Origin: Polytrichum commune
Taxonomy: Eukaryota > Streptophyta > Polytrichopsida > Polytrichales > Polytrichaceae
DNA length: 64,000 nucleotides
Reading direction: 5' to 3'
Assembly (NCBI GenBank): GCA_950295325.1
Contig: OX485809.1
Span: 9,300,001 to 9,364,000 of the forward strand
In this document: piece by piece, positions 1-64,000 of the stretch
Numbering within the stretch: position 1 is the first letter of the stretch
Layout: every line of letters starts with the position of its first letter
Program-made: the position numbers and the translations under genes
Notes under the pieces: model-generated
Database searches by the model: none
Told to the model about the DNA's origin: nothing
Seen by the model: the letters and a program-made list of their open reading frames with translations, nothing else

Positions 1-725
1 GGGTATATGCCTAGTAGTCTTAGCCAAAAGAAATGCATAATATGTCATAGTCACAATACATCATTGTATTGAGAGTGTGAAGGGTCTGCCTCACCTGTGT
101 CCATGCAACCAACCAACAAATAATTGAGGATTAGTTACGTACACGAGGTAAATAGCAGCAGAACCCAGTTGTTATCCATGTCGCACACATAAAACTTACA
201 TCAAATGCATAATAGTACTTCAAATGGTAACACTCATTACACAATGTCAAATGGGTGTTCAAACCTGTTCCTTAGCCATGAGTGTATCACCACAAGTAGA
301 ATACTCCGCTTGGTGAATAGCTCTAGTATCCTCTCCTTAACACACGTATCTAGTATCCCAGTAAGTGTGTGCTAAGTTACCGCACCAAGCTCTTGTGTGA
401 ATGGTAAAAAAGAGCCTCCTTTAGGGTTTGAGGGTTTATATTGAAGATCTTACCCGTGGTAAGTTCTGCCAACCCTAAGTTCACCATGGGTTAAAAACGT
501 GCTTCACGTCCTTAGCCCTGGTTACTTTGTTCCATTCATCCATACTCATGAAAACTTAATTCACATGGTAATTACATTTGCTTTCCATGTGTATATAAGA
601 TATATTTCATGACTCATCGTCCTTCTTTTTTATTATTATATTTATAACAAAAAATGAAGTATTTGCAAGGTGTATAAAATGAGGGTTCATGGTCCTAGAG
701 CTAACACTTGGTTTAAATCAAGAAC

Positions 726-758
<33 letters not shown>

Positions 759-1408
759 CAATTTTTATCAAGTAAACTTTTGACGTTCCCACACTCATGC
801 GATTCTTTGGTTTAAGGCTGAAAAACGGAAGACAATGAAAATAAGTTGATTCAACCATAAAAATTGGCTTGAAACTGTGCAATGTTTTTTAGAGATGGGA
901 GTAGAGGAAATGGTGAGGGATGTAAGTTGTTTTGTTACATTATTCCATGTAAAGGATTAGTTACATTTTCTCAAAGAGGCAAGTTACCCCCTACTTGTAA
1001 TGTAGAGTCTCCATGTATTGAGCATCAAATTAGTCTACTGTGCATACGAATGTACACAAAATGGGTAACTAAATGGCACCCATAAGTGATCCCAAGTCTT
1101 ATGTGAAACAAGACCTATGTGGCCTATCATTGCATCCTTTCCTAGCCACCACTTTAACAATTAGCCATCACACAAGAATTATTCTACTCCTAGTATAGTG
1201 CACTAAATGCATTGTATATGATATTCAATGTCACTCGCCCTAATTTGAGGCATATGCTAGGTTACATTGATGATCAACAACTTCATCATGAGTGTGACCT
1301 CATGACACTTGGAGTTTAAGTGCGCTTACTAATATCTTGGTATGAGAAAAAGGTTCAATAGCGTATGTGAGGTGCATGTTTATGTTACACAATCGTCTGC
1401 AAGTTGAC
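1..1408. other. AT-rich intergenic sequence, no gene seen
   Basis: The reading frames here are short (67 codons at most) and have no recognisable motif or coding-like composition. Apart from an (AG)n microsatellite I see no repeat with clear ends. I support no gene. Confidence 0.6.
727..756. repeat. (AG)15 microsatellite
   Basis: A perfect run of about 15 AG dinucleotides follows the sequence AACT. It is a simple-sequence tract in intergenic DNA with no sign of function. Confidence 0.95.
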
Positions 1409-1833
1409 CATGGGGAGGTCACTCCATTGTCAAGTTGAGCACCATGTGCGAACAAAGATTGCTACCCCTATATTACATGCCATGGATACTTTTAAATTTT
1501 ATGATATTTTTTCTACGTATACATAAATATTGATAGTATTCTTTGGATATTTTTTTTTTAAAAATCGGCATCTTCATTTTTGTAGTACTTTTTTTAGTTC
1601 AATTCTACGTCATTATAGTTAGAAACGGTATGTTTTATTTAAAAAAACCAAATCAACAAATTTAGTTACCATTTTTTTTACTATGTAATAGGTATTGTGT
1701 ATATCTACTCATGAAAAAAAATTGATAATCGTTTGACCCATTTGGGTGATGCTTTATGTAAAAAGTAAGATTTTTCCCATGTAAAGTGTTCGCACGTGGT
1801 TGCTCAACTTTGCAATGGAGTGACCTCCCTGTG
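1409..1833. mobile_element. MITE-like TIR element, family A, copy 1
   Basis: The left end (GGGAGGTCACTCCATTG) is repeated inverted at the right end (CAATGGAGTGACCTCCC). Similarity between the ends continues inwards through GTTGAGCA and CGAACA. The 8-bp sequence AAGTTGAC lies directly outside both ends and reads as a target-site duplication. The element is about 425 bp with no coding capacity. A second copy of the family lies at 16015-17380. The CA..GGGAGG terminus and 8-10 bp duplications suggest a hAT-like or Mutator-like parent; which one cannot be decided from this sequence. Confidence 0.75.
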
Positions 1834-1841
1834 AAGTTGAC

Positions 1842-2349
1842 AAAAGTGACACGAATGACACTTGTCATTAGTACGCTCAAGAATATCTTCCCATTACATA
1901 ATAAAATGCAAGACTATCATCTAAAATATCCCAATGTACTACTCTAAATCTCATAATGTATATGTATTTTTCACTTTAAAACTTTTATATCAACAAATGG
2001 AATCATATTGACAATTATTGGGTGTGACACCTTGAGACCTCTAGGCATCTAGTTTGGGCCCTTCGCAAAGAGTGCATGTACTGTAACACTAAATACCATA
2101 AAAGAAAAGAAAAAGAAACGCCCGTACATGGTACCGGCGTGAATGTGAACCCGTTATCCAAATACTTTAACACAACGGACCGTGTTGTAGTATGAGGTTT
2201 TATGCCTCTCTGGGAGGTGGGCTCTGGTGTTATGTTTTTATCCCTTTGTTTAAGGGGGTGTGACAGTAGCTTGTTTGTTTTCTAGTTTTCCATAACACTA
2301 AATACCATAAACGGTGTAGTGGTCATTCATCAATTCCCCTTCCTATACC
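1842..2349. other. Intergenic, no gene seen
   Basis: This interval between two MITE-like elements is AT-rich with short purine runs. I see no reading frame with recognisable content and no clear repeat. Confidence 0.5.
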
Positions 2350-2352
2350 TTA

Positions 2353-2863
2353 GGGGCGGTTTACACTATGGACCAAGAGCCATGACCATGAAATTCTAAA
2401 ATCTGTGATTGGAGAGTAAAGTGCTCTTGGTCCCATTTGGCTTTACACTACCTTGAAAAAAGGAGAATGACCACTAACTTTGAGGTCCCAAAAAACTACT
2501 AAAATCTGCCATTTGGATAATGTGCCATGGTCCAACGGGTTTTCCGTTGAGGCGAGGCAAAATGCTCGACTCAACGGAAATCAAGGGAGCGTAAGGCTGA
2601 AAATCAGCCATTGGCCGATTTTTTTTTTAATATTTTTTTTCCCCGATTTTTTTTGACGTTACTGTAGATCATTGGGATAGAAATTTAAAAAATCAGCCCA
2701 AAGTTGTCCCGGTCCAAATCCACTTTACACTACAAGAGTGACCAAGCCACTCAAAAATCCATTTTTGATTTTTCATGGTCACGGCTCTTGGCCAAGAGCT
2801 GTGACCATGAAAATGATTTAATTTTCTTGGTCATGGCTCTTGGTCCATAGTGTAAACCGCCCC
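2353..2863. mobile_element. MITE-like TIR element, family B (PIF/Harbinger-like)
   Basis: The left terminus GGGGCGGTTTACACTATGG is repeated exactly, inverted, at the right end, and the match runs on through CCAAGAGCCATGACCA, about 35 bp in all. TTA flanks both sides (2350-2352 and 2864-2866), which is the target-site duplication known for PIF/Harbinger elements and Tourist-type MITEs. The 511-bp element has no reading frame of interest. Shorter copies of the terminal motif recur inside it near 2765-2800, suggesting internal duplication of the ends. Elements with related ends occur at 5497-5991 and possibly 17930-17985. Confidence 0.85.
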
Positions 2864-2866
2864 TTA

Positions 2867-4086
2867 GTGATATGCAGCTGACTTCTATGTGGCTCCATCA
2901 CATCCGTTTTTTTATGAATTTTCACCAACCATTTCTTCAGTAATCTTCAAATCTCTCAATTATTAGTCCCTCTACTTATCATATCAGTTCTTTAGCTTCA
3001 CATCAAAGCACCGGTCTTAACAAAAAAAATCTTCTAATTTCAAACAGAGATCTCACAACCTTGTTATAGCACAACCATGTGTTGACCATAAGGCCCATTT
3101 CAAGGAGGAAAGTGCCAATTATCATCTATCAAATTTAATTGGAAAAGTAAGAATATCACAAACATAGAATAAATTATTCAACTACTAATGCATTATGTAT
3201 GTGCCACATGCCAATGAACTTAACAAAATTGGTTGTTTGGTAACCCTTTTTTTTATGCTTTTGACTCATATTCGAAATTTGAAGTGTGAACCTTTCCTTA
3301 GATTCTTTTGCACTTTGGCTCAACTTTCTAGAAGGCATCAATTGAGAATTCCGAGTTGTTCCCACAGACATGTTTGAAGCTCATGTGACACTTCTCCAAA
3401 CTGGCCTCAAAGTGGCCGTACACAAAGGCATCTTGTGAATGTATTCATGGCGGAGTTTCCACCAATGTTGGACCGGTATACAAGGTGATTACATTGCACT
3501 AATAAATAACGAAGATCGATGTACGGAATCAAAGAATTTACCCTTGAGCATCACAATTGTAATATTGGCCAACTATTGATATTTGGTGGGTATCTTGAAT
3601 TGGTGAGGGAATTTGTATATACCGGAGTTATTTTTTGGGTCAATGTTTTTCTAAACCACAATGATGCTAGGGCAATTTCACCCATGTATATGAGATCTGA
3701 ATGATATAAAAACTGAAATACCAAAACCGGTATACCCTTTTGGTACCCATAAATACAAAATCTTCATTATAGATACTAGAAAGATACCCAAAAAAAGATG
3801 ATGCCAATCCAACAACAATGGTTTCAACCGAAACCATTTTGCATGAGAATTACTCACCATTTATGAACTAATATTCAATTGAGTATCTCCACAAACAAGT
3901 TTGTGAAGTTACACCTATTAACGTGGGTTGAAAGTTAGTGTGAGTAGAACATACCATGGTTCACTGCATTTTATGTGTGGGTTGAGAATTAGAGTGGTAT
4001 ATTGATAGAATATATAGAATATGGAATAGTACATTGTTGATAAAGTATATAGTTTTATCATGTTCTAAAAAAGAGAGGCAGTCAAG
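2867..4086. other. Intergenic, no gene seen
   Basis: AT-rich sequence. Several 60-65-codon frames on both strands overlap one another (for example 3174-3371 and 3195-3377), as expected by chance. They share no motif with any family I recognise. Confidence 0.55.
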
Positions 4087-4706
4087 CCGCGTCACTGAGG
4101 TGCAGATTAGGGAGCCGGGCCTGTGGCCGGCTCCCACAATCTGAGCCGTTCACTTCTAAACATTCATCCAATGGTTGATAATATCCTAGGTGGCGGGCGC
4201 CCATGGTCGGGCACGGGGGAGCCGGGCCTGTGGCCGGCTCCCACAATCTGAGCCGTTCACTTCTAAACATTCATCCAACGGTTGATAATATCCTAGGTGG
4301 CAGGCGCCCATGGTCGGGCACGGGTCCCAAACGCAGGGGGGCATGCAAGGTCCGGCACGGGTCCCGGAAGGCAGCTCCCCATTAAATGTGGTCCAAATTA
4401 ATTGATGTCAATTAATTCTAATGCCCTCTCCTCATTACTTGACATCAATTAATTTGGACATCAATTAATTCTAATGCCCTCTCCTCACTTGACATCAATT
4501 AATTTGGACCGCAGTTAATGGGGAGCTGCGTTCCGGGACCCGTGCCAGACCTTGCATGCCCCCCTGCGTTTGGGACCCGTGCCCGACCATGGGCGCCCGC
4601 CACCTAGGATATTATCAACCGTTGGATGAATGTTTAGAAGTGAACGGCTCAGATTGTGGGAGCCGGCCACAGGCCCGGCTCCCTAATCTGCGCCTCAGTG
4701 ACGCGG
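4087..4706. mobile_element. Fold-back (long inverted repeat) element
   Basis: The termini CCGCGTCACTGAGG and CCTCAGTGACGCGG are inverted copies. Most of the left arm (about 4087-4400) pairs with the right arm (about 4495-4706). The left arm carries a tandem duplication of about 117 bp (units near 4108 and 4220, each with GGGAGCCGGGCC and a CGGTTGATAATATCCTAGG-type block); the right arm has one copy. The AT-rich centre repeats a TTGACATCAATTAATTTGGAC-like block in both orientations. GTCAAG lies outside both ends, directly adjacent on the left and 3 bp away on the right, so the target duplication is unclear. No coding capacity is seen, and the arms would fold into a long hairpin. Confidence 0.8.
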
Positions 4707-5160
4707 GCGGTCAAGTCCCTTCCTCAAACTTCAACTATCCCCTGCAATTGTGTTGGCCACTGAAAATCATCACACACTTCCATGTGGATGGGAGTCCAAA
4801 ATTTTGTCATATTTTTGGTTTACACCGACTCTACCGACACATGAAAGTGTGCCTCATAGGTGTAGTTGCCAACACAATCCACGTTGACACTACATTGGAG
4901 GTCACCACTTCTCACATGTTTTCTCCGCTTGGCTTTGTAATTCACACCTTTTGTGTAGCATCGATACGTTTAGCATGCAATATTGGAACGAACTCCATGA
5001 GCATTCAAGACGAAATCCATTAGCATGTGATGCATGCAAGATTGCTTGTAACATTCCGTCAACTGTGGTCACATTGCTCCACTTCATCTGTGCGATAAAA
5101 ATGCGAAAAGTTGTAGACACAATTTCCATTATGGTTGTATGCAATCCAATGAATGGAGAG

Positions 5161-5420
5161 AACTGACTGCTAAGGTACAGAGGAACCAGTTGAGTTTGAG
5201 AAATAAGAGATTGGGTTCAAGACTTCAGGAAGATCACCAGTCATTCAAGGGAAGATCACCAGTCATTCGAGGGAATCTCTGCAATATACCTAAAATTAAT
5301 AAAGAAAAACCAAAACATATCACTGTGTAACATGTTGGACTTGGGAACTCTCGACCGATTGTGTCCAATAATCTCCACACACTGATGCAATCCAACTGCA
5401 TCAATTGGACAGCACTTGTG
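5161..5420. repeat. Dispersed repeat, family C (AACCGGTT-type), relic
   Basis: The order of motifs here (GAACCAGTTGAGTTTGAGAAATA, then TTCAAGACTTCA, then TGTAACATGTTGGACTTGG, then GACCGATTGTG) is shared with 14056-14430 and, in reverse complement, with 51870-52115 and 53027-53200. A short block around GGAAGATCACCAGTCATTC is duplicated in tandem near 5228-5265. The copy is diverged and no ends are visible. At 51691-52225 the same sequence forms the interior of an element with palindromic ends. Confidence 0.55.
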
Positions 5421-5496
5421 TTAAAATCACACAAACCTATGAAATACAACTTTGTTTCCCAAATTAATACTACCGGTATTCTATGAAACATGATAA

Positions 5497-5991
5497 GGGT
5501 TGCTTCACAATATGGCCGAAGGTCGAGAGCCGTTGATTTACACCCATCAGAATGCAAGAAACCAAGAATCCGGTCTCTTGACCCTTCACACTAGAGGTCA
5601 AAGTCCAAAGGTTGTTGTTCTCCAAACTGCCTACATGGCAACATTTTTTGACCAAGGCGACGGAGTCTCAAAGGAAGTTTGGGTTGGATAGGAATGAAAA
5701 CCCAAATTATGGTTGAGAGGCTGTTGAGATTTTGTTCATTAAAAAAAAAAAACGACAAGATATTAGTTGTTGAATTGGATGGGTTGTTTTGGGCAAGAAA
5801 TAAAGTGGGATGCTCCTTCTTCCTTTGGACTTTGGGCTTGACCTTTGGAGGCTTCACACTATGCCCGGCCGAAGGTTCCAATTCCTATATTCTATTGACT
5901 AATTTCAGCCCATTTCTTTGGACTCTCAACAAAGTTTGTCCATTCAATTCCAAGGCCTCTCGACTTGGACAACCATAGTGTGAAGCGGCCT
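5497..5991. mobile_element. Degenerate TIR element, family-B-like
   Basis: The left end (GGGTTGCTTCACAATATGG) and the reverse complement of the right end (AGGCCGCTTCACACTATGG) are similar, and both continue to GTCGAGAG. TAA lies just outside each end. The length (about 495 bp) and end layout resemble the element at 2353-2863, but the TIRs have several mismatches, so this is an old copy. Internal reading frames of up to 99 codons on both strands look like chance frames. Confidence 0.5.
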
Positions 5992-8803
5992 TAAGTTTGT
6001 GACACTAAAATAAATTCATTAGTTTTTCTTATATTATAATATGGCTTTGCATGTGAGAACTGCGATAGTCAAGCCTATAACGGTTATTTTCAGCATTTTC
6101 ACTTATAACTTAGAGAGACGTAGATCAAAGTAAAAAAACCACAAAGGCACATTAATGAATCAAACAAGGTATACATATTAATTGGAAAGTATATCAAGTT
6201 TTTAATGATTTTGGCACAAACGAGAAAACTTTATATGTTTGAAGGTTGTCTTCAAGTAAGTTAGATGGATCTTAAATGGCTTGTCTTTTGAATCGGACCA
6301 TTATATTTAATTGGTATGTGGTTCAGTGAGGATCAAAAGTAAACATCATAATGACACATGTTTAAAAAAGATTGGACTATGCCTTTAAGTATTAATAACT
6401 ACTTTATATTCGAACAGTAAACACAATTGGGAGGGCCTATGTATCCATTTAAAAAATAAAAAAACATATATTTATAATGACCAACCGCTTTTGATCTCAA
6501 TCAACACTACTCTTAATTGAAAGACACGCTACTTAGTTATTTAGTTGCTTTGAATGATAATATTTTAAAGACAAAATGAGGTTGTTGTTATCGTTTAATA
6601 AGAATACTTTTTATATAATTTTTTATATTTTTGTTCATTGTGTTGATGTTGTACTCTAATCCCTCTTCATTTATTGTGAAGTATAATTAATTTCTATCGA
6701 CTGCCGCATTAGTTACTAATTTTGGGTTGAAAATGGTAGAAGACTTCAGCTACTTATCACATCTTGCTTCTAAATTCAATCCTAACATATTTTATATACA
6801 AGAATAGCTAATAATTTTTTTTCTAGTAAATTTAATCTTATACAAATCCATTATTTAATCTAAAAATTATAGGCATTTCTATGAGACAACTTCTATTTTG
6901 GTCATGTTGACTTTATAACTTTACTCAGCTTGCTCAAATGTCCATTTTTTATAAGTTTTATATTCATATGTAGATATTGAAGTTGTTTTTGTAGTTTAAT
7001 TCATCTTGTTCCATTCTAAAAATTTGACATGAAGTTATAAGCATTTTTGTGAGCTGCTCACAAAATCTTTCATCGTCATTTTTTTTAATAGTTAGGAATT
7101 TTATAATGTTATGTTAGTTTTTCGACCACCTAGTATGAAATTTTAGTAGAAAAGCTACACTAAAATAGTCTAAGTTATATATTTCATGGTAGCCAAGCTT
7201 GTATTGGACTAAATGGAAGTTGAGAATGACTAATTATGATATTTTCATTCAAAAAGATTTTTGAATTTCAAAATTATTTACTCATGAACAAAACAGTAAG
7301 TGCAAACCAACCATTGGCTTGGAAACTTAAAGAATGCTTACTTTATCTTATAAAGACCATTGCGACCATTGAGGCGATCTTAACAATATATTTGTAGGTT
7401 TCATATTGTACTATCATAGGTTCCGGTTGGGATCCCATGTAGCCAATATGGTGTGGTGCGTACAAATGTCCGTGTGGATGTGTGTTGGTTTGGTTAAAGT
7501 AGTGTCTTTTATAATTGGGTTTTTGCTATGATTTGAAACAACCAAAGCCCATAGTACAAACTCTCAGGGAAGACTTAGTTGGTATCTCTTATATGTATTT
7601 AAGAAATAAAATTCATTAATTAAACAAAACATTTGTTATTTCATTGTAGAACATACATCACATATCTTTTATTATTCTTTCCTTTCAAAGGTTCCTTTGA
7701 GGACCTCACTTTCAATATTTCATTATATATTGTCTTTTGATTGTGGTATGTAATTTTCTATTTTTTCACAATAAACTTTAACAATATTTTTAGGTAACCA
7801 TGATCTTTTGAGTGTAACAATTATCTTTGTAACCATTGGCCAATGTATCTTCATTTCACAACAAGTTTCTTCTTTAGTTGGTTGATGTTAATTCCAATGC
7901 AAGACAAATTGTTTATTCATTTTTCCAAGATCTAAGTATAATTCACAATTATGCAATTAATAACCAAAATCAAGGTGAAGCTATAGTCTTAACTAGCATG
8001 CACAATATGCAACAACAATAACAACAACCAAGATAACACACATGACCATAATTAACATGGTTAGTTTGCATCTCATTCTCATAAATCATAATTCCTAGAC
8101 TAGGAATCAATCTAAGATCCCTACTTAATCCAAGGACAAGTCATGCCTCAATCTTCTCGATACCAAAGTTTTCCCTATCACCGCTATACATGATGGCTCG
8201 CAATCTATCAACCCCACAATTGCTCAACCAATCACAATTCTATTCTCATCACATTCAATTGGTAAAAGGATTAGTCTAATGCAACTTCTCTAGACACACC
8301 AACACAACTATAGTTTTTTTTTCTTTTCATTATAGTCACAATTTGAATAACATGATCCATCACGTTTTTCACGTTTCACATGTCTCAACAATTGTCAAGT
8401 GATCTCTCTCTTTCACAAACCCTTGACCTTATTTCTCTCAAACACTTCCCATGCCTTTCACATGACTTAATTGCACCCAAGTGGTCCCTATCCCAAGTGT
8501 CCCTTGGTAGCTCTCAAACTTCCCCTATCACAGAGGTAACTCTCTCTCCATCTCAATTAGTAGTAAAATTTTCTTCCTCGCATGCTTAATCTATTTGTGC
8601 TTCGACTTGCCTCCGTCACTCAAAGTCTATCTCTTCAAGTGAAGACTGACCATAATTTATGCAACGCTTTACAATATCACCTATCTCGGTCAATGGTTTT
8701 ACATATGTTCTTCAACGTCTACAGTTTCATTCGACACTTTGCTAATAGTTTAAATTACTATTAGATTGATTCTACTTGATTCTCTCTACAAATAACATTG
8801 ATC
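5992..8803. other. AT-rich intergenic sequence, no gene seen
   Basis: About 2.8 kb of strongly AT-rich sequence with almost no reading frame over 60 codons. I see no TIRs, LTRs or RNA-gene-like structure by eye. It may hold eroded transposon sequence that I cannot recognise. Confidence 0.55.
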
Positions 8804-8808
8804 CTTTG

Positions 8809-9612
8809 GGTCCATTCACGGTTGGGGTACTACTTTTGGGACAAAGGACTTAAGGACTATGTCGCATTGGATCTCGGCGTTTATCATGATTTATTATTAT
8901 TTGATCAATAAATTTTAAATAGATAAGTATGTACTTCATAGGCTTTATCAAGAAAGATATTATTTCTTATTAAATAATCACCAATAATAAATTCCCTATG
9001 AAATGAGTAGATAAGTCATAAAACTTGTAAAGAGGTCATATGACTTGTTTGGGCCACATCAATAGCAATTTTTATTATTCAAGTGTACATCAGAGGTCAA
9101 TTTTTTCTTGTTTTGCATCCTAGTACCTTGGTGTAAGTGTCATGTGTCCATACATATATTTTTTAATGTCCAACTCTAATATTAAACGTTCCTTTTTCAT
9201 GTAGCCATGATTTTGTGTATTGTTGGCCATGTTTGGTGCCACATGTAAAGTTATACAATTGGTATGCAATACATTTTTGGTTCTATTGGTAAACACTTGA
9301 ATGATGATTGTGAGGAAAAAAAATTGGGATCGTTTCGATTAATTTTTGTTGTCCTTTTCATTCCTTGATCCTAAGGTGAACAATTTTGACAACACCCATG
9401 AATGTCCTTTAAGGAATCAAAATGACATCTTAGATGACCCTATTCCTTGTAAATTAACTTTGTCGGTGTACTCAATATGGAGTATGAAATGTAGGTATGA
9501 TCCAAAATATGCTCCACAATACAAATCTAAGCACACTAAGTATGTAAAGTTGTCTAAAATAGTCCTTAAACCGTTAGACACCCAAAAGTAGTACCCCAAC
9601 CGTGAATGCCCC
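8809..9612. mobile_element. TIR element, family D
   Basis: The left end and the reverse complement of the right end share CATTCACGGTTGGGGTACTA and the following CTTTTGGG, giving TIRs of about 33 bp with two mismatches near the outer tip. CCTTT flanks both sides (8804-8808 and 9613-9617) and may be the target duplication. The 804-bp interior is AT-rich. An 81-codon frame (9346-9591) and an opposing 94-codon frame (9417-9701) overlap and show no recognisable domain, so I treat the element as non-autonomous. Confidence 0.75.
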
Positions 9613-9617
9613 CCTTT

Positions 9618-12600
9618 ATAAGCTTTCTTCACTTCGTCCTTACACATAATCATTAGTCTTTGCCAAGTTGATATGATTTTGTTCAACTTTTGGACAAACA
9701 TTCTTGCATACTTACATCGTCCAACTTTGGTTAATTTTCCTTAATCTCCACTCTAATCACATTCACAATCCAACTTGTTGGCAATTCCAACTCAATCAAA
9801 AGTAACTCAATCATAAAACACTCTTCCCATTTAAAAAACAAACACTCTTACACTTTCAAACAACCTCTATTATTCTCGAATCTCTCATATTCACACACGT
9901 CTCATTCATAACTTCTGATATAATCAACTGCATTCACCATAGAAGACAATCATTTGCAATCTCACACACAAAAAAATAAATTAGTTGGCTTTTGGCGCTA
10001 ATGTATAACTTATATTAAAATAAATAAATAAATAAATCTCATAATTACAATCCCACAATCACTGTGGTAACTGCTAATTGATTAACAAAAAGTAGTTTAA
10101 CTATCATCCTAGCACAATCTTTGTGCCGAGGGAAACAAGACTGTAAATTTATCAATGGGCTCAAAACCAATCAAAGAAATGTCTCAAACCTCGGCTTGTC
10201 TTACCTTCTTATGCGAGGTGGGGAAGATGATAGTTCCAACCGACTAAGGGCTCCCAAGCCTATGATCTTAGGTCTAACCGCTTAACTTTGTCCACAGTTC
10301 ATTTTTCATCCATCCAAGTACAATTTCCATCACAGTGTCACTATGAAACCTAAAAATTAGGCTCATGCCTTCGTTTGCTATTTTGTTGCCAATTATTCTT
10401 GTGCGCACTCTAACTTTTAGTCTGGTTATTTTGTGGGCGGTTCATATTATTTTATTTACTATGGCATAATTGAGTAGTTTGTCAAGGTGGTTATGTCAAG
10501 ATGAAGGATGTTTGATGTGGTTATTTATTAGGTATATGCAATTTGAGCTATATGTGAATATGAATGTGTCATTTGTGTGATTCCTTATGGCAGTCAAGGC
10601 GATAGTATAGCATCTCACTCACTCAAAGTATGTTTTGTAAACCAAAGAGTCTTTCCACAATCTTAATGTTATTGGCAAAGTTGTATACACCCAAGAATGC
10701 CGTGCTCCCCACGTTGTGCTCATTAGGTGGTATAAATGATCTATCCGTGTAGATGCATTGTTGTTTGTTGCATTTGAATGTGCGTCTGATGTATAGAAAG
10801 TTGGGTGTGTGTGTGTGGGGGGGGGGGTGATAATGTTGAATGGTACGGTTGATGTTTTTGAGTTTGAACGATAGCCTTTAATGAATTTTACTTGATGTTT
10901 GTAGACATTGTATATTTCCAATATGTGATTTGTAAGCATGTTTAGTATTTGTTGGTTGCATAGGGAGCTCTTTGGTTGTGTATGCATAAAATAGATATGT
11001 ATCAAGATTCATATTTGTAGAGTCAAGAGTGTAGAACATATTTGTTTTTAAATCAAAACAAAGACTAAGTCTACATCAAGTTATCGCGCACATGTCTTGT
11101 AATCATGGTGAAGGTTTCTTATGTTCAACAATGAATTTGGACTCCCCCGGCATCCCCAAGAAAATCCTAGCATTTATCAACTAAATTTTTTTTGACCCAT
11201 TTCTTGACCCATGCAAGTCTTCTAAAGGGTTGAGTAATGATATGACAATGGCACGTATGTCAAGTGGAGACACTAATGAGATCTATGCCAACAAAGCCTT
11301 GCCATGCAAGCTTTGGTCGCTCAAGTAAACAACCTCGGAGAGCTCAATTCAGAGAATATTCTCATCAATATAGAGCACGTGAAATAAAAGGTATCCAAGT
11401 TAGTGCATGCAACATGTTTTGAAAGCTATATCTTATCGAATAAGGACAAAAACCTCTATGATTGTAAGGACCTTTAGAGATGAGAACAGTCCTTGGTTTA
11501 CATGTCATGGGACATTGTGTGTAAGCTTATAGGGAGTCCCATGCACATTTGCTTTCCACACTTCAACCATTGAATGGAATTAAGTGGTTTATTCAATTGT
11601 TTCCCATCATAGAACCCCCGTTTAATAAAATCAGTCGTGCTACAAAGGTTTGTGAACCCAAGAATTGGGTGGGGAGTTGTGCCCTCGAAATACGCGTGGA
11701 ATTCCCATGAGCACTAGGTCGAGGCATCTATAACCAAAAAAATAAGAGAGTTTCCATCCGTTTAGGAGGAGTGATAGGGGGGAGGTGTTTCTCTTGCAAA
11801 GAGAAACAAATTCTAGGGAGAATGTAATCAGATAGAATCAAATTTCATGAATTTGGAAATCACTACAAATTTTGAAGAGTGCGTTTTAGGGTTGTTGTAG
11901 GTTAACCCATAACTGCTCATCTCAATGCTACTCCTTGGCTATGACACTTATCAAAAAACTTATGAGGGTAATCGATCACAAGCCACCACCACATAAACTT
12001 CCAACTTTGTCTGACTAAACAATATAGATCTCATTTATGTTGACACTACATGACCGTAGTGAGCAAGTTAAAGTTGACATGGTCAACTTGGATGCCTCAA
12101 CCTTAATATGTAAACTTCTCAAGCCGAGTAAAGTTTTTGTGAGCATAGTTCTCTAGCCACACATGAAAAGGATTTAGTATAGAAAGAAAAAGTAGAATCT
12201 TTATGTTGAATAATGGTATGCAGATAGATAGAAACTCCAACCCCTTTCAAGCAAGGGGCCGGCGTGAATAAAGTGTCCGTTCGTAATGCCAATGACCCGA
12301 TGCCCATTGGACAAGGGGACATTGGAACAAATACTACTCTCCCCTTTCGAGGATGGACACTATAATGACACACTATACAAGTTCCTCGCTAGCCACTAGT
12401 GCCTTGAGGATACCGGACATGGTATCCCCCCAAAGGGCTTTGAGGTACCCATACAACAAGGTCCAAGGACCCCCACCATAGTTGGGTGGACTAAGGTGGT
12501 GAGCACCACGCCAGCATAGGGAATAGAACCCACAACCTCCTCATTGGTATGCACTAAAAGATAAGAACAACCTACATGTGAAGAGGCTTCCCATTATGTT

Positions 12601-14055
12601 TGATTCCTCTTGAGCTTGAATTTTTGAAATTTTTTTCACTACATGGATCACATGATCATCCCACAAGACCATGTCACCAAGTTTGAAATTTTCATGCAAG
12701 AGTGGGAGAAAGAGGTCAAAGTCATTGTCATGTCCACCTGACTTTTGTCATAAGTTCTCCAGTTAGGGTGTCTCATGTGAGGTCAACTATGCCAATACAC
12801 GCATAAAAGGAGTGATGAAATAAAATAAGATTGTTACTTACATAGCATTATCGTGTGAACACAAATGTTCTAAACGCACACATTTGTAGATTAGATACTT
12901 CCACCATGGGCAATAGCTTTTGAGCTCATGTGAGGAGATCATGAGAGCCAAAAAATGGTTCCCACAATAAGGATCATTATTGTGGTCCACATACTACGAG
13001 AATTAAACACCACATTGAGGCTGGCCTCTTATTTTTGGTGCTCCTTTTTTACGGGTCCGCCTTCATTTCATTTGACATGTTACTTTTTTTCTTTTTTGCC
13101 TTTCAATGTGACAAACAAAGTCAAACACTACCTTTGGGATGACAGGTTGAGAAAATCTTGATTTTTTGCACAAAACTTAAGATCAAATCATACTCATGAA
13201 TTCAAATATAAATGTACATATGTTTGAACTTCTTACAATATTTAGTCCAAACTAAGAACTCTCAAATTCTTTATGTTGCACCATAACTCAAATACAACCC
13301 TCCAATCCATATTCACACCTCTATCCCGCATAATGATACTTGCATCAAAGCATCCAGAGTGTCTAACTTCAATGAAGCTCGCAAGTGGCTCTTGATAGCG
13401 TTTAGTTTTGAAAATCCCCTTTCACAAATTGCAATACGTATGACAAGTATTTTTTGCCAAAGTTTCATGGGATGTGGCCAATTGGTATACCACTCGTTGA
13501 TGCCCCCACATAATTCTCATGCCTCATACACTGATTTGTTGTCACATTCATGCCTCAAAAGTTTCTACAAACTCAAGCAACTCGGCTTATTGCATCGCTT
13601 TCAATTGCCATCAATCCAAAATTTATGATCAATCTATCCAACCATTCCTCTAACATACTTATACAAACTTTTTCAGCACTTGGATAATGTTTTGAACTAA
13701 AAAGTTTTGATGCATTGAAAATATGTAAATAAGGAAACCTTTTGTAGAAATAAGGTAAAAAAAGGAAATCATGTGCTATGATTAACAAACACACTATGGT
13801 CAAATTCTTCAACGAGAATACATCCCGTGTCAAGTTTGAATCATAATTGTAAAGAAGATAACTTCTTTTGTTGACTATAAAATATATCAATGGCCTAGTG
13901 ATAGTCAACATCAAATTTATTTGTAGGGTGCATGATGCAATGATTATTGACCTTCAAGCCAACCTCGCTAGGCTTTGCCCTTGCTCATTGCTTCTAAACA
14001 CCCATCTCACACCAAACTATCAATGAATATGGAAAATTGATTGCTCGTTATAAAT
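9618..14055. other. Intergenic, no gene seen; short simple repeats
   Basis: About 4.4 kb without a supported gene. It contains an (AAAT)n tract at 10018-10037 and a (GT)n tract followed by an 11-base G run at 10805-10827. The longest frames are 128 codons (10619-11005, minus) and 113 codons (13573-13914, minus). They have no motif I recognise, overlap low-complexity DNA or opposing frames, and look like chance frames. Confidence 0.55.
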
Positions 14056-14430
14056 GAACCGGTTGAGTTTGAAGAATAATTGGTTGAACTTCAAGAGTTA
14101 AGGAGAAAAACCCCAATTCAATCAAGAAAAACTAACAAAGCACAATATGTAACTGGTTGGACTTGAAAACACTGGGATTTTGACCGATTATGCCCAAAAT
14201 TCTTTCCGATCACTACAATCTACACATGTGACTTGGACATGGTTCACAACTGAGTTTGGGGAATAACCGGTCGAAGTTCAATACTTCAAGAAAAAAACTC
14301 AATTGAGTAAAGAAGGACCAAAATATCACAACAAACATGTAAACCAATTGGATTTGGAAATACTAGCATTTGGACCGATTATGCCCAAAAACTTGCATGG
14401 ACGCTGCAAACTATAACTTGGACATGATTC
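14056..14430. repeat. Two tandem copies (~187 bp) of dispersed family C
   Basis: Two adjacent units share the same motif order: (G)AGTTTG, AACCGG/AATTGG-TTGAA, TTCAAG, CAATTGAGTAAAGAA-like, CAATTGGA-like, GACCGATTATGCCCAAAA, and ACTTGGACATG-TTCACA. The spacing between equivalent GAGTTT positions (14065 and 14252) is 187 bp. The units are diverged from each other. The same sequence occurs at 5161-5420 and inside the elements at 51691-52225 and 53027-53385. Confidence 0.65.
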
Positions 14431-16004
14431 ACAGTTGCTCCTTTAAGGATCATGTAAATTACTTTTCTACATACATATCATATCTCATCACTACCACAAT
14501 TATGTTGAAAACTCAACACAAACTCAAATTGGTTAGGTGTCACTTACAAGTGTAGAAGTTGACTCATATCTCCTAAGTCATTATGAAATCAAATCGTGGC
14601 TTATAAATTACAGGATTCAACATTGTTATCCCATATCTATGGGATATGGTTGACAAGTAATGGTTGAGGGGACCTTTCTTTTGACAACATAGTATTTTTC
14701 TTTCTTTCTTTCCATGTGACAAGCATTTTTTCATTTCTGCTTTTCTTTCGTTGGGCAAGATTAACTTCAAACTTTATATGCCTTTCTTTTGGCTTGTGAT
14801 AGGTGGGAAAAGAAGCCTTGATTATTTTGTAGCTACCTTCATACATCACTTTATGCATGGCTACTTTCAATAGATTGGTTAACTTAGCATGTGCATGGAA
14901 AACGAGTAGATTTGGGTTGTTAGGCTAGCCCTTTGGGAGTGGTGAGATCATGAATTCAAAACCCTCAGCTAGTGCCCCTAGTGTAGTCATGCATGCCCAG
15001 GTGGGACCCATGTCATGCGGTGACAATGCCTAGTGGTAAGCCTATAATTGGTGGATTTTGTTTTTGTTAGGTATGCTTGATGATTGCAACTATTTTGATT
15101 AGAAGAAAACTTTCTTAGGTTAATGTTGCATTGTGGGTGGTCACCACCATTGGTTCATGCCCACTACACTATACTTCATAACACTACAAAAATAGACGAT
15201 TGATTTGCATAATTTTAACCTTCTAAAATGGTCGATGTGCCAATAATTTGACTATGCGGTCCTTGTTGTGTCTATATATAAAACTAGGGAATGAGCACCG
15301 TTTCCATCTCCCTTGAGTACAAAACTCTTGGGACTATGCTACAAAGAATCTTGCAACTAGCAAGTTCAAATTACGTTTGGTCAGAATCACAACAAAAAAT
15401 TTGGCCAACTTGCGCAAGGTCCGTGTATGATGAAGAATATCATAATAAAGAGCCTTTACTTTTTCTTTTTCTTTTTCTTTTTGCGCACTTGTTGAAGATT
15501 GAATTGCAAAGAGGAACCAACAACAACCACCTCGGGAGAACCAAAATCAAGGGCCTTTACAACCAATAAACTACACAAACATTTGCAATTAGGTTGTCCC
15601 CAGGCTAAGTTATCAAGTTTCCACACAATTTTGAATGGTTATTACAACCATAACAAGACACGTATGATTTTTTTTAAACTATGGTTGATATACGAATGAA
15701 TAAACAAAGTTATAAGTATTTTAAATTTTATTTTGACCCAAGGTTATTTGCATGTGTAAAGAGGCAACTTATTTTGCAAAGGCAATGTATTTGCGAAGGT
15801 TACCTAATTGCATATACCATGGTCACTTTGTACTTAAGCTTGAGGGCCCATGACCCGTGATATAAAAATTATGTGATTGTTTAAGAAGCTGGAAACAATT
15901 CAAGTTCACTTTTAACTACATTTTGAAGACACGAGTGACCTCAATAAATGGACTGGATGAAAACATAACATTTTACATGATGTCTGACATGGAAACAAAG
16001 AGGA
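14431..16004. other. Intergenic, no gene seen
   Basis: No recognisable gene. A (CTTTTT)n tract lies at 15459-15482. Frames of 60-92 codons overlap in different frames and show no domain. Confidence 0.55.
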
Positions 16005-16014
16005 TAGTTTCATG

Positions 16015-17380
16015 CATAGGGAGGTCACTCCATTGTCAAGTTGAACACCACACGTGAACAAAGTTTGCTACCCCTATATTACATACCATAGATAACTTTA
16101 AAATTTACAATATATTCTCTACATACCGTAGTTTAATAGCAGGTTTGACAGAAAAATAATTCTAAAAATAGATGCCAACAATTTTGGAATATTATAGGCA
16201 TTTTTTGTCGAATATAAAATTTATTATTTTTCAAAATTGCCAAAAAGTAATAAAATCTTACTTCTCACTGGAGTTTTACTTACAATGGAAGCATATGCAA
16301 ATTTTGAAAGAGAGAAGGTGCTCCTTTTGTAATCAAGCTCACTTACATTAGTCCACAAAGAATATGGGTTAAGAAGTAGCAAGACTCTAGGTGAGGCTTT
16401 TCAGATGTGTTGTACACAAATTTTTGGAGTCCAATTGAGCATAGAAGATGAAGTTTTATAGAATTCTGTCCAACTAACAAAAGTTGAGAAATCAATCCTT
16501 CTTCCACTTCCAACAAGTTTTGTGTCAAAATAAGTCTTTATGCAAAAGATATGGACAAAACATTGCAGCCGTGTAAAGATCAAAAAATTAAAATGCGTTC
16601 ATAACAGTTTTTCGGAGCTCATTTGTGCATAGAAGATCAACTTTTTTGGAATTTTGTTGGTCTAAGAAAAGTTTAGAAATCAAGTAATCTTTCACCTCCA
16701 ACAAATTTTATGTCATTTGAAGACTCTATGCAAAAGTTACGCGTGTTATAAAAATGAAGTCTAACTAGGTGCTTCACCTCAAAGTTTACATATCCCATAT
16801 GCATTGTTGAACACAACTCCACTCTACTTGCATAAAGCACAGAGCATTCTCAACTCTTCACTCACATCTTACTTGTCATTCAATGCAAGAGAGATGTACA
16901 AGATATTATCTTGAATTGAAAATTAAAAATGAATTTAAGATGAGTTTTAAAAATTAAAAGAGAAAATTGCTGAAAATAAATATATTATTTTAAGGTGCCA
17001 AACCGACTTTTTGAACTTTAATTAATTATTCGGCTAACATGTGTCGATCCAGCTATGAACCTACGGTATACATAACCATTGATAGTATCTTTTGTATATT
17101 TTTTTGAGATTTTTAGTCATCTTCATTTTTGTAGTAATATTTTTAGTTTGATTATGCATCATTCTAGTATAAACAATATGTTTTATTAAAAAAAGAAAAC
17201 CATCAAATTTAGTTACCATTTTTTACTATGTAATAGGTACCGTGTATATCTACTCATGACAAAAAAAAAATTGATAAGAGTTTGACTCATTTTGGTGATG
17301 CTTTATGTAAAAAGTAGGATTTTTTACATGTAAAGTGTTCGCACGTGGTTGTTCAACTTTATAATGAAGTGATCTCCCCG
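16015..17380. mobile_element. MITE-like TIR element, family A, copy 2 (interrupted)
   Basis: The ends (GGGAGGTCACTCCATTGTC at left; CGTGGTTGTTCAACTTTATAATGAAGTGATCTCC at right) match the copy at 1409-1833, and the two copies align along most of their length. The 10-bp sequence TAGTTTCATG flanks both sides exactly (16005-16014 and 17381-17390), a convincing target-site duplication. Compared with copy 1 this one is about 940 bp longer because another element (16126-17066) sits in its middle. Confidence 0.85.
16126..17066. mobile_element. Nested TIR element, family E (TA-flanked)
   Basis: Its ends are imperfect inverted repeats: left CCGTAGTTTAATAGCAGG, reverse complement of right CCGTAGGTTCATAGCTGG, with further similarity to GACA. 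TA flanks both sides (16124-16125 and 17067-17068). The copy of family A at 1409-1833 lacks this segment and shows the unoccupied site CTACGTATACAT. TA duplication is typical of Tc1/mariner-type insertion, but the terminal sequence is not one I recognise. The interior contains a diverged duplication (units near 16420 and 16610 sharing GCATAGAAGAT and CCTCCAACAA-like blocks). No coding capacity is seen. Confidence 0.75.
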
Positions 17381-17522
17381 TAGTTTCATGGGCTATTGGA
17401 TATTGCATTAGGTTCATCACAAAGAGGTGCTTGTAATGCAAAATCAAAGGTTGTAGTAATCAATAAATTGCCATTGACTCTTGAAAGAGCATGCTGCCAT
17501 GGTGGAGATCCAAACTGGGGCT

Positions 17523-17798
17523 CCCTAAATACCCCTGACGAGCGTTGCAGTTGTCAGGCTCGGAGGCCAGGTTCGGTGGGGTTCATTTTTCTGGCCCTCC
17601 CCGTTTTGGCCCCTTGGGGATTTTTTTTGGTTTTTTTTGCTAAATTTGGGTCATGCGGCCCCATATTACTCTAGGAAGCCCCCTATGAGATTAAGTAAGG
17701 CCCCACCCAATTAAAAGAATAGGGGGCAAGTTTTACCCCAACCCTGCCACCCCCTCCCGAACCTAGCCTCCGAGCCACGCTCAATGGGGGTTTTTAGG
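17523..17798. repeat. Imperfect inverted repeat, GC-rich fold-back
   Basis: The left arm contains CCTAAATACCCC, GAGCG, GGCTCGGAGGCCAGGTTCGG. The right arm, in reverse complement, contains CCTAAAAACCCC, GAGCG, GGCTCGGAGGCTAGGTTCGG. The centre holds T- and G-runs. The unit is clearly more GC-rich than its surroundings and is probably a fold-back MITE. I see no clear target duplication. Confidence 0.6.
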
Positions 17799-20700
17799 CA
17801 GATCCATCCAAACCCAGACCCATGTTGAGGTCCCTCAACATGGTACACTTTCACTTCATGACTAAATTCGAGGGCCCATCAATTGCAAAAGTGGATTTCT
17901 ATTTCCCATGCAACGGCCTTTGGATGATTTTCAAGGGCATCTAGATTCTCATGTCCACGGCTCTTGGGCTATGTGTAAAGGGGCCCTCGGTGTAGAAAGA
18001 AAGGGACCCATAACATAACCGACACTCAAGGTTACAATGTTTCTAAGTAGTATGTAGTGCAGAAGACAACGTCTCCCACATCTGGTGGATTAAAATCAAA
18101 AATTCACCCTACCCTTCACTCCACTCCTCAAGTTTCAATCCTCATACCAAATGCTAGAATATAAAATAGGAATTGAATAAAATTATATATGTTGTTGACA
18201 TGTGTGTAGCATCGTGTTGAAAATTAGTGGACTTGAAATCTACAAAGTTGCAGCCAATCTAGTGCAGCCCTTTCCAAATAGTGTATGTGACACTAAACTT
18301 GTAGATAGTGTAGATGTCTTGCTTTTTGATGTGGCTCTCATCCATCCAATTTTCCCAAGGTAAAGAAAGGCTAGTAAACGATTGATTCAAACGCATTTGT
18401 AGTTGGATCATCCAAGTTGGGTGTGACTACAACAATCCGGGATTTAATGGGGGTAATTCACAAGTTTATTCAACTAATTATTGTAATTTCCATGTTGTAA
18501 CATAACTAGCTAGGACCCATGCTCACTCGACCCATTGCACTTGATGTCCCCCATCTTTTGTACACGTGTTGTCCGTGTTGTCCTCCACCTAGTATAGGTA
18601 TGTACAAATGACGAATTACTTTCACGTGGTCCTTCCTGCACTGCCACCACCACTCTAACTGGTGGACAATGATGCAACGATGACATTGCCACCACGTTAT
18701 TCATGTGTATAGCAAAATTCTCACATTTTTAATTTAGTTAATACTGTTGGGATCCCTGTAGTCCAAAAAGAGATTGTGTTTTGCAACACTTGCCATTGGA
18801 GTTGCAATAAAATTATGCCCCTATAAGTATTATTGTTAAATTGTATTAATTTATCCTCAATAAATTAAAGTGGGGTCTTTAACCACGTCTTAAATGTTAA
18901 CTTGGCGAAAAAATAACAATCTTTGGGTTCCACCTAAGAATCATTGTTTGCACCGTCCTCGATGGTAGGTGAACATTATGAACATGTACCCCTCAAAAAG
19001 CACGACATATCTGCTATGAAAAATGTGGTCCTACAACACACTGCCCATTTGACATGGACGGTCAATAGGAGTTCCATCCACAATTGTTATAGATTATGTT
19101 AAACTTTTGCCAATGGGTGGTCCCTCCTTGCAAACCAACATGTTTCCGCGAAGCAAGATGACACCATGCTTGAATGAGAAGTTATACCTTGTTGTTGAAC
19201 ATTGCCAAGCAACTAGATGATGCTTCATTTCCATAGAAAGAGGTTGAAATTAAAGAACTCTAATAATTATAGCTATTTGTCAAAGAGTTCCCATTACACA
19301 ACATGAGTGTTCCCTACAAAACGGGGAATCCCGGAATTAGAGGAGAGCCATACTTATGTAGTACATGGCCCCGCATAACACATGCAAGGAGTTGAGTTGT
19401 GTAATATTATCCACCTGCATGGACTGTGACATTATTTATGTATGTTCCTTTGACAAAAATTCATCATCAATCTTTGGATTTTGAAGAATTCGAGCTCTTA
19501 TTTCGTGGGCCCTTATGTTAACAAACATCAATGGCTTGAGACAAAAACGGATAATTACACTACACTTGTCAACTCAATTGAGAAATATGTCAAAGAGTTG
19601 GAGAGATGGAGATTAGTACAAAAGAAGGATAAACTTGTGTCTTATTGCATATTTGTCCAATTTTTGGGTTTTGGTTGTCTCAAGAAACATGTTGCTACAA
19701 TAGGTAAACTCAAAGATTGGGATTGACAGTGAATGGAAGTTGGGTGTTGGGTGGTGCACCTAATAGACAATGGAAATCAAGATGGAATACGGCTAGGCAT
19801 TAACGTTTTGGTAAGTAGCATGTGCATGGAAGGAGCCATGAGGGGATGGTGTTGTCAGTTGTTTTTCCATGAATCTGTTTGACATTTATGAGTGTGAAAC
19901 ATTGGGTGGTAGGATGTTCCAAAAGGGTTCTAGGCAATAATTACGTGGCTTTGTTGTGTCAGTTAGTGTGTAGATTATTTGCGTGTTAATTTGTACGACG
20001 TGATAGTAGGTGAAGACATATATCATTTTCGCATAAGTGGCATATGTTGTAGAGCGGGGAGATATTATGTTTGAGGATTTTATTTATTTTATTATTAGTT
20101 TTCTCCGGTAGTTCTCCATGTATTGTATGTATTGGAATTTGAAGATTGGTGAGATTTGTACCTCAATGATCCATTGAGCATCCCAAAGAAGTTGGAACCT
20201 TGGAGTGAAGCTCATCATTGGAGAACTATTTGCTGACATATAAGAAAGTGTTTATGACATGGGAGATAATTGAGCATTTGTAATTATTTTTCAATGTACG
20301 AATTTTTTGAAGCACAATAGAACTAGAGATCAAATTGCATAAGCAAATACACATACACAAAGACTTATGAATAATGTTTGGAATGAGATAACCACCTCTA
20401 CCAATTGCCTTGCCCTTAATTCCATTTTTCCTCCTCGGTTCATACAATGCATATGGGATATCTCAACTCCCACTTCCCAAAAATCATATGAATCTTTATT
20501 AAACCTTAATCACTCTTAAACCTCTAACAAACACTATTCTATGACTACAAGCAACACAATGCTCTACCTTCAACACTTTCATTTTGCAAGTAGTCAAAAA
20601 ATTACAATTTTATTGACATTGATTGTGATTTTTTTTAATGATATAATTATATAATACTTCAACTAATCATTCAAATATGTCTCATTCATCTTTTCTTCAC

Positions 20701-23664
20701 CGTGTTGGAAAAATATATGATTCTTCCATCATTCTCCAAACACTTAGTGCACCCTTATGAGATAGCCTTGATTCTCTAAAGGTTGTCTTTCTCTATTTAC
20801 ACCTAGAAACATATATATTTTATCAATACAATTGTCTTTAGGTGATGAAATTAAAGAACACCCTTTGTTTGCTAGTCCTCCTCTTGGTTCTTGAAAAATG
20901 AATGCGTTATTTCCCACTTGCTCCTGACATCTCCTCAATATTTTCACGACTTCCTAAGTGCATTTATTTTCTACAAATTTCATATATTTGGATAGGCATG
21001 TCTTTGAGTTTTTTTTGCAGCTTAAGTTGTTTTACAATTATCTAAATGTTTGTTCAAAAGTTATAAAGATTTATGTGAGACTACTTAGAAATTTACCTAT
21101 CTAGAAACATCTAGTTTTCAAAGGCTTGCCACGGTTCTTTGTGGTTATCATTGTTTTTTAATATTATACGCATAAATACAATTTGAAATTATTTTTCTAG
21201 TCTAAGTAATTTCAATTTATTATACAATTTTGGTGTTAAGTTATAAGCATTTTCATAATGGAACTTTAAACTTCATTTCTCTTACATTCTCTATAGAATC
21301 TCCTTAAGCTTATGAATGACCACAATAGGTTCTAGGCTACATTGGAATTTATTTTACCTCACATTTTAGATTTCAGAAAATAATAACTCATGGGGTCTCT
21401 AAGCCAAGAGTTCAAATTGTCAGATAAATTAGGAAATAATGTAGCTTCAAACTTATTGTGATAATTTTAAAGGCTAAGGAAAAATGCCTCACACCGACTA
21501 ATCCTACATTATTTTCTATTCGATAGTATCCCACTATGATATAAAAACTAGTGACTACGTCCATTATTCAAGAAAGACTAGACAGAAGATAAGATAATGA
21601 TGAAACGAGATTAAAAAAATGATAAGGCTTATACTTCAGAGGTTCAAGCCCTCCAAAGGCGGACATGATAAGTAAGAAAGTTCGAGAGAAATGATGTTGA
21701 AGTGATATTGGAGTCGAAGTTGCATCCCATTTCAAACAAATGTCTCAAGAAGGCGGAAGTGAGCTTCTTCATTGACTTGGGCCTCAATTAACTTAGTGGA
21801 GAGTTTCTCACCGTCCATTTACTTAGAATTGATTAATTGAAATCTCAGTTCTTGTAGACTTTCATCCAATTAATTTTTATGCATCCATTGGCTTGTTATT
21901 GTTGCAGGAGATTTTTCAATAGAATTTTCTATCATCAAGGAAATCTACTAAGTTAAGACCATATTTTAACTATACCTATCAAAACCAACTTGTTTTCCTA
22001 TTATATCCAATCGTTGTAAGTGTTTTCACCTCATAACATTTTTTAGACGACCTTTGAATAAAAAAAGAATATCGATTGATCCAATATTTGCCTAAGCCAA
22101 GTAAGCCCCTCATCTTTAAAGTCTAATTCAGTTTAGTCATACTAAATAATTCATAAATAATTTGTTAAAGTTTATCACTTAAGTCATCTTCTCTCTTAGC
22201 TAATTTTTATCTCTAAAACCTCATAATGAAGTACATTAATATATAAATAATACTAATATACAAATTATTTGGTAGAAAAATCAAATAAATCCTCTACATC
22301 ATGTCAATCAAAATGCTTTGAAGTACACAAAACGCGTTGGACATTCAAATTTTAAAGCCGACAATGTCCAATCTTCTTAGTACTATTATTTTCTAATAAA
22401 TGTGTAAAACTTGACAGATTTATTCTATGCACCTTCAAATGAATTATTTCAAATATATTTTAATAATTTTCTTCACGTACTCACATTGCATTCATCTTTC
22501 TATTCAAATCTTTCACAATTCATTTATTTAGGTGAAATCTCTCATTCAATGCATTTGGCAACAACTTGCTTATAGAGATACGATTTGCTTGCAACTTGCG
22601 TATATATGGATTATTTCTTATATGTGTTATTTTAATCTTGCCTTTCAGAATCACCTCAAGAATAATAGAATATATTTTGACCATTTATTATACTATCATC
22701 ATCCAAAATATTATGTCAAACAATTATCTCGTATGTGTGAAATGTCACCCTACAAAGAGTCATATGGTTTAATGCTCCAAAATTTATGATCCAATTACAC
22801 ATCACCTCCAAATGCACTTCATGTTACATTACAAATGTGTAATCATTTTCTTATTTTTGGTGTTTTTTGCAACATTGTTTTTATTTTATTTTTTTGTAAT
22901 GAAAACGTGCAATACAATCCAATTAGCTACAAGATTAGCATGTTTGGAAGTCTTTGTACCACTTTGTCTTGACGCAACACCATTGCGGCATCATCAAATT
23001 TGGATTTTAATTATTTCCTCTTCGACATTTCATTCATCAAATATGATGTTACATATTTCATAGTCAAATCCTTCCTTGGTTACATTTCAAAGGTGGTGAT
23101 CAAATGTTCATGCGATGATGATAAACTAAATTATGGCAACTTTTTTGTTTTATATAAACAGTTCCAAATAATCAAGTGGATCTGCAAATGCCTTGACCTT
23201 GTTGATCAACAAGTCATCAATTTTTTGCATCTTGCGCGTCAAGAAGTTGCAACATGCGAAAATAATGTTCCATAAGTTCTTCGTCTTGTGGATGTTGCAA
23301 AGGGCCTACTATACCTTTGTTGGTGCTTTGCAACTGCTTATGTATGCAAGTTGGTTGTCCGCCACATTGAATGCAATGATAGCCATTGTCTTCTCCACAT
23401 ACCTTTAATATTTTTTCTTTACATTTGAATCAACGTTGGAAGGTGGAGTTCCTTCAGGTTCGTCCACAATGCCCCAAACATCAACGAAAGTTAACACCAT
23501 CTCTAATGCGAACTTCCAAATATTGAAGTTCACTCCATGTCAAGTGATGTCATGTTATGCTAAAAAAATTGAGAATATATTTTGTAATAATCCACATCAA
23601 AGTTTTATTGGCAATTACATGCATTCAGTGACTTGTAGACCTTAACCAACATCTTTTAGGTTAA
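17799..23664. other. Long intergenic stretch, no gene seen
   Basis: Nearly 6 kb, mostly AT-rich, with only short overlapping frames (up to 92 codons) and no recognisable domain. At 17930-17985 the sequence CACGGCTCTTGGGCTATGTGTAAAGGGGCC resembles one terminus of the family B element at 2353-2863, so it may be a solitary degraded end. From about 20450 onwards the DNA is very AT-rich. Confidence 0.5.
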
Positions 23665-24135
23665 ATGAATCATTCTTGGATTCAAATATATTGTTGCACC
23701 TCAATCCACTCAAATCATCCATTTTTTTTTTTAAATGCATGTTCATCTCAATCCTATTCAAATCATGTTCTTTTGCTTTCAAATGTGCCATTGAATTATA
23801 AATCCACTCATATAAGCCATTTTGTTATCAAGTGTGATTTTGTACCTTAAATTCACTCAAATCAAATAATTTTCAACTCAATTGCAAACTCTAGAATTCA
23901 AATGTGCAGTTCAACCCTTAAACCACTAAAATTAAGCCATCCTCAACTCAAAATGTACCTTTGCACTCCCAATGTATTCAACTTAAATCATTTTCAATTT
24001 AATGTGTTATTTTATCCTTAAACCATTTAAAACAAACATTCTTCAACTCGAATCATACGCTCTACAATTCAAATATATTCTTGCACTATCAATGTACTCA
24101 AATTATATATATTTTTCAACTCATATGTGCCATTT
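23665..24135. repeat. Diverged minisatellite-like tract, ~60-bp period
   Basis: Variants of three blocks recur in order: CACCTTAAATCCACTCAAATCA, CATTTTCAACTCA and AAATGTGCCATTTG. They appear about seven times at intervals of roughly 55-70 bp. The copies are heavily diverged and separated by indels, so this looks like an old tandem repeat. It has no coding value. Confidence 0.6.
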
Positions 24136-27100
24136 GTAGAAGTCATATTTGGTTGTTTGGTCCATTAAGTTTTTTAATATAAGAAATGAGAATAAGAAGA
24201 AGTTATAATAAGAGTTACGATGATACTAGGTATGAACATTAGCTTAGATAGATAAAAGCCTAAGCAATGAATAAGAAAAATTATTTTGTAAGTTATTTAA
24301 AAAGGGCTAAGCCAAAATCAATGTACGTCATGAAAATATGAAAATATGAATAAGAGAGTGACTTGGTTCAAGGAATTTGGCATAAGATTCAAAGACTAAT
24401 TCTAAAGGATCCAAGATGAGAAGATGCCTAAACAATTAAACATGAAAATGTAAGTTGACTTCACAAGTTGTTGATGAAATCTAACATTTAAGTTAGTAGA
24501 ATTTGCCTCAACAATGTAGGATCGATGTGATGAATATCTTTTAATACTACAAAGTAAAAAATGGATGCATAAATATAAGATGAAGGATGACGAAAGTAAA
24601 TTTTTAGAATAAATATCTAAAATAAATTAATGGTGAAGAATGTTACACCAAATCAACCAAATGGATAGTGAGGTGTAAGTAAAGGAAGAAGTTCATCCTC
24701 GCTACTTAAGGTGATATCTTTAAAATGAGGATTTAACTTTTCTTTCAATCATCTCTTATTTCTGACCTCCACCTCCGAAAGATTTAAACCTTCTCTCTAT
24801 CAACCTTGTCTGATCTTTAATGAACTCTTCACCTTGAACAAAATATTTATTTATCTTTATCAGAATATAGTATTATTAAGTATTACCCTATATAATATTT
24901 TTAGACATAGTTGTTGTGATGATCTAGAATAGTAACACAATACTATGAAATACAATGTTCTTATTTCTACACCTTAAATTAAATTTTTTTGGTATGTAAA
25001 TTTTGTTTCTTTAAATTAGTTTATTTTAATAACCATATTATTTAGTTGTAAGATGATAATCATTTAATAGGTATTTTAGTGATGGAAGAACTCAAATTAA
25101 TAGATAAATAATAGATAAACTTGTATTAATATTGAATGGTTTGAAGCCCATTGATTCGTAAAAGATATTATAGAGGTTCACCACAACTTGTCATGACGTT
25201 TGATCTTGCAACAGTTATAACAATGGATAGATCTTGAATTTTTTCTTCTATTTAAGTTGTTTTATAAAATTCTAAATTACAGTAAGAAGTTAAAGGTGTT
25301 TCCGTGAGACATCATATCATTTAATATAGTTGACTTTAGAACCTCGTCATGGTTTACTATGGGCATCAATTTCTACAAATTGTGTGTCCATGTATAGGTC
25401 TTAAAGCTATATTCTTATTACGAATAGTTTTAATTCATTCTAAAACTTTAAGATGAAGTTATAGGAGTTTCCGCGAGGCAACTATAATATCCTAGTTTCC
25501 TTCTTTTCCAATAACATCTTATGTTACTTATAAATAATTATGGTGGACTTTAAGCCACATTGGGATGCATTGTACTTTCTAAAGTATGTTATAAATGTAT
25601 AGTTTGTTCATTTCATAACAACTCAACATAAATTGGATTTCGAGGCATTTAGTATGATTAGCTAAATATGTTTTCACTTACAAAGATTTTAAAACCTTAA
25701 TCTAGTTATTTGTGATTTAAAAATACATACAAATCCACCTTTAGCTTGGAAACCCAAAGTGTAGAAACTATACATCATCCCATTGCACCCTCAAACCACT
25801 CAAAACATTTTTATTTATTTTATTGCTACATGTTATTCAAAAACATGATTGTATTGAAAGGTCAAAGGCAAATCGTCACCACAAAGCTCTACCTGACCAA
25901 TTCAATTGAAGAGATGTGAAGAATTCTTTATCATGTAAGTGGTTTGGTGGTTGAGAGTCTTATAGATTTTAATTCCAAGTGACTTACAAGGGTTACGTAT
26001 TTAATGTATTTCAAGGGCCCCTTGGAGCCCTGAGTCTTTTTGGTAAGTCCCCATTGCCATGTTACAACCACTCACTCTCACAACTTTAATATATAGTTGG
26101 TAGTTGATCCATGAAAGCTAACCATATCAAGTCAAAGGACACATTAGCTATGCACAAAGCCAATAGTTTGAGTGGACGAGGCCCATGTGATAGGTCCGCT
26201 TTATATCATGTCCACTTCAAGGTGACTCAATATGCACCTCTTTACTCGGTTATTCAATAAACGCAAGCATGAAATAAGATGGTGGATTCAATTTCCACAT
26301 GCTAATTAGATTTTTAACTTTAAAATTGCTTTCACAATAAAATTATCAAACATGTTCCATAATTTATTCTTTGAGAAGTAGTTACTCCATTAAGGATGTT
26401 TATTTCAAGAAGAGGGTAAAAACACATTGACTAGCTATATATGAGAAAACTCTATGCACTTATTCATGAAAAACATAATGTCAATAGCCAACATACGTAT
26501 TGCTAAATTCAATATATTGCAAAATGCAAATACATAATTGCTTATTTTGGGAAAAGGATAATGAATGAGTGCATGAATTCAAGCCTCACGAATTCATGTA
26601 TAAAATACTCTTGCAATGTGTGTAAATGGAAGTAATCTTCAAACACAAGTACGAGCATCCGGAATTGATAAAGTGGATGTGGTCAATTGGACAACAATGA
26701 TGTACTTTGCATGCAGAGAAATCGTCCTCAGCTTTGAGGAGCCAACACAATCTCTATCACCCTCGGGGGGATCACACCCCCATTACATTTTGTAACCACG
26801 TGCGATAATGGGGTATTTAATGGGGGGATATTTATGCACCTTTCAATATTTTTTCCCTCCCTATTTGTAGATATAAAGCTACTTTGATGTATTTTTTAGC
26901 ACCCTATATTTATTTGTAATTTTTTAGAGAGGTTAATTTTTGGCACCATATTTTTTTTATAAATCATACAAGTATCAAATAATGAACAAAATACTATAGC
27001 ATTGCAAAATCAACTATGTGAGCAACAAACGTTCCATATCATCCATCTTGTCATTCAATCGGTCTCAATTAGGTATACCAATGCTAAACCACTCGATGTG

Positions 27101-27480
27101 TCATTTGAGACACAACCAATAGCACTTGGATACTAGTTAAAAGGTTACCAATCAACATGGAGATAATAAAATGTACAAGCTAACATAGACAAGTTGTAAA
27201 CACGGATAGAAAAAAAACAATAAATACAATCAATTGTAACAAGATATGACATTTTGCATAATTATCTACTCCAAAAATAAAAGATTGCATTCAAATGAAA
27301 GAAAACTAAACACAAAAATTGAAAACATTTACATTCATTGTGTTTACAAATACAATCAACCTTGTACCAAATATTTACAATGTGAAGGGTTAGGATATAA
27401 CTATGCATTCTTGAATACATATTAAGGTATATGTCAATATGGGTTGTCCCTCTGTTGAATTCAACTGCTTATTCCCTGAC
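24136..27480. other. Very AT-rich intergenic stretch, no gene seen
   Basis: About 3.3 kb with no reading frame of 60 codons or more on either strand. I see no TIR or LTR pair by eye. Confidence 0.55.
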
Positions 27481-28858
27481 CTCTACCTTCACGTGCGAGA
27501 GTTTCCCACCCACACAAGGCCGATTGTAGCCGTTCTCCCGGGACCTGCAGTTTGCTTTGGCAAATGCTCACTGAAATTTGGAGTCAGCCTCGTGGTTGCA
27601 CGATGGTTGACATAGTGCATTACTGGTCTCCGCCTAATTCCAGCTGCCTAAGCCGCCTGATTCTCCTTGTCTGCCTCCCATGTTTTGGCACACACTACAC
27701 TCTTCACTTCGGTGATGTTCTTCGAGTGCTCAGATCACACCAGTGGCATCAATCTCCCTTTTGTAGGATAATGCGGTGTGATGTCAGAGCTCTGCTCTGC
27801 CCCTTACCTTCACGTGCAATTTCATGCTTTGGTGGCAGTGCCTATTGAATTTTGAATCGGTTGGGTACAACAGTGATGCTTTTACTTCCGTTTGCTTTGG
27901 CAAGCTCTCAGTGCCCGGTTGAATCCCCGCTTCGATGCACCGAAATGACCAGCTTGAATCCCGCCGAGCCACATGCGCACACATGCGCACATTGTCGCAC
28001 CCCTTGCTAGCTCCCCTTAATAATCTTGCCAATTTCCGTTTCTAGCAAAGGTTACGAGAACTAACCCTTCGCATTCCGCCATGCTAATGGTTAGCTCCTC
28101 CTTACCCGGACCTTATAGTTCATAAGAGGGAACCAACCCTCCTACTTTGCTTTCGGGACTCACCCCTTAATCGGTTACCCATTTTTTTGATGTGGACTTC
28201 CACTCCTATGTTGATCATCGCGTTGCCAGAGCAACACTACAACAACCCGAAGCATACTAGGCAACTATGGCCTCACAATGGGCCAAAGCCCATGGAGGCC
28301 GTGCCGTTCGGCCTCGGGTGGGTGAGGCCACACCACCTCACCCATATAAGCCTCTAGGACTCTACGCGGGGCCTCCACCCCACCGTCAACCAACCTCTTG
28401 TCTCTCCACCAAGAGTTGGGGCCAAGTAGACATTTTCCCTTAGCCGCTGGGCCTAGAGGCCCCCAGCAACTTCAGACCATCATAACTTCCTTGTATGATG
28501 TTTGATGCTAACAACAAACCGCTCCATCCTCATCTACGCTTCACGTAGATGCCGATGGACTCCTCACTTGCCCCATTCGCAAGTCTTGGGGAAGTTATGC
28601 CTGTTTGAACCTTGGCAGTCCCGGGAATCACTCCCAGGCACTGCTATACCAGGGCGCTGTCCAGGGACAACACCCCACTCAAATTGCCATAACTCCTAGC
28701 TCACACCTCCGATTGAGGTGTTCTTGAGCATTCTAGAATCACCACGCCATGAGCTACGCATAGCTCATGGCCTTACCCTTGTGCCTCCTAGTCTCCGTGG
28801 ATGGAAGGCGTTCCCAACGCCCGGGGCCCTCACCCACACTAGGATCACTTGGGCCTTA
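27481..28858. other. GC-richer repeat relic on the left flank of the intact retrotransposon
   Basis: Base composition changes sharply from the AT-rich DNA on the left. Reading frames of up to 98 codons show no domain. The last ~160 bp (about 28702-28858, from CACACCTCCGATTGAGGTG to CACTTGGGCC) closely match 40133-40286 on the far side of the retrotransposon, so the element at 28859-40035 inserted into this repeat. The rest resembles non-coding LTR or leader sequence of an older element, without identifiable ends. Confidence 0.5.
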
Positions 28859-29558
28859 TGTGAGCCCAAAAGGGTGCCCACATTTAGTCTTAGACCCTTG
28901 AAACGTTAGTTGATGCACTTTGAAGTAGCATGTTACTTCATAAAAATATAAAAAGAGTGAAATGTTAGTCTTAGAAGTACCATGTTGTAAGAGGCTAGGA
29001 TGTGAGTTGTTATTGTGTTTTTACCTTCGGAAGGATTTGAGTGAATGAGGATAGGTAAGGAGAACTTGGATTGAGTAGTTAGTGAGTAGGCTAGTACAAA
29101 TGGATGGAGACAACCAAAGTGACTCAAGAGGCAAGTGCATTCGAATTGGGATGAATGGAGGATCACATGGAGCGCACAAGTGGACCACCTCATCATGGCC
29201 ACTTAATGGGGAAGGCCCAAGGAAGAATGCAAGGTGGAGGATAAGCAAATTCTCAAAGCACCAATCAAATCACGAGTTAAGCATCGTGGTTTGAATTAAG
29301 TGGTGAGCGACGATTTGGGAAAGTAAGGGGAGAAAGTTATGGCGGCGGAAAGCGAAGGAGGCTAAGTTTGGGTTGAAGCATTCCAAGTTTGGTAAAGTGT
29401 GGTAGGTAGAAAGCCAAGGCTAGTTAAATGTTCGAATTAGGATCCTTGTTGATCATTTGAGGGAGGAAGACTTAGAAGATAGGATTGGCGCCTACTAAGT
29501 AGGAGGAAATCTCAAGGGCTTATCGTGAGCCTTGAGGGTGCTCACCCCCTCAAGCTTA

Positions 29559-29566
29559 CTATATAA
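29559..29566 (+). promoter_or_regulatory. Probable TATA box of the 5' LTR
   Basis: CTATATAA lies about 700 bp into the LTR, followed by a CT-rich stretch (CCCTCATTCTTCCCTCACTC) of the kind seen at plant transcription starts. If used, transcription would begin about 30 bp downstream and mark the U3/R boundary. This is inferred from sequence only. Confidence 0.5.
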
Positions 29567-30076
29567 TCCCTCATTCTTCCCTCACTCATCCTCTCTTTCC
29601 TTTGTGCTCCAAGGCACCCCACGAGTTATAAGTGTGGGTGTGGGAAGCCATATTGGAGCACATGTGTGTGCTTAGTTTTTAGTTTGAGAGCCAAGGCTTG
29701 TTAGCCTTGAAGAGGGCTTGACCTCTTGGTAGAATTAGTGTTGACGTGAAGGATTTTAAAGTTAATTCATGATTCCAATTTGTGGTACTTAAAGTTCATG
29801 TTTTGAATACACGTGGTTGCAAGTTCCATGTTTAAGAGTTGAGCACTTGATGTTGTGATGAGTGCAAAAATATACTTGTGTGGATTAGTTAGTCTTAGTG
29901 AAGTTAGGAAATTCTCTCTCCCCCTCTCCTCTCTAGGATTTTAGGATTTTAGGATTAGAGAAGAATTGTGTGATTAGAAAGGGGTTGTTAGTAGAATTAG
30001 GGAAATTAGGTAGGAAGATTAGTTAAGGGCTTGAATAATTAGTGAGGTAGTTGGGGATTACAACTACAAAGTTGTG

Positions 30077-30265
30077 GGTTCATGAAGGAGCCGGGTTTAT
30101 GAAGGAGCTGGGTTTGTTTAGTTAGAAAGTAAAGAGTTGGGTTTATGAAGGAGCTGGGTTTGTTTAGTTAGAAGCTAAGGAGCTGGGTTCATGAAGGAGC
30201 TGGGTTTATGAAGGAGCTAGGTTTATGTAATTAGAAAGTAAAGAGATGGGTTCATGAAGGAGCTT
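30077..30265 (+). repeat. Variable tandem repeat inside the 5' LTR
   Basis: Variants of ATGAAGGAGCTGGGTTT recur, some joined by a TGTTTAGTTAGAA-type linker and some head to tail. The right LTR has a longer version (39084-39341), so the number and order of units differ between the two LTRs of the same element. Confidence 0.85.
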
Positions 30266-30625
30266 AGTAGATAGCCTACCTAATTAGCTCATAGACAAGT
30301 AGTTAGTTACATTATGCTAGTTAGTGTTATGTGTGGCTTTCACAAGTAAATGTATTTGAGATTGACTATAGAGAATAGTGTTTTTTTTAACACTTGCATC
30401 CTCTCTTTAAAAATAAACCACGTGCACAACTTAATGGAGAATGTGGAGCACTATCGCGATGGCAAGACAAAGGAAGCAAAGACCAAAGTTAAATCCAAGA
30501 CCACTTGAAGGGTGAACCTTGCACTATGGACTCATCCAAGTCCAAATCCAATACCGCGGAGGAATGTGAGCCCAAACCCACTACTCGGACTACGGACGCT
30601 TAAGGGTGGGGGGTTTGGCCTCACA

Positions 30626-31534
30626 TAATTGGTGCGTCCGCCGGGAGCGAAGCGGAAGGTAGTTACAAGACTTGGAGGCGACTAGGAGACTTGGAGGCAA
30701 CTAGGAAAAATTGGAGACACAAACTTGAGAGAAGGGAAGGAGCACCCGAAACTCGGTAAGTATTCTCTCTTTGGGTTACATTTGAATTCATTGTATTTCA
30801 ACTATTCCTTGGAATGAATTGCATTGTCAATTACGCAAATTCATTTTTGAGGAAGGAGCGCGGCGAAGGTACGTCCTCAACCTTTTTGGGGATTTGCTAA
30901 GAACTTAAAAGGAACCTATAACCGAGTAGCTCATTAAAACATTAGAGGGTAAATTCACCTTAGGACATTGAACTTTGACACTCACCTCGGGGTGAGTCTC
31001 AAAGTTTTGGGAGTTGTCATTTCATGCTCTAGATTAAATTAATATTTCACAAAGTTTATGGTGTTGTTACATTGAGTCACGATTGAGGGGAGTGCTAACT
31101 CACAGGGGGATGCGATTGCTCAAGGTATGTTTATTTCTTCAAAGTGAACTCATTAACTAATTAAGGAATGCCTTTTGTACTCGTGATTGTTGTTATCCGT
31201 TGTAGAGGGTAATTCCCAAATTGTGGATGGTGTGAGAAGTTGAAGGGTGAAGCCTCGACTTTTAACATAATCTACTCGGAAGGTCACCCCCTCACAATCG
31301 GTATTGTGGTGAGTGTTAATTTGCGGGAAGGTGCGGAGGTGATGCTCCGACTTAACCAAAAAATTAACATGAACATGCCTATCCCCTATTGGGATTCTTT
31401 CACCTAAGTGGGCTTGCAGGTTCTTTTCCTCACCTCCTAAAAAAATTATAACCACACCAAGACAAGTGAAAATATTAAGAGGGGAATTGCTAGGATTATG
31501 TGTGGTCAAGTGAGGGTCGATCGATTCTTATGGA
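30626..31534 (+). other. Leader of element 1 with possible primer-binding site and splice signals
   Basis: Directly after the LTR, the sequence TGGTGCGTCCGCCGGG (30630-30645) sits where a tRNA primer-binding site is expected and begins with the usual TGG. I cannot assign the tRNA. A strong donor-like sequence, CG|GTAAGTAT, lies at 30756, another (AAG|GTATGT) at 31125, and an acceptor-like TTATCCGTTGTAG ends at 31205. A leader intron is therefore possible but unproven. No long frame precedes the gag-pol start. Confidence 0.5.
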
Positions 31535-34500
31535 ATGCAAGGTAGGACTCGCTCACAAAAACCAAGTTTGATAGTAGGACTAGAGAAATCTACTCGAAAG
31601 AGGCGGTCCTCTAAAATCAGTGATAGATTAGAACAAGATAATGTTAGAATAGAGAGTTGTTTGAACGTCGAACCTAGGACTAGGTCAATTCTAGACACCT
31701 TAGAACTTGGAGCTCAACTTGAAGAGGAGATCACTCCCTCCAAATTGAGTGGTGAAACTTCTTCGGAAAATTACACACTTAGAGAAGAATTCCCGGTAGA
31801 AGTTGATAGGGGATTGTTGAATAGTTCACCGGTCACCATGGCCGAGGAACGGGGGATGGATCCACCACCCATACCCCCAATTCCGCCCATACCTCCTATA
31901 CCTCCAATAGACCCATTGGTTAGGCCAAGAGGCCTACCAATTGTGGTTCCACAAAATTTAGCGGCGATGGATATGCCATCTCATCTCCCTAAATTTTATG
32001 GGACCAAGGATGAGGACCCCTCTCGGCACATGGAACGGTATATCGAACGGTTGGCTAGCTTCCTCATAACCGACCCGGGTTATTGGTTAGTGTGGTTTCC
32101 TACCACTCTAGAGGGGGAAGCCTATGAATGGTATCGGGATCATGCCGAGGGACATTTTAGGGGATGGGAACAATTACAAAGGGAGTTTCTTAACGAATTT
32201 AGGCCGGAAGTGGGTCAAAGTACCGCATTAAGGGCATTGTCGTCATTGAAGCAAGGAAGGGAGGAAGAAATTTCGGCTTACATTAGGAGGTTTGATTTAG
32301 TGTGCACTAGATTTGTGGGTACCATGCTCAACGACGACATGCTAAAGCAATTTTTCATTCAAGGGTTTTTTAAGTCCGGAACTATTAGGGGTGTTCTAGA
32401 AAGGAATCCCTTGACCTTGGCGGATGCCAAGCGTGCGGCTAGAGATATTGAAAACTTGGATAAAGATCACGAAAGGCTATGGAGAAGGGAGGATGAATTG
32501 ATCCCACAATTCATCCCCATACGCCCTAGGGTGGTAGCGGTAGAACCCGCTAAGTATGAGAACCAAATTCCATATGCCATTGTGTACACCGGTCCCCGAC
32601 CTTTAGCGGTTAGGGAACCGGCACCTCTTTTGGCACTACCGGCCCCTAGAACGGATCCACACTTGGAGGAGGTTGAGAGAAGACTAGGTGCTAGCCAACT
32701 AGGATTCCAAGAGGCTATGATAAAACAAATGCAAAGCCTCACGGATCAAATGTCATTAATGATCCGGAGTCAACAACCGGGGCCTCCACCCCCGGTTGAG
32801 TCGGGTAGGCATTCTTCCGGATTATGGTGTGTCCAATGTGGCCAACCGGGCCACACGCGTCAATTTTGTAGAAGTGGACAAAACCGTGACCAAAGAGGAA
32901 ACGGTAACCCACCTCAACAAAATCAACGAGGTCAAGCGCCACCTCACTATGGAAATGGAAGCAATAGAGGACCACAACCTAGAGGGCAAGGTGGCAAAAA
33001 TTTAGAGAAGAAGGAATTTCATCCCTTTTGTGGAAGGTGGCACGCTCAAGGACAATGTTGGTCCGAAGGTCAAGAGTTTAATTGTAGCAATTGTGGAGGA
33101 AGTCATCCTTCGGATACGTGTCGCCAACCGGACAAAATAATTAATGTCCCTTACCCGGTGGCTAATCCACAACAACAAGCAAGGGATAATATGCGAGGTG
33201 CTAGGCCACAAGGAGTACCGGCCAATGAACTTAGGCCACCTAACTTATACTATGACCATAGTAATGCTAGGCAAACTTTTCATCCACCGGTGGGCTTGCA
33301 AACTACAACCGGTTACATTCCAATACAAAATAGACAAGGAGTTCCACCTAATGTTAGTAACGGGAGACAAGCGCCTCCAACGGATCCGGGACCATCTAAC
33401 TCCCAAGATGTTAGGTTCATGGATGGAGTGTTGGAGGCCACATGTGATGACATGCTTCCTCTCCCAACGAAAATTGGAGAGGAGCAAAGTCAATGGCCTC
33501 CTCACACCAATGCTATTACATATGAGTTAGTGAAGGGTAAGGGTGTGGTTGAAGAAGCACCTGCACTAGCGGTAACTACTAGGGCTAGGAGAGGGGATGC
33601 CCCGTTGGAGGTAGGAATAGGAGAGCAAGGAAATTACTCTTCGGATGAAGAGATTAATCTCTCCGAGTTGGATAGGGTAGCTAGAAGAGCTACTAAGGAT
33701 GTGGAGAGGGAAAATATAATTTTACAAGATAGGGAGAGGACTAATGCGGTACATGACTTGGATAATAGCGATGTGGGTGAATGGGAAGGACCGGGGGTTC
33801 CCGTAGACGAATTCGACGTAGTGGGTAATTCTAAGGTGGAAAGATCTACCGGGTACGACTTGTGGGCGGACCTTAGTACACTCAAGGCGGATATTACTTT
33901 CGGCCAACTATTGGAAATTTCACCCACGGCAAGGAAAACATTAAAGGAGGGAATGCCGGTACACAAGAGGATGAGGAAGGTGAAAGCTAAAATAGCCGCT
34001 AGGATCCAATCACAAGGTGGAAGAGACGTGAAAGCTATAGAAATAGAAGTTGTTATAGTAGATAAGGTGGTTCCTAATGTGCTAGTCGACGGAGGGAGTA
34101 GTCTAAATATACTACCGGAGGATACTATGAAAAAATTGGGACTTGGACTCACGGGGCCTTCACCTTTGGTCATAAATATGGCAAATCAAAGTTCGACTAC
34201 GCCTTTGGGGATGATCAAGGATTGTAGAATGACTACGGGAGGTGAGGAGTACTTGGTCACCTTCCATGTCATTAAAATGCACTCCAACAAGGACACCTTC
34301 CCCATTTTGCTAGGTAGGCCTTGGTTGCGGATGGCGAATGCTATGGTCAATTGGGGTGGACCTAAACCATCCATCACTTATGGTCCGGAGGGTAATAGGG
34401 TCATAGTGTCCATTGGTTCATTAGAAGGATGGATGAAGAAGGAGATGTATTTGCCATTGGAGAAGGAAATTGATGACTTAAACGAGAATGAGATTGGCAA

Positions 34501-37500
34501 GGCATTGGTGGGAGTCGTCCATCCCGAAGGTCAAAGGGTTGTTATAGATTCGGGCTCGGGAAGTCTAGGTCCTAATTTTTACAATTATGGGGATAATGGG
34601 GATTATGCCCAATGGCTAAGGGAGTACCCCGAGTCCGAGGTTGATGTAATGGTTACATTTCACCAAGTAGGCTTAGGGAGTGAATTTCCTAGTGTTAGTT
34701 TAGGAGAGGGCTCATTGTTGGAGCCATGTGAGGTGCTCACCGAGGAAGAGTGGGTTAGCGGTGGGTTAACACCTTGGGTAGATGACGTGGAAGAGGGTGA
34801 GGTTAGTTTAATTCATGTAGATGGGACTCAAGAGGAGGATGTGATTATTGAGTCATCGAAATTGGAGGAGCCTTTACATTTCAAGACCACGTCTACGGGG
34901 ATAGTTGTAGGTCAAGATGTGAAAGATTACCCCAATGTGCCTTCCGATTGGTATCGGAACAAAGAGGAACAAGCACATGTGTCGGAAGCGGATTGGCGGT
35001 ACGTGGATGTGAAATTAAAGGATGGAAAAACCCGACAAATGAAGATGGGCTCCAAATTGGGGGAGAAAGAGGTTAGGGAGTATAGCAATTTGGTGGATGA
35101 GTTTAGTGATACTTTTGCATGGTCCTACGATGAGCTTAAGGGAATTCCTAGGGAAATGGTAGAGCACCGGATTCCTTTAATTCCGGGGGCGAGGCCAATT
35201 AGACAAAAGGAGAGGAGGATGAATCCTCAATTGCAATTGTTGGTGAAAGCGGAATTGGAAAGGTTATTGAAGGCCGGGTTTATCAAGCCGGTGGAAATCA
35301 CGGATTGGGTTTCTCCTATGGTCTTAGTAAAGAAAAAAAATGGGAAATTAAGGGTTTGTGTCGACTATAGGAAATTGAATTCGTGCACACAAAAGGATCA
35401 CTTCCCCTTACCTTTTATCACCTTGTTGCTTGAGGAGGTTGGAGGTCATTCGCGATATACCTTTATGGATGGGTATGCGGGTTATAATCAAATTTCCATA
35501 GCCCTCCAAGATATCCATAAAACGGCTTTTACTACACCTTGGGGTACTTTTGTGTGGGTAGTGATGCCATTTGGGTTATGTAATGCCCCGGCTACTTTCC
35601 AACGATTAGTAATGTATATCTTCACCGACTTGTTGTTCAAATGCATGACCGTCTTTGTGGACGATTTTAGCACACAAAGTAATGTGGATGATCACCTACA
35701 TTGTGTTAGGGAGGCATTGGTTAGGTGTAGGAAGATGAGGTTAGCATTGAACCCGGATAAGACATTTTTGGGAGTGAATAAGGGAGTGTTGTTGGGTTAT
35801 GTTGTTAGTGAGAAAGGTAGAGAACCCGATCCGGATAAGATTGCGGCCATAAGCGACTTGGCAACTCCAACCAATTCCAAGGGGATCTCTAAGTTGTTAG
35901 GACATGTGGGATGGTACCGGGAACTTATTCCTAATTTTTCAAAGATAGCGGTGCCCATTACCCATTTGCTCAAAAAGGATGTCAAATTCGAGTGGACGGA
36001 TGCTTGTCAAAAAGCCTTTGAGGAATTGCGGGATAGGTTGAGCACCTATCCGGTGTTGATACCACCCAATTGGGGTAAACCTTTTCACGTCTATTGTGAT
36101 GCTAGTAATGTGGCAATAGGGAGTGCGCTTTGTCAAGCAACGGGAGAAAAAGAGAAGGATCAACCTATAGCTTATGCGAGTAAGCAATTGACCCCCGCCG
36201 AAAGAAACTACTCTACAACGGAGAGGGAGTGCCTAGCCATGGTGTTTTCCGTTAAAAAGTTTAGGCATTACCTCATGTGCAACCCGGTTGTATTTTTTGT
36301 TGACCACATGGCTATCAAATATCTAATTAACAAGGCGGAGTTAAGTAGTAGGTTAGCTAGGTGGGTTTTGTTATTAGAAGAATTCGACTACACGGTGGAA
36401 TATAAACCGGGTCGTATGCATTTACAAGCGGACCACTTGTCTAGGTTGTCGGAGGAGATAGGAAAAAATCCGGTAAATGATATGTTAGTAGATGATAGCC
36501 TCTTTGTGGTCACTTCTACACCGGAGTGGTATGCGGGCATAGTGGAATTTCTAACAACCCACAAGTTGCCCAAAGAGTGGACAAAAGAAGAGAGAAGGAA
36601 GGTGAGGGTAAATAGTAGGCAATTTGTTGTAGTGGGCCATAGGTTGTTTAGAAGGGGGTCCGATGGTATTTTACGACGATGCGTGTCAAAAACGGAGGTT
36701 GAAGCGATTTTAATCGCTTGCCACGATAGCGCTTGCGGCGGTCACTTCGCGGGTCAACTCACCGGGCAAAAAATACTTAGAGCGGGCTACTTTTGGCCTA
36801 CACTATTTAAGGACGCCCATGACTATGTAAGGAAATGCGACGCTTGCCAACGGTATGCCCGAGACGACCTTAGAATGGAGATGCCTTTACATGTATCATT
36901 ACCCTTAATTCCTTTCGAAAAATGGGGCATCGACTATGTGGGTGAGGTCCATCCCCAATCTTCAAAAGAAATGAAATATATTGTGGTGGCAACCGAGTAC
37001 CTCACCAAGTGGGCGGAAGCCAAAGCGGTGAAGACCGACACGGCGGAACACGCGGCAACATTTATGTACGAAAACATAATTTCGCGGTTCGGGGTGCCGA
37101 AGATCCTAGTAAGCGATAGGGGTACTCACTTTTTGAATGACTTGATTCGAGAGATGACAGAGAAATTTAAAATTGATCACCGGAAGACTACTCCCTACCA
37201 CCCACAAACCAATGGACAAACGGAAAGGGTTAACGGAATTTTGGTGAGTATACTACGCAAGACGGTTATAGACTCGAAGCGGGATTGGGATACGAAACTA
37301 ACGGCGGCACTTTGGGCATACCGTACAACCTATAAGGTAACTACGCGTGCTACACCATTTTTCTTAGTCTATGGTCTTGAAGCGACACTACCAATCGAAT
37401 ATGAAGTCGAGTCACTTAGGGTGGCCGTGAGTACGAGACTTACCGAAAGTCAATCCTTACGAAATCGACTAACCGATTTGGAAGCACTTGACGAAGGGAG

Positions 37501-37774
37501 GAGAATGGCGGCTCAACATATTGAGGCAATCCAAAGAAGGAGAAAGATTACTTTCGACAAACGACATAAGAGAAGGGCCCTAATACCGGGAATGATGGTC
37601 ATGATTCAAGACGCACGAAAGCTTGAATTTCCGGCGAAATTCAATGCGGTATGGTTAGGACCTTACCTTGTCTATGAGGTCTTTCCTAATAATTCAATTC
37701 AATTGGAAACGTTGAATGGTGAGCTCTTTCCTACCCGTACATCGGGAAGTAGATGTAAGGAGTACCGAGCTTGA
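31535..37774 (+). CDS. Ty3/gypsy Gag-Pol polyprotein, intact, Athila/Tat-like
   Basis: One uninterrupted 2079-codon frame encodes all proteins needed for retrotransposition. A PPIPPIP repeat lies near residues 109-126. The Gag domain spans about 145-290 (YEWYRDH, FLNEFRP), with a CCHC knuckle at 432-445 (CVQCGQPGH) and a second Cys/His cluster near 517. The protease motif VDGGSSLNIL has its Asp at 852. Reverse transcriptase has VDYRKLN, MPFGLCNAPATFQR and FVDD (first Asp 1376). RNase H has CDAS (Asp 1522), ERE and FVDH. Integrase has an HHCC zinc site from about 1730 and a complete DD35E triad at Asp1800, Asp1861 and Glu1897, then a GPY-type LGPY. There is no chromodomain. Gag and Pol are in one frame. 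A Met lies at codon 1; the out-of-frame ATG 5 bases upstream gives no long product. The RT and protease motifs point to the Athila/Tat side of plant gypsy elements, which is inference. No clear polypurine tract is visible between the stop and the right LTR. Confidence 0.96.
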   Translation: MQGRTRSQKPSLIVGLEKSTRKRRSSKISDRLEQDNVRIESCLNVEPRTRSILDTLELGAQLEEEITPSKLSGETSSENYTLREEFPVEVDRGLLNSSPVTMAEERGMDPPPIPPIPPIPPIPPIDPLVRPRGLPIVVPQNLAAMDMPSHLPKFYGTKDEDPSRHMERYIERLASFLITDPGYWLVWFPTTLEGEAYEWYRDHAEGHFRGWEQLQREFLNEFRPEVGQSTALRALSSLKQGREEEISAYIRRFDLVCTRFVGTMLNDDMLKQFFIQGFFKSGTIRGVLERNPLTLADAKRAARDIENLDKDHERLWRREDELIPQFIPIRPRVVAVEPAKYENQIPYAIVYTGPRPLAVREPAPLLALPAPRTDPHLEEVERRLGASQLGFQEAMIKQMQSLTDQMSLMIRSQQPGPPPPVESGRHSSGLWCVQCGQPGHTRQFCRSGQNRDQRGNGNPPQQNQRGQAPPHYGNGSNRGPQPRGQGGKNLEKKEFHPFCGRWHAQGQCWSEGQEFNCSNCGGSHPSDTCRQPDKIINVPYPVANPQQQARDNMRGARPQGVPANELRPPNLYYDHSNARQTFHPPVGLQTTTGYIPIQNRQGVPPNVSNGRQAPPTDPGPSNSQDVRFMDGVLEATCDDMLPLPTKIGEEQSQWPPHTNAITYELVKGKGVVEEAPALAVTTRARRGDAPLEVGIGEQGNYSSDEEINLSELDRVARRATKDVERENIILQDRERTNAVHDLDNSDVGEWEGPGVPVDEFDVVGNSKVERSTGYDLWADLSTLKADITFGQLLEISPTARKTLKEGMPVHKRMRKVKAKIAARIQSQGGRDVKAIEIEVVIVDKVVPNVLVDGGSSLNILPEDTMKKLGLGLTGPSPLVINMANQSSTTPLGMIKDCRMTTGGEEYLVTFHVIKMHSNKDTFPILLGRPWLRMANAMVNWGGPKPSITYGPEGNRVIVSIGSLEGWMKKEMYLPLEKEIDDLNENEIGKALVGVVHPEGQRVVIDSGSGSLGPNFYNYGDNGDYAQWLREYPESEVDVMVTFHQVGLGSEFPSVSLGEGSLLEPCEVLTEEEWVSGGLTPWVDDVEEGEVSLIHVDGTQEEDVIIESSKLEEPLHFKTTSTGIVVGQDVKDYPNVPSDWYRNKEEQAHVSEADWRYVDVKLKDGKTRQMKMGSKLGEKEVREYSNLVDEFSDTFAWSYDELKGIPREMVEHRIPLIPGARPIRQKERRMNPQLQLLVKAELERLLKAGFIKPVEITDWVSPMVLVKKKNGKLRVCVDYRKLNSCTQKDHFPLPFITLLLEEVGGHSRYTFMDGYAGYNQISIALQDIHKTAFTTPWGTFVWVVMPFGLCNAPATFQRLVMYIFTDLLFKCMTVFVDDFSTQSNVDDHLHCVREALVRCRKMRLALNPDKTFLGVNKGVLLGYVVSEKGREPDPDKIAAISDLATPTNSKGISKLLGHVGWYRELIPNFSKIAVPITHLLKKDVKFEWTDACQKAFEELRDRLSTYPVLIPPNWGKPFHVYCDASNVAIGSALCQATGEKEKDQPIAYASKQLTPAERNYSTTERECLAMVFSVKKFRHYLMCNPVVFFVDHMAIKYLINKAELSSRLARWVLLLEEFDYTVEYKPGRMHLQADHLSRLSEEIGKNPVNDMLVDDSLFVVTSTPEWYAGIVEFLTTHKLPKEWTKEERRKVRVNSRQFVVVGHRLFRRGSDGILRRCVSKTEVEAILIACHDSACGGHFAGQLTGQKILRAGYFWPTLFKDAHDYVRKCDACQRYARDDLRMEMPLHVSLPLIPFEKWGIDYVGEVHPQSSKEMKYIVVATEYLTKWAEAKAVKTDTAEHAATFMYENIISRFGVPKILVSDRGTHFLNDLIREMTEKFKIDHRKTTPYHPQTNGQTERVNGILVSILRKTVIDSKRDWDTKLTAALWAYRTTYKVTTRATPFFLVYGLEATLPIEYEVESLRVAVSTRLTESQSLRNRLTDLEALDEGRRMAAQHIEAIQRRRKITFDKRHKRRALIPGMMVMIQDARKLEFPAKFNAVWLGPYLVYEVFPNNSIQLETLNGELFPTRTSGSRCKEYRA

Positions 37775-38535
37775 CTAGGCAACTTACCCTTGGAGCAAGA
37801 GATGTTTGGATTCATCCCCCGATGGTCGCCAATTATGTGAGCCCAAAAGGGTGCCCACATTTAGTCTTAGACCCTTGAAACGTTAGTTGATGCACTTTGA
37901 AGTAGCATGTTACTTCATAAAAATATAAAAAGAGTGAAATGTTAGTCTTAGAAGTACCATGTTGTAAGAGGCTAGGATGTGAGTTGTTATTGTGTTTTTA
38001 CCTTCGGAAGGATTTGAGTGAATGAGGATAGGTAAGGAGAACTTGGATTGAGTAGTTAGTGAGTAGGCTAGTACAAATGGATGGAGACAACCAAAGTGAC
38101 TCAAGAGGCAAGTGCATTCGAATTGGGATGAATGGAGGATCACATGGAGCGCACAAGTGGACCACCTCATCATGGCCACTTAATGGGGAAGGCCCAAGGA
38201 AGAATGCAAGGTGGAGGATAAGCAAATTCTCAAAGCACCAATCAAATCACGAGTTAAGCATCGTGGTTTGAATTAAGTGGTGAGCGACGATTTGGGAAAG
38301 TAAGGGGAGAAAGTTATGGCGGCGGAAAGCGAAGGAGGCTAAGTTTGGGTTGAAGCATTCCAAGTTTGGTAAAGTGTGGTAGGTAGAAAGCCAAGGCTAG
38401 TTAAATGTTCGAATTAGGATCCTTGTTGATCATTTGAGGGAGGAAGACTTAGAAGATAGGATTGGCGCCTACTAAGTAGGAGGAAATCTCAAGGGCTTAT
38501 CGTGAGCCTTGAGGGTGCTCACCCCCTCAAGCTTA

Positions 38536-38543
38536 CTATATAA
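38536..38543 (+). promoter_or_regulatory. TATA box copy in the 3' LTR
   Basis: This is the counterpart of the CTATATAA in the left LTR, at the same offset. From the 3' LTR it could drive read-through into flanking DNA. The function is inferred from sequence only. Confidence 0.45.
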
Positions 38544-39083
38544 TCCCTCATTCTTCCCTCACTCATCCTCTCTTTCCTTTGTGCTCCAAGGCACCCCACG
38601 AGTTATAAGTGTGGGTGTGGGAAGCCATATTGGAGCACATGTGTGTGCTTAGTTTTTAGTTTGAGAGCCAAGGCTTGTTAGCCTTGAAGAGGGCTTGACC
38701 TCTTGGTAGAATTAGTGTTGACGTGAAGGATTTTAAAGTTAATTCATGATTCCAATTTGTGGTACTTAAAGTTCATGTTTTGAATACACGTGGTTGCAAG
38801 TTCCATGTTTAAGAGTTGAGCACTTGATGTTGTGATGAGTGCAAAAATATACTTGTGTGGATTAGTTAGTCTTAGTGAAGTTAGGAAATTCTCTCTCTCC
38901 CTCTCTTCTCTAGGAAGTTGAGCTCTTAGAGCTCGGGAAAAAATGTGGAATTAGGTAGGGGACTTAGTGGGATTAGTGGAATTAGGTAGGTGAATTAGGG
39001 GGAGGCCTTGGAGAAGCTCTCTTTTGTTCATTTTCTGGTTTTTGTGGTTGAGGGTGGAGAAACTTAGTTAGAAGTAGCCGCAG

Positions 39084-39341
39084 CTAAGGAGCTGGGTTTA
39101 TGAAGGAGCTGGGTTTATTTAATTAGAAGTAAGGAGCTGGGTTTATTTAGTTAGAAGTAAGGAGCTGGGTTTATGAAGGAACTGGGTTTGTTTAGTTAGA
39201 AGCTAAGGAGCTGGGTTCATGAAGGAGCTGGGTTTATGAAGGAGCTGGGTTTGTTTAGTTAGAAGCTAAGAAGCTGGGTTTATGAAGGAGCTAGGTTTAT
39301 GTAATTAGAAAGTAAAGAGATGGGTTCATGAAGGAGCTTAG
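39084..39341 (+). repeat. Expanded tandem repeat inside the 3' LTR
   Basis: Repeated AAGGAGCTGGGTTTATG and AAGGAGCTGGGTTTGTTTAG-type units span about 258 bp here, against about 190 bp in the left LTR. The repeats probably expanded or contracted after, or by recombination since, insertion. Confidence 0.85.
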
Positions 39342-39563
39342 TAGATAGCCTACCTAATTAGCTCATAGACAAGTAGTTAGTTACATTATGCTAGTTAGTG
39401 TTATGTGTGGCTTTCACAAGTAAATGTATTTGAGATTGACTATAGAGAATAGTGTTTTTTTTTAACACTTGCATCCTCTCTTTAAAAATAAACCACGTGC
39501 ACAACTTAATGGAGAATGTGGAGCACTCTCGCGATGGCAAGACAAAGGAAGCAAAGACCAAAG

Positions 39564-39898
39564 GTGCGAGGGAGAGATTGACATAAGTCACATAAGTATT
39601 TCTTAATACTTAAAGGCTTATGTACGGTATGGAGACACCAAGTGAGACCTCTTATAGTAGCGATACGGAATACACAAGTGATAGTTCAAGTGGTAGTATA
39701 GAGTCAACGGCACGGACTCCATTTAGGAGAGGGATATCCTTAAGGGCTTGTGTAGCTAAAGCAGCCGGATGGACGTTAGAAGCAAACAAAGACAAAATAG
39801 CACCCGAGCATAAGGAGGTTAAAATAACATAATTAACTTGTGCATTCTCCACATACGTATTGAAATCGTACATTGAGTTGTTAAAAGTGAAATTCCAG
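39564..39898 (+). other. 335-bp GT...AG-bounded segment unique to the 3' LTR
   Basis: The left LTR reads ACCAAAG directly joined to TTAAATCC. Here the same two flanks are separated by 335 bp that begin GTGCGAG and end ATTCCAG. The borders fit a spliceosomal intron (GT...AG), and equally a deletion in the left LTR at a shared AG. Inside is a 70-codon frame (39620-39832) rich in Ser and Thr in its first half and basic after that, with no family I recognise. Whether it is an intron, an insertion, or ancestral sequence lost from the left LTR cannot be settled from one element. Confidence 0.7.
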
Positions 39899-40035
39899 TT
39901 AAATCCAAGACCACTTGAAGGGTGAACCTTGTACTATGGACTCATCCAAGTCCAAATCCAATACCGCGGAGGAATGTGAGCCCAAACCCACTACTCGGAC
40001 TACGGACGCTTAAGGGTGGGGGGTTTGGCCTCACA

Positions 40036-40386
40036 CCCTTTCACCAACGGCGCCACAAGTCCTGGGTGTCACTCCGGGGTCCCCCTTGTGCCCATGGTGT
40101 TTCGGGCACTCCTCATGGAGAGGTGCGCGACACACACCTCCGATTGAGGTGTTTTTGAACATTCTAGAATCTACATGCCATAAGCTAAGCATAGCTCGTG
40201 GCCTTACCCTTGTGCCCCCTAGTCTCCGTGGGTGGGAGGCGTTCCCAACGCCCGCGGCCCTCACCCACACTAGGATCACTTGGGCCCTCTCACCAACGGC
40301 GCCACAAGTCCCGGATGTCACTCCGGGGTCCTCCTTGTGCCCATGGTGTTTTGGGCACTCCTCATGGAGAGGTGCACGACACACAT
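40036..40386 (+). repeat. Tandem 249-bp repeat at the insertion site of element 1
   Basis: The block CACCAACGGCGCCACAAGTC through CACTCCTCATGGAGAGGTGC appears at 40036 and again at 40285, a period of 249 bp. Between them lies the CTCCGATTGAGGTG...ACTTGGGCCC part that also forms the left flank of the element (28702-28858). Element 1 therefore inserted inside one unit, at the CTTGGGCCC position. The unit is GC-rich and non-coding as far as I can see. Confidence 0.75.
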
Positions 40387-41055
40387 GCCCTGATTCCAAC
40401 CATTGAATCACACTTCCTCTACCCAATTGTATCCACTCCCCTGATTGTCACCTGAATCTCCACACCAACTGTTATCTGCCCTCATACCAGCTTGCCTTCT
40501 CAATCCTTCGCCTTGGAACAACTAGCCGACCACTGGTGCAGAGATTCGCTGCAGCCGCATTCTCACGCTGCTTGCCTGGGCAACGCATTTCCAGTGCCCT
40601 CCCTCATTACAGACTGCCCCAAGATCCTCTTGTTGGGTGTCGCCCTACCGCAGAAGCTCTGCACTACGTCTATGTGTATTGGCCACCTCCTCCACCGTCG
40701 ACCAACAACCATATGCGTTGAGCTCCAACCCAACAGGCTCCGCCATGGCTAGACCGCCTCCTGCCATGTTCTCCTCATCATCCACACAATAAGCCGCTCA
40801 CACCCTGCTCGACCGAACCCCTCAAGCCCTAACGACAACTCAGCTGACATTCTCTACCAGTTGGCTCAAAAAAAAAATTCATAAGCACCCGTCGCCCTTC
40901 CCTTTTAGCACTTAATGACACACTAAGATAATTTTTAATTTTTAATTGCTTACTTGCTTCAAACCTAGACTTAAGCTAAATCAATACAAGCTTTAAAACC
41001 TCCCACCTATCTACTTCACACTAACCCCATGAAGTGCAAATCCTATGATTCTAAC
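40387..41055. other. GC-richer flank grading to AT-rich, no gene seen
   Basis: The first ~470 bp are C-rich and continue the repeat-like flank. Overlapping frames of up to 86 codons (40492-40752) show no domain. Beyond 40865 the DNA is AT-rich. Confidence 0.45.
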
Positions 41056-41101
41056 ACTTTTAAGGTTTAAAGTAAAATGTGGGCGCAATATTGGGCTCAC
41101 A
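41056..41101 (-). repeat. Relic LTR tip related to element 1, opposite orientation
   Basis: In reverse complement this reads TGTGAGCCCAATATTGCGCC followed by CACATTTTA and a block resembling CTTAAAAGTGTTAG. This lines up with the first ~45 bp of the element 1 LTR (TGTGAGCCCAAAAGGGTGCC, CACATTTAG, CTTGAAACGTTAG). Similarity fades after that. It is probably the start of an older, minus-strand LTR of a related family that runs towards lower coordinates. Confidence 0.5.
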
Positions 41102-42450
41102 CGTTGGCAAAAAACACATAGCATGATGAAGAAGATGACAAATAACAAACATTAGGGATTCTCAATTTTTTGGGCATATGATGATAAAATTCATCCAAAT
41201 ATTGTGAATCATGTGTGCAAAACTAATCCTACTCAGCACAAATCCTAAAGTTTTTATCTTGAACCCCTATTTTATCAATATAAAAAATTAAATGGTCCAC
41301 ATTTAAGTCTATATACCTTACTTGTGATACGATTATCTACTTTTAAGGGACCCTTAATTATGTGGAAAATTTCTATAAAGTTTAAGTCAAATGAATTTAG
41401 TCCTCCCTCTATTAGGTTGCACGTTGGTTTCAAAATGCACTAATTGATCTACCTAGAATCAAGGGACGTGCATGTAAAGTGGGGTTGCCATGAAAATTGA
41501 TGGATTATGGTTGATCTTGTGAAGTGTCTTTGGGATTAGACTACAACAATTTGGCATGTTTACAACAACAAACATTATAACATCATAACATACTCACAAT
41601 ATCATGTTATGGTATGCAATTTGAAATTATGCATGCTCAAACTATTTTATGTGAAAACATCAATGTTGTATGTTGGAGACTCAATATCCCTACTGTGAAC
41701 TTCTACAGTTTATTGGCAAATAGTCTCAAGGAGGGCACCTCTATAGAAGGTTGGCATATGAGTGCGAGAACCAAGTATTTGTTTAGAGGTTATTTACCTT
41801 AGTGTTTGAATTTTTGGACCATGTTATTATTAAATTTCCTACTTATCACCATTTTCCTCCACCCTAGAGGTAATTTTAAGTTCTAGAGTTGTGCAATAAA
41901 TTGCAAGCTATTTTTTGTTTATAAAAATATGAATTTCATTTTTTTCTTCATGGCATTGAAGTGGATTTCCTTGTTTGTTGTTGTTTATTAAGTGATACGA
42001 TATAGCATTTGGAAGAATCAAACCAATAAATGCATTCATATATTTAATGACATCACAATGGCCACAAGACATCAACTTTGTGGGGCAAATGCAAGGGTTA
42101 CATTTTCTAATTAGGTATATGGTAATTGATGACAAAGCATTTAAAGAGTTTCCTTTAAATGAGTCAATCAACTCCAAAAACTCCAACTGTATATGCACAC
42201 TACACCCTAGTAAAAACAATGCATAGTGCCTTACAAAAAACCTTAAACCACATAAGCAAAAATGGATGCCTCCAACCTTGACTAACCCCTCACAACACCT
42301 TACAACAAATCAAAAACATCGCTTGAGCAGTTGGACCGCCTCAAAGAGTCTAAGAATGAGCACAATGTGAGCAAGAGTTAAGTTGAATTGAGCACCCTAA
42401 AAACCCTAATCAATTGGGCCGACATCACCTCTGTCCAAACTAAACTCTTC
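41102..42450. other. Intergenic, no gene seen
   Basis: AT-rich sequence. A 103-codon frame (41908-42219, minus) and a 62-codon frame (41614-41802) show no recognisable domain. Confidence 0.5.
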
Positions 42451-42453
42451 TTA

Positions 42454-44694
42454 TGCCCCCTCCCCACTTGACATTAGCAAATAACCAAAGACTTCCCTAA
42501 AACCCGGGTAAAGCTCCCTCAGTTATAGCGGACACGTCCGGCCATCCCAATGCACCTACAAGAACTTGCTCCAGAGATTTCCAAGTAGGTTTTAGTTAAG
42601 TAGCTTTCATACATGTTCATTGCTTTATCTACCAACCAATGAATGTGGGATAGTTTTTGTTCCATGATCCCCAAATGCCTTAATACTTACCATTGGTTTT
42701 TGTTAATGGAGCTCCTCGTGCCCTCAAAGCTAAGATTAAAAGCAACCAATCACAAGGGCGGGAGGCAACACTTTTAGAGGTCCTACATTCTTGCCTCATG
42801 TCTAGGTACCGATGGGAGGGTCCGTAGTTTTAGCTTAAAACCTCCACTTTTAAGCCATGCCACATCATTTGCCAACTAGGCTCGACACTAGATAATGTCG
42901 ATGGTGTGAACGCTCATTTTTAAGAACTGTAGAACTGATTTTTTGGCTATCGCCCGTCTGAAAATGGCAATTCTTGAAATCTAACGTATTTCATCTGGCT
43001 ATAGGCAGTCAGTAGCCATCCAGAGGGATGAAAGCAAGCAATAGCCGTTAAGAAGTGGTTATGACGGCTAACCACCTGACCTTCTCTCTCTCGGCATTTA
43101 GGAAGAGGGTGTCAGGAAGAAAGGCAGGCTATTTGCAAGCAGCAAGATCTTACATAGTCTCATATTAGCAATAGGCGTAGAAGTCTGTAGCTCAGTGATT
43201 GAGCCAGGCAATAGTCTTGAACAAGCAGGAAGCTTGGAATGACAATGTTAGGAAGTTAAAGGGCCGAAAAACTTGGACCCTGAAGTGGACTTATCTCTTT
43301 TGTGTTAATGAGATGATTATGAGTGAAGTATTATGTGAAATTGTTTGTCTTATGAGTGGAGAGGATTGTTGAAGTAAGTTATGTGAAATGTTGTGAGTGA
43401 TATTTGGAAGTAAGGTTGGGCAAGTAGTCTGACATAGCATTGTAATGACAAAATCAGGCAAGTAGTCTGAGAGGAAATCTGCATTTGGAAGAGTAGAGAT
43501 TGGTTCAGAGTGAGTGATCAGAGATGAGACGGAAAGAGGTTGAGAGATATGGAGTGTGACTGAGGTGAGGCAATGGTCTGAAAGATCAAGAAGTGGCCGA
43601 GAGCAAGGCTAAGACAGGCAACTGGTCAGAGAGAGTTTGACGGATACATACCGCCTGTCGTGAAGAAGGCAAGTAAGAAAAGGCTTGATAGGAAGCAAGA
43701 AGGGCAATAGACTTGGCTAAAGACTAGTAGCCGAGACCAGTGGGATCAGGCCATGGGCCAAGTCAAGAAAAGATAATGGCCATAGTCTGTAGAGAGGACT
43801 GAGAGGTCCCGAGGGGCTGCTTAGTAGCCAGCCGAGAAGGGCAATAGTCTTAGGAAGAGAGAAAGACAGGGAGGCTAGAGTGAGGCCATCGCCTGGGCTA
43901 GCGCCCCAAATTCACAGCCATTAGCTAGTGTGTCAGAGAGGGAAAGAAGAGAAGAGCTAAGCAAAGTGTCAGCGGAAAAGATGGAAGGGCTAGAGGCAGG
44001 CTATAGGCTGTCAAAGCTGTACCTTCCCCTGAAGGAAAGAATATCTTACTGGAGTAAGACTTTACCCTTTGTATGTTGATTGATTAGTCTATAGAGGACT
44101 AAAGCCTTAAGGAAGAATATCGCCTAGCTGTTGATGTATTGATTCCGTATTGACAAATGGATGATTGTTTGAGATGAGTCACCAGATGGTCGAAGACTAA
44201 GGTGGTGACTTGAGCATGTGAAGATAGGCATGATGGTTGTAAGTTTAATTAAAAGGAAATTAAAATGTTGAATTGTTGCAATTGTGATTTACATTGATCA
44301 AAGACGATGCGGTTACTAAAAGACATTACCCCGGACTTCGGTCCTGACAAATTGCCAATGACTACTTGCCAAGTTGTTGAGCTTCACGACTGACATAGGT
44401 CGAAACCATAGAATGATAGAAAATTACCTTTTGATAGGACGGAGTCACTCACTACTGAGGAAGCACAAAAGAACCATAAGAGTGAGAAAATAACTGGAAT
44501 TAAGAAGTAATGAAGGAAGAAAGATCTTAACATGTTATTAAAATCCTTAATCCAATGTGACAATAACCCTTATAGACACTAGCTCAGTCTTCCTGGAGAC
44601 TTTGTTCCCTGGGTTTTGTTGTTTTGAGCCATAGCAAAAACTTACTACAAGAACCCATTTTTAGGCTTAGCTAATGTCAAGTGGGGAGGGGGCA
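42454..44694. mobile_element. 2.24-kb non-autonomous TIR transposon (TTA-flanked)
   Basis: The left end TGCCCCCTCCCCACTTGACA, continuing TTAGC, is repeated exactly in inverted orientation at the right end: 25 bp perfect. TTA flanks both sides (42451-42453 and 44695-44697), the duplication typical of PIF/Harbinger elements. No reading frame of 60 codons or more lies inside, so any transposase must come from elsewhere. From about 42940 to 44010 the interior is purine-rich on the plus strand and repeats a short motif, GGCAATAGTCT/GGCAAGTAGTCTGA, with related forms such as GGCTATAGGCTGTC, more than ten times. Confidence 0.85.
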
Positions 44695-44697
44695 TTA

Positions 44698-45234
44698 GCC
44701 TCATAACAATCCCCACTATGTCAATTCTAGACAAAAGAAGAAGAAACCATATACAACATGAAGATGATTACAAAACGTATTTGATATTTGAACGCAAAGT
44801 AAAGTGCCCCTCAGTGGTCCGAGACAAGCCTAAACTAACAAATGATGATGAAGAGATAACCAAATGTCAAGGAAAAGGTTGGCAGTTCGATTCCCAACTG
44901 TGTAGTCTCCTCTTTACTTGACGGAAGACGTGCCATGTGGTCAACTGCCTCATGTGTTTTGGCGTTGGCTTGTTGGTCTTCTATCTCAACAAGAAGCCCC
45001 TTAGGGCATTATATTTACCAAAATTGTGGCAATCAAGGGGTTTCTAAGTTTATTACATACCTGAAGAATAATGGACAACCTATCTGCCTTGATTTTGAAA
45101 GTTCCTTATTGTAATTGTAAAACTCTTATCACGCCAATGTTAGCAAACATAGACATATAATTTCATCCACAAAAATTTATTGTAGTTGTCATATTATAAT
45201 TGTATTGGTGATTAAAAAACAAATATGAATACAT
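44698..45234. other. Intergenic, no gene seen
   Basis: A 67-codon frame begins at 44718, just outside the TIR element, and has no recognisable domain. Nothing else is supported here. Confidence 0.45.
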
Positions 45235-45766
45235 TTAATTACTGTTATAAAGGGTGTGACATGTGCTTCACCCCCTCAAACTTGAATAAATTAATTACTT
45301 CTATAAGGGGTGTGACATGTGCCTCACCCCCTCAAACTCGAACAAAACTAATCACCCTTATAGAGGATGTAATATGTGCCTCAACCCTTCAAACCCGAGC
45401 AACACTAATTACCGTTAAAGATGGTGTACTATTTGCATCACCCCCATAGACCCGAATTAAATTATTATTGATATTGAGGGTTTGGTATGTGCCCCACCCC
45501 TCAAACTTGAACAAAACTAATTACAATTATACAAAGCGTGGCACATGCCTCACCTCTTCAAACTAGAGCAAAATTAATTACGGTTATACAAGGTATGGCA
45601 TGTGCATCACCCCCTCAAACCCGAGCAAAGCTAATTATTATTATAAAGGGCGTGGCATGTGCCTCACCCCTACAAATCCGAACAAAGCTTATTACTATTA
45701 TAGTGAGTGTGGCATGTGCCTCACCCCTTAAACCCGAACAAAGCTAATTACCGTTATAAAGGATTT
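45235..45766. repeat. ~57-bp minisatellite, about 9 copies
   Basis: Each unit runs approximately AGGGTGTGGCATGTGCCTCA, CCCCTCAAACCCGAACAAA, GCTAATTACCGTTATAA. Unit starts are near 45249, 45307, 45362, 45417, 45475, 45531, 45589, 45645 and 45703. Copies differ by 10-25% by eye. Open frames across the array (45225-45449, 45538-45747) arise because the period often stays near a multiple of three. I do not regard them as genes. Confidence 0.9.
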
Positions 45767-48700
45767 AGGTACGAGTAGAACGGTGCCACCAACACACTCC
45801 AAAATGTTTAACTCTAAATTCTTAAATTTGTGCATAGTAGAATAATACAGACTTGGTGAACACATATAAGATTAAAAATTGCACATTCGAACTTACCTAA
45901 AACATCGCTTACACTTTAGGTCAAAATCTTCTGCTCAGGTCTACTTGCTTCTCTTCTTTGTCACCGCTCTTCTTCAATGTTTGTCTACACCGGCGCATGC
46001 AGTCTCTCGTTTTAGTGATCTACGATGTCAACATTGTTTTCGTTCGTACCCACTCACTCCTTGATTTAATTGTTATATATCAAAAGTTTAGGGTCTTTCA
46101 TTAATACTAAATCATCTAACTTCTTGCCGTGGATTTTTGTTGTTTCAGCTCTATCATCTTGTTACGCATTCTCTTACAAATGCACTTCAACAAACAACTC
46201 CAATGTCTTCATTTGCTGCTCATCTAACTTTCGACTCTACCTTTGACTTTTATAAGCGCTTGAATTCTAAATTTCATATCAAGATCTCATTAGTATCACA
46301 TTACACACTTACTCTCAACCAAACTCAAAGTATACTTCAATTTAGCACTTTCATTGAGGTAAGTACCTACTTCTTGAATTGCCTTCAAATTCATATCTAG
46401 ATCTAGATCTAGATCTAAATCCGTTTATCTAGAAAATTTTTATTTTTTATTTACTAGAAAAGAACATCATTTACTTATTATATGTAGTTTGCAATCTGGA
46501 ATTTTAGTTATAAATACCTCTTCCTCATTTTAAAACCTTCAAAATCAATATTTCTCATCTCCAATTTTAAAACTCTATTTCTAATCTTAACTTAATATGT
46601 TTCTACTAGTGTTTTTTTTTTTTTCAAAATTTCAAAATTATATTTGTGGAGGATGAGGCACATGCCTCACTCCTTTGTTTGACATTATTGATTTTATAAT
46701 TTTAAATATAAGGTGACAGAATTATGTCGTTATTTTCTTTGGATTCATTAACTTCAATGTTATTGCATGTGATGTGCCACTTAGTTTCAATTTATTTTCA
46801 TGTTTTTAACCAAAGGGTGAGATGCATGTGTTGCACTTCTCATTCAAAACAATAATTTATAAGCTATGCACGAAGGGATGTGTTTTACTCCTTTGATTTA
46901 CTTTGATTTACTTCGAATTCATAACTTAAAATAATTTGACTAAAAAGGTGAAACACAATATAAACATGATGGTCATATAGTATACAAGGCTTGTTTTGGA
47001 ATTATTTGAAACTAATAATATTTGAAAGAATTTAAGCCAAAGGATAAATTTATTGCATATTCACTTCAAATTTTGAAAATAAAATACTTAAAAATAATCC
47101 CCCAAAAAATGCACATGCTTATGTGCGCTTTTAATGAAACCCGGGTTTATTACTATCTATGAAATGTAAGCTTATCATGGAACCTTATTATCCTCTTTTA
47201 TAAGACACGTTTAGGAAACGAGTAAAATTTCATGGTGACAAGGTGTGTGTATGGGACGCTATTGGGGATTGAGGATGATGGGAAATTGTATGGATGGATA
47301 TGCAAGGCTAAATAGGGCGAATGGATGAGCACTCTTGTAGGTATGATCAAAGAAAGATCACAAAGTAAAGATCACAATGTAAAATGATAAAGTGAATGAG
47401 CAATGTACGTAGAAGTTTCTATATATAGTGATGTTTTACACTTCTTAAATTATCCCTCGACCATTATGTATATGTAGAACTCGGGGAAAGAAAACACATG
47501 TTATTTTTGGTGTGAACCTTTAGATTAATAAATAATTGGTTATCCAAGTGATAAGTTCATAACATTATTCATCTGCATGGTAGCGTCCCATTCCATATTT
47601 AGCAGTTGACATGGGCCTCCACTACCTTACCTTCATGAAAAGAAATTTAAAGAATAAGAATTTTTTTGATGTTGATACGAATAATGAATAGTGTTAGGTT
47701 GAATAGTGCGAATATTGTGAATAGTGTCGATATTTTCAATGGTAGTCCTACTATGAATATTATTCTCATGGAATAACACTAGGATGAAGAGTGTTTCTTG
47801 CAAATATTCCTACGATGATCAATAAATCATGCACATAGTGCCGGGAGTATAACTCCACCCAAATTGTCATATTCAACGTGAATGTATGAATAGTGACCGA
47901 ACATTATTTCTTTGTTTAGGGACCCTGTTCCAAGATCATAGAACCAATCCACATGATCAATATAATGTTATGTTTGGGTTAAGATGATTATGATTTGTGA
48001 ACAAATTGACGTGCTTGTATAAAAATATGTTACAATTTGAAATTTTGTAAATTAGACATTTGGGATCCAAATGTTGCATTATCGAAGTTTCACTAGGTCT
48101 CACAACTTGAGCCATCACATACATGTCCATAAGGGGAACATACATGTATACACAAAACAAAACATATGTGTATAAACAAAACAAAGTCATAGACATAATG
48201 GAAGGTCCATTTCTAGTGGCTCCTAGTGTTTGCTTAGTTGTATCCAAACCTTTCTAGTCCTAACAATTTCCACCTACCAATTATCACCACATGCCACCCC
48301 TAAACCGTGATCTATATAGGTGTGATTGTGGAGAATACCCGAAGCATTAGGTGGACTCTCCAAATGAGTGCGGTCACATATGTCATTGGGATCAAGTGGT
48401 TATATTTCATGATTTATGTCGAATATGTTTAGTGTGCTTATAATCCTCCAAACGAGTGGGTGACATTGCAAACAACGTAAATGGTAATTTATCATGTCTA
48501 TTTTGAAAGTTTCAAGGGCCTAGACAAGTTGCTTAGTTTGATGCACACCAATGATCATGATGGTGTCATATCACACATATAGAAGATTATTTACAATGAT
48601 GGCTTGCACACTATTTTATCCTATTTTGAACACTACCATATATCATGTGGTACGTATTCGGGTACACACCATTTTTGTAAGAAAAGTAAGTGTTGATTTT

Positions 48701-49100
48701 TCATAATGGTTGTGGGCCAAATTCATCTTAAAATGTGGATTCAAGTGTAGTGCACACTATTTGAGATAAAAAGGTGTTGTATCGATGTAGCAAACATGAT
48801 GTACCCAATTCAAATGCTTGGAGCTTCGTGGCGTCTACGTAAACTCGTCAATTATGGGTGAAGGAGCTACTGTAAAAATCAACCAATTATAGGGTTGGTA
48901 AACGATTCATTCCAACTGTATCCCACTAGACTAATTTGAGGCCTTTTAGACCATTTGGATTGTATTGTCTAAACATAGAGTAAGGTAAGCGTACCAACAA
49001 CCGATGAAACAAGCAATCATCAAATTTTGTATTATGAATAAAGTCCAATTTATATCCAGTTTGTTTTCTTTGCAAGACCGAGAGGATTGCAATGCGCTAA
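45767..49100. other. Intergenic, no gene seen; AGATCT microsatellite
   Basis: AT-rich sequence with a (TAGATC)n tract at 46397-46416. Frames of up to 96 codons (47957-48247, minus) have no recognisable domain. The motif GAGGCACATGCCTCACTCC near 46650 echoes the neighbouring minisatellite unit. Confidence 0.5.
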
Positions 49101-49194
49101 AGACCACATGTATTAAGACTAATAATACTTTAAACCCTTGATGACCACACGTATTAAGACTAATAATACTTTAAACCCTTGATGACCACACGTA
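49101..49194. repeat. 41-bp tandem duplication
   Basis: ACGTATTAAGACTAATAATA followed by CTTTAAACCCTTGATGACCACAC is repeated directly, with two full units and a partial third. The two full units are nearly identical, so the duplication is recent. Confidence 0.85.
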
Positions 49195-51690
49195 CATAGT
49201 ATCAATGTGATTGTATGCATTAAGGGTTTGAAGTTTTGTAGGCAATGTAAATCCAACACCTATATTTTCAAACGTATCTGTTGAACAAGCTCTCTAGATG
49301 TTGGTTTTGGGTATATTAATTTTTATATATGCATGCTATAGAACAACCGATTGTTATGTTTGTCACCTTCCCAAGAACAAATTTACGTAAAAATCACAAG
49401 ATTCTAGCCACTTCTTGGATGCGCATGAAAGCCTCACAAAAGCTTGAAACATCACCGTATGATGCCTTGATTTTCAACACCATCATGTGGCTAGCGGAGA
49501 AGGTTTATTAAGTGGCGTGGGAAGCTTTGCGTGACTACGGTGTCGCATTGAGTGGCAAAGAATCTTGAAGGATTTGGAAGAAATCTCCCCAAATGTGGCC
49601 TATCATGATTACCCGGGCGTGTTTGACTCAATTTGGTGTAGCAAAGGTCTCATTGTCACTCAAGATAGTTTTGATGGTTGCTTGGGAAGTTACACCTACC
49701 GTGAGGATCGTCACTTGATTTCCTTGAGGGACCATTGTGGGGTCCTTTTGGTTGTTTTAAACTCTTCTTGCAATTGAATGTTCAATTTGGACCCAAAATA
49801 GATGAATCAAATCATCACCTCGCTACGGATCACAAGACTTTGAAGTCTTCAAGAGGACATGATGATCTTTCACATGCACAACACTTGAAGTATGTGTCTT
49901 GTGTTTTGATACCAAACTGGCCTAGATATTGTTAGTTATAGTATATGGGTGTTTCTACTTTCCTCCATTTATATGGTGGATTTTTTTTGGCCCTTGTTGT
50001 GATTGGTACGAGTGTGCATTTTATAGACATGATCTAGGAGCACTTGAGATATATATATATATAGGCAAAATACGCGATTGATGTTCAACTAACTGGATTA
50101 GCTGACTAGAGGTGTGCAAATAGGTCCACAAAAAGAGGATGCATGTCATTTTATTTGGCCTTGACCCTTAACTTCCCACGCCCAATTTCTCTCAAATTTG
50201 TCCAAAAAATGTGACCTCAATTTTATTGACTGTAGTTGAAGATCTATAGATGTTTGCAAGTTAGAGGTGACTACTATCAATCCAAATTTGAAACGTTGAA
50301 ATTTTGTTATGTAGGACATTACAATAAGAATGTCAATAATGCTCTTGAAGGGCAACATTTTAGAAATTATATTAGGGTTGATTTCTCGATCGAACCTCCA
50401 CTCAAATCATCACCAAATGACAAAATGTTGCCTTCATTTAAAAGAGAGGCAATATACTTACTCAAATCAACCCACAAAGTTCTTGAAATCATTATTTTGT
50501 GATTTTTGAGGAAGCTTTGAAATTTGAGGCAATAGTGTCACAAATGCGCACCTTCCATATGAATTTACACCCACCAACACATGCCCAACTACATCCTCCA
50601 ATGGTAGATGTTTGGGAAACAATGCAATTGAGTGGCGTGCAATTTTTCAAATTAATTGGGAACTATTTGCACACAAGGATAAATTTAAAAAAAAAAAAAA
50701 CATGTTTAGGAAATGTTGCCCCTACACTATAGAGGTGACAAATGTCAAGTAGGCATTTGTGGAATGGTTCCACCACAAACCAATTCAGAGCACACTCCCA
50801 TATTTTAATTACTTAACAAATAATTAATATTGTTGAGTCAAAATTATCCACGTGGCAAGACATAATAAACCTAAACATGGACAAAAGGAGTAGTTGAAAC
50901 AATTCATAACCCATTTGAACTGGTGTCAAAGGGGTCATAACGAATTGCTCAATGACCAGATTATGGTTCCATGGAATATTAGGGATCAATCTTGAACTTG
51001 AGTTGGAAGGGCAACCCTTATATTCATTTGTCTATTTTTAATATTTGTTGGGTGCAAATCAATCAATAAATGCAAGAGAATCAACCCTTCGCTTTTGAAG
51101 GAAATTTGTGTGGAACCTTTGCCTTCTTTCATGACATGAAGAAATCGCCCTTTTGAATCTTGGGTTTGGTTTTAGGCATGGGAAAGGACAAAGGTTTCCT
51201 CAACAATGGTCTTTAGAGCATCTCCCGAAGGCTCATGCGCCTTCAAATTGGACATGGTGATGGAACATGAGCTAACCCTAGACTTGCAATATGGCACACC
51301 TGAAGTGGAGACCAAAGAATACCTTGACCCATAGATGTCATTGGGGACATAATGTGTCCTTGCTTTGGTCACTGCCATAATCACATCAATGTTGAATTCC
51401 TTCCTTTGTGGGTGTGACAAAATATAGCTACCTACGATTGATATCATTGTGAAATTGAAAATTGTAAGGGCACCCAAATTTGAAGATTATGTGGGCATGC
51501 AAGTTTGGAGCACATCATAGTTATTTGTAAAGTGTAGGAGTTGAGACCAGGGATTAAGTTCTAAACCTTGAGAAAACCTTGTGTTAATTTATGAGAATTA
51601 ACACAAAAGTTATCCAAGTTTTTTTGGTGCTAAAATTATCAAACAAAAAGAGTAGTGTTGGGCTATTGAATTTTGGTTTTCTAATACCCT
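49195..51690. other. Intergenic, no supported gene
   Basis: Several 60-100-codon frames lie here (49329-49511, 49565-49777, 50236-50502 plus; 51172-51477 minus). Their composition is less AT-driven than elsewhere and 49565-49777 looks mildly protein-like, but I recognise no domain and see no joined exon structure. They could be fragments of a decayed gene or transposon. A short (TA)n tract lies near 50049-50061. Confidence 0.4.
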
Positions 51691-52225
51691 GCCCACACCT
51701 GCTGGTGGTGGGCAGCAGTGAACGGAGTTCGCCCGTTCGTTGCCACCAGTAGGCGTGGGCGTCTACACTATGTCGCGGCCTTCCCACCAACAAGTATGTG
51801 ATTTTTTTTGCCCCAAGAATCTTCGCGAAAATTTCTTTACCCACTTTGACTAGTAAAACTTGAGAAAAACGTGAAATCCTTCGGACCTAGTGACCGGGAG
51901 ATTTTTGGGCATAATCGATTGAGACCCTATTATATGCAAGTCCAATCGGTTACACATTGACATCCTCCGGTTTTCCTGGGATAAATCAAGGTATATTTTA
52001 TAAATTCCTCTAAAATGATTGGTAATTTTTTCAATCTTGAACTTCAACCGGTTATTTCTGAAACTCAACCGGTTCATCTGCAACTAACTGCCGGTTCTCC
52101 CCGATCATAGTTCAGACCTTGGACAACTAACCAACTAATTCAACTATTATAGGCCCCGCACACATACTAGTGGTGGGCGGCAGTGAATGGGCGAACACCG
52201 TTCGCTGCCACCAGTATGTGTGGGC
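51691..52225. mobile_element. Family C element with palindromic ends
   Basis: Both ends share GCCCACAC and CTGGTGG in inverted orientation. Each end is also an imperfect palindrome of about 70 bp: 51691-51760 and 52153-52225 each pair a CTGGTGGTGGGC...TGAACGG side with a CCGTTCG...GCCACCAG side. The interior (51870-52115) carries the family C sequence with repeated AACCGGTT motifs, also found at 5161-5420, 14056-14430 and 53027-53200. No coding capacity and no clear target duplication are visible. Confidence 0.65.
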
Positions 52226-52346
52226 ATGTCTTTGTTTTATCTTAACTCTGGCCTCCTATCACTTTTGCATCTCAACTTTGATTCTCAAACATCAATTGAC
52301 AATTTTGAGTTCATCCATTTGCCAAAACCCTACCTTCTCTTATGAT

Positions 52347-52768
52347 GAAATATTGTCTTGGGATGATTGAAATTTGGATGAAAGTTCACTTGGTAAGTGA
52401 TAGTAATTGCAACACTATGAATCTATATTCCCCTATAAAAATAACAAGGAATGACCCATAATGTTGGGTTGACATATAGTGTTGGTAACAAGTAACCGCA
52501 GTTTACAATTAGTATTTGGCTAAAAAATGATACTCTTAGTTAAATGTTGTAGCAATATGTAACTCCAAATGGTAACCCACACATATTAGACAAAATAGTG
52601 TAATTGTAAACCGCCCATGTAGTTTCACTGACACTAAGTGTAAACCAAACATCATTTGTTATTCCTTCTAAAAAAGGAAATTAGACATTATAGGTTTACA
52701 TTGTTGCAATTATTGCCACTTATTAGGTGAATTTTCATCCAAATCTCAATCATCCATGACAACATTTC
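52347..52768. mobile_element. MITE-like element with ~80-bp inverted repeats, family G
   Basis: The left side reads GGATGATTGAAATTTGGATG, then AAAGTTCAC, then AAGTGATAGTAATTGCAAC. The reverse complement of the right side reads GGATGATTGAGATTTGGATG, AAAATTCAC, AAGTGGCAATAATTGCAAC. The similarity covers about 80 bp with scattered mismatches, giving a 422-bp element. I could not define a target duplication. No coding capacity is seen. Confidence 0.65.
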
Positions 52769-53026
52769 TTAATATGAATTTTAGGATGCAGAATATACCA
52801 AAGGTGGATGAACCAAAAGTAGCTTGTGGTGGTGATATTTGCACTAAACTTATTCATACGAAGTGTCAATAAAAAAAGTTACCACATGTGACATAAAATA
52901 CCATATGATACTAAAATAAAATATTTAGTAGTAGTTGAGATATACTTTTAGTTTTAAAATGTCACTTCATTTTAGGAAAAATGAACCAAGTTCGTTTCAT
53001 TGTCAAAAACAGACAAGATAATTCGG

Positions 53027-53385
53027 GCCAACCAGTTACATGTTGACATCCTCCGGTTTTCCTTTATTAAGTTGGGGTATATTCTATAAATTCTTGTAAC
53101 ATGCTCGGTAATTTTCATGCAGTCTTGAACTTCCACCAGTTATTTCTCAAAATCATCCAGTAGTTTTATAACTAACTACCGGTTCTCCCCAATCGTAGTT
53201 CACGAAACCTAATAGTCCAAAAAATTTATCGTATGCTAGGTCGACATTCACAGTGAACGGGCAAGTTGGGTGTTCGTTGCGCCCAGTCGCTGCCGTTACA
53301 TAAATTTATATGAAAAGTGGCCCCCTGTTGGTGGGAGCGTGCGACTGGCCCTCCCACCAGCATGTGTGGGTGGCCTATAACTCAA
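53027..53385. repeat. Truncated second copy of the palindromic-end family C element
   Basis: It shares GTTGACATCCTCCGGTTTTCC, CTTGAACTTCCACC, and AACTACCGGTTCTCCCC with 51870-52115 in the same orientation. It then passes into a GTGAACGGGC...CCCACCAGCATGTGTGGGTGG segment resembling the palindromic end of the element at 51691-52225. The left palindromic end is missing. The copy is diverged. Confidence 0.55.
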
Positions 53386-54001
53386 GCTACTAAGATGGGT
53401 GGACCAAGCTAGTCTTGCATAGGCCAATCCAAGATATAGGACGGCAGGTACCCTTTTAATGTCCTAAAATTCTCTTAAAGTTTGAGAGGACAAAAGAGGA
53501 ATTCCCAAAAGTTTCACCCACTTTTCCAAATACGCTTCAAATGTACGACAAGACAACAAACTCTTAATAGAAAGTCTTTTGAAAGAGGGATCAAACCCAC
53601 GGTTTTTTCTTTCTTTGAGAAACTTGACGTATAACTCTATTCACTAAAAAACGTTTTTTGATACATTGACGTACAAGTAGAAGCCTTTGAAGCATGGATG
53701 TTGGTCAAGTATATCACAAGGTGATATCTCATAGGGATTTGGAGTTCATTTGAAGTTAACATTTAATAAATAAATAAATAAATAAATATCTCGAGATTCT
53801 ACAATTTCCATACAAATTTTTCAATATTCTAATGGTTTGTACAAAATGGCTCTTGTAAAGTTAGCATGCCCTGAGATATTCAATATGTGATCAGGGGTTG
53901 TCCTCGGCTTGGGGGGTCTGGTGGGTTGTCCTTGGTGGGAGTCGGTTGGTAGTTCTTTTCACGTGACAGTGTATCGCGCCCGAGGGTCCCCACATCCCCT
54001 T
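53386..54001. other. Intergenic, no gene seen; edge of the DNMT retroelement locus
   Basis: It contains an (AAAT)n tract at 53764-53788 and a short GC-richer stretch at 53890-54000. The minus-strand frame 53880-54128 crosses the 107-bp direct repeat and has no domain. The exact left border of element 2 is not identifiable. Confidence 0.4.
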
Positions 54002-54108
54002 TGTCGTGTAAACTAAGATCATTAAACACAACAGATCGAGTGTCGTTGTCAACATCAATTAGCAAAATAAAATAGCAAACTAAAATGCTAAACAACCACC
54101 TCTTCAAG
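54002..54108 (-). repeat. 107-bp direct repeat, distal copy
   Basis: TGTCGTGTAAACTAAGATC through AACCACCTCTTCAAG recurs almost exactly at 54543-54649 (one difference, ATT versus GTT) in the same orientation. The two copies are separated by 434 bp. A third copy lies inverted at about 63553-63659. The arrangement suggests that the 3' LTR, or a tandem partial LTR, of element 2 lies here, but no TG...CA-bounded pair can be fixed. Confidence 0.8.
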
Positions 54109-54203
54109 ATGAGGGTTTCTCTCTCCAAGCTGAAGAAACTAAAATGTCTCCTTACAAAGCTTAAGAAACTCTAAAATTCACACACAAGAGTCAAACTATC
54201 TCT

Positions 54204-55167
54204 CACTCCACGAAGGGAGAATCCAAGAGTGCAAGTGGTGGAGAAAGAATGCAAAGGCTTTACTCATAATCTACTACACCATAGCCATGAGAAAGCAACA
54301 ACAAGCTCTCTCTCTCTCAAAACACACTCACAAGACTTGACTTGACAACAATGACAAGTCAAGAGGCCTTCCTCTCCATACAACCCCAATCCTATGTGGA
54401 GTTCATCCATGGAGTGGATGAACAACTAACTAGGACTCCCAACGGAGTCCGTTACTCATCCCAACACACATGGACTCCTAGTGGAGTCCATTTACTCCTA
54501 AATTGACGTGACTTAGCCTCCGATGTCACCTCATGTGACAACTGTCGTGTAAACTAAGATCGTTAAACACAACAGATCGAGTGTCGTTGTCAACATCAAT
54601 TAGCAAAATAAAATAGCAAACTAAAATGCTAAACAACCACCTCTTCAAGTGTCCCCACTAGCAGATAAGGAGCCCCTCCAATCGGCTAGGAACAAACACA
54701 CTCATCGATAGAGTTGTTGAACATGATGAAGTTGTTGCTACATCTATACATATTTAATTGGGTAGTAGTAATCGAAGGAATTAAACTCGTAATTGACAAA
54801 GTAATCCAAGAACTGTAGGCTGGGTACAATGTGAGCCCCATCCTTAATCGCCTTCAACAATTAATGTTGAATTCTTGGATAACTCTTTCAATGTGGTCTT
54901 AATTCCATAAAATTTCCAACCAACTAAATAACAACTTCACCACTAAAACATGTGGTAAACATCCACAAAATTCTCAATCATGACCATTAACGGCCACGGA
55001 ATGAGAGGCTTTCCGACAACGAGGATAAACCCAATTGCCAGAAGGAAGAGTAAAAAGGGGAGGTGTCAAACATGCCATGTGCCATCCACTTTGACATTGG
55101 TCGTACAATAACATTGTTGCAGCTCCTTTCTTCTCTCCACAAACATAACAAGGCAAACCCTGTGGTA
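54204..55167 (-). repeat. Left arm of ~965-bp inverted repeat (3' end of element 2)
   Basis: This stretch is the reverse complement of 63035-64000 with only scattered differences by eye. On the minus strand it holds the PHD finger coding region, the stop codon, the 3' non-coding region and probable LTR sequence. Similarity starts sharply at about 55167 (GTGGTA). Its outer limit is not known because the partner arm runs off the window. Confidence 0.92.
54543..54649 (-). repeat. 107-bp direct repeat, proximal copy
   Basis: This is the proximal partner of the copy at 54002-54108 and lies inside the left inverted arm. On the minus strand it follows the non-coding 3' region after the PHD stop codon. 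Confidence 0.8.
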
Positions 55168-55370
55168 CAACCGCCAACTCGGGATGCACAGAGCCGTCGA
55201 TGGGAAGGTGACATGGAGCACAATTCTTTGAATGCTCACGACATTCCCGTCCATCCTTGCCTTCAAGCAATAATATACCACTTGGCAAGACATTTTTTAC
55301 CCGCAAAATCGTGCGCCCAGCCTTGACATCCAATGTCGTAGGCGCCTCCCGTTGCAAGTAAACATAATCC
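54974..55370 (-). pseudogene. Element 2 polyprotein C-terminus with degenerate PHD finger
   Basis: This frame follows the integrase core after a one-base shift in a G run at 55371-55374. Its first part (LQREAPTTLDVKAG, VLPSGILLLEG) is the C-terminal tail of the integrase region. It is followed by CHLPIDG and then a PHD finger, a zinc module that in host proteins reads histone tails: CYVC, then an YDQC, then WHMAC, then WVYPRC. Two of the eight zinc ligands (third and seventh) are Tyr here and Cys in the opposite-strand copy at 63041-63228, so this finger should not fold normally. Stop codon at 54974-54976. PHD fingers are not a usual part of plant gypsy elements; many carry a chromodomain in this position instead. 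Confidence 0.88.
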
Positions 55371-56187
55371 CCTTGGAAAATCTACGAACCTGAGGTCGAT
55401 AAGCTCCACTGCGGATCCGGGCATACCGTAATGTATCACGATGTTGAGCAATATTCAAGTTCTCCATAGCCATAGGCATGGCCTTTTGGAAGAACGTTGC
55501 TTGGTCATGAAGACATTGAGCCCAAACATCTGGATCATCCAAGTTTACCACGGGAGCCAATTTCTCTCGCACTGAGCTAGGTAAAATTGGTTCCCGTCCA
55601 TACAAGAGTTGGTAAGGACTATAGGATGCCAAAGATGTTTGCTTGCTGAAACGATAACCCATTGCTATCCATGGTAACATCAAGTCCCAATCGCGATGGT
55701 TGCCATGAAGCAATCCATACTTCCGCAAACCGCGCTTAACCGTCTGAACAACTCGTTCAACTAAGCCATCTGCCTCAGGGTGATCTCTGGAAGTTGTCCG
55801 ATGATCAATCAAAGCCTTGGTACACAAAGCCTCGAAAGATCCAAGGAATTCTCTCCCTTGACCCGTCAACACCTCTGCAGGTGCTCCAAATCGTGCCAAA
55901 ACTCGATCAAGACATGCCATAGCCGCCAATTCTGAGGAATTTTGGGGAAGAGCCACGAGTTCAATCCACTTACTAAAATGCTCCACCATCACAAACACAT
56001 ACTTGGAACCACGTGGAGTGATAGTAAGCGGTCTGGCAAAATCCAAAGACCAACGATATCCCAAGCCCATAATATGTAAAGGCTGAAGTTGAGGTGACAA
56101 AGTATTAAAACTTGACCTGACCCGGTCACATACTTCACACCGAGAAACATAAGTGGCAACCTTTTGATACATACCAGTCCACCAATA
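55297..56187 (-). pseudogene. Element 2 integrase core (inactivated)
   Basis: The frame continues from the previous fragment after the TAA at 56188-56190. It contains the last half of the HHCC zinc site (CEVC), the first catalytic Asp (WSLDFA), and the Glu in DGLVER. The second catalytic Asp is replaced: the codon at 55861-55863 encodes Gly in LTGQGREF, and the Glu follows after 34 residues. Towards the end (SGAYRPQVRRF) the frame runs into unrelated residues because of the one-base shift near 55371. With a stop upstream and a missing catalytic residue, this integrase cannot work. The catalytic role, joining cDNA ends to target DNA, is known for the family. Confidence 0.9.
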
Positions 56188-56655
56188 TTAGTTGCGCAAC
56201 ATAGAGTGCGTCCTTCGCACTCCAAAATGTCCAAGCTCCTCGTGCACTTGCCGCACCAAAGAATTTCTTTGATCTGGCCTTGGAACGATGCATCTCGTTC
56301 CGTTCGGCCACACACGAAATAACAAGCTGTTTGTCCAACGAAACCTTGTTATCCGGTGACTAACTCTATCTCGCTCCATAGCAGATAGTCCAAGAGGAAA
56401 TATCCCGTGTTGAAGTTTGTGCAAGACCGCCTGGTCTTCCCACACATCACTAACAACGAGAGATTTATCAACCTCCTCATCTTGTTCTTCTACAAGGATC
56501 TCAGCAGCCAATCCCGACATCATTGTGAGATATGTGGCAGCATGCCAACCCGGAACTGCCTCACGATCACAATTTCCATGCCACCTGGCTCCAGTTAAAT
56601 CCTCATCTGAAGGACTTGGATTGCGAGACAATCCGTCTGCATCCAAGTTGGCAAT
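56188..56655 (-). pseudogene. Element 2 RNase H-integrase linker and HHCC start
   Basis: This part of the same frame lies between the TGA at 56656-56658 and the TAA at 56188-56190. It begins with DADGLSRNP, the conserved end of the RNase H region in gypsy elements, and ends with the His half of the integrase zinc site (VHEELGHFGVRRT). Between them is an acidic linker. It is not a separate gene; only the two stop codons set it apart. Confidence 0.85.
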
Positions 56656-58116
56656 TCATGCTCGGTGAACAACTTCAAAATCATATTCCTGAAGTAACAA
56701 TGCCCACCTAGCAAGTTTCCCGGTGAGCTTATCTGATTCCATAAGCCATTTTAAAGGCTGATGATCAGTCACCAAAGTAAACTTTTGCCCATACAAATAA
56801 GGTCGAAAATGTGCAATGGCCCAAACGGCCGCCAAGGCCTCGCCTTCATAAGAAGAATAATTAGATTCAGTACTATTATTGCTTCTAGATGCATAAGCCA
56901 CCACATATTCCTTTCCCTCTTTATTCTTCTGTGTCAATACCGCTCCCAATCCCACTGCACTCCAATCCGTGTGCAATTGAAAAGCTCTAGACACATCCGG
57001 GCGTCGAAGCACTGGCGCTGAACCGAGCCTCTGCTTCAATGTATCAAATGCCTGTTGTTGTTCCCGACTCCAAATCCATGATTGGTCTTTCCCCGTGAGA
57101 ATGGTAAGAGGTTTGGCAATCAAACTAAAGTTTTTGACAAACCTCCTATAATAATTTGCCAATCCTAGAAATGCACGAAGCCGTGGTACATCACTAGGTG
57201 CGGGAATTTTGTGCAAAGCATCCACCTTCGCTTGTTGCACACCAAGACCGCCAGGAACAATCATATGGCCTAAATAGGGTAATTGATCATGGAAAAACTT
57301 ACATTTTCCATGATGTAAACGGAGTCCCCACCGTTGAAGTCGTTCAAATACAGCTTGCAAATGTCTCACATGATCATGTGGACTATTACTAAAGATGATA
57401 ACATCATCAATGTAACATCTAGCAAACGGCAAACCAGCCAATAATTGGTCCATCACCCGTTGAAATTCAGCTGGTGCATTCTTGAGACCAAATGGCAGAA
57501 ATTTCCAATGATAAAATTGATCTTTGCCATCTTTATCAATTCCCCAAAATGCGGTCTTCACCCAATCACCCAACAACAAAGGTAATTGGTGATAACAAGA
57601 CCTCAAATCCAGAGTGCTGAAGATTCTAGAAAATCCCAGTGCATCAAACAACTCCTCCGGCATTGGCATTGGATATCGATCCGACTTGGTCTTGCGGTTG
57701 ACTGGACGATAATCACCACACATCCGTTTTTCCGTCCAGTTGCCAAAAATATCCTTCTTTGACGGCATAACCGTGGCACAAGCATACTCTCCATTGGAGA
57801 GTTCAATCAATTCCGCTGCCAATAACTCTTGACATCGAGTTTGAACACCCAACCTTTCAGATGCACTAAGTCTGTACGGCCGTCTGAAAATAGGGTGGTC
57901 GTCCTCGAGTTGAATACAAACAGGTTTACCTTTATATCCTTCAAGATCATGAAGACTAAAGGCAAAACAATTACGGTAAGAGCGAATAAATGCCCGTACC
58001 TTTCGTGCTTCGGCACCAGTAAGCTTTGGCCCCACTTCAATTGGCCAATCGTCAAACTCCGTGGTTTCCTTCTTCATAGAAGGATTGCCACTTGGTGCCA
58101 GCACAGCCTGTGATTG
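56656..58116 (-). pseudogene. Element 2 reverse transcriptase and RNase H
   Basis: Both catalytic domains are well preserved between the stop codons at 58117-58119 and 56656-56658. RT motifs in order are CGDYRPVN, FSTLDLRSCYHQ, FLPFGLKNAPAEFQR and CYIDDVIIF (YIDD catalytic pair). RNase H shows HTDWSAVGLGA (Asp), YEGEALA (Glu) and VTDHQPLKW (Asp). The thumb/connection part has FLGLANYYRRF. It copies element RNA into DNA and removes the RNA strand, in the cytoplasmic particle according to family knowledge. The fragment has no ATG at its upstream end because it is the middle of a polyprotein. RT differs clearly from element 1 (YIDD and LPFGL here, FVDD and MPFGL there), so the two elements belong to different lineages. 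Confidence 0.93.
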
Positions 58117-58662
58117 CTAGTCCGTGGAGAGGGCAACACCTTTGCCCCCATCATCTGCACTTGAATCCAAATGCGTATCCTCTCCACTACAATCGGTTTG
58201 TGTAGCTAAATAGCTACCCACATATGAAGTATCACCAAGAAATAGAAGTGGAAACATTTTATGGGCCTCCAACTTCCCAAACTCTTGGGCCAAAGCCGAA
58301 AAAACACGTTGGGCTCGAAGCTCTTCCGCAACATGAAGTTTCAAAGGAAATAATCCCTCGGTGTCATTGACCTCAATGTGATCCTTGGATTGCGGCTCCA
58401 TTGCCTCCTGACCATTGTTCTCTGCCCTCAGAGTAAGCAATTGGTCATCCATACGTTGTTGAGCAGCAAGACAAATTCCAATTATCCACACAATGCTGTT
58501 AAAATCCATAGCTTGTCCCAATAGGAAACGTCTCTGACCTTCCTGAAACCCGTGAGTAGCCGTGGTACCTGTAAGAAAACCCATGGCGCGTTCCCGCTCA
58601 TCTGCCGTTGGCTGCTCATAAGTTTGGGATTTTGAATCCCAAACCATGCCAGGTCCACGAGA
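58117..58662 (-). pseudogene. DNA methyltransferase C-terminal motifs and linker to RT
   Basis: Same frame as the methyltransferase ORF, after two stops (58678-58680 TAG and 58663-58665 TGA). The first ~60 residues contain ERERAMGFLTG and, after EGQRR, FLLGQAMDFNSIVWII, which match the pattern of C5-methyltransferase motifs IX and X (a G(F/Y).. block, then LG.A..... near the C-terminus). These motifs help close the fold around the cofactor. After them comes a polar, acidic linker of about 110 residues without a recognised domain, up to the TAG at 58117-58119. The methyltransferase is therefore cut in two by nonsense codons between its target-recognition region and its last motifs. Confidence 0.8.
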
Positions 58663-58677
58663 TCAAAATGCAAAAGA

Positions 58678-61600
58678 CTATGGATATGTCACAAAAGTAG
58701 GTAGTGCACCTCTCGGAATTCCCACCTTGTTAATTAATGCAAATGGCAAGGTGTCACCCTTGGTAACTGCCAAGGAAACACGATGATCATCTAAAATGTC
58801 ATCCACTTTGCGATCCATAAGGCGGGGAATGCGGGCAATCGCCGCTGAAAGCACCCGAGGTGATACCAAGTTGGTCCAAAACCAACGAGGCCGATAAGCA
58901 AAGGATCCCAAAGATGCAGCATCCAGAAATGTTGGAGTACCCAGAATTTGGTTAATGTACTCACCATCCTTCACCACTTTGTGCCGGGTATCACCCAATA
59001 ATGGTACATTTTCGAAAATGTACCCCGGCGGAGTTGATTGGTGGGTAAACCACCATTGCGTCAATCGCGTCAAATCCGCAAACAAACTAGACCTAGGATC
59101 ATCCAATCCCTGGCCAGTTCCTGCCCGCGAATGGCCTTGACAAGGCCATCCTGCAATAATCAAATCCACGTGGCCCAACCTTCTCAAATCCTCATCACTA
59201 ATCATAGTGACATCTTGAGGAAGTTGACCACAGCATCCATGAATGACAGAGGCTGACAATTGTGCGGGGTATCTCAACAACAATTGTTGGATGTGGTGTC
59301 GGACGGCTCTGTTGGCTGCATACCCATTGTCCACATGAATATATCGCCACACTGTAATTCCAGCTTCCAACACTGCCGCCAAACCTGTGCCAATGCCTCC
59401 AAAGATCACCACAAGGACAATACCTTCAGGTGACGGTTGCCAACGAATGGGTTGAGCAAAAGAAAATGAGGATGAAGTTGGAGGTGCCTCTCCAAGCTCC
59501 AAATCCGCTACAATGTGTTGACAATGGTCGGATAACTTCTTAGGAGTTCGCCATGGTGGAGATGGATCCTTGAAATGTCGAGCAGGAATTTGAAAAGATG
59601 GTAAAAATTGTTGTTCTGCCGCATTACAAGTGTAGTCCATTGTTTCCTCCAATAAAACTGGAGCACAAGGCAAATCTGCAACTGAACCGCTGCAACCAAA
59701 CATTGCCTCCGCAACCATAGTCATAGCAGGGGCTGCAAATGTGACGGGAATAAATACCTTCCTGCCATCTCCAGTGGACCATCCCGGTCTAATCCATGCC
59801 TCTTCCGTCCAATTATCCAAACCAAAGCCAAGTGGGTAAAGAGCTTGCTGACCAACAAGTATATCATAGTTGGTAGCATTAGTAACAACACACTTCATTG
59901 ATAAATGAGTGTAAGTAGGCCCTACCCCCACATGAAAAATCAAACGTAGAGGTGCCTTGGTGTAACCTGTTGCACGTTCAGTGCCCCCTACTGAAGTCAC
60001 AATAGTAAATGGACAAGGATCCAAGCTTGCTGGCGTCAATCCAAGACTGTCAGCAAGTCCTTTGCCAATCATAACCGGTTGAGCACCGGAATCCATCATA
60101 ACTCTCAGTGGTGTAGCACGGATAGTGGGCATATCCGTGCGTGAAACGACAAACAGAGATTTGTCGTTCATCAGCCGTACAACTCCAGGTTGCAAATTAT
60201 GGCGTTCGCGAGCAGGCCTTGCAGAAATGTCTGCAAGATATGCCGCTCCCGAAGCATAATTCGAAAATGACGTATCCACTGCTGAAATTGATGCTGGAGG
60301 AATATCAGCTTGCTTACCAAAAGCAATGATCGCCGCATCCGCAAGACTCGTTCGCAAATTGGCTAAGTTTTCCACCTCCTCAGCCACAAGTACGTCAACC
60401 ACAGCTTGGGATACTTGAAGGGATGGCAAATCCGCCTTACCTTCTAACATTCTCCCAGCTAAATGAAAAACTGCAGCAGGCTTGAAATCCGAAGCCATAA
60501 ATTCCGAACCCGAGAAAATTGGCATATGGAGAATTTTATATGCCAATGCCTGTGTAACATCCTTCGAGATGGAATCCCCATCTCTCAAAGGTACAGGGTT
60601 TTTAGCCCCAACAACAGTGGTGTCTACCAATCCAAATGAAAGAGGTAAACGTGCTTGACCAATTTGATCAGTTGGTCCGGCATGGCGAGGATGTAGCACC
60701 TCGTTGCTACCACCACTCGTGGAAGCCACCGCATCTGCCAATGTTTGTGAGCGAGTAGAAGCCGCCGCCACCACCTCTCCGGCTGCTCCAAACATATACA
60801 TGTCCGAACCCGAGGTGCCACCACCCACATGCGGCTCAGAAATTTGAACAAAAGATGCAGAAGATTTGAGCTTTTGCTCAAGCTCTGCCACCTTAGCCTC
60901 AAGACTCTGCTCCCTTGGAGACTTTCCAGTGACATAACTGGTAGGCCGCATCTCAGGATGAAGTTGGAAACAATGATCCACATCGTGATTAGTGCCACCA
61001 CAATGGCTACATTTCAATTGTCTCTTCTTAGAATTGTCCCCAGCCCTTACTGGTTCCATCTTTTGTTTTAATTTTCCCAAAGGCTGAGTTTTCTTCTTCT
61101 TAGGACAATTGGGATCATTCTTCGAATGACCAGCTTCTCCACAACCCCAACAATGCAAAATCTTTTGCTCCTTGACGGGTTGAGTCTCAGCTAAACTACT
61201 AGTAGCTGTGACAATTCTTCTTGGTTTCGGACTCTCTGTCATCCAAGATACCATATCCATGGCATCATGTTGGCAAAGAGCTCGATCACATCTCTCAACC
61301 ACGGCAAACGCTTGTGCAAGCGTAACTCGGTCCTCGTAGTCGAGGATAATCCGAGGTGATGCCAACTCAAGTAGCCGCTTGTCAATCTTAGACAAAAAGA
61401 TTTTAACAAGCTGACTCTCAGCAAAAACACCTCCCGACTCCACAGCAAATCGCGCGAGTCGCGTACACATGGTCCGTGGAGTATTATCCTTCTCTCGGCG
61501 GAAATCCTGGATGCGCTGCATCTGGTCTCGCCGAAACCCACCATACTCCACTTCCAAATGTGCGACAAATTCAGTAAGGGGGTTAAACGGAGGTGGTGGA

Positions 61601-62214
61601 CCAACAGCCGTCAATGCTGCCTGTGTAGCACGTGCCACCCGTGAAAGGGTTGCCGTGCTACTGCTAGCCACCATTGGCCCAAGTGCCAGTTCCGTGTCCT
61701 TAGACTCCGCCGACGATTCCTCCTCCTTTAAGGTGGGTGGAGCTAAGGTAGCAACCGCCTCATCCTTAAGGGCTGAAATGAGCTCAACCCGAGCCTCCCA
61801 ATACTGCTCCACCTCCCGAAGTTGTCGTTGATGACCCTCTGTCCAGCGTTCATAAGTTTGGAGTGCCTCATACTCCAAATATTGAGGCAGAAGTTCAAAG
61901 GCATACCAATCATTGAAATTGGAAGACCTTTGGCGTTTCTCCTTAATCCAGGTACGAAACCGGAGTTTCCAATCGGGCAAGGAAATGCCCCCAGCTCGAC
62001 CTGAAAACCGATCACGCACTGAATTGTGACGATCGTCCTCCATTTCGTCGAACGTGCCGACACTCCAAATCCGAAGCCTACTAGTAGTATCCAACGCCGA
62101 AATAGGCTCAAAAGCCTCGTTGGTATCTACCTCTGGCTCAAGATTTGTGGTGTCCACGTCCTCCAAGTAATCTGGTGATGGAGATCGATAATATCGACTC
62201 CTAGTTTGCACCAT
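58678..62214 (-). CDS. Element 2 Gag-protease-DNA methyltransferase ORF (open, truncated)
   Basis: An open frame of 1178 codons from an ATG at 62214. Residues ~1-330 are Gag. Two zinc knuckles follow: CWGCGEAGHSKNDPNC near 353 and CSHCGGTNHDVDHC near 400. The protease motif MMDSGAQPVMIG has its Asp at 708. A C5 cytosine DNA methyltransferase domain begins near 925: motif I FGGIGTG (F938), motif IV GWPCQGHSRAG with the catalytic Cys at 1025, a GLDDPRSSLF segment, motif VI FENV (Glu 1068), and AYRPRWFWTN as motif VIII. Such enzymes transfer a methyl group from S-adenosylmethionine to cytosine. RPRWFW.N resembles DNMT3-type enzymes, while PCQG is the common form in other C5 enzymes, so I leave the subfamily open. 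The domain lies between protease and reverse transcriptase, a place where gypsy elements normally have nothing. The ORF ends at a TAG before the last methyltransferase motifs, so activity is doubtful. Confidence 0.93.
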   Translation of the reverse strand: MVQTRSRYYRSPSPDYLEDVDTTNLEPEVDTNEAFEPISALDTTSRLRIWSVGTFDEMEDDRHNSVRDRFSGRAGGISLPDWKLRFRTWIKEKRQRSSNFNDWYAFELLPQYLEYEALQTYERWTEGHQRQLREVEQYWEARVELISALKDEAVATLAPPTLKEEESSAESKDTELALGPMVASSSTATLSRVARATQAALTAVGPPPPFNPLTEFVAHLEVEYGGFRRDQMQRIQDFRREKDNTPRTMCTRLARFAVESGGVFAESQLVKIFLSKIDKRLLELASPRIILDYEDRVTLAQAFAVVERCDRALCQHDAMDMVSWMTESPKPRRIVTATSSLAETQPVKEQKILHCWGCGEAGHSKNDPNCPKKKKTQPLGKLKQKMEPVRAGDNSKKRQLKCSHCGGTNHDVDHCFQLHPEMRPTSYVTGKSPREQSLEAKVAELEQKLKSSASFVQISEPHVGGGTSGSDMYMFGAAGEVVAAASTRSQTLADAVASTSGGSNEVLHPRHAGPTDQIGQARLPLSFGLVDTTVVGAKNPVPLRDGDSISKDVTQALAYKILHMPIFSGSEFMASDFKPAAVFHLAGRMLEGKADLPSLQVSQAVVDVLVAEEVENLANLRTSLADAAIIAFGKQADIPPASISAVDTSFSNYASGAAYLADISARPARERHNLQPGVVRLMNDKSLFVVSRTDMPTIRATPLRVMMDSGAQPVMIGKGLADSLGLTPASLDPCPFTIVTSVGGTERATGYTKAPLRLIFHVGVGPTYTHLSMKCVVTNATNYDILVGQQALYPLGFGLDNWTEEAWIRPGWSTGDGRKVFIPVTFAAPAMTMVAEAMFGCSGSVADLPCAPVLLEETMDYTCNAAEQQFLPSFQIPARHFKDPSPPWRTPKKLSDHCQHIVADLELGEAPPTSSSFSFAQPIRWQPSPEGIVLVVIFGGIGTGLAAVLEAGITVWRYIHVDNGYAANRAVRHHIQQLLLRYPAQLSASVIHGCCGQLPQDVTMISDEDLRRLGHVDLIIAGWPCQGHSRAGTGQGLDDPRSSLFADLTRLTQWWFTHQSTPPGYIFENVPLLGDTRHKVVKDGEYINQILGTPTFLDAASLGSFAYRPRWFWTNLVSPRVLSAAIARIPRLMDRKVDDILDDHRVSLAVTKGDTLPFALINKVGIPRGALPTFVTYP

Positions 62215-62368
62215 AAAATAATCCCTTGAGTACCTGCAACTATCTACAAGGTAATGGCAACCTGCACCTGTTGCGGACTATCTAAATGGCAATACCTTGC
62301 CAAATGCCAAATGCTTATGCCCCCAGAATTCCAAAATTGTGCAAAGGTTTGAGATTGGTAATTAAAAT

Positions 62369-62652
62369 TAAAAATCAGCGTTGAAAATGCTCATTTCCAA
62401 GGTGATTATGAACTCCAATCAACAAACTAAGTGCACCAATGGACTCCTAGGAAGATTTCACACAAATTAGGCTCAAATTTCACTCCAATCGGAGTTAATT
62501 TGCTCCCAAAAACAAAAATCAGCGTTGAAATTAGCAATTTCAGCAATGATTTTGACTTCCAATCAAAAATCCAATTACACCATTGGATTCCTTGGCAAAT
62601 TTCACACAAAATAGGCTCAAATTTCACTTCAATCGGAGCTAGTATCCCCCCA
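62369..62652 (-). repeat. Diverged ~147-bp tandem duplication
   Basis: Two units share AAAAATCAGCGTTGAAA, CTCCAATCAA-like, CCAATGGACTCC/CCATTGGATTCC, GATTTCACACAAA, TAGGCTCAAATTTCACT and CAATCGGAG. Unit starts are about 62369 and 62516. The units differ by roughly a fifth. The overlapping frames 62427-62678 (minus) and 62431-62724 (plus) mirror this duplication and are not convincing genes. Confidence 0.8.
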
Positions 62653-62703
62653 AATTTGAGCCTCAAAGTTTGTGACAATGAAATGCCAAATTTGAAAGTG
62701 AAA

Positions 62704-62965
62704 GTAAAAAATAAAATAAAATAAATCCGGTTTATTTAAAAAATAAAAACAATAAAACAATAAAACAATAAAACAATAAAACAAAATTAATTAATTAACT
62801 TAATTAACTTAAATGAATTAACTTAATTAATTGAATTTAACTCAACCTAACTTAATTAACTTAAACTAATGAACCTAATTAATTAAGTTAATCTAAGTTA
62901 ATTAACTAACCTAATTAACTAATTAAGCTAACTAACTTAATTAATCAACTTAAATTTAAGTCAAA
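62704..62965. repeat. Low-complexity AT tract
   Basis: It consists of AAAATA units, then (ACAATAAA)n, then a long run of TTAATTAAC/TTAATTAACT variants, some of them self-complementary. The tract lies just inside the right inverted arm. Such tracts promote slippage and rearrangement, which may bear on the inverted structure; this is inference. Confidence 0.85.
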
Positions 62966-63034
62966 GGGGGAGGCCAGGTCTTACCTTGAAAAGGGGGGGG
63001 GGCCAGGCTGGCGCCGCCCGCCTTTTGTCAAGTT

Positions 63035-64000
63035 TACCACGGGGTTTGCCTTGTTATGTTTGTGGAGAGAAGAAAGGAGCTGCAACAATGTTATTGTGCG
63101 ACCAATGTCAACGTGGATGGCACATGGCATGTTTGACACCTCCCCTTTTTATTCTTCCTTCTGGCAATTGGGTTTGTCCTCGTTGTCGGAAAGCCTCTCA
63201 TTCCGTGGCCGTTAATGGTCATGATTGAGAATTTTGTGGATGTTTACCACATGTTTTAGTGGTGAAGTTGTTATTTAGTTGGTTGGAAATTTTATGGAAT
63301 TAAGACCACATTGAAAGAGTTATCCAAGAATTCAACATTAATTGTTGAAGGCGATTAAGGATGGGGCTCACATTGCACCCAGCCTACAGTTCTTGGATTA
63401 CTTTGTCAATTACGAGTTTAATTCCTTCGATTACTACTACCCAATTAAATATGTATAGATGTAGCAACAACTTCATCATGTTCAACAACTCTATCGATGA
63501 GTGTGTTTGTTCCTAGCCGATTGGAGGGGCTCCTTATCTGCTAGTGGGGACACTTGAAGAGGTGGTTGTTTAGCATTTTAGTTTGCTATTTTATTTTGCT
63601 AATTGATGTTGACAACGACACTCGATCTGTTGTGTTTAACGATCTTAGTTTACACGATAGCTGTCACGTGAGGTGACATCGGAGGCTAAGTCACGTCAAT
63701 TTAGGAGTAAATGGACTCCACTAGGAGTCCATGTGTGTTGGGATGAGTAACGGACTCCGTTGGGAGTCCTAGTTAGTTGTTCATCCACTCCATGGATGAA
63801 CTCCACATAGGATTGGGGTTGTATGGAGAGGAAGGCCTCTTGACTTGTCATTGTTGTCAAGTCAAGTCTTGTGAGTGTGTTTTGAGAGAGAGAGAGAGCT
63901 TGTTGTTGTTTTCTCATGGCTATGGTGTAGTAGATTATGAGTAAAGCCTTTGCATTCTTTCTCCACCACTTGCACTCTTGGATTCTCCCTTCGTGGAGTG
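63035..64000 (+). repeat. Right arm of ~965-bp inverted repeat (3' end of a second element-2 copy)
   Basis: This is the reverse complement of 54204-55167, reading in plus orientation through the PHD finger, stop, 3' region, one 107-bp repeat unit and probable LTR sequence. It is still matching at the last base of the window, so its true length is unknown. Upstream of 63035 the sequence is unrelated to element 2's integrase region, so this copy is truncated at its 5' side within the coding region. Confidence 0.92.
63041..63228 (+). pseudogene. PHD finger coding fragment with intact zinc ligands
   Basis: The frame open from 62986 becomes homologous to element 2 at GLPCYVCGEKK. It encodes a full C4HC3 PHD finger: CYVC, CDQC, WHMAC, then WVCPRC, followed by RKASHSVAVNGHD and a TGA at 63226-63228. 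All eight ligands are present, unlike the minus-strand copy. The upstream codons (MKRGGGQAGAARLL) come from the GC-rich junction and are not homologous. As a 5'-truncated piece of a polyprotein it is a relic, though the finger itself is the better guide to the original sequence. PHD fingers in host proteins commonly bind histone H3 tails; binding by this one is inference. Confidence 0.85.

What the first reader, a model, noticed from the sequence alone, without database searches (positions are those of the whole stretch)
58117..62214. Retrotransposon that encodes its own cytosine DNA methyltransferase
Seen: in one gypsy-type frame, a C5 methyltransferase domain with FGGIGTG, GWPCQ, FENV, RPRWFW.N and a C-terminal LGQA block lies between the protease (MMDSGA) and the reverse transcriptase (YIDD). 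Known: cytosine methylation normally silences plant transposons, and methyltransferase-bearing retrotransposons have been reported from charophytes and dinoflagellates (de Mendoza and colleagues, 2018). Inference: the element may methylate its own cDNA or its surroundings, either to limit damage to the host or to hide in methylated chromatin. The position between protease and RT, together with a PHD finger, may define a distinct family.
Basis: partly seen in the sequence, partly recalled or inferred. Interest (0 to 1): 0.92.

Follow-up and report, generated by a model that had tools for sequence, protein, structure and literature searches.

The report
Plant retrotransposon carrying a DNA methyltransferase
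A decayed copy of a plant jumping gene that carries its own cytosine DNA methyltransferase; its relatives occur in mosses and liverworts, and the enzyme seems to be made together with the particle coat protein rather than with the copying enzyme, so the element may mark its own DNA before it inserts.

Summary
On the minus strand, 62214-58117 is one ORF (Gag, protease, C5 methyltransferase), followed in frame by RT, RNase H, integrase and a PHD finger. The enzyme scores PF00145 at 2.5e-11; profile, fold and motif order point to DNMT3. It belongs to a family: 162 database proteins held, 160 with the enzyme, some named Marchantia, Calypogeia, Sphagnum or Closterium. The window copy is dead; an intact relative (L029) was found. 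Two points change the reading. (1) The stop between enzyme and RT is probably not damage: both copies read UAG-CAA-UCA, the plant-virus type I readthrough signal (UAG-CARYYA), so the enzyme would be made in Gag amounts and RT-IN-PHD only by readthrough. (2) The 3' end reads B-A-B, like the DIRS-type repeats that de Mendoza et al. 2018 describe for KnitGypsy-Dnmt3 of Klebsormidium. So it is the same kind of element, in land plants, as a variant. Three relatives carry the enzyme between RNase H and integrase. Methylation of its own cDNA is the likeliest role but untested. No Klebsormidium sequence could be compared, the host genome could not be searched, and the host is unknown.

The parts
58117..62214 (-). 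ORF1: Gag - protease - DNMT3-type methyltransferase, ATG to TAG stop; this copy has two premature stops, at 58678-58680 and 58663-58665
   Evidence: the relative L029 has an uninterrupted ORF1 of 1346 codons, read across the contig's end overlap
61096..61173 (-). Gag zinc knuckle (CWGCGEAGHSKNDPNC)
   Evidence: weak match to retroviral nucleocapsid chains (E 0.026); sequence checked
59839..60123 (-). retropepsin-like aspartyl protease (MMDSGA)
   Evidence: PF13650 3.3e-4 and PF13975 7.1e-4, both below curated cut-off in this copy
58447..59454 (-). C5 cytosine methyltransferase, DNMT3 type, motifs I (FGGIGTG), IV (GWPCQ), VI (FENV), VIII (RPRWFW), X (LGQA) in linear order
   Evidence: PF00145; PDB profile; AlphaFold model of the L029 homologue and fold comparison; domain limits from the family HMM
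58111..58119 (-). TAG CAA TCA: amber stop plus CARYYA, type I readthrough signal between methyltransferase and RT
   Evidence: same nine bases in L029; none of the four other in-frame stops nor the ORF2 terminator has it
56656..58116 (-). start of ORF2: reverse transcriptase (RVT_1 57259-57735) and RNase H (56683-56997), up to a premature TGA at 56656
   Evidence: RVT_1 2.1e-30, RT_RNaseH 4.1e-39
55297..56655 (-). integrase (H2C2 zinc domain, split by a premature TAA at 56188, and rve core 55777-56058)
   Evidence: rve 4.5e-13; Integrase_H2C2 5.1e-6 and 7.5e-5 on the two sides of the stop
54974..55381 (-). integrase C-terminus and PHD finger (PHD 55016-55150; two zinc-ligand cysteines are tyrosine in this copy), in a shifted frame
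   Evidence: PF00628 1.3e-6; alignment
54543..54649 (-). repeat B, first copy, just after a purine-rich tract; ends ..GACA
54109..54540 (-). repeat A, begins TGTC, two bases (GT, 54541-54542) after B
   Evidence: same B-GC-A junction in L029
54002..54108 (-). repeat B, second copy (99% identical), ends ..GACA, taken as the 3' end of the element
63035..64000 (+). 3' part of a second copy in the opposite direction: PHD (63052-63186, the two cysteines kept), B (63553-63657), A from 63660, running off the window
   Evidence: 98.8% identical to 54204-55167 inverted; PF00628 2.4e-11

Best explanation
A decayed copy of a streptophyte Ty3/gypsy family that carries a DNMT3-type methyltransferase. ORF1 (Gag-protease-methyltransferase) ends at a leaky amber codon; RT-RNase H-integrase-PHD are made by occasional readthrough. 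The enzyme is therefore made in Gag amounts and built into the virus-like particle. There it most likely methylates the double-stranded cDNA before integration, so that the new copy arrives already methylated, while the PHD finger on integrase binds an H3 tail and biases where it lands. Shown: domain content, family, DNMT3-like fold, conserved motifs, the stop with its CARYYA context in two diverged copies. Inferred: readthrough itself, packaging, cDNA as substrate, PHD targeting.
Confidence: 0.5

Rival explanations
1. The methyltransferase acts in trans on host chromatin or on RNA (genomic RNA in the particle), not on the element's own cDNA.
For: De Mendoza et al. discuss RNA methylation for SymbioLINE and host-wide effects (PMC5890265 section 11). 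C5 folds can act on RNA (tRNA-methylating DNMT2-type chains are among the PDB hits, 28.4 bits or less).
Against: Closest class by sequence and fold is DNMT3, a DNA enzyme; DNMT2-type chains score far lower. Being part of the Gag or Pol polyprotein confines most of it to the particle (inference).
Confidence: 0.25
2. The stop between methyltransferase and RT is one more lesion or a plain ORF boundary, and RT is made by re-initiation; no programmed readthrough.
For: The window copy has four other in-frame stops. Ten database rows have enzyme and RT in one protein.
Against: The same TAG-CAA-TCA stands at the same place in L029, whose two ORFs are otherwise open; the DNA around it is 76% identical, and ORF2 follows in the same frame with no gap. 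67 database rows end 50-180 residues after the enzyme without RT, though protein ends in contig pieces are not all true stops.
Confidence: 0.2
3. The 3' repeats are an ordinary LTR (B+A, about 541 nt) followed by a truncated tandem LTR, so there is no DIRS-like structure.
For: L029 (a contig whose ends overlap by 127 nt) fits both readings. B+A could also be read to start TG and end CA (by eye). Tandem LTR elements are said to be common in plants (PMC11899658, title and abstract start in a search listing only). A 10-nt match to the start of A lies about 34 nt beyond the second B.
Against: The second B ends exactly at the half-site GACA of the GACA-NN-TGTC junction seen in the window and in L029, and K. 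nitens DNMT-gypsies are described with DIRS-type repeats.
Confidence: 0.35
4. The methyltransferase is a single accidental insertion in one copy.
For: None found.
Against: 160 database proteins carry the enzyme, with catalytic residues largely kept; Marchantia, Calypogeia, Sphagnum and Closterium are named among them.
Confidence: 0.01

Closest known systems
KnitGypsy-Dnmt3 of Klebsormidium nitens (de Mendoza et al. 2018, PMC5890265)
   Same: Ty3/gypsy domain set, DNMT3-type methyltransferase without DRM rearrangement, DIRS-like repeats at least at the 3' end (text and legend of Fig. 4)
   Different: Here the enzyme closes the Gag ORF before a UAG-CARYYA stop, and ORF2 ends in a PHD finger, a word that does not occur in the 2018 main text. 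Named relatives here are bryophytes and Closterium. No K. nitens sequence was available, so descent was not tested.
SymbioDIRS-Dnmt3 and SymbioLINE-Dnmt of Symbiodinium (same paper)
   Same: retrotransposon with a C5 methyltransferase; SymbioDIRS has the A-coding-B-A-B pattern and two coexisting domain orders
   Different: SymbioDIRS uses a tyrosine recombinase; this element has a DDE integrase (rve)
Chromoviruses (Ty3/gypsy with chromodomain; definition recalled)
   Same: chromatin-reader type domain after integrase
   Different: PHD finger instead of a chromodomain; no chromodomain among the Pfam matches
Tobamovirus-type (type I) stop readthrough
   Same: UAG followed by CARYYA (PMC5382211 passages)
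   Different: a retroelement Gag/Pol boundary instead of a viral replicase; activity not tested

Membership tests
Ty3/gypsy LTR retrotransposon | RT - RNase H - integrase order with rve integrase | tested here: met
   (L029 ORF2)
Ty3/gypsy LTR retrotransposon | direct terminal repeats flanking the element | tested here: inconclusive
   no 5' direct repeat of the 3' end found in the window; L029's overlapping ends suggest that A (or B+A) is shared by both ends
KnitGypsy-Dnmt3 | DNMT3-type methyltransferase, linear motif order | tested here: met
KnitGypsy-Dnmt3 | A-coding-B-A-B repeats | tested here: inconclusive
   B-A-B at the 3' end; the 5' A is not in the window
KnitGypsy-Dnmt3 | methyltransferase in the Pol ORF | tested here: inconclusive
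   here it is in ORF1, in frame with Pol but before a leaky-type stop; the figure of the paper is not held
KnitGypsy-Dnmt3 | clusters with the K. nitens sequences | not testable with these tools
DNMT3 methyltransferases | closer to DNMT3 than to DNMT1, DNMT2 or bacterial enzymes | tested here: met
   bits; Z (best 25.5, best other 22.1; some DNMT3 rows tie with bacterial ones). No tree with host plant DNMT3 was possible
DIRS retrotransposons | tyrosine recombinase | tested here: not met
   rve integrase present; no phage-integrase model among the matches of the ORFs scanned
Chromovirus | chromodomain at the integrase C-terminus | tested here: not met
   PHD finger there instead, no chromodomain match
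Type I (tobamovirus-like) readthrough | UAG followed by CARYYA | tested here: met
Type I (tobamovirus-like) readthrough | measured readthrough | not testable with these tools
   needs a reporter assay

The most novel reading that the evidence does not exclude
The element has put together a portable de novo methylation unit: a DNMT3-type enzyme supplied in Gag amounts inside the particle, and a PHD finger behind integrase most like H3-tail readers of the CHD4, KDM5 and ATXR5 kind. New copies would arrive pre-methylated in already quiet chromatin: a retroelement that spreads by silencing itself, kept since before land plants split from Closterium-like algae, with the enzyme later moved once within Pol.
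Probability: 0.2. Interest if true: 0.85.

Novelty: new variant of a known kind. Interest (0 to 1): 0.6.

Why it matters
DNA methylation is a main host weapon against transposons, yet here a transposon lineage keeps a methyltransferase under selection. Its presence in proteins annotated from Marchantia and Sphagnum brings the question into plants that can be studied in the laboratory, and the leaky stop makes a testable claim about dosage: the enzyme would be a particle component, not a rare Pol domain. One paper says that methylase-encoding transposons are absent from land plants such as tracheophytes (PMC6338049, one passage); the named bryophyte relatives would narrow that to vascular plants at most.

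Tried and rejected
Own genome: the genome search (own, PF00145) was asked 14 times and never answered, so copy number, full copies and the host stay unknown. Viral contigs: the ORF1 alignment gave 28 loci, 29-58% identical over short methyltransferase stretches, taken as distant C5 enzymes of viral contigs and not used further; L029's ORF2 gave none. Genome contigs: 1 locus, L029, a eukaryotic type of element in a cyanobacterial MAG record, taken as mis-binned. One database hit, P0032, is likewise filed under a bacterial MAG (Obscuribacterales). tRNA and Rfam scans of the window: nothing.

Accidental insertion: rejected. The inverted repeat at 63035-64000 as an inherent DIRS-1-like inverted terminal repeat: not favoured, because self-comparison of L029 shows no inverted repeat but a 28-nt palindrome and the junction has a run of ten G at 62993, a possible misjoin; better read as a second, 5'-truncated copy. 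Adenine-methyltransferase idea for the extra C-terminal domain of P0158 and P0160: no Pfam match even at E 1. Primer-binding site and limits of A in L029: looked for by eye, not settled. PHD fingers in gypsy elements: one search listed 5 papers, none read. One search for readthrough with CARYYA in retrotransposon papers: none found.

Absence from print: no report of bryophyte elements of this kind was seen in searches. These are listings, some capped (20 of 106, 12 of 15, 10 of 20). Of the listed papers, PMC5890265 was read in abstract, sections 6, 9, 10, 11 and passages; PMC6338049, PMC12344493 and PMC6453930 in passages only. PMC12344493 says 'streptophytes' without naming species in the passages seen.

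Rows dropped: the enzyme tree used 28 of the 162 held database proteins, plus window, L029 and DNMT3A; its DNMT3A row is pieced from printed segments. The RT tree left out P0162 and P0070 (partial) and kept P0155 at 45% of columns. P0029 (the window piece) was left out of the motif and tail counts. P0021 and P0024 hold no enzyme match. One search had 162 hits of which 120 were listed.
Full report
What is there. On the minus strand, ORF1 runs from ATG 62214 to TAG 58117, exactly the coordinates of the finding. It encodes Gag with zinc knuckles, a retropepsin-like protease (59839-60123) and a C5 methyltransferase (58447-59454). ORF2 continues in the same frame: RT and RNase H, integrase, and a C-terminal PHD finger. 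The methyltransferase scores PF00145 at 2.5e-11. The copy is dead: stops at 58678 and 58663 inside the enzyme, at 56656 and 56188 in ORF2, a frame change near 55300-55381, and two zinc-ligand cysteines of the PHD changed.

It is a family. Three protein searches gave 28, 162 and 38 hits; one search lists 120 of its 162. Together 162 different database proteins are held, of which 160 match the family's enzyme profile. The closest, P0001, is 97% identical over 76% of the query region and breaks off after motif IV. Named sources are Marchantia polymorpha, Calypogeia fissa, Sphagnum fallax, Sphagnum troendelagicum and the alga Closterium sp. NIES-53; one hit is filed under a bacterial MAG, and most others have no name. 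In the alignment rows that cover each motif, the motif IV cysteine is kept in 118 of 120, the ENV glutamate in 131 of 142 and asparagine in 138 of 141, the two motif VIII arginines in 127 of 141 and 130 of 140.

An intact relative. One contig in the prokaryote collection, L029 (record CADCWO010000201.1, filed as a cyanobacterial MAG; I take it as mis-binned), carries a relative with open frames. Its ends overlap by 127 identical bases, so it closes to 9158 nt. ORF1, read across that overlap, has 1346 codons and ORF2 1047. Window against L029: pN/pS is 0.24/0.74 in Gag, 0.21/0.79 in protease, 0.19/0.77 in the methyltransferase, 0.37/0.64 in the tail after it, 0.08/0.68 in RT-RNase H and 0.06/0.79 in integrase. 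Synonymous sites are saturated or nearly so, but amino-acid change is clearly held back in the enzyme.

The stop between enzyme and RT. In both copies ORF1 ends TAG-CAA-TCA and ORF2 follows without a gap in the same frame. UAG-CARYYA is the type I readthrough signal of plant viruses (PMC5382211, passages). None of the four other in-frame stops of the window copy, nor the ORF2 terminator, has it. Of 111 database rows with a complete enzyme C-terminus, 98 have no RT match, 10 run on into RT and 3 have RT first. Of the 98, one (P0096) runs into integrase, 67 end 50-180 residues after the enzyme and 30 end sooner, many of them pieces of short contigs. Tail lengths recur (90 residues in 11 rows, 105-106 in 6, 110-112 in 6, 119-124 in 7, 138-139 in 4), as a conserved stop would give; this is support and not proof, since protein ends say nothing about the stop's context. 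If readthrough is used as in viruses, the methyltransferase is made with every Gag chain, and RT-IN-PHD only occasionally. This dosage is not general: P0154 (2358 residues) has all domains in one open frame, and P0153 all but the PHD.

Two positions. P0158, P0160 and P0161 carry the enzyme between RNase H and integrase; P0096, a piece without RT, has it next to integrase too. The four form one group in the enzyme tree (100/96, 31 rows), and the three with RT form one in the RT tree (98/94, 12 rows). In the enzyme tree the window groups with P0002, P0005 and L029 (100/100); in the RT tree with L029 (100/100) and then Marchantia (100/99). A single move within Pol fits, if the root lies outside the group. 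The PHD finger is found in both arrangements.

PHD finger. Its nearest solved relatives by profile are CHD4, KMT2C, KMT2D, KDM5 (Lid, 5A, 5B), PHF12, WSTF and ATXR5 (60 of 103 matches shown). Several of these read H3 with unmethylated K4 (recalled, not from a call). That makes integration into H3K4-unmethylated chromatin a reasonable lead, not a result.

Repeats. The 3' end of the window copy is B (54649-54543), GT, A (54540-54109), B (54108-54002). B ends in GACA and A begins with TGTC; L029 has the same junction with GC between; in the plus-strand copy B ends GATA. The legends of PMC5890265 describe A-coding-B-A-B for SymbioDIRS and a repeat structure like that of DIRS for KnitGypsy-Dnmt3. 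The 5' A is not in the window: where it should be, the 3' part of a second copy stands in the opposite direction (63035-64000), after a junction with a run of ten G. A plain LTR of B+A followed by a truncated tandem LTR is not excluded (confidence 0.35).

What it does. De Mendoza et al. showed that SymbioDIRS enzymes methylate CG de novo in yeast, while the K. nitens enzyme gave an inconclusive negative (section 10); they suggested methylation of retrotranscribed DNA (abstract and section 11). The anatomy here fits that better than action in trans, since the enzyme is part of the Gag or Pol polyprotein in the arrangements seen. Confidence by step: family and domains 0.98; DNMT3 class 0.9; readthrough 0.75; enzyme in the particle 0.65; cDNA as substrate 0.45; PHD targeting 0.35.

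Novelty. The kind has been known since 2018. New against what I could read: relatives in mosses and liverworts, the Gag-side position with a readthrough-type stop, the PHD finger, and two enzyme positions in gypsy elements. Seven searches showed no report of the bryophyte elements (listings, some capped). No K. nitens sequence was reached, so common descent with KnitGypsy-Dnmt3 is open. The host of the window was not identified.

Noticed in passing
window 31514-37774 (+): A second Ty3/gypsy element with one uninterrupted ORF of 2086 aa (Gag, protease, RT, RNase H, integrase; no methyltransferase or PHD match), with similar stretches 28702-30625 and 37833-40385 on its two sides; RT about 30% identical to that of the methyltransferase element.
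   Followed up: partly
P0158, P0160, P0161 C-termini: After the PHD finger there is a further stretch of about 250-300 aa with 'ILDPW'-like and 'DAVVT.PP'-like motifs that looks by eye like a Dam-type adenine methyltransferase; Pfam finds nothing in the two tested (P0158, P0160) even at E 1.
   Followed up: partly
window 53931-54001: About 34 nt beyond the second B the flank has TGTCACGTGA, the first ten bases of A in the plus-strand copy: chance, target preference, or a remnant of A, which would weaken the reading that B ends the element.
   Followed up: no
window 62364-62654: Two diverged tandem copies of about 147 nt (79% identical) in the leader upstream of ORF1.
   Followed up: no
window 62985-63034: Run of ten G and a GC-rich stretch at the junction with the inverted second copy; a possible assembly misjoin.
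   Followed up: no
window 4087-4706: Imperfect palindrome: 4217-4683 matches its own reverse complement at 89% over 472 columns, with 98% identical pieces at 4087-4217 and 4576-4706.
   Followed up: no
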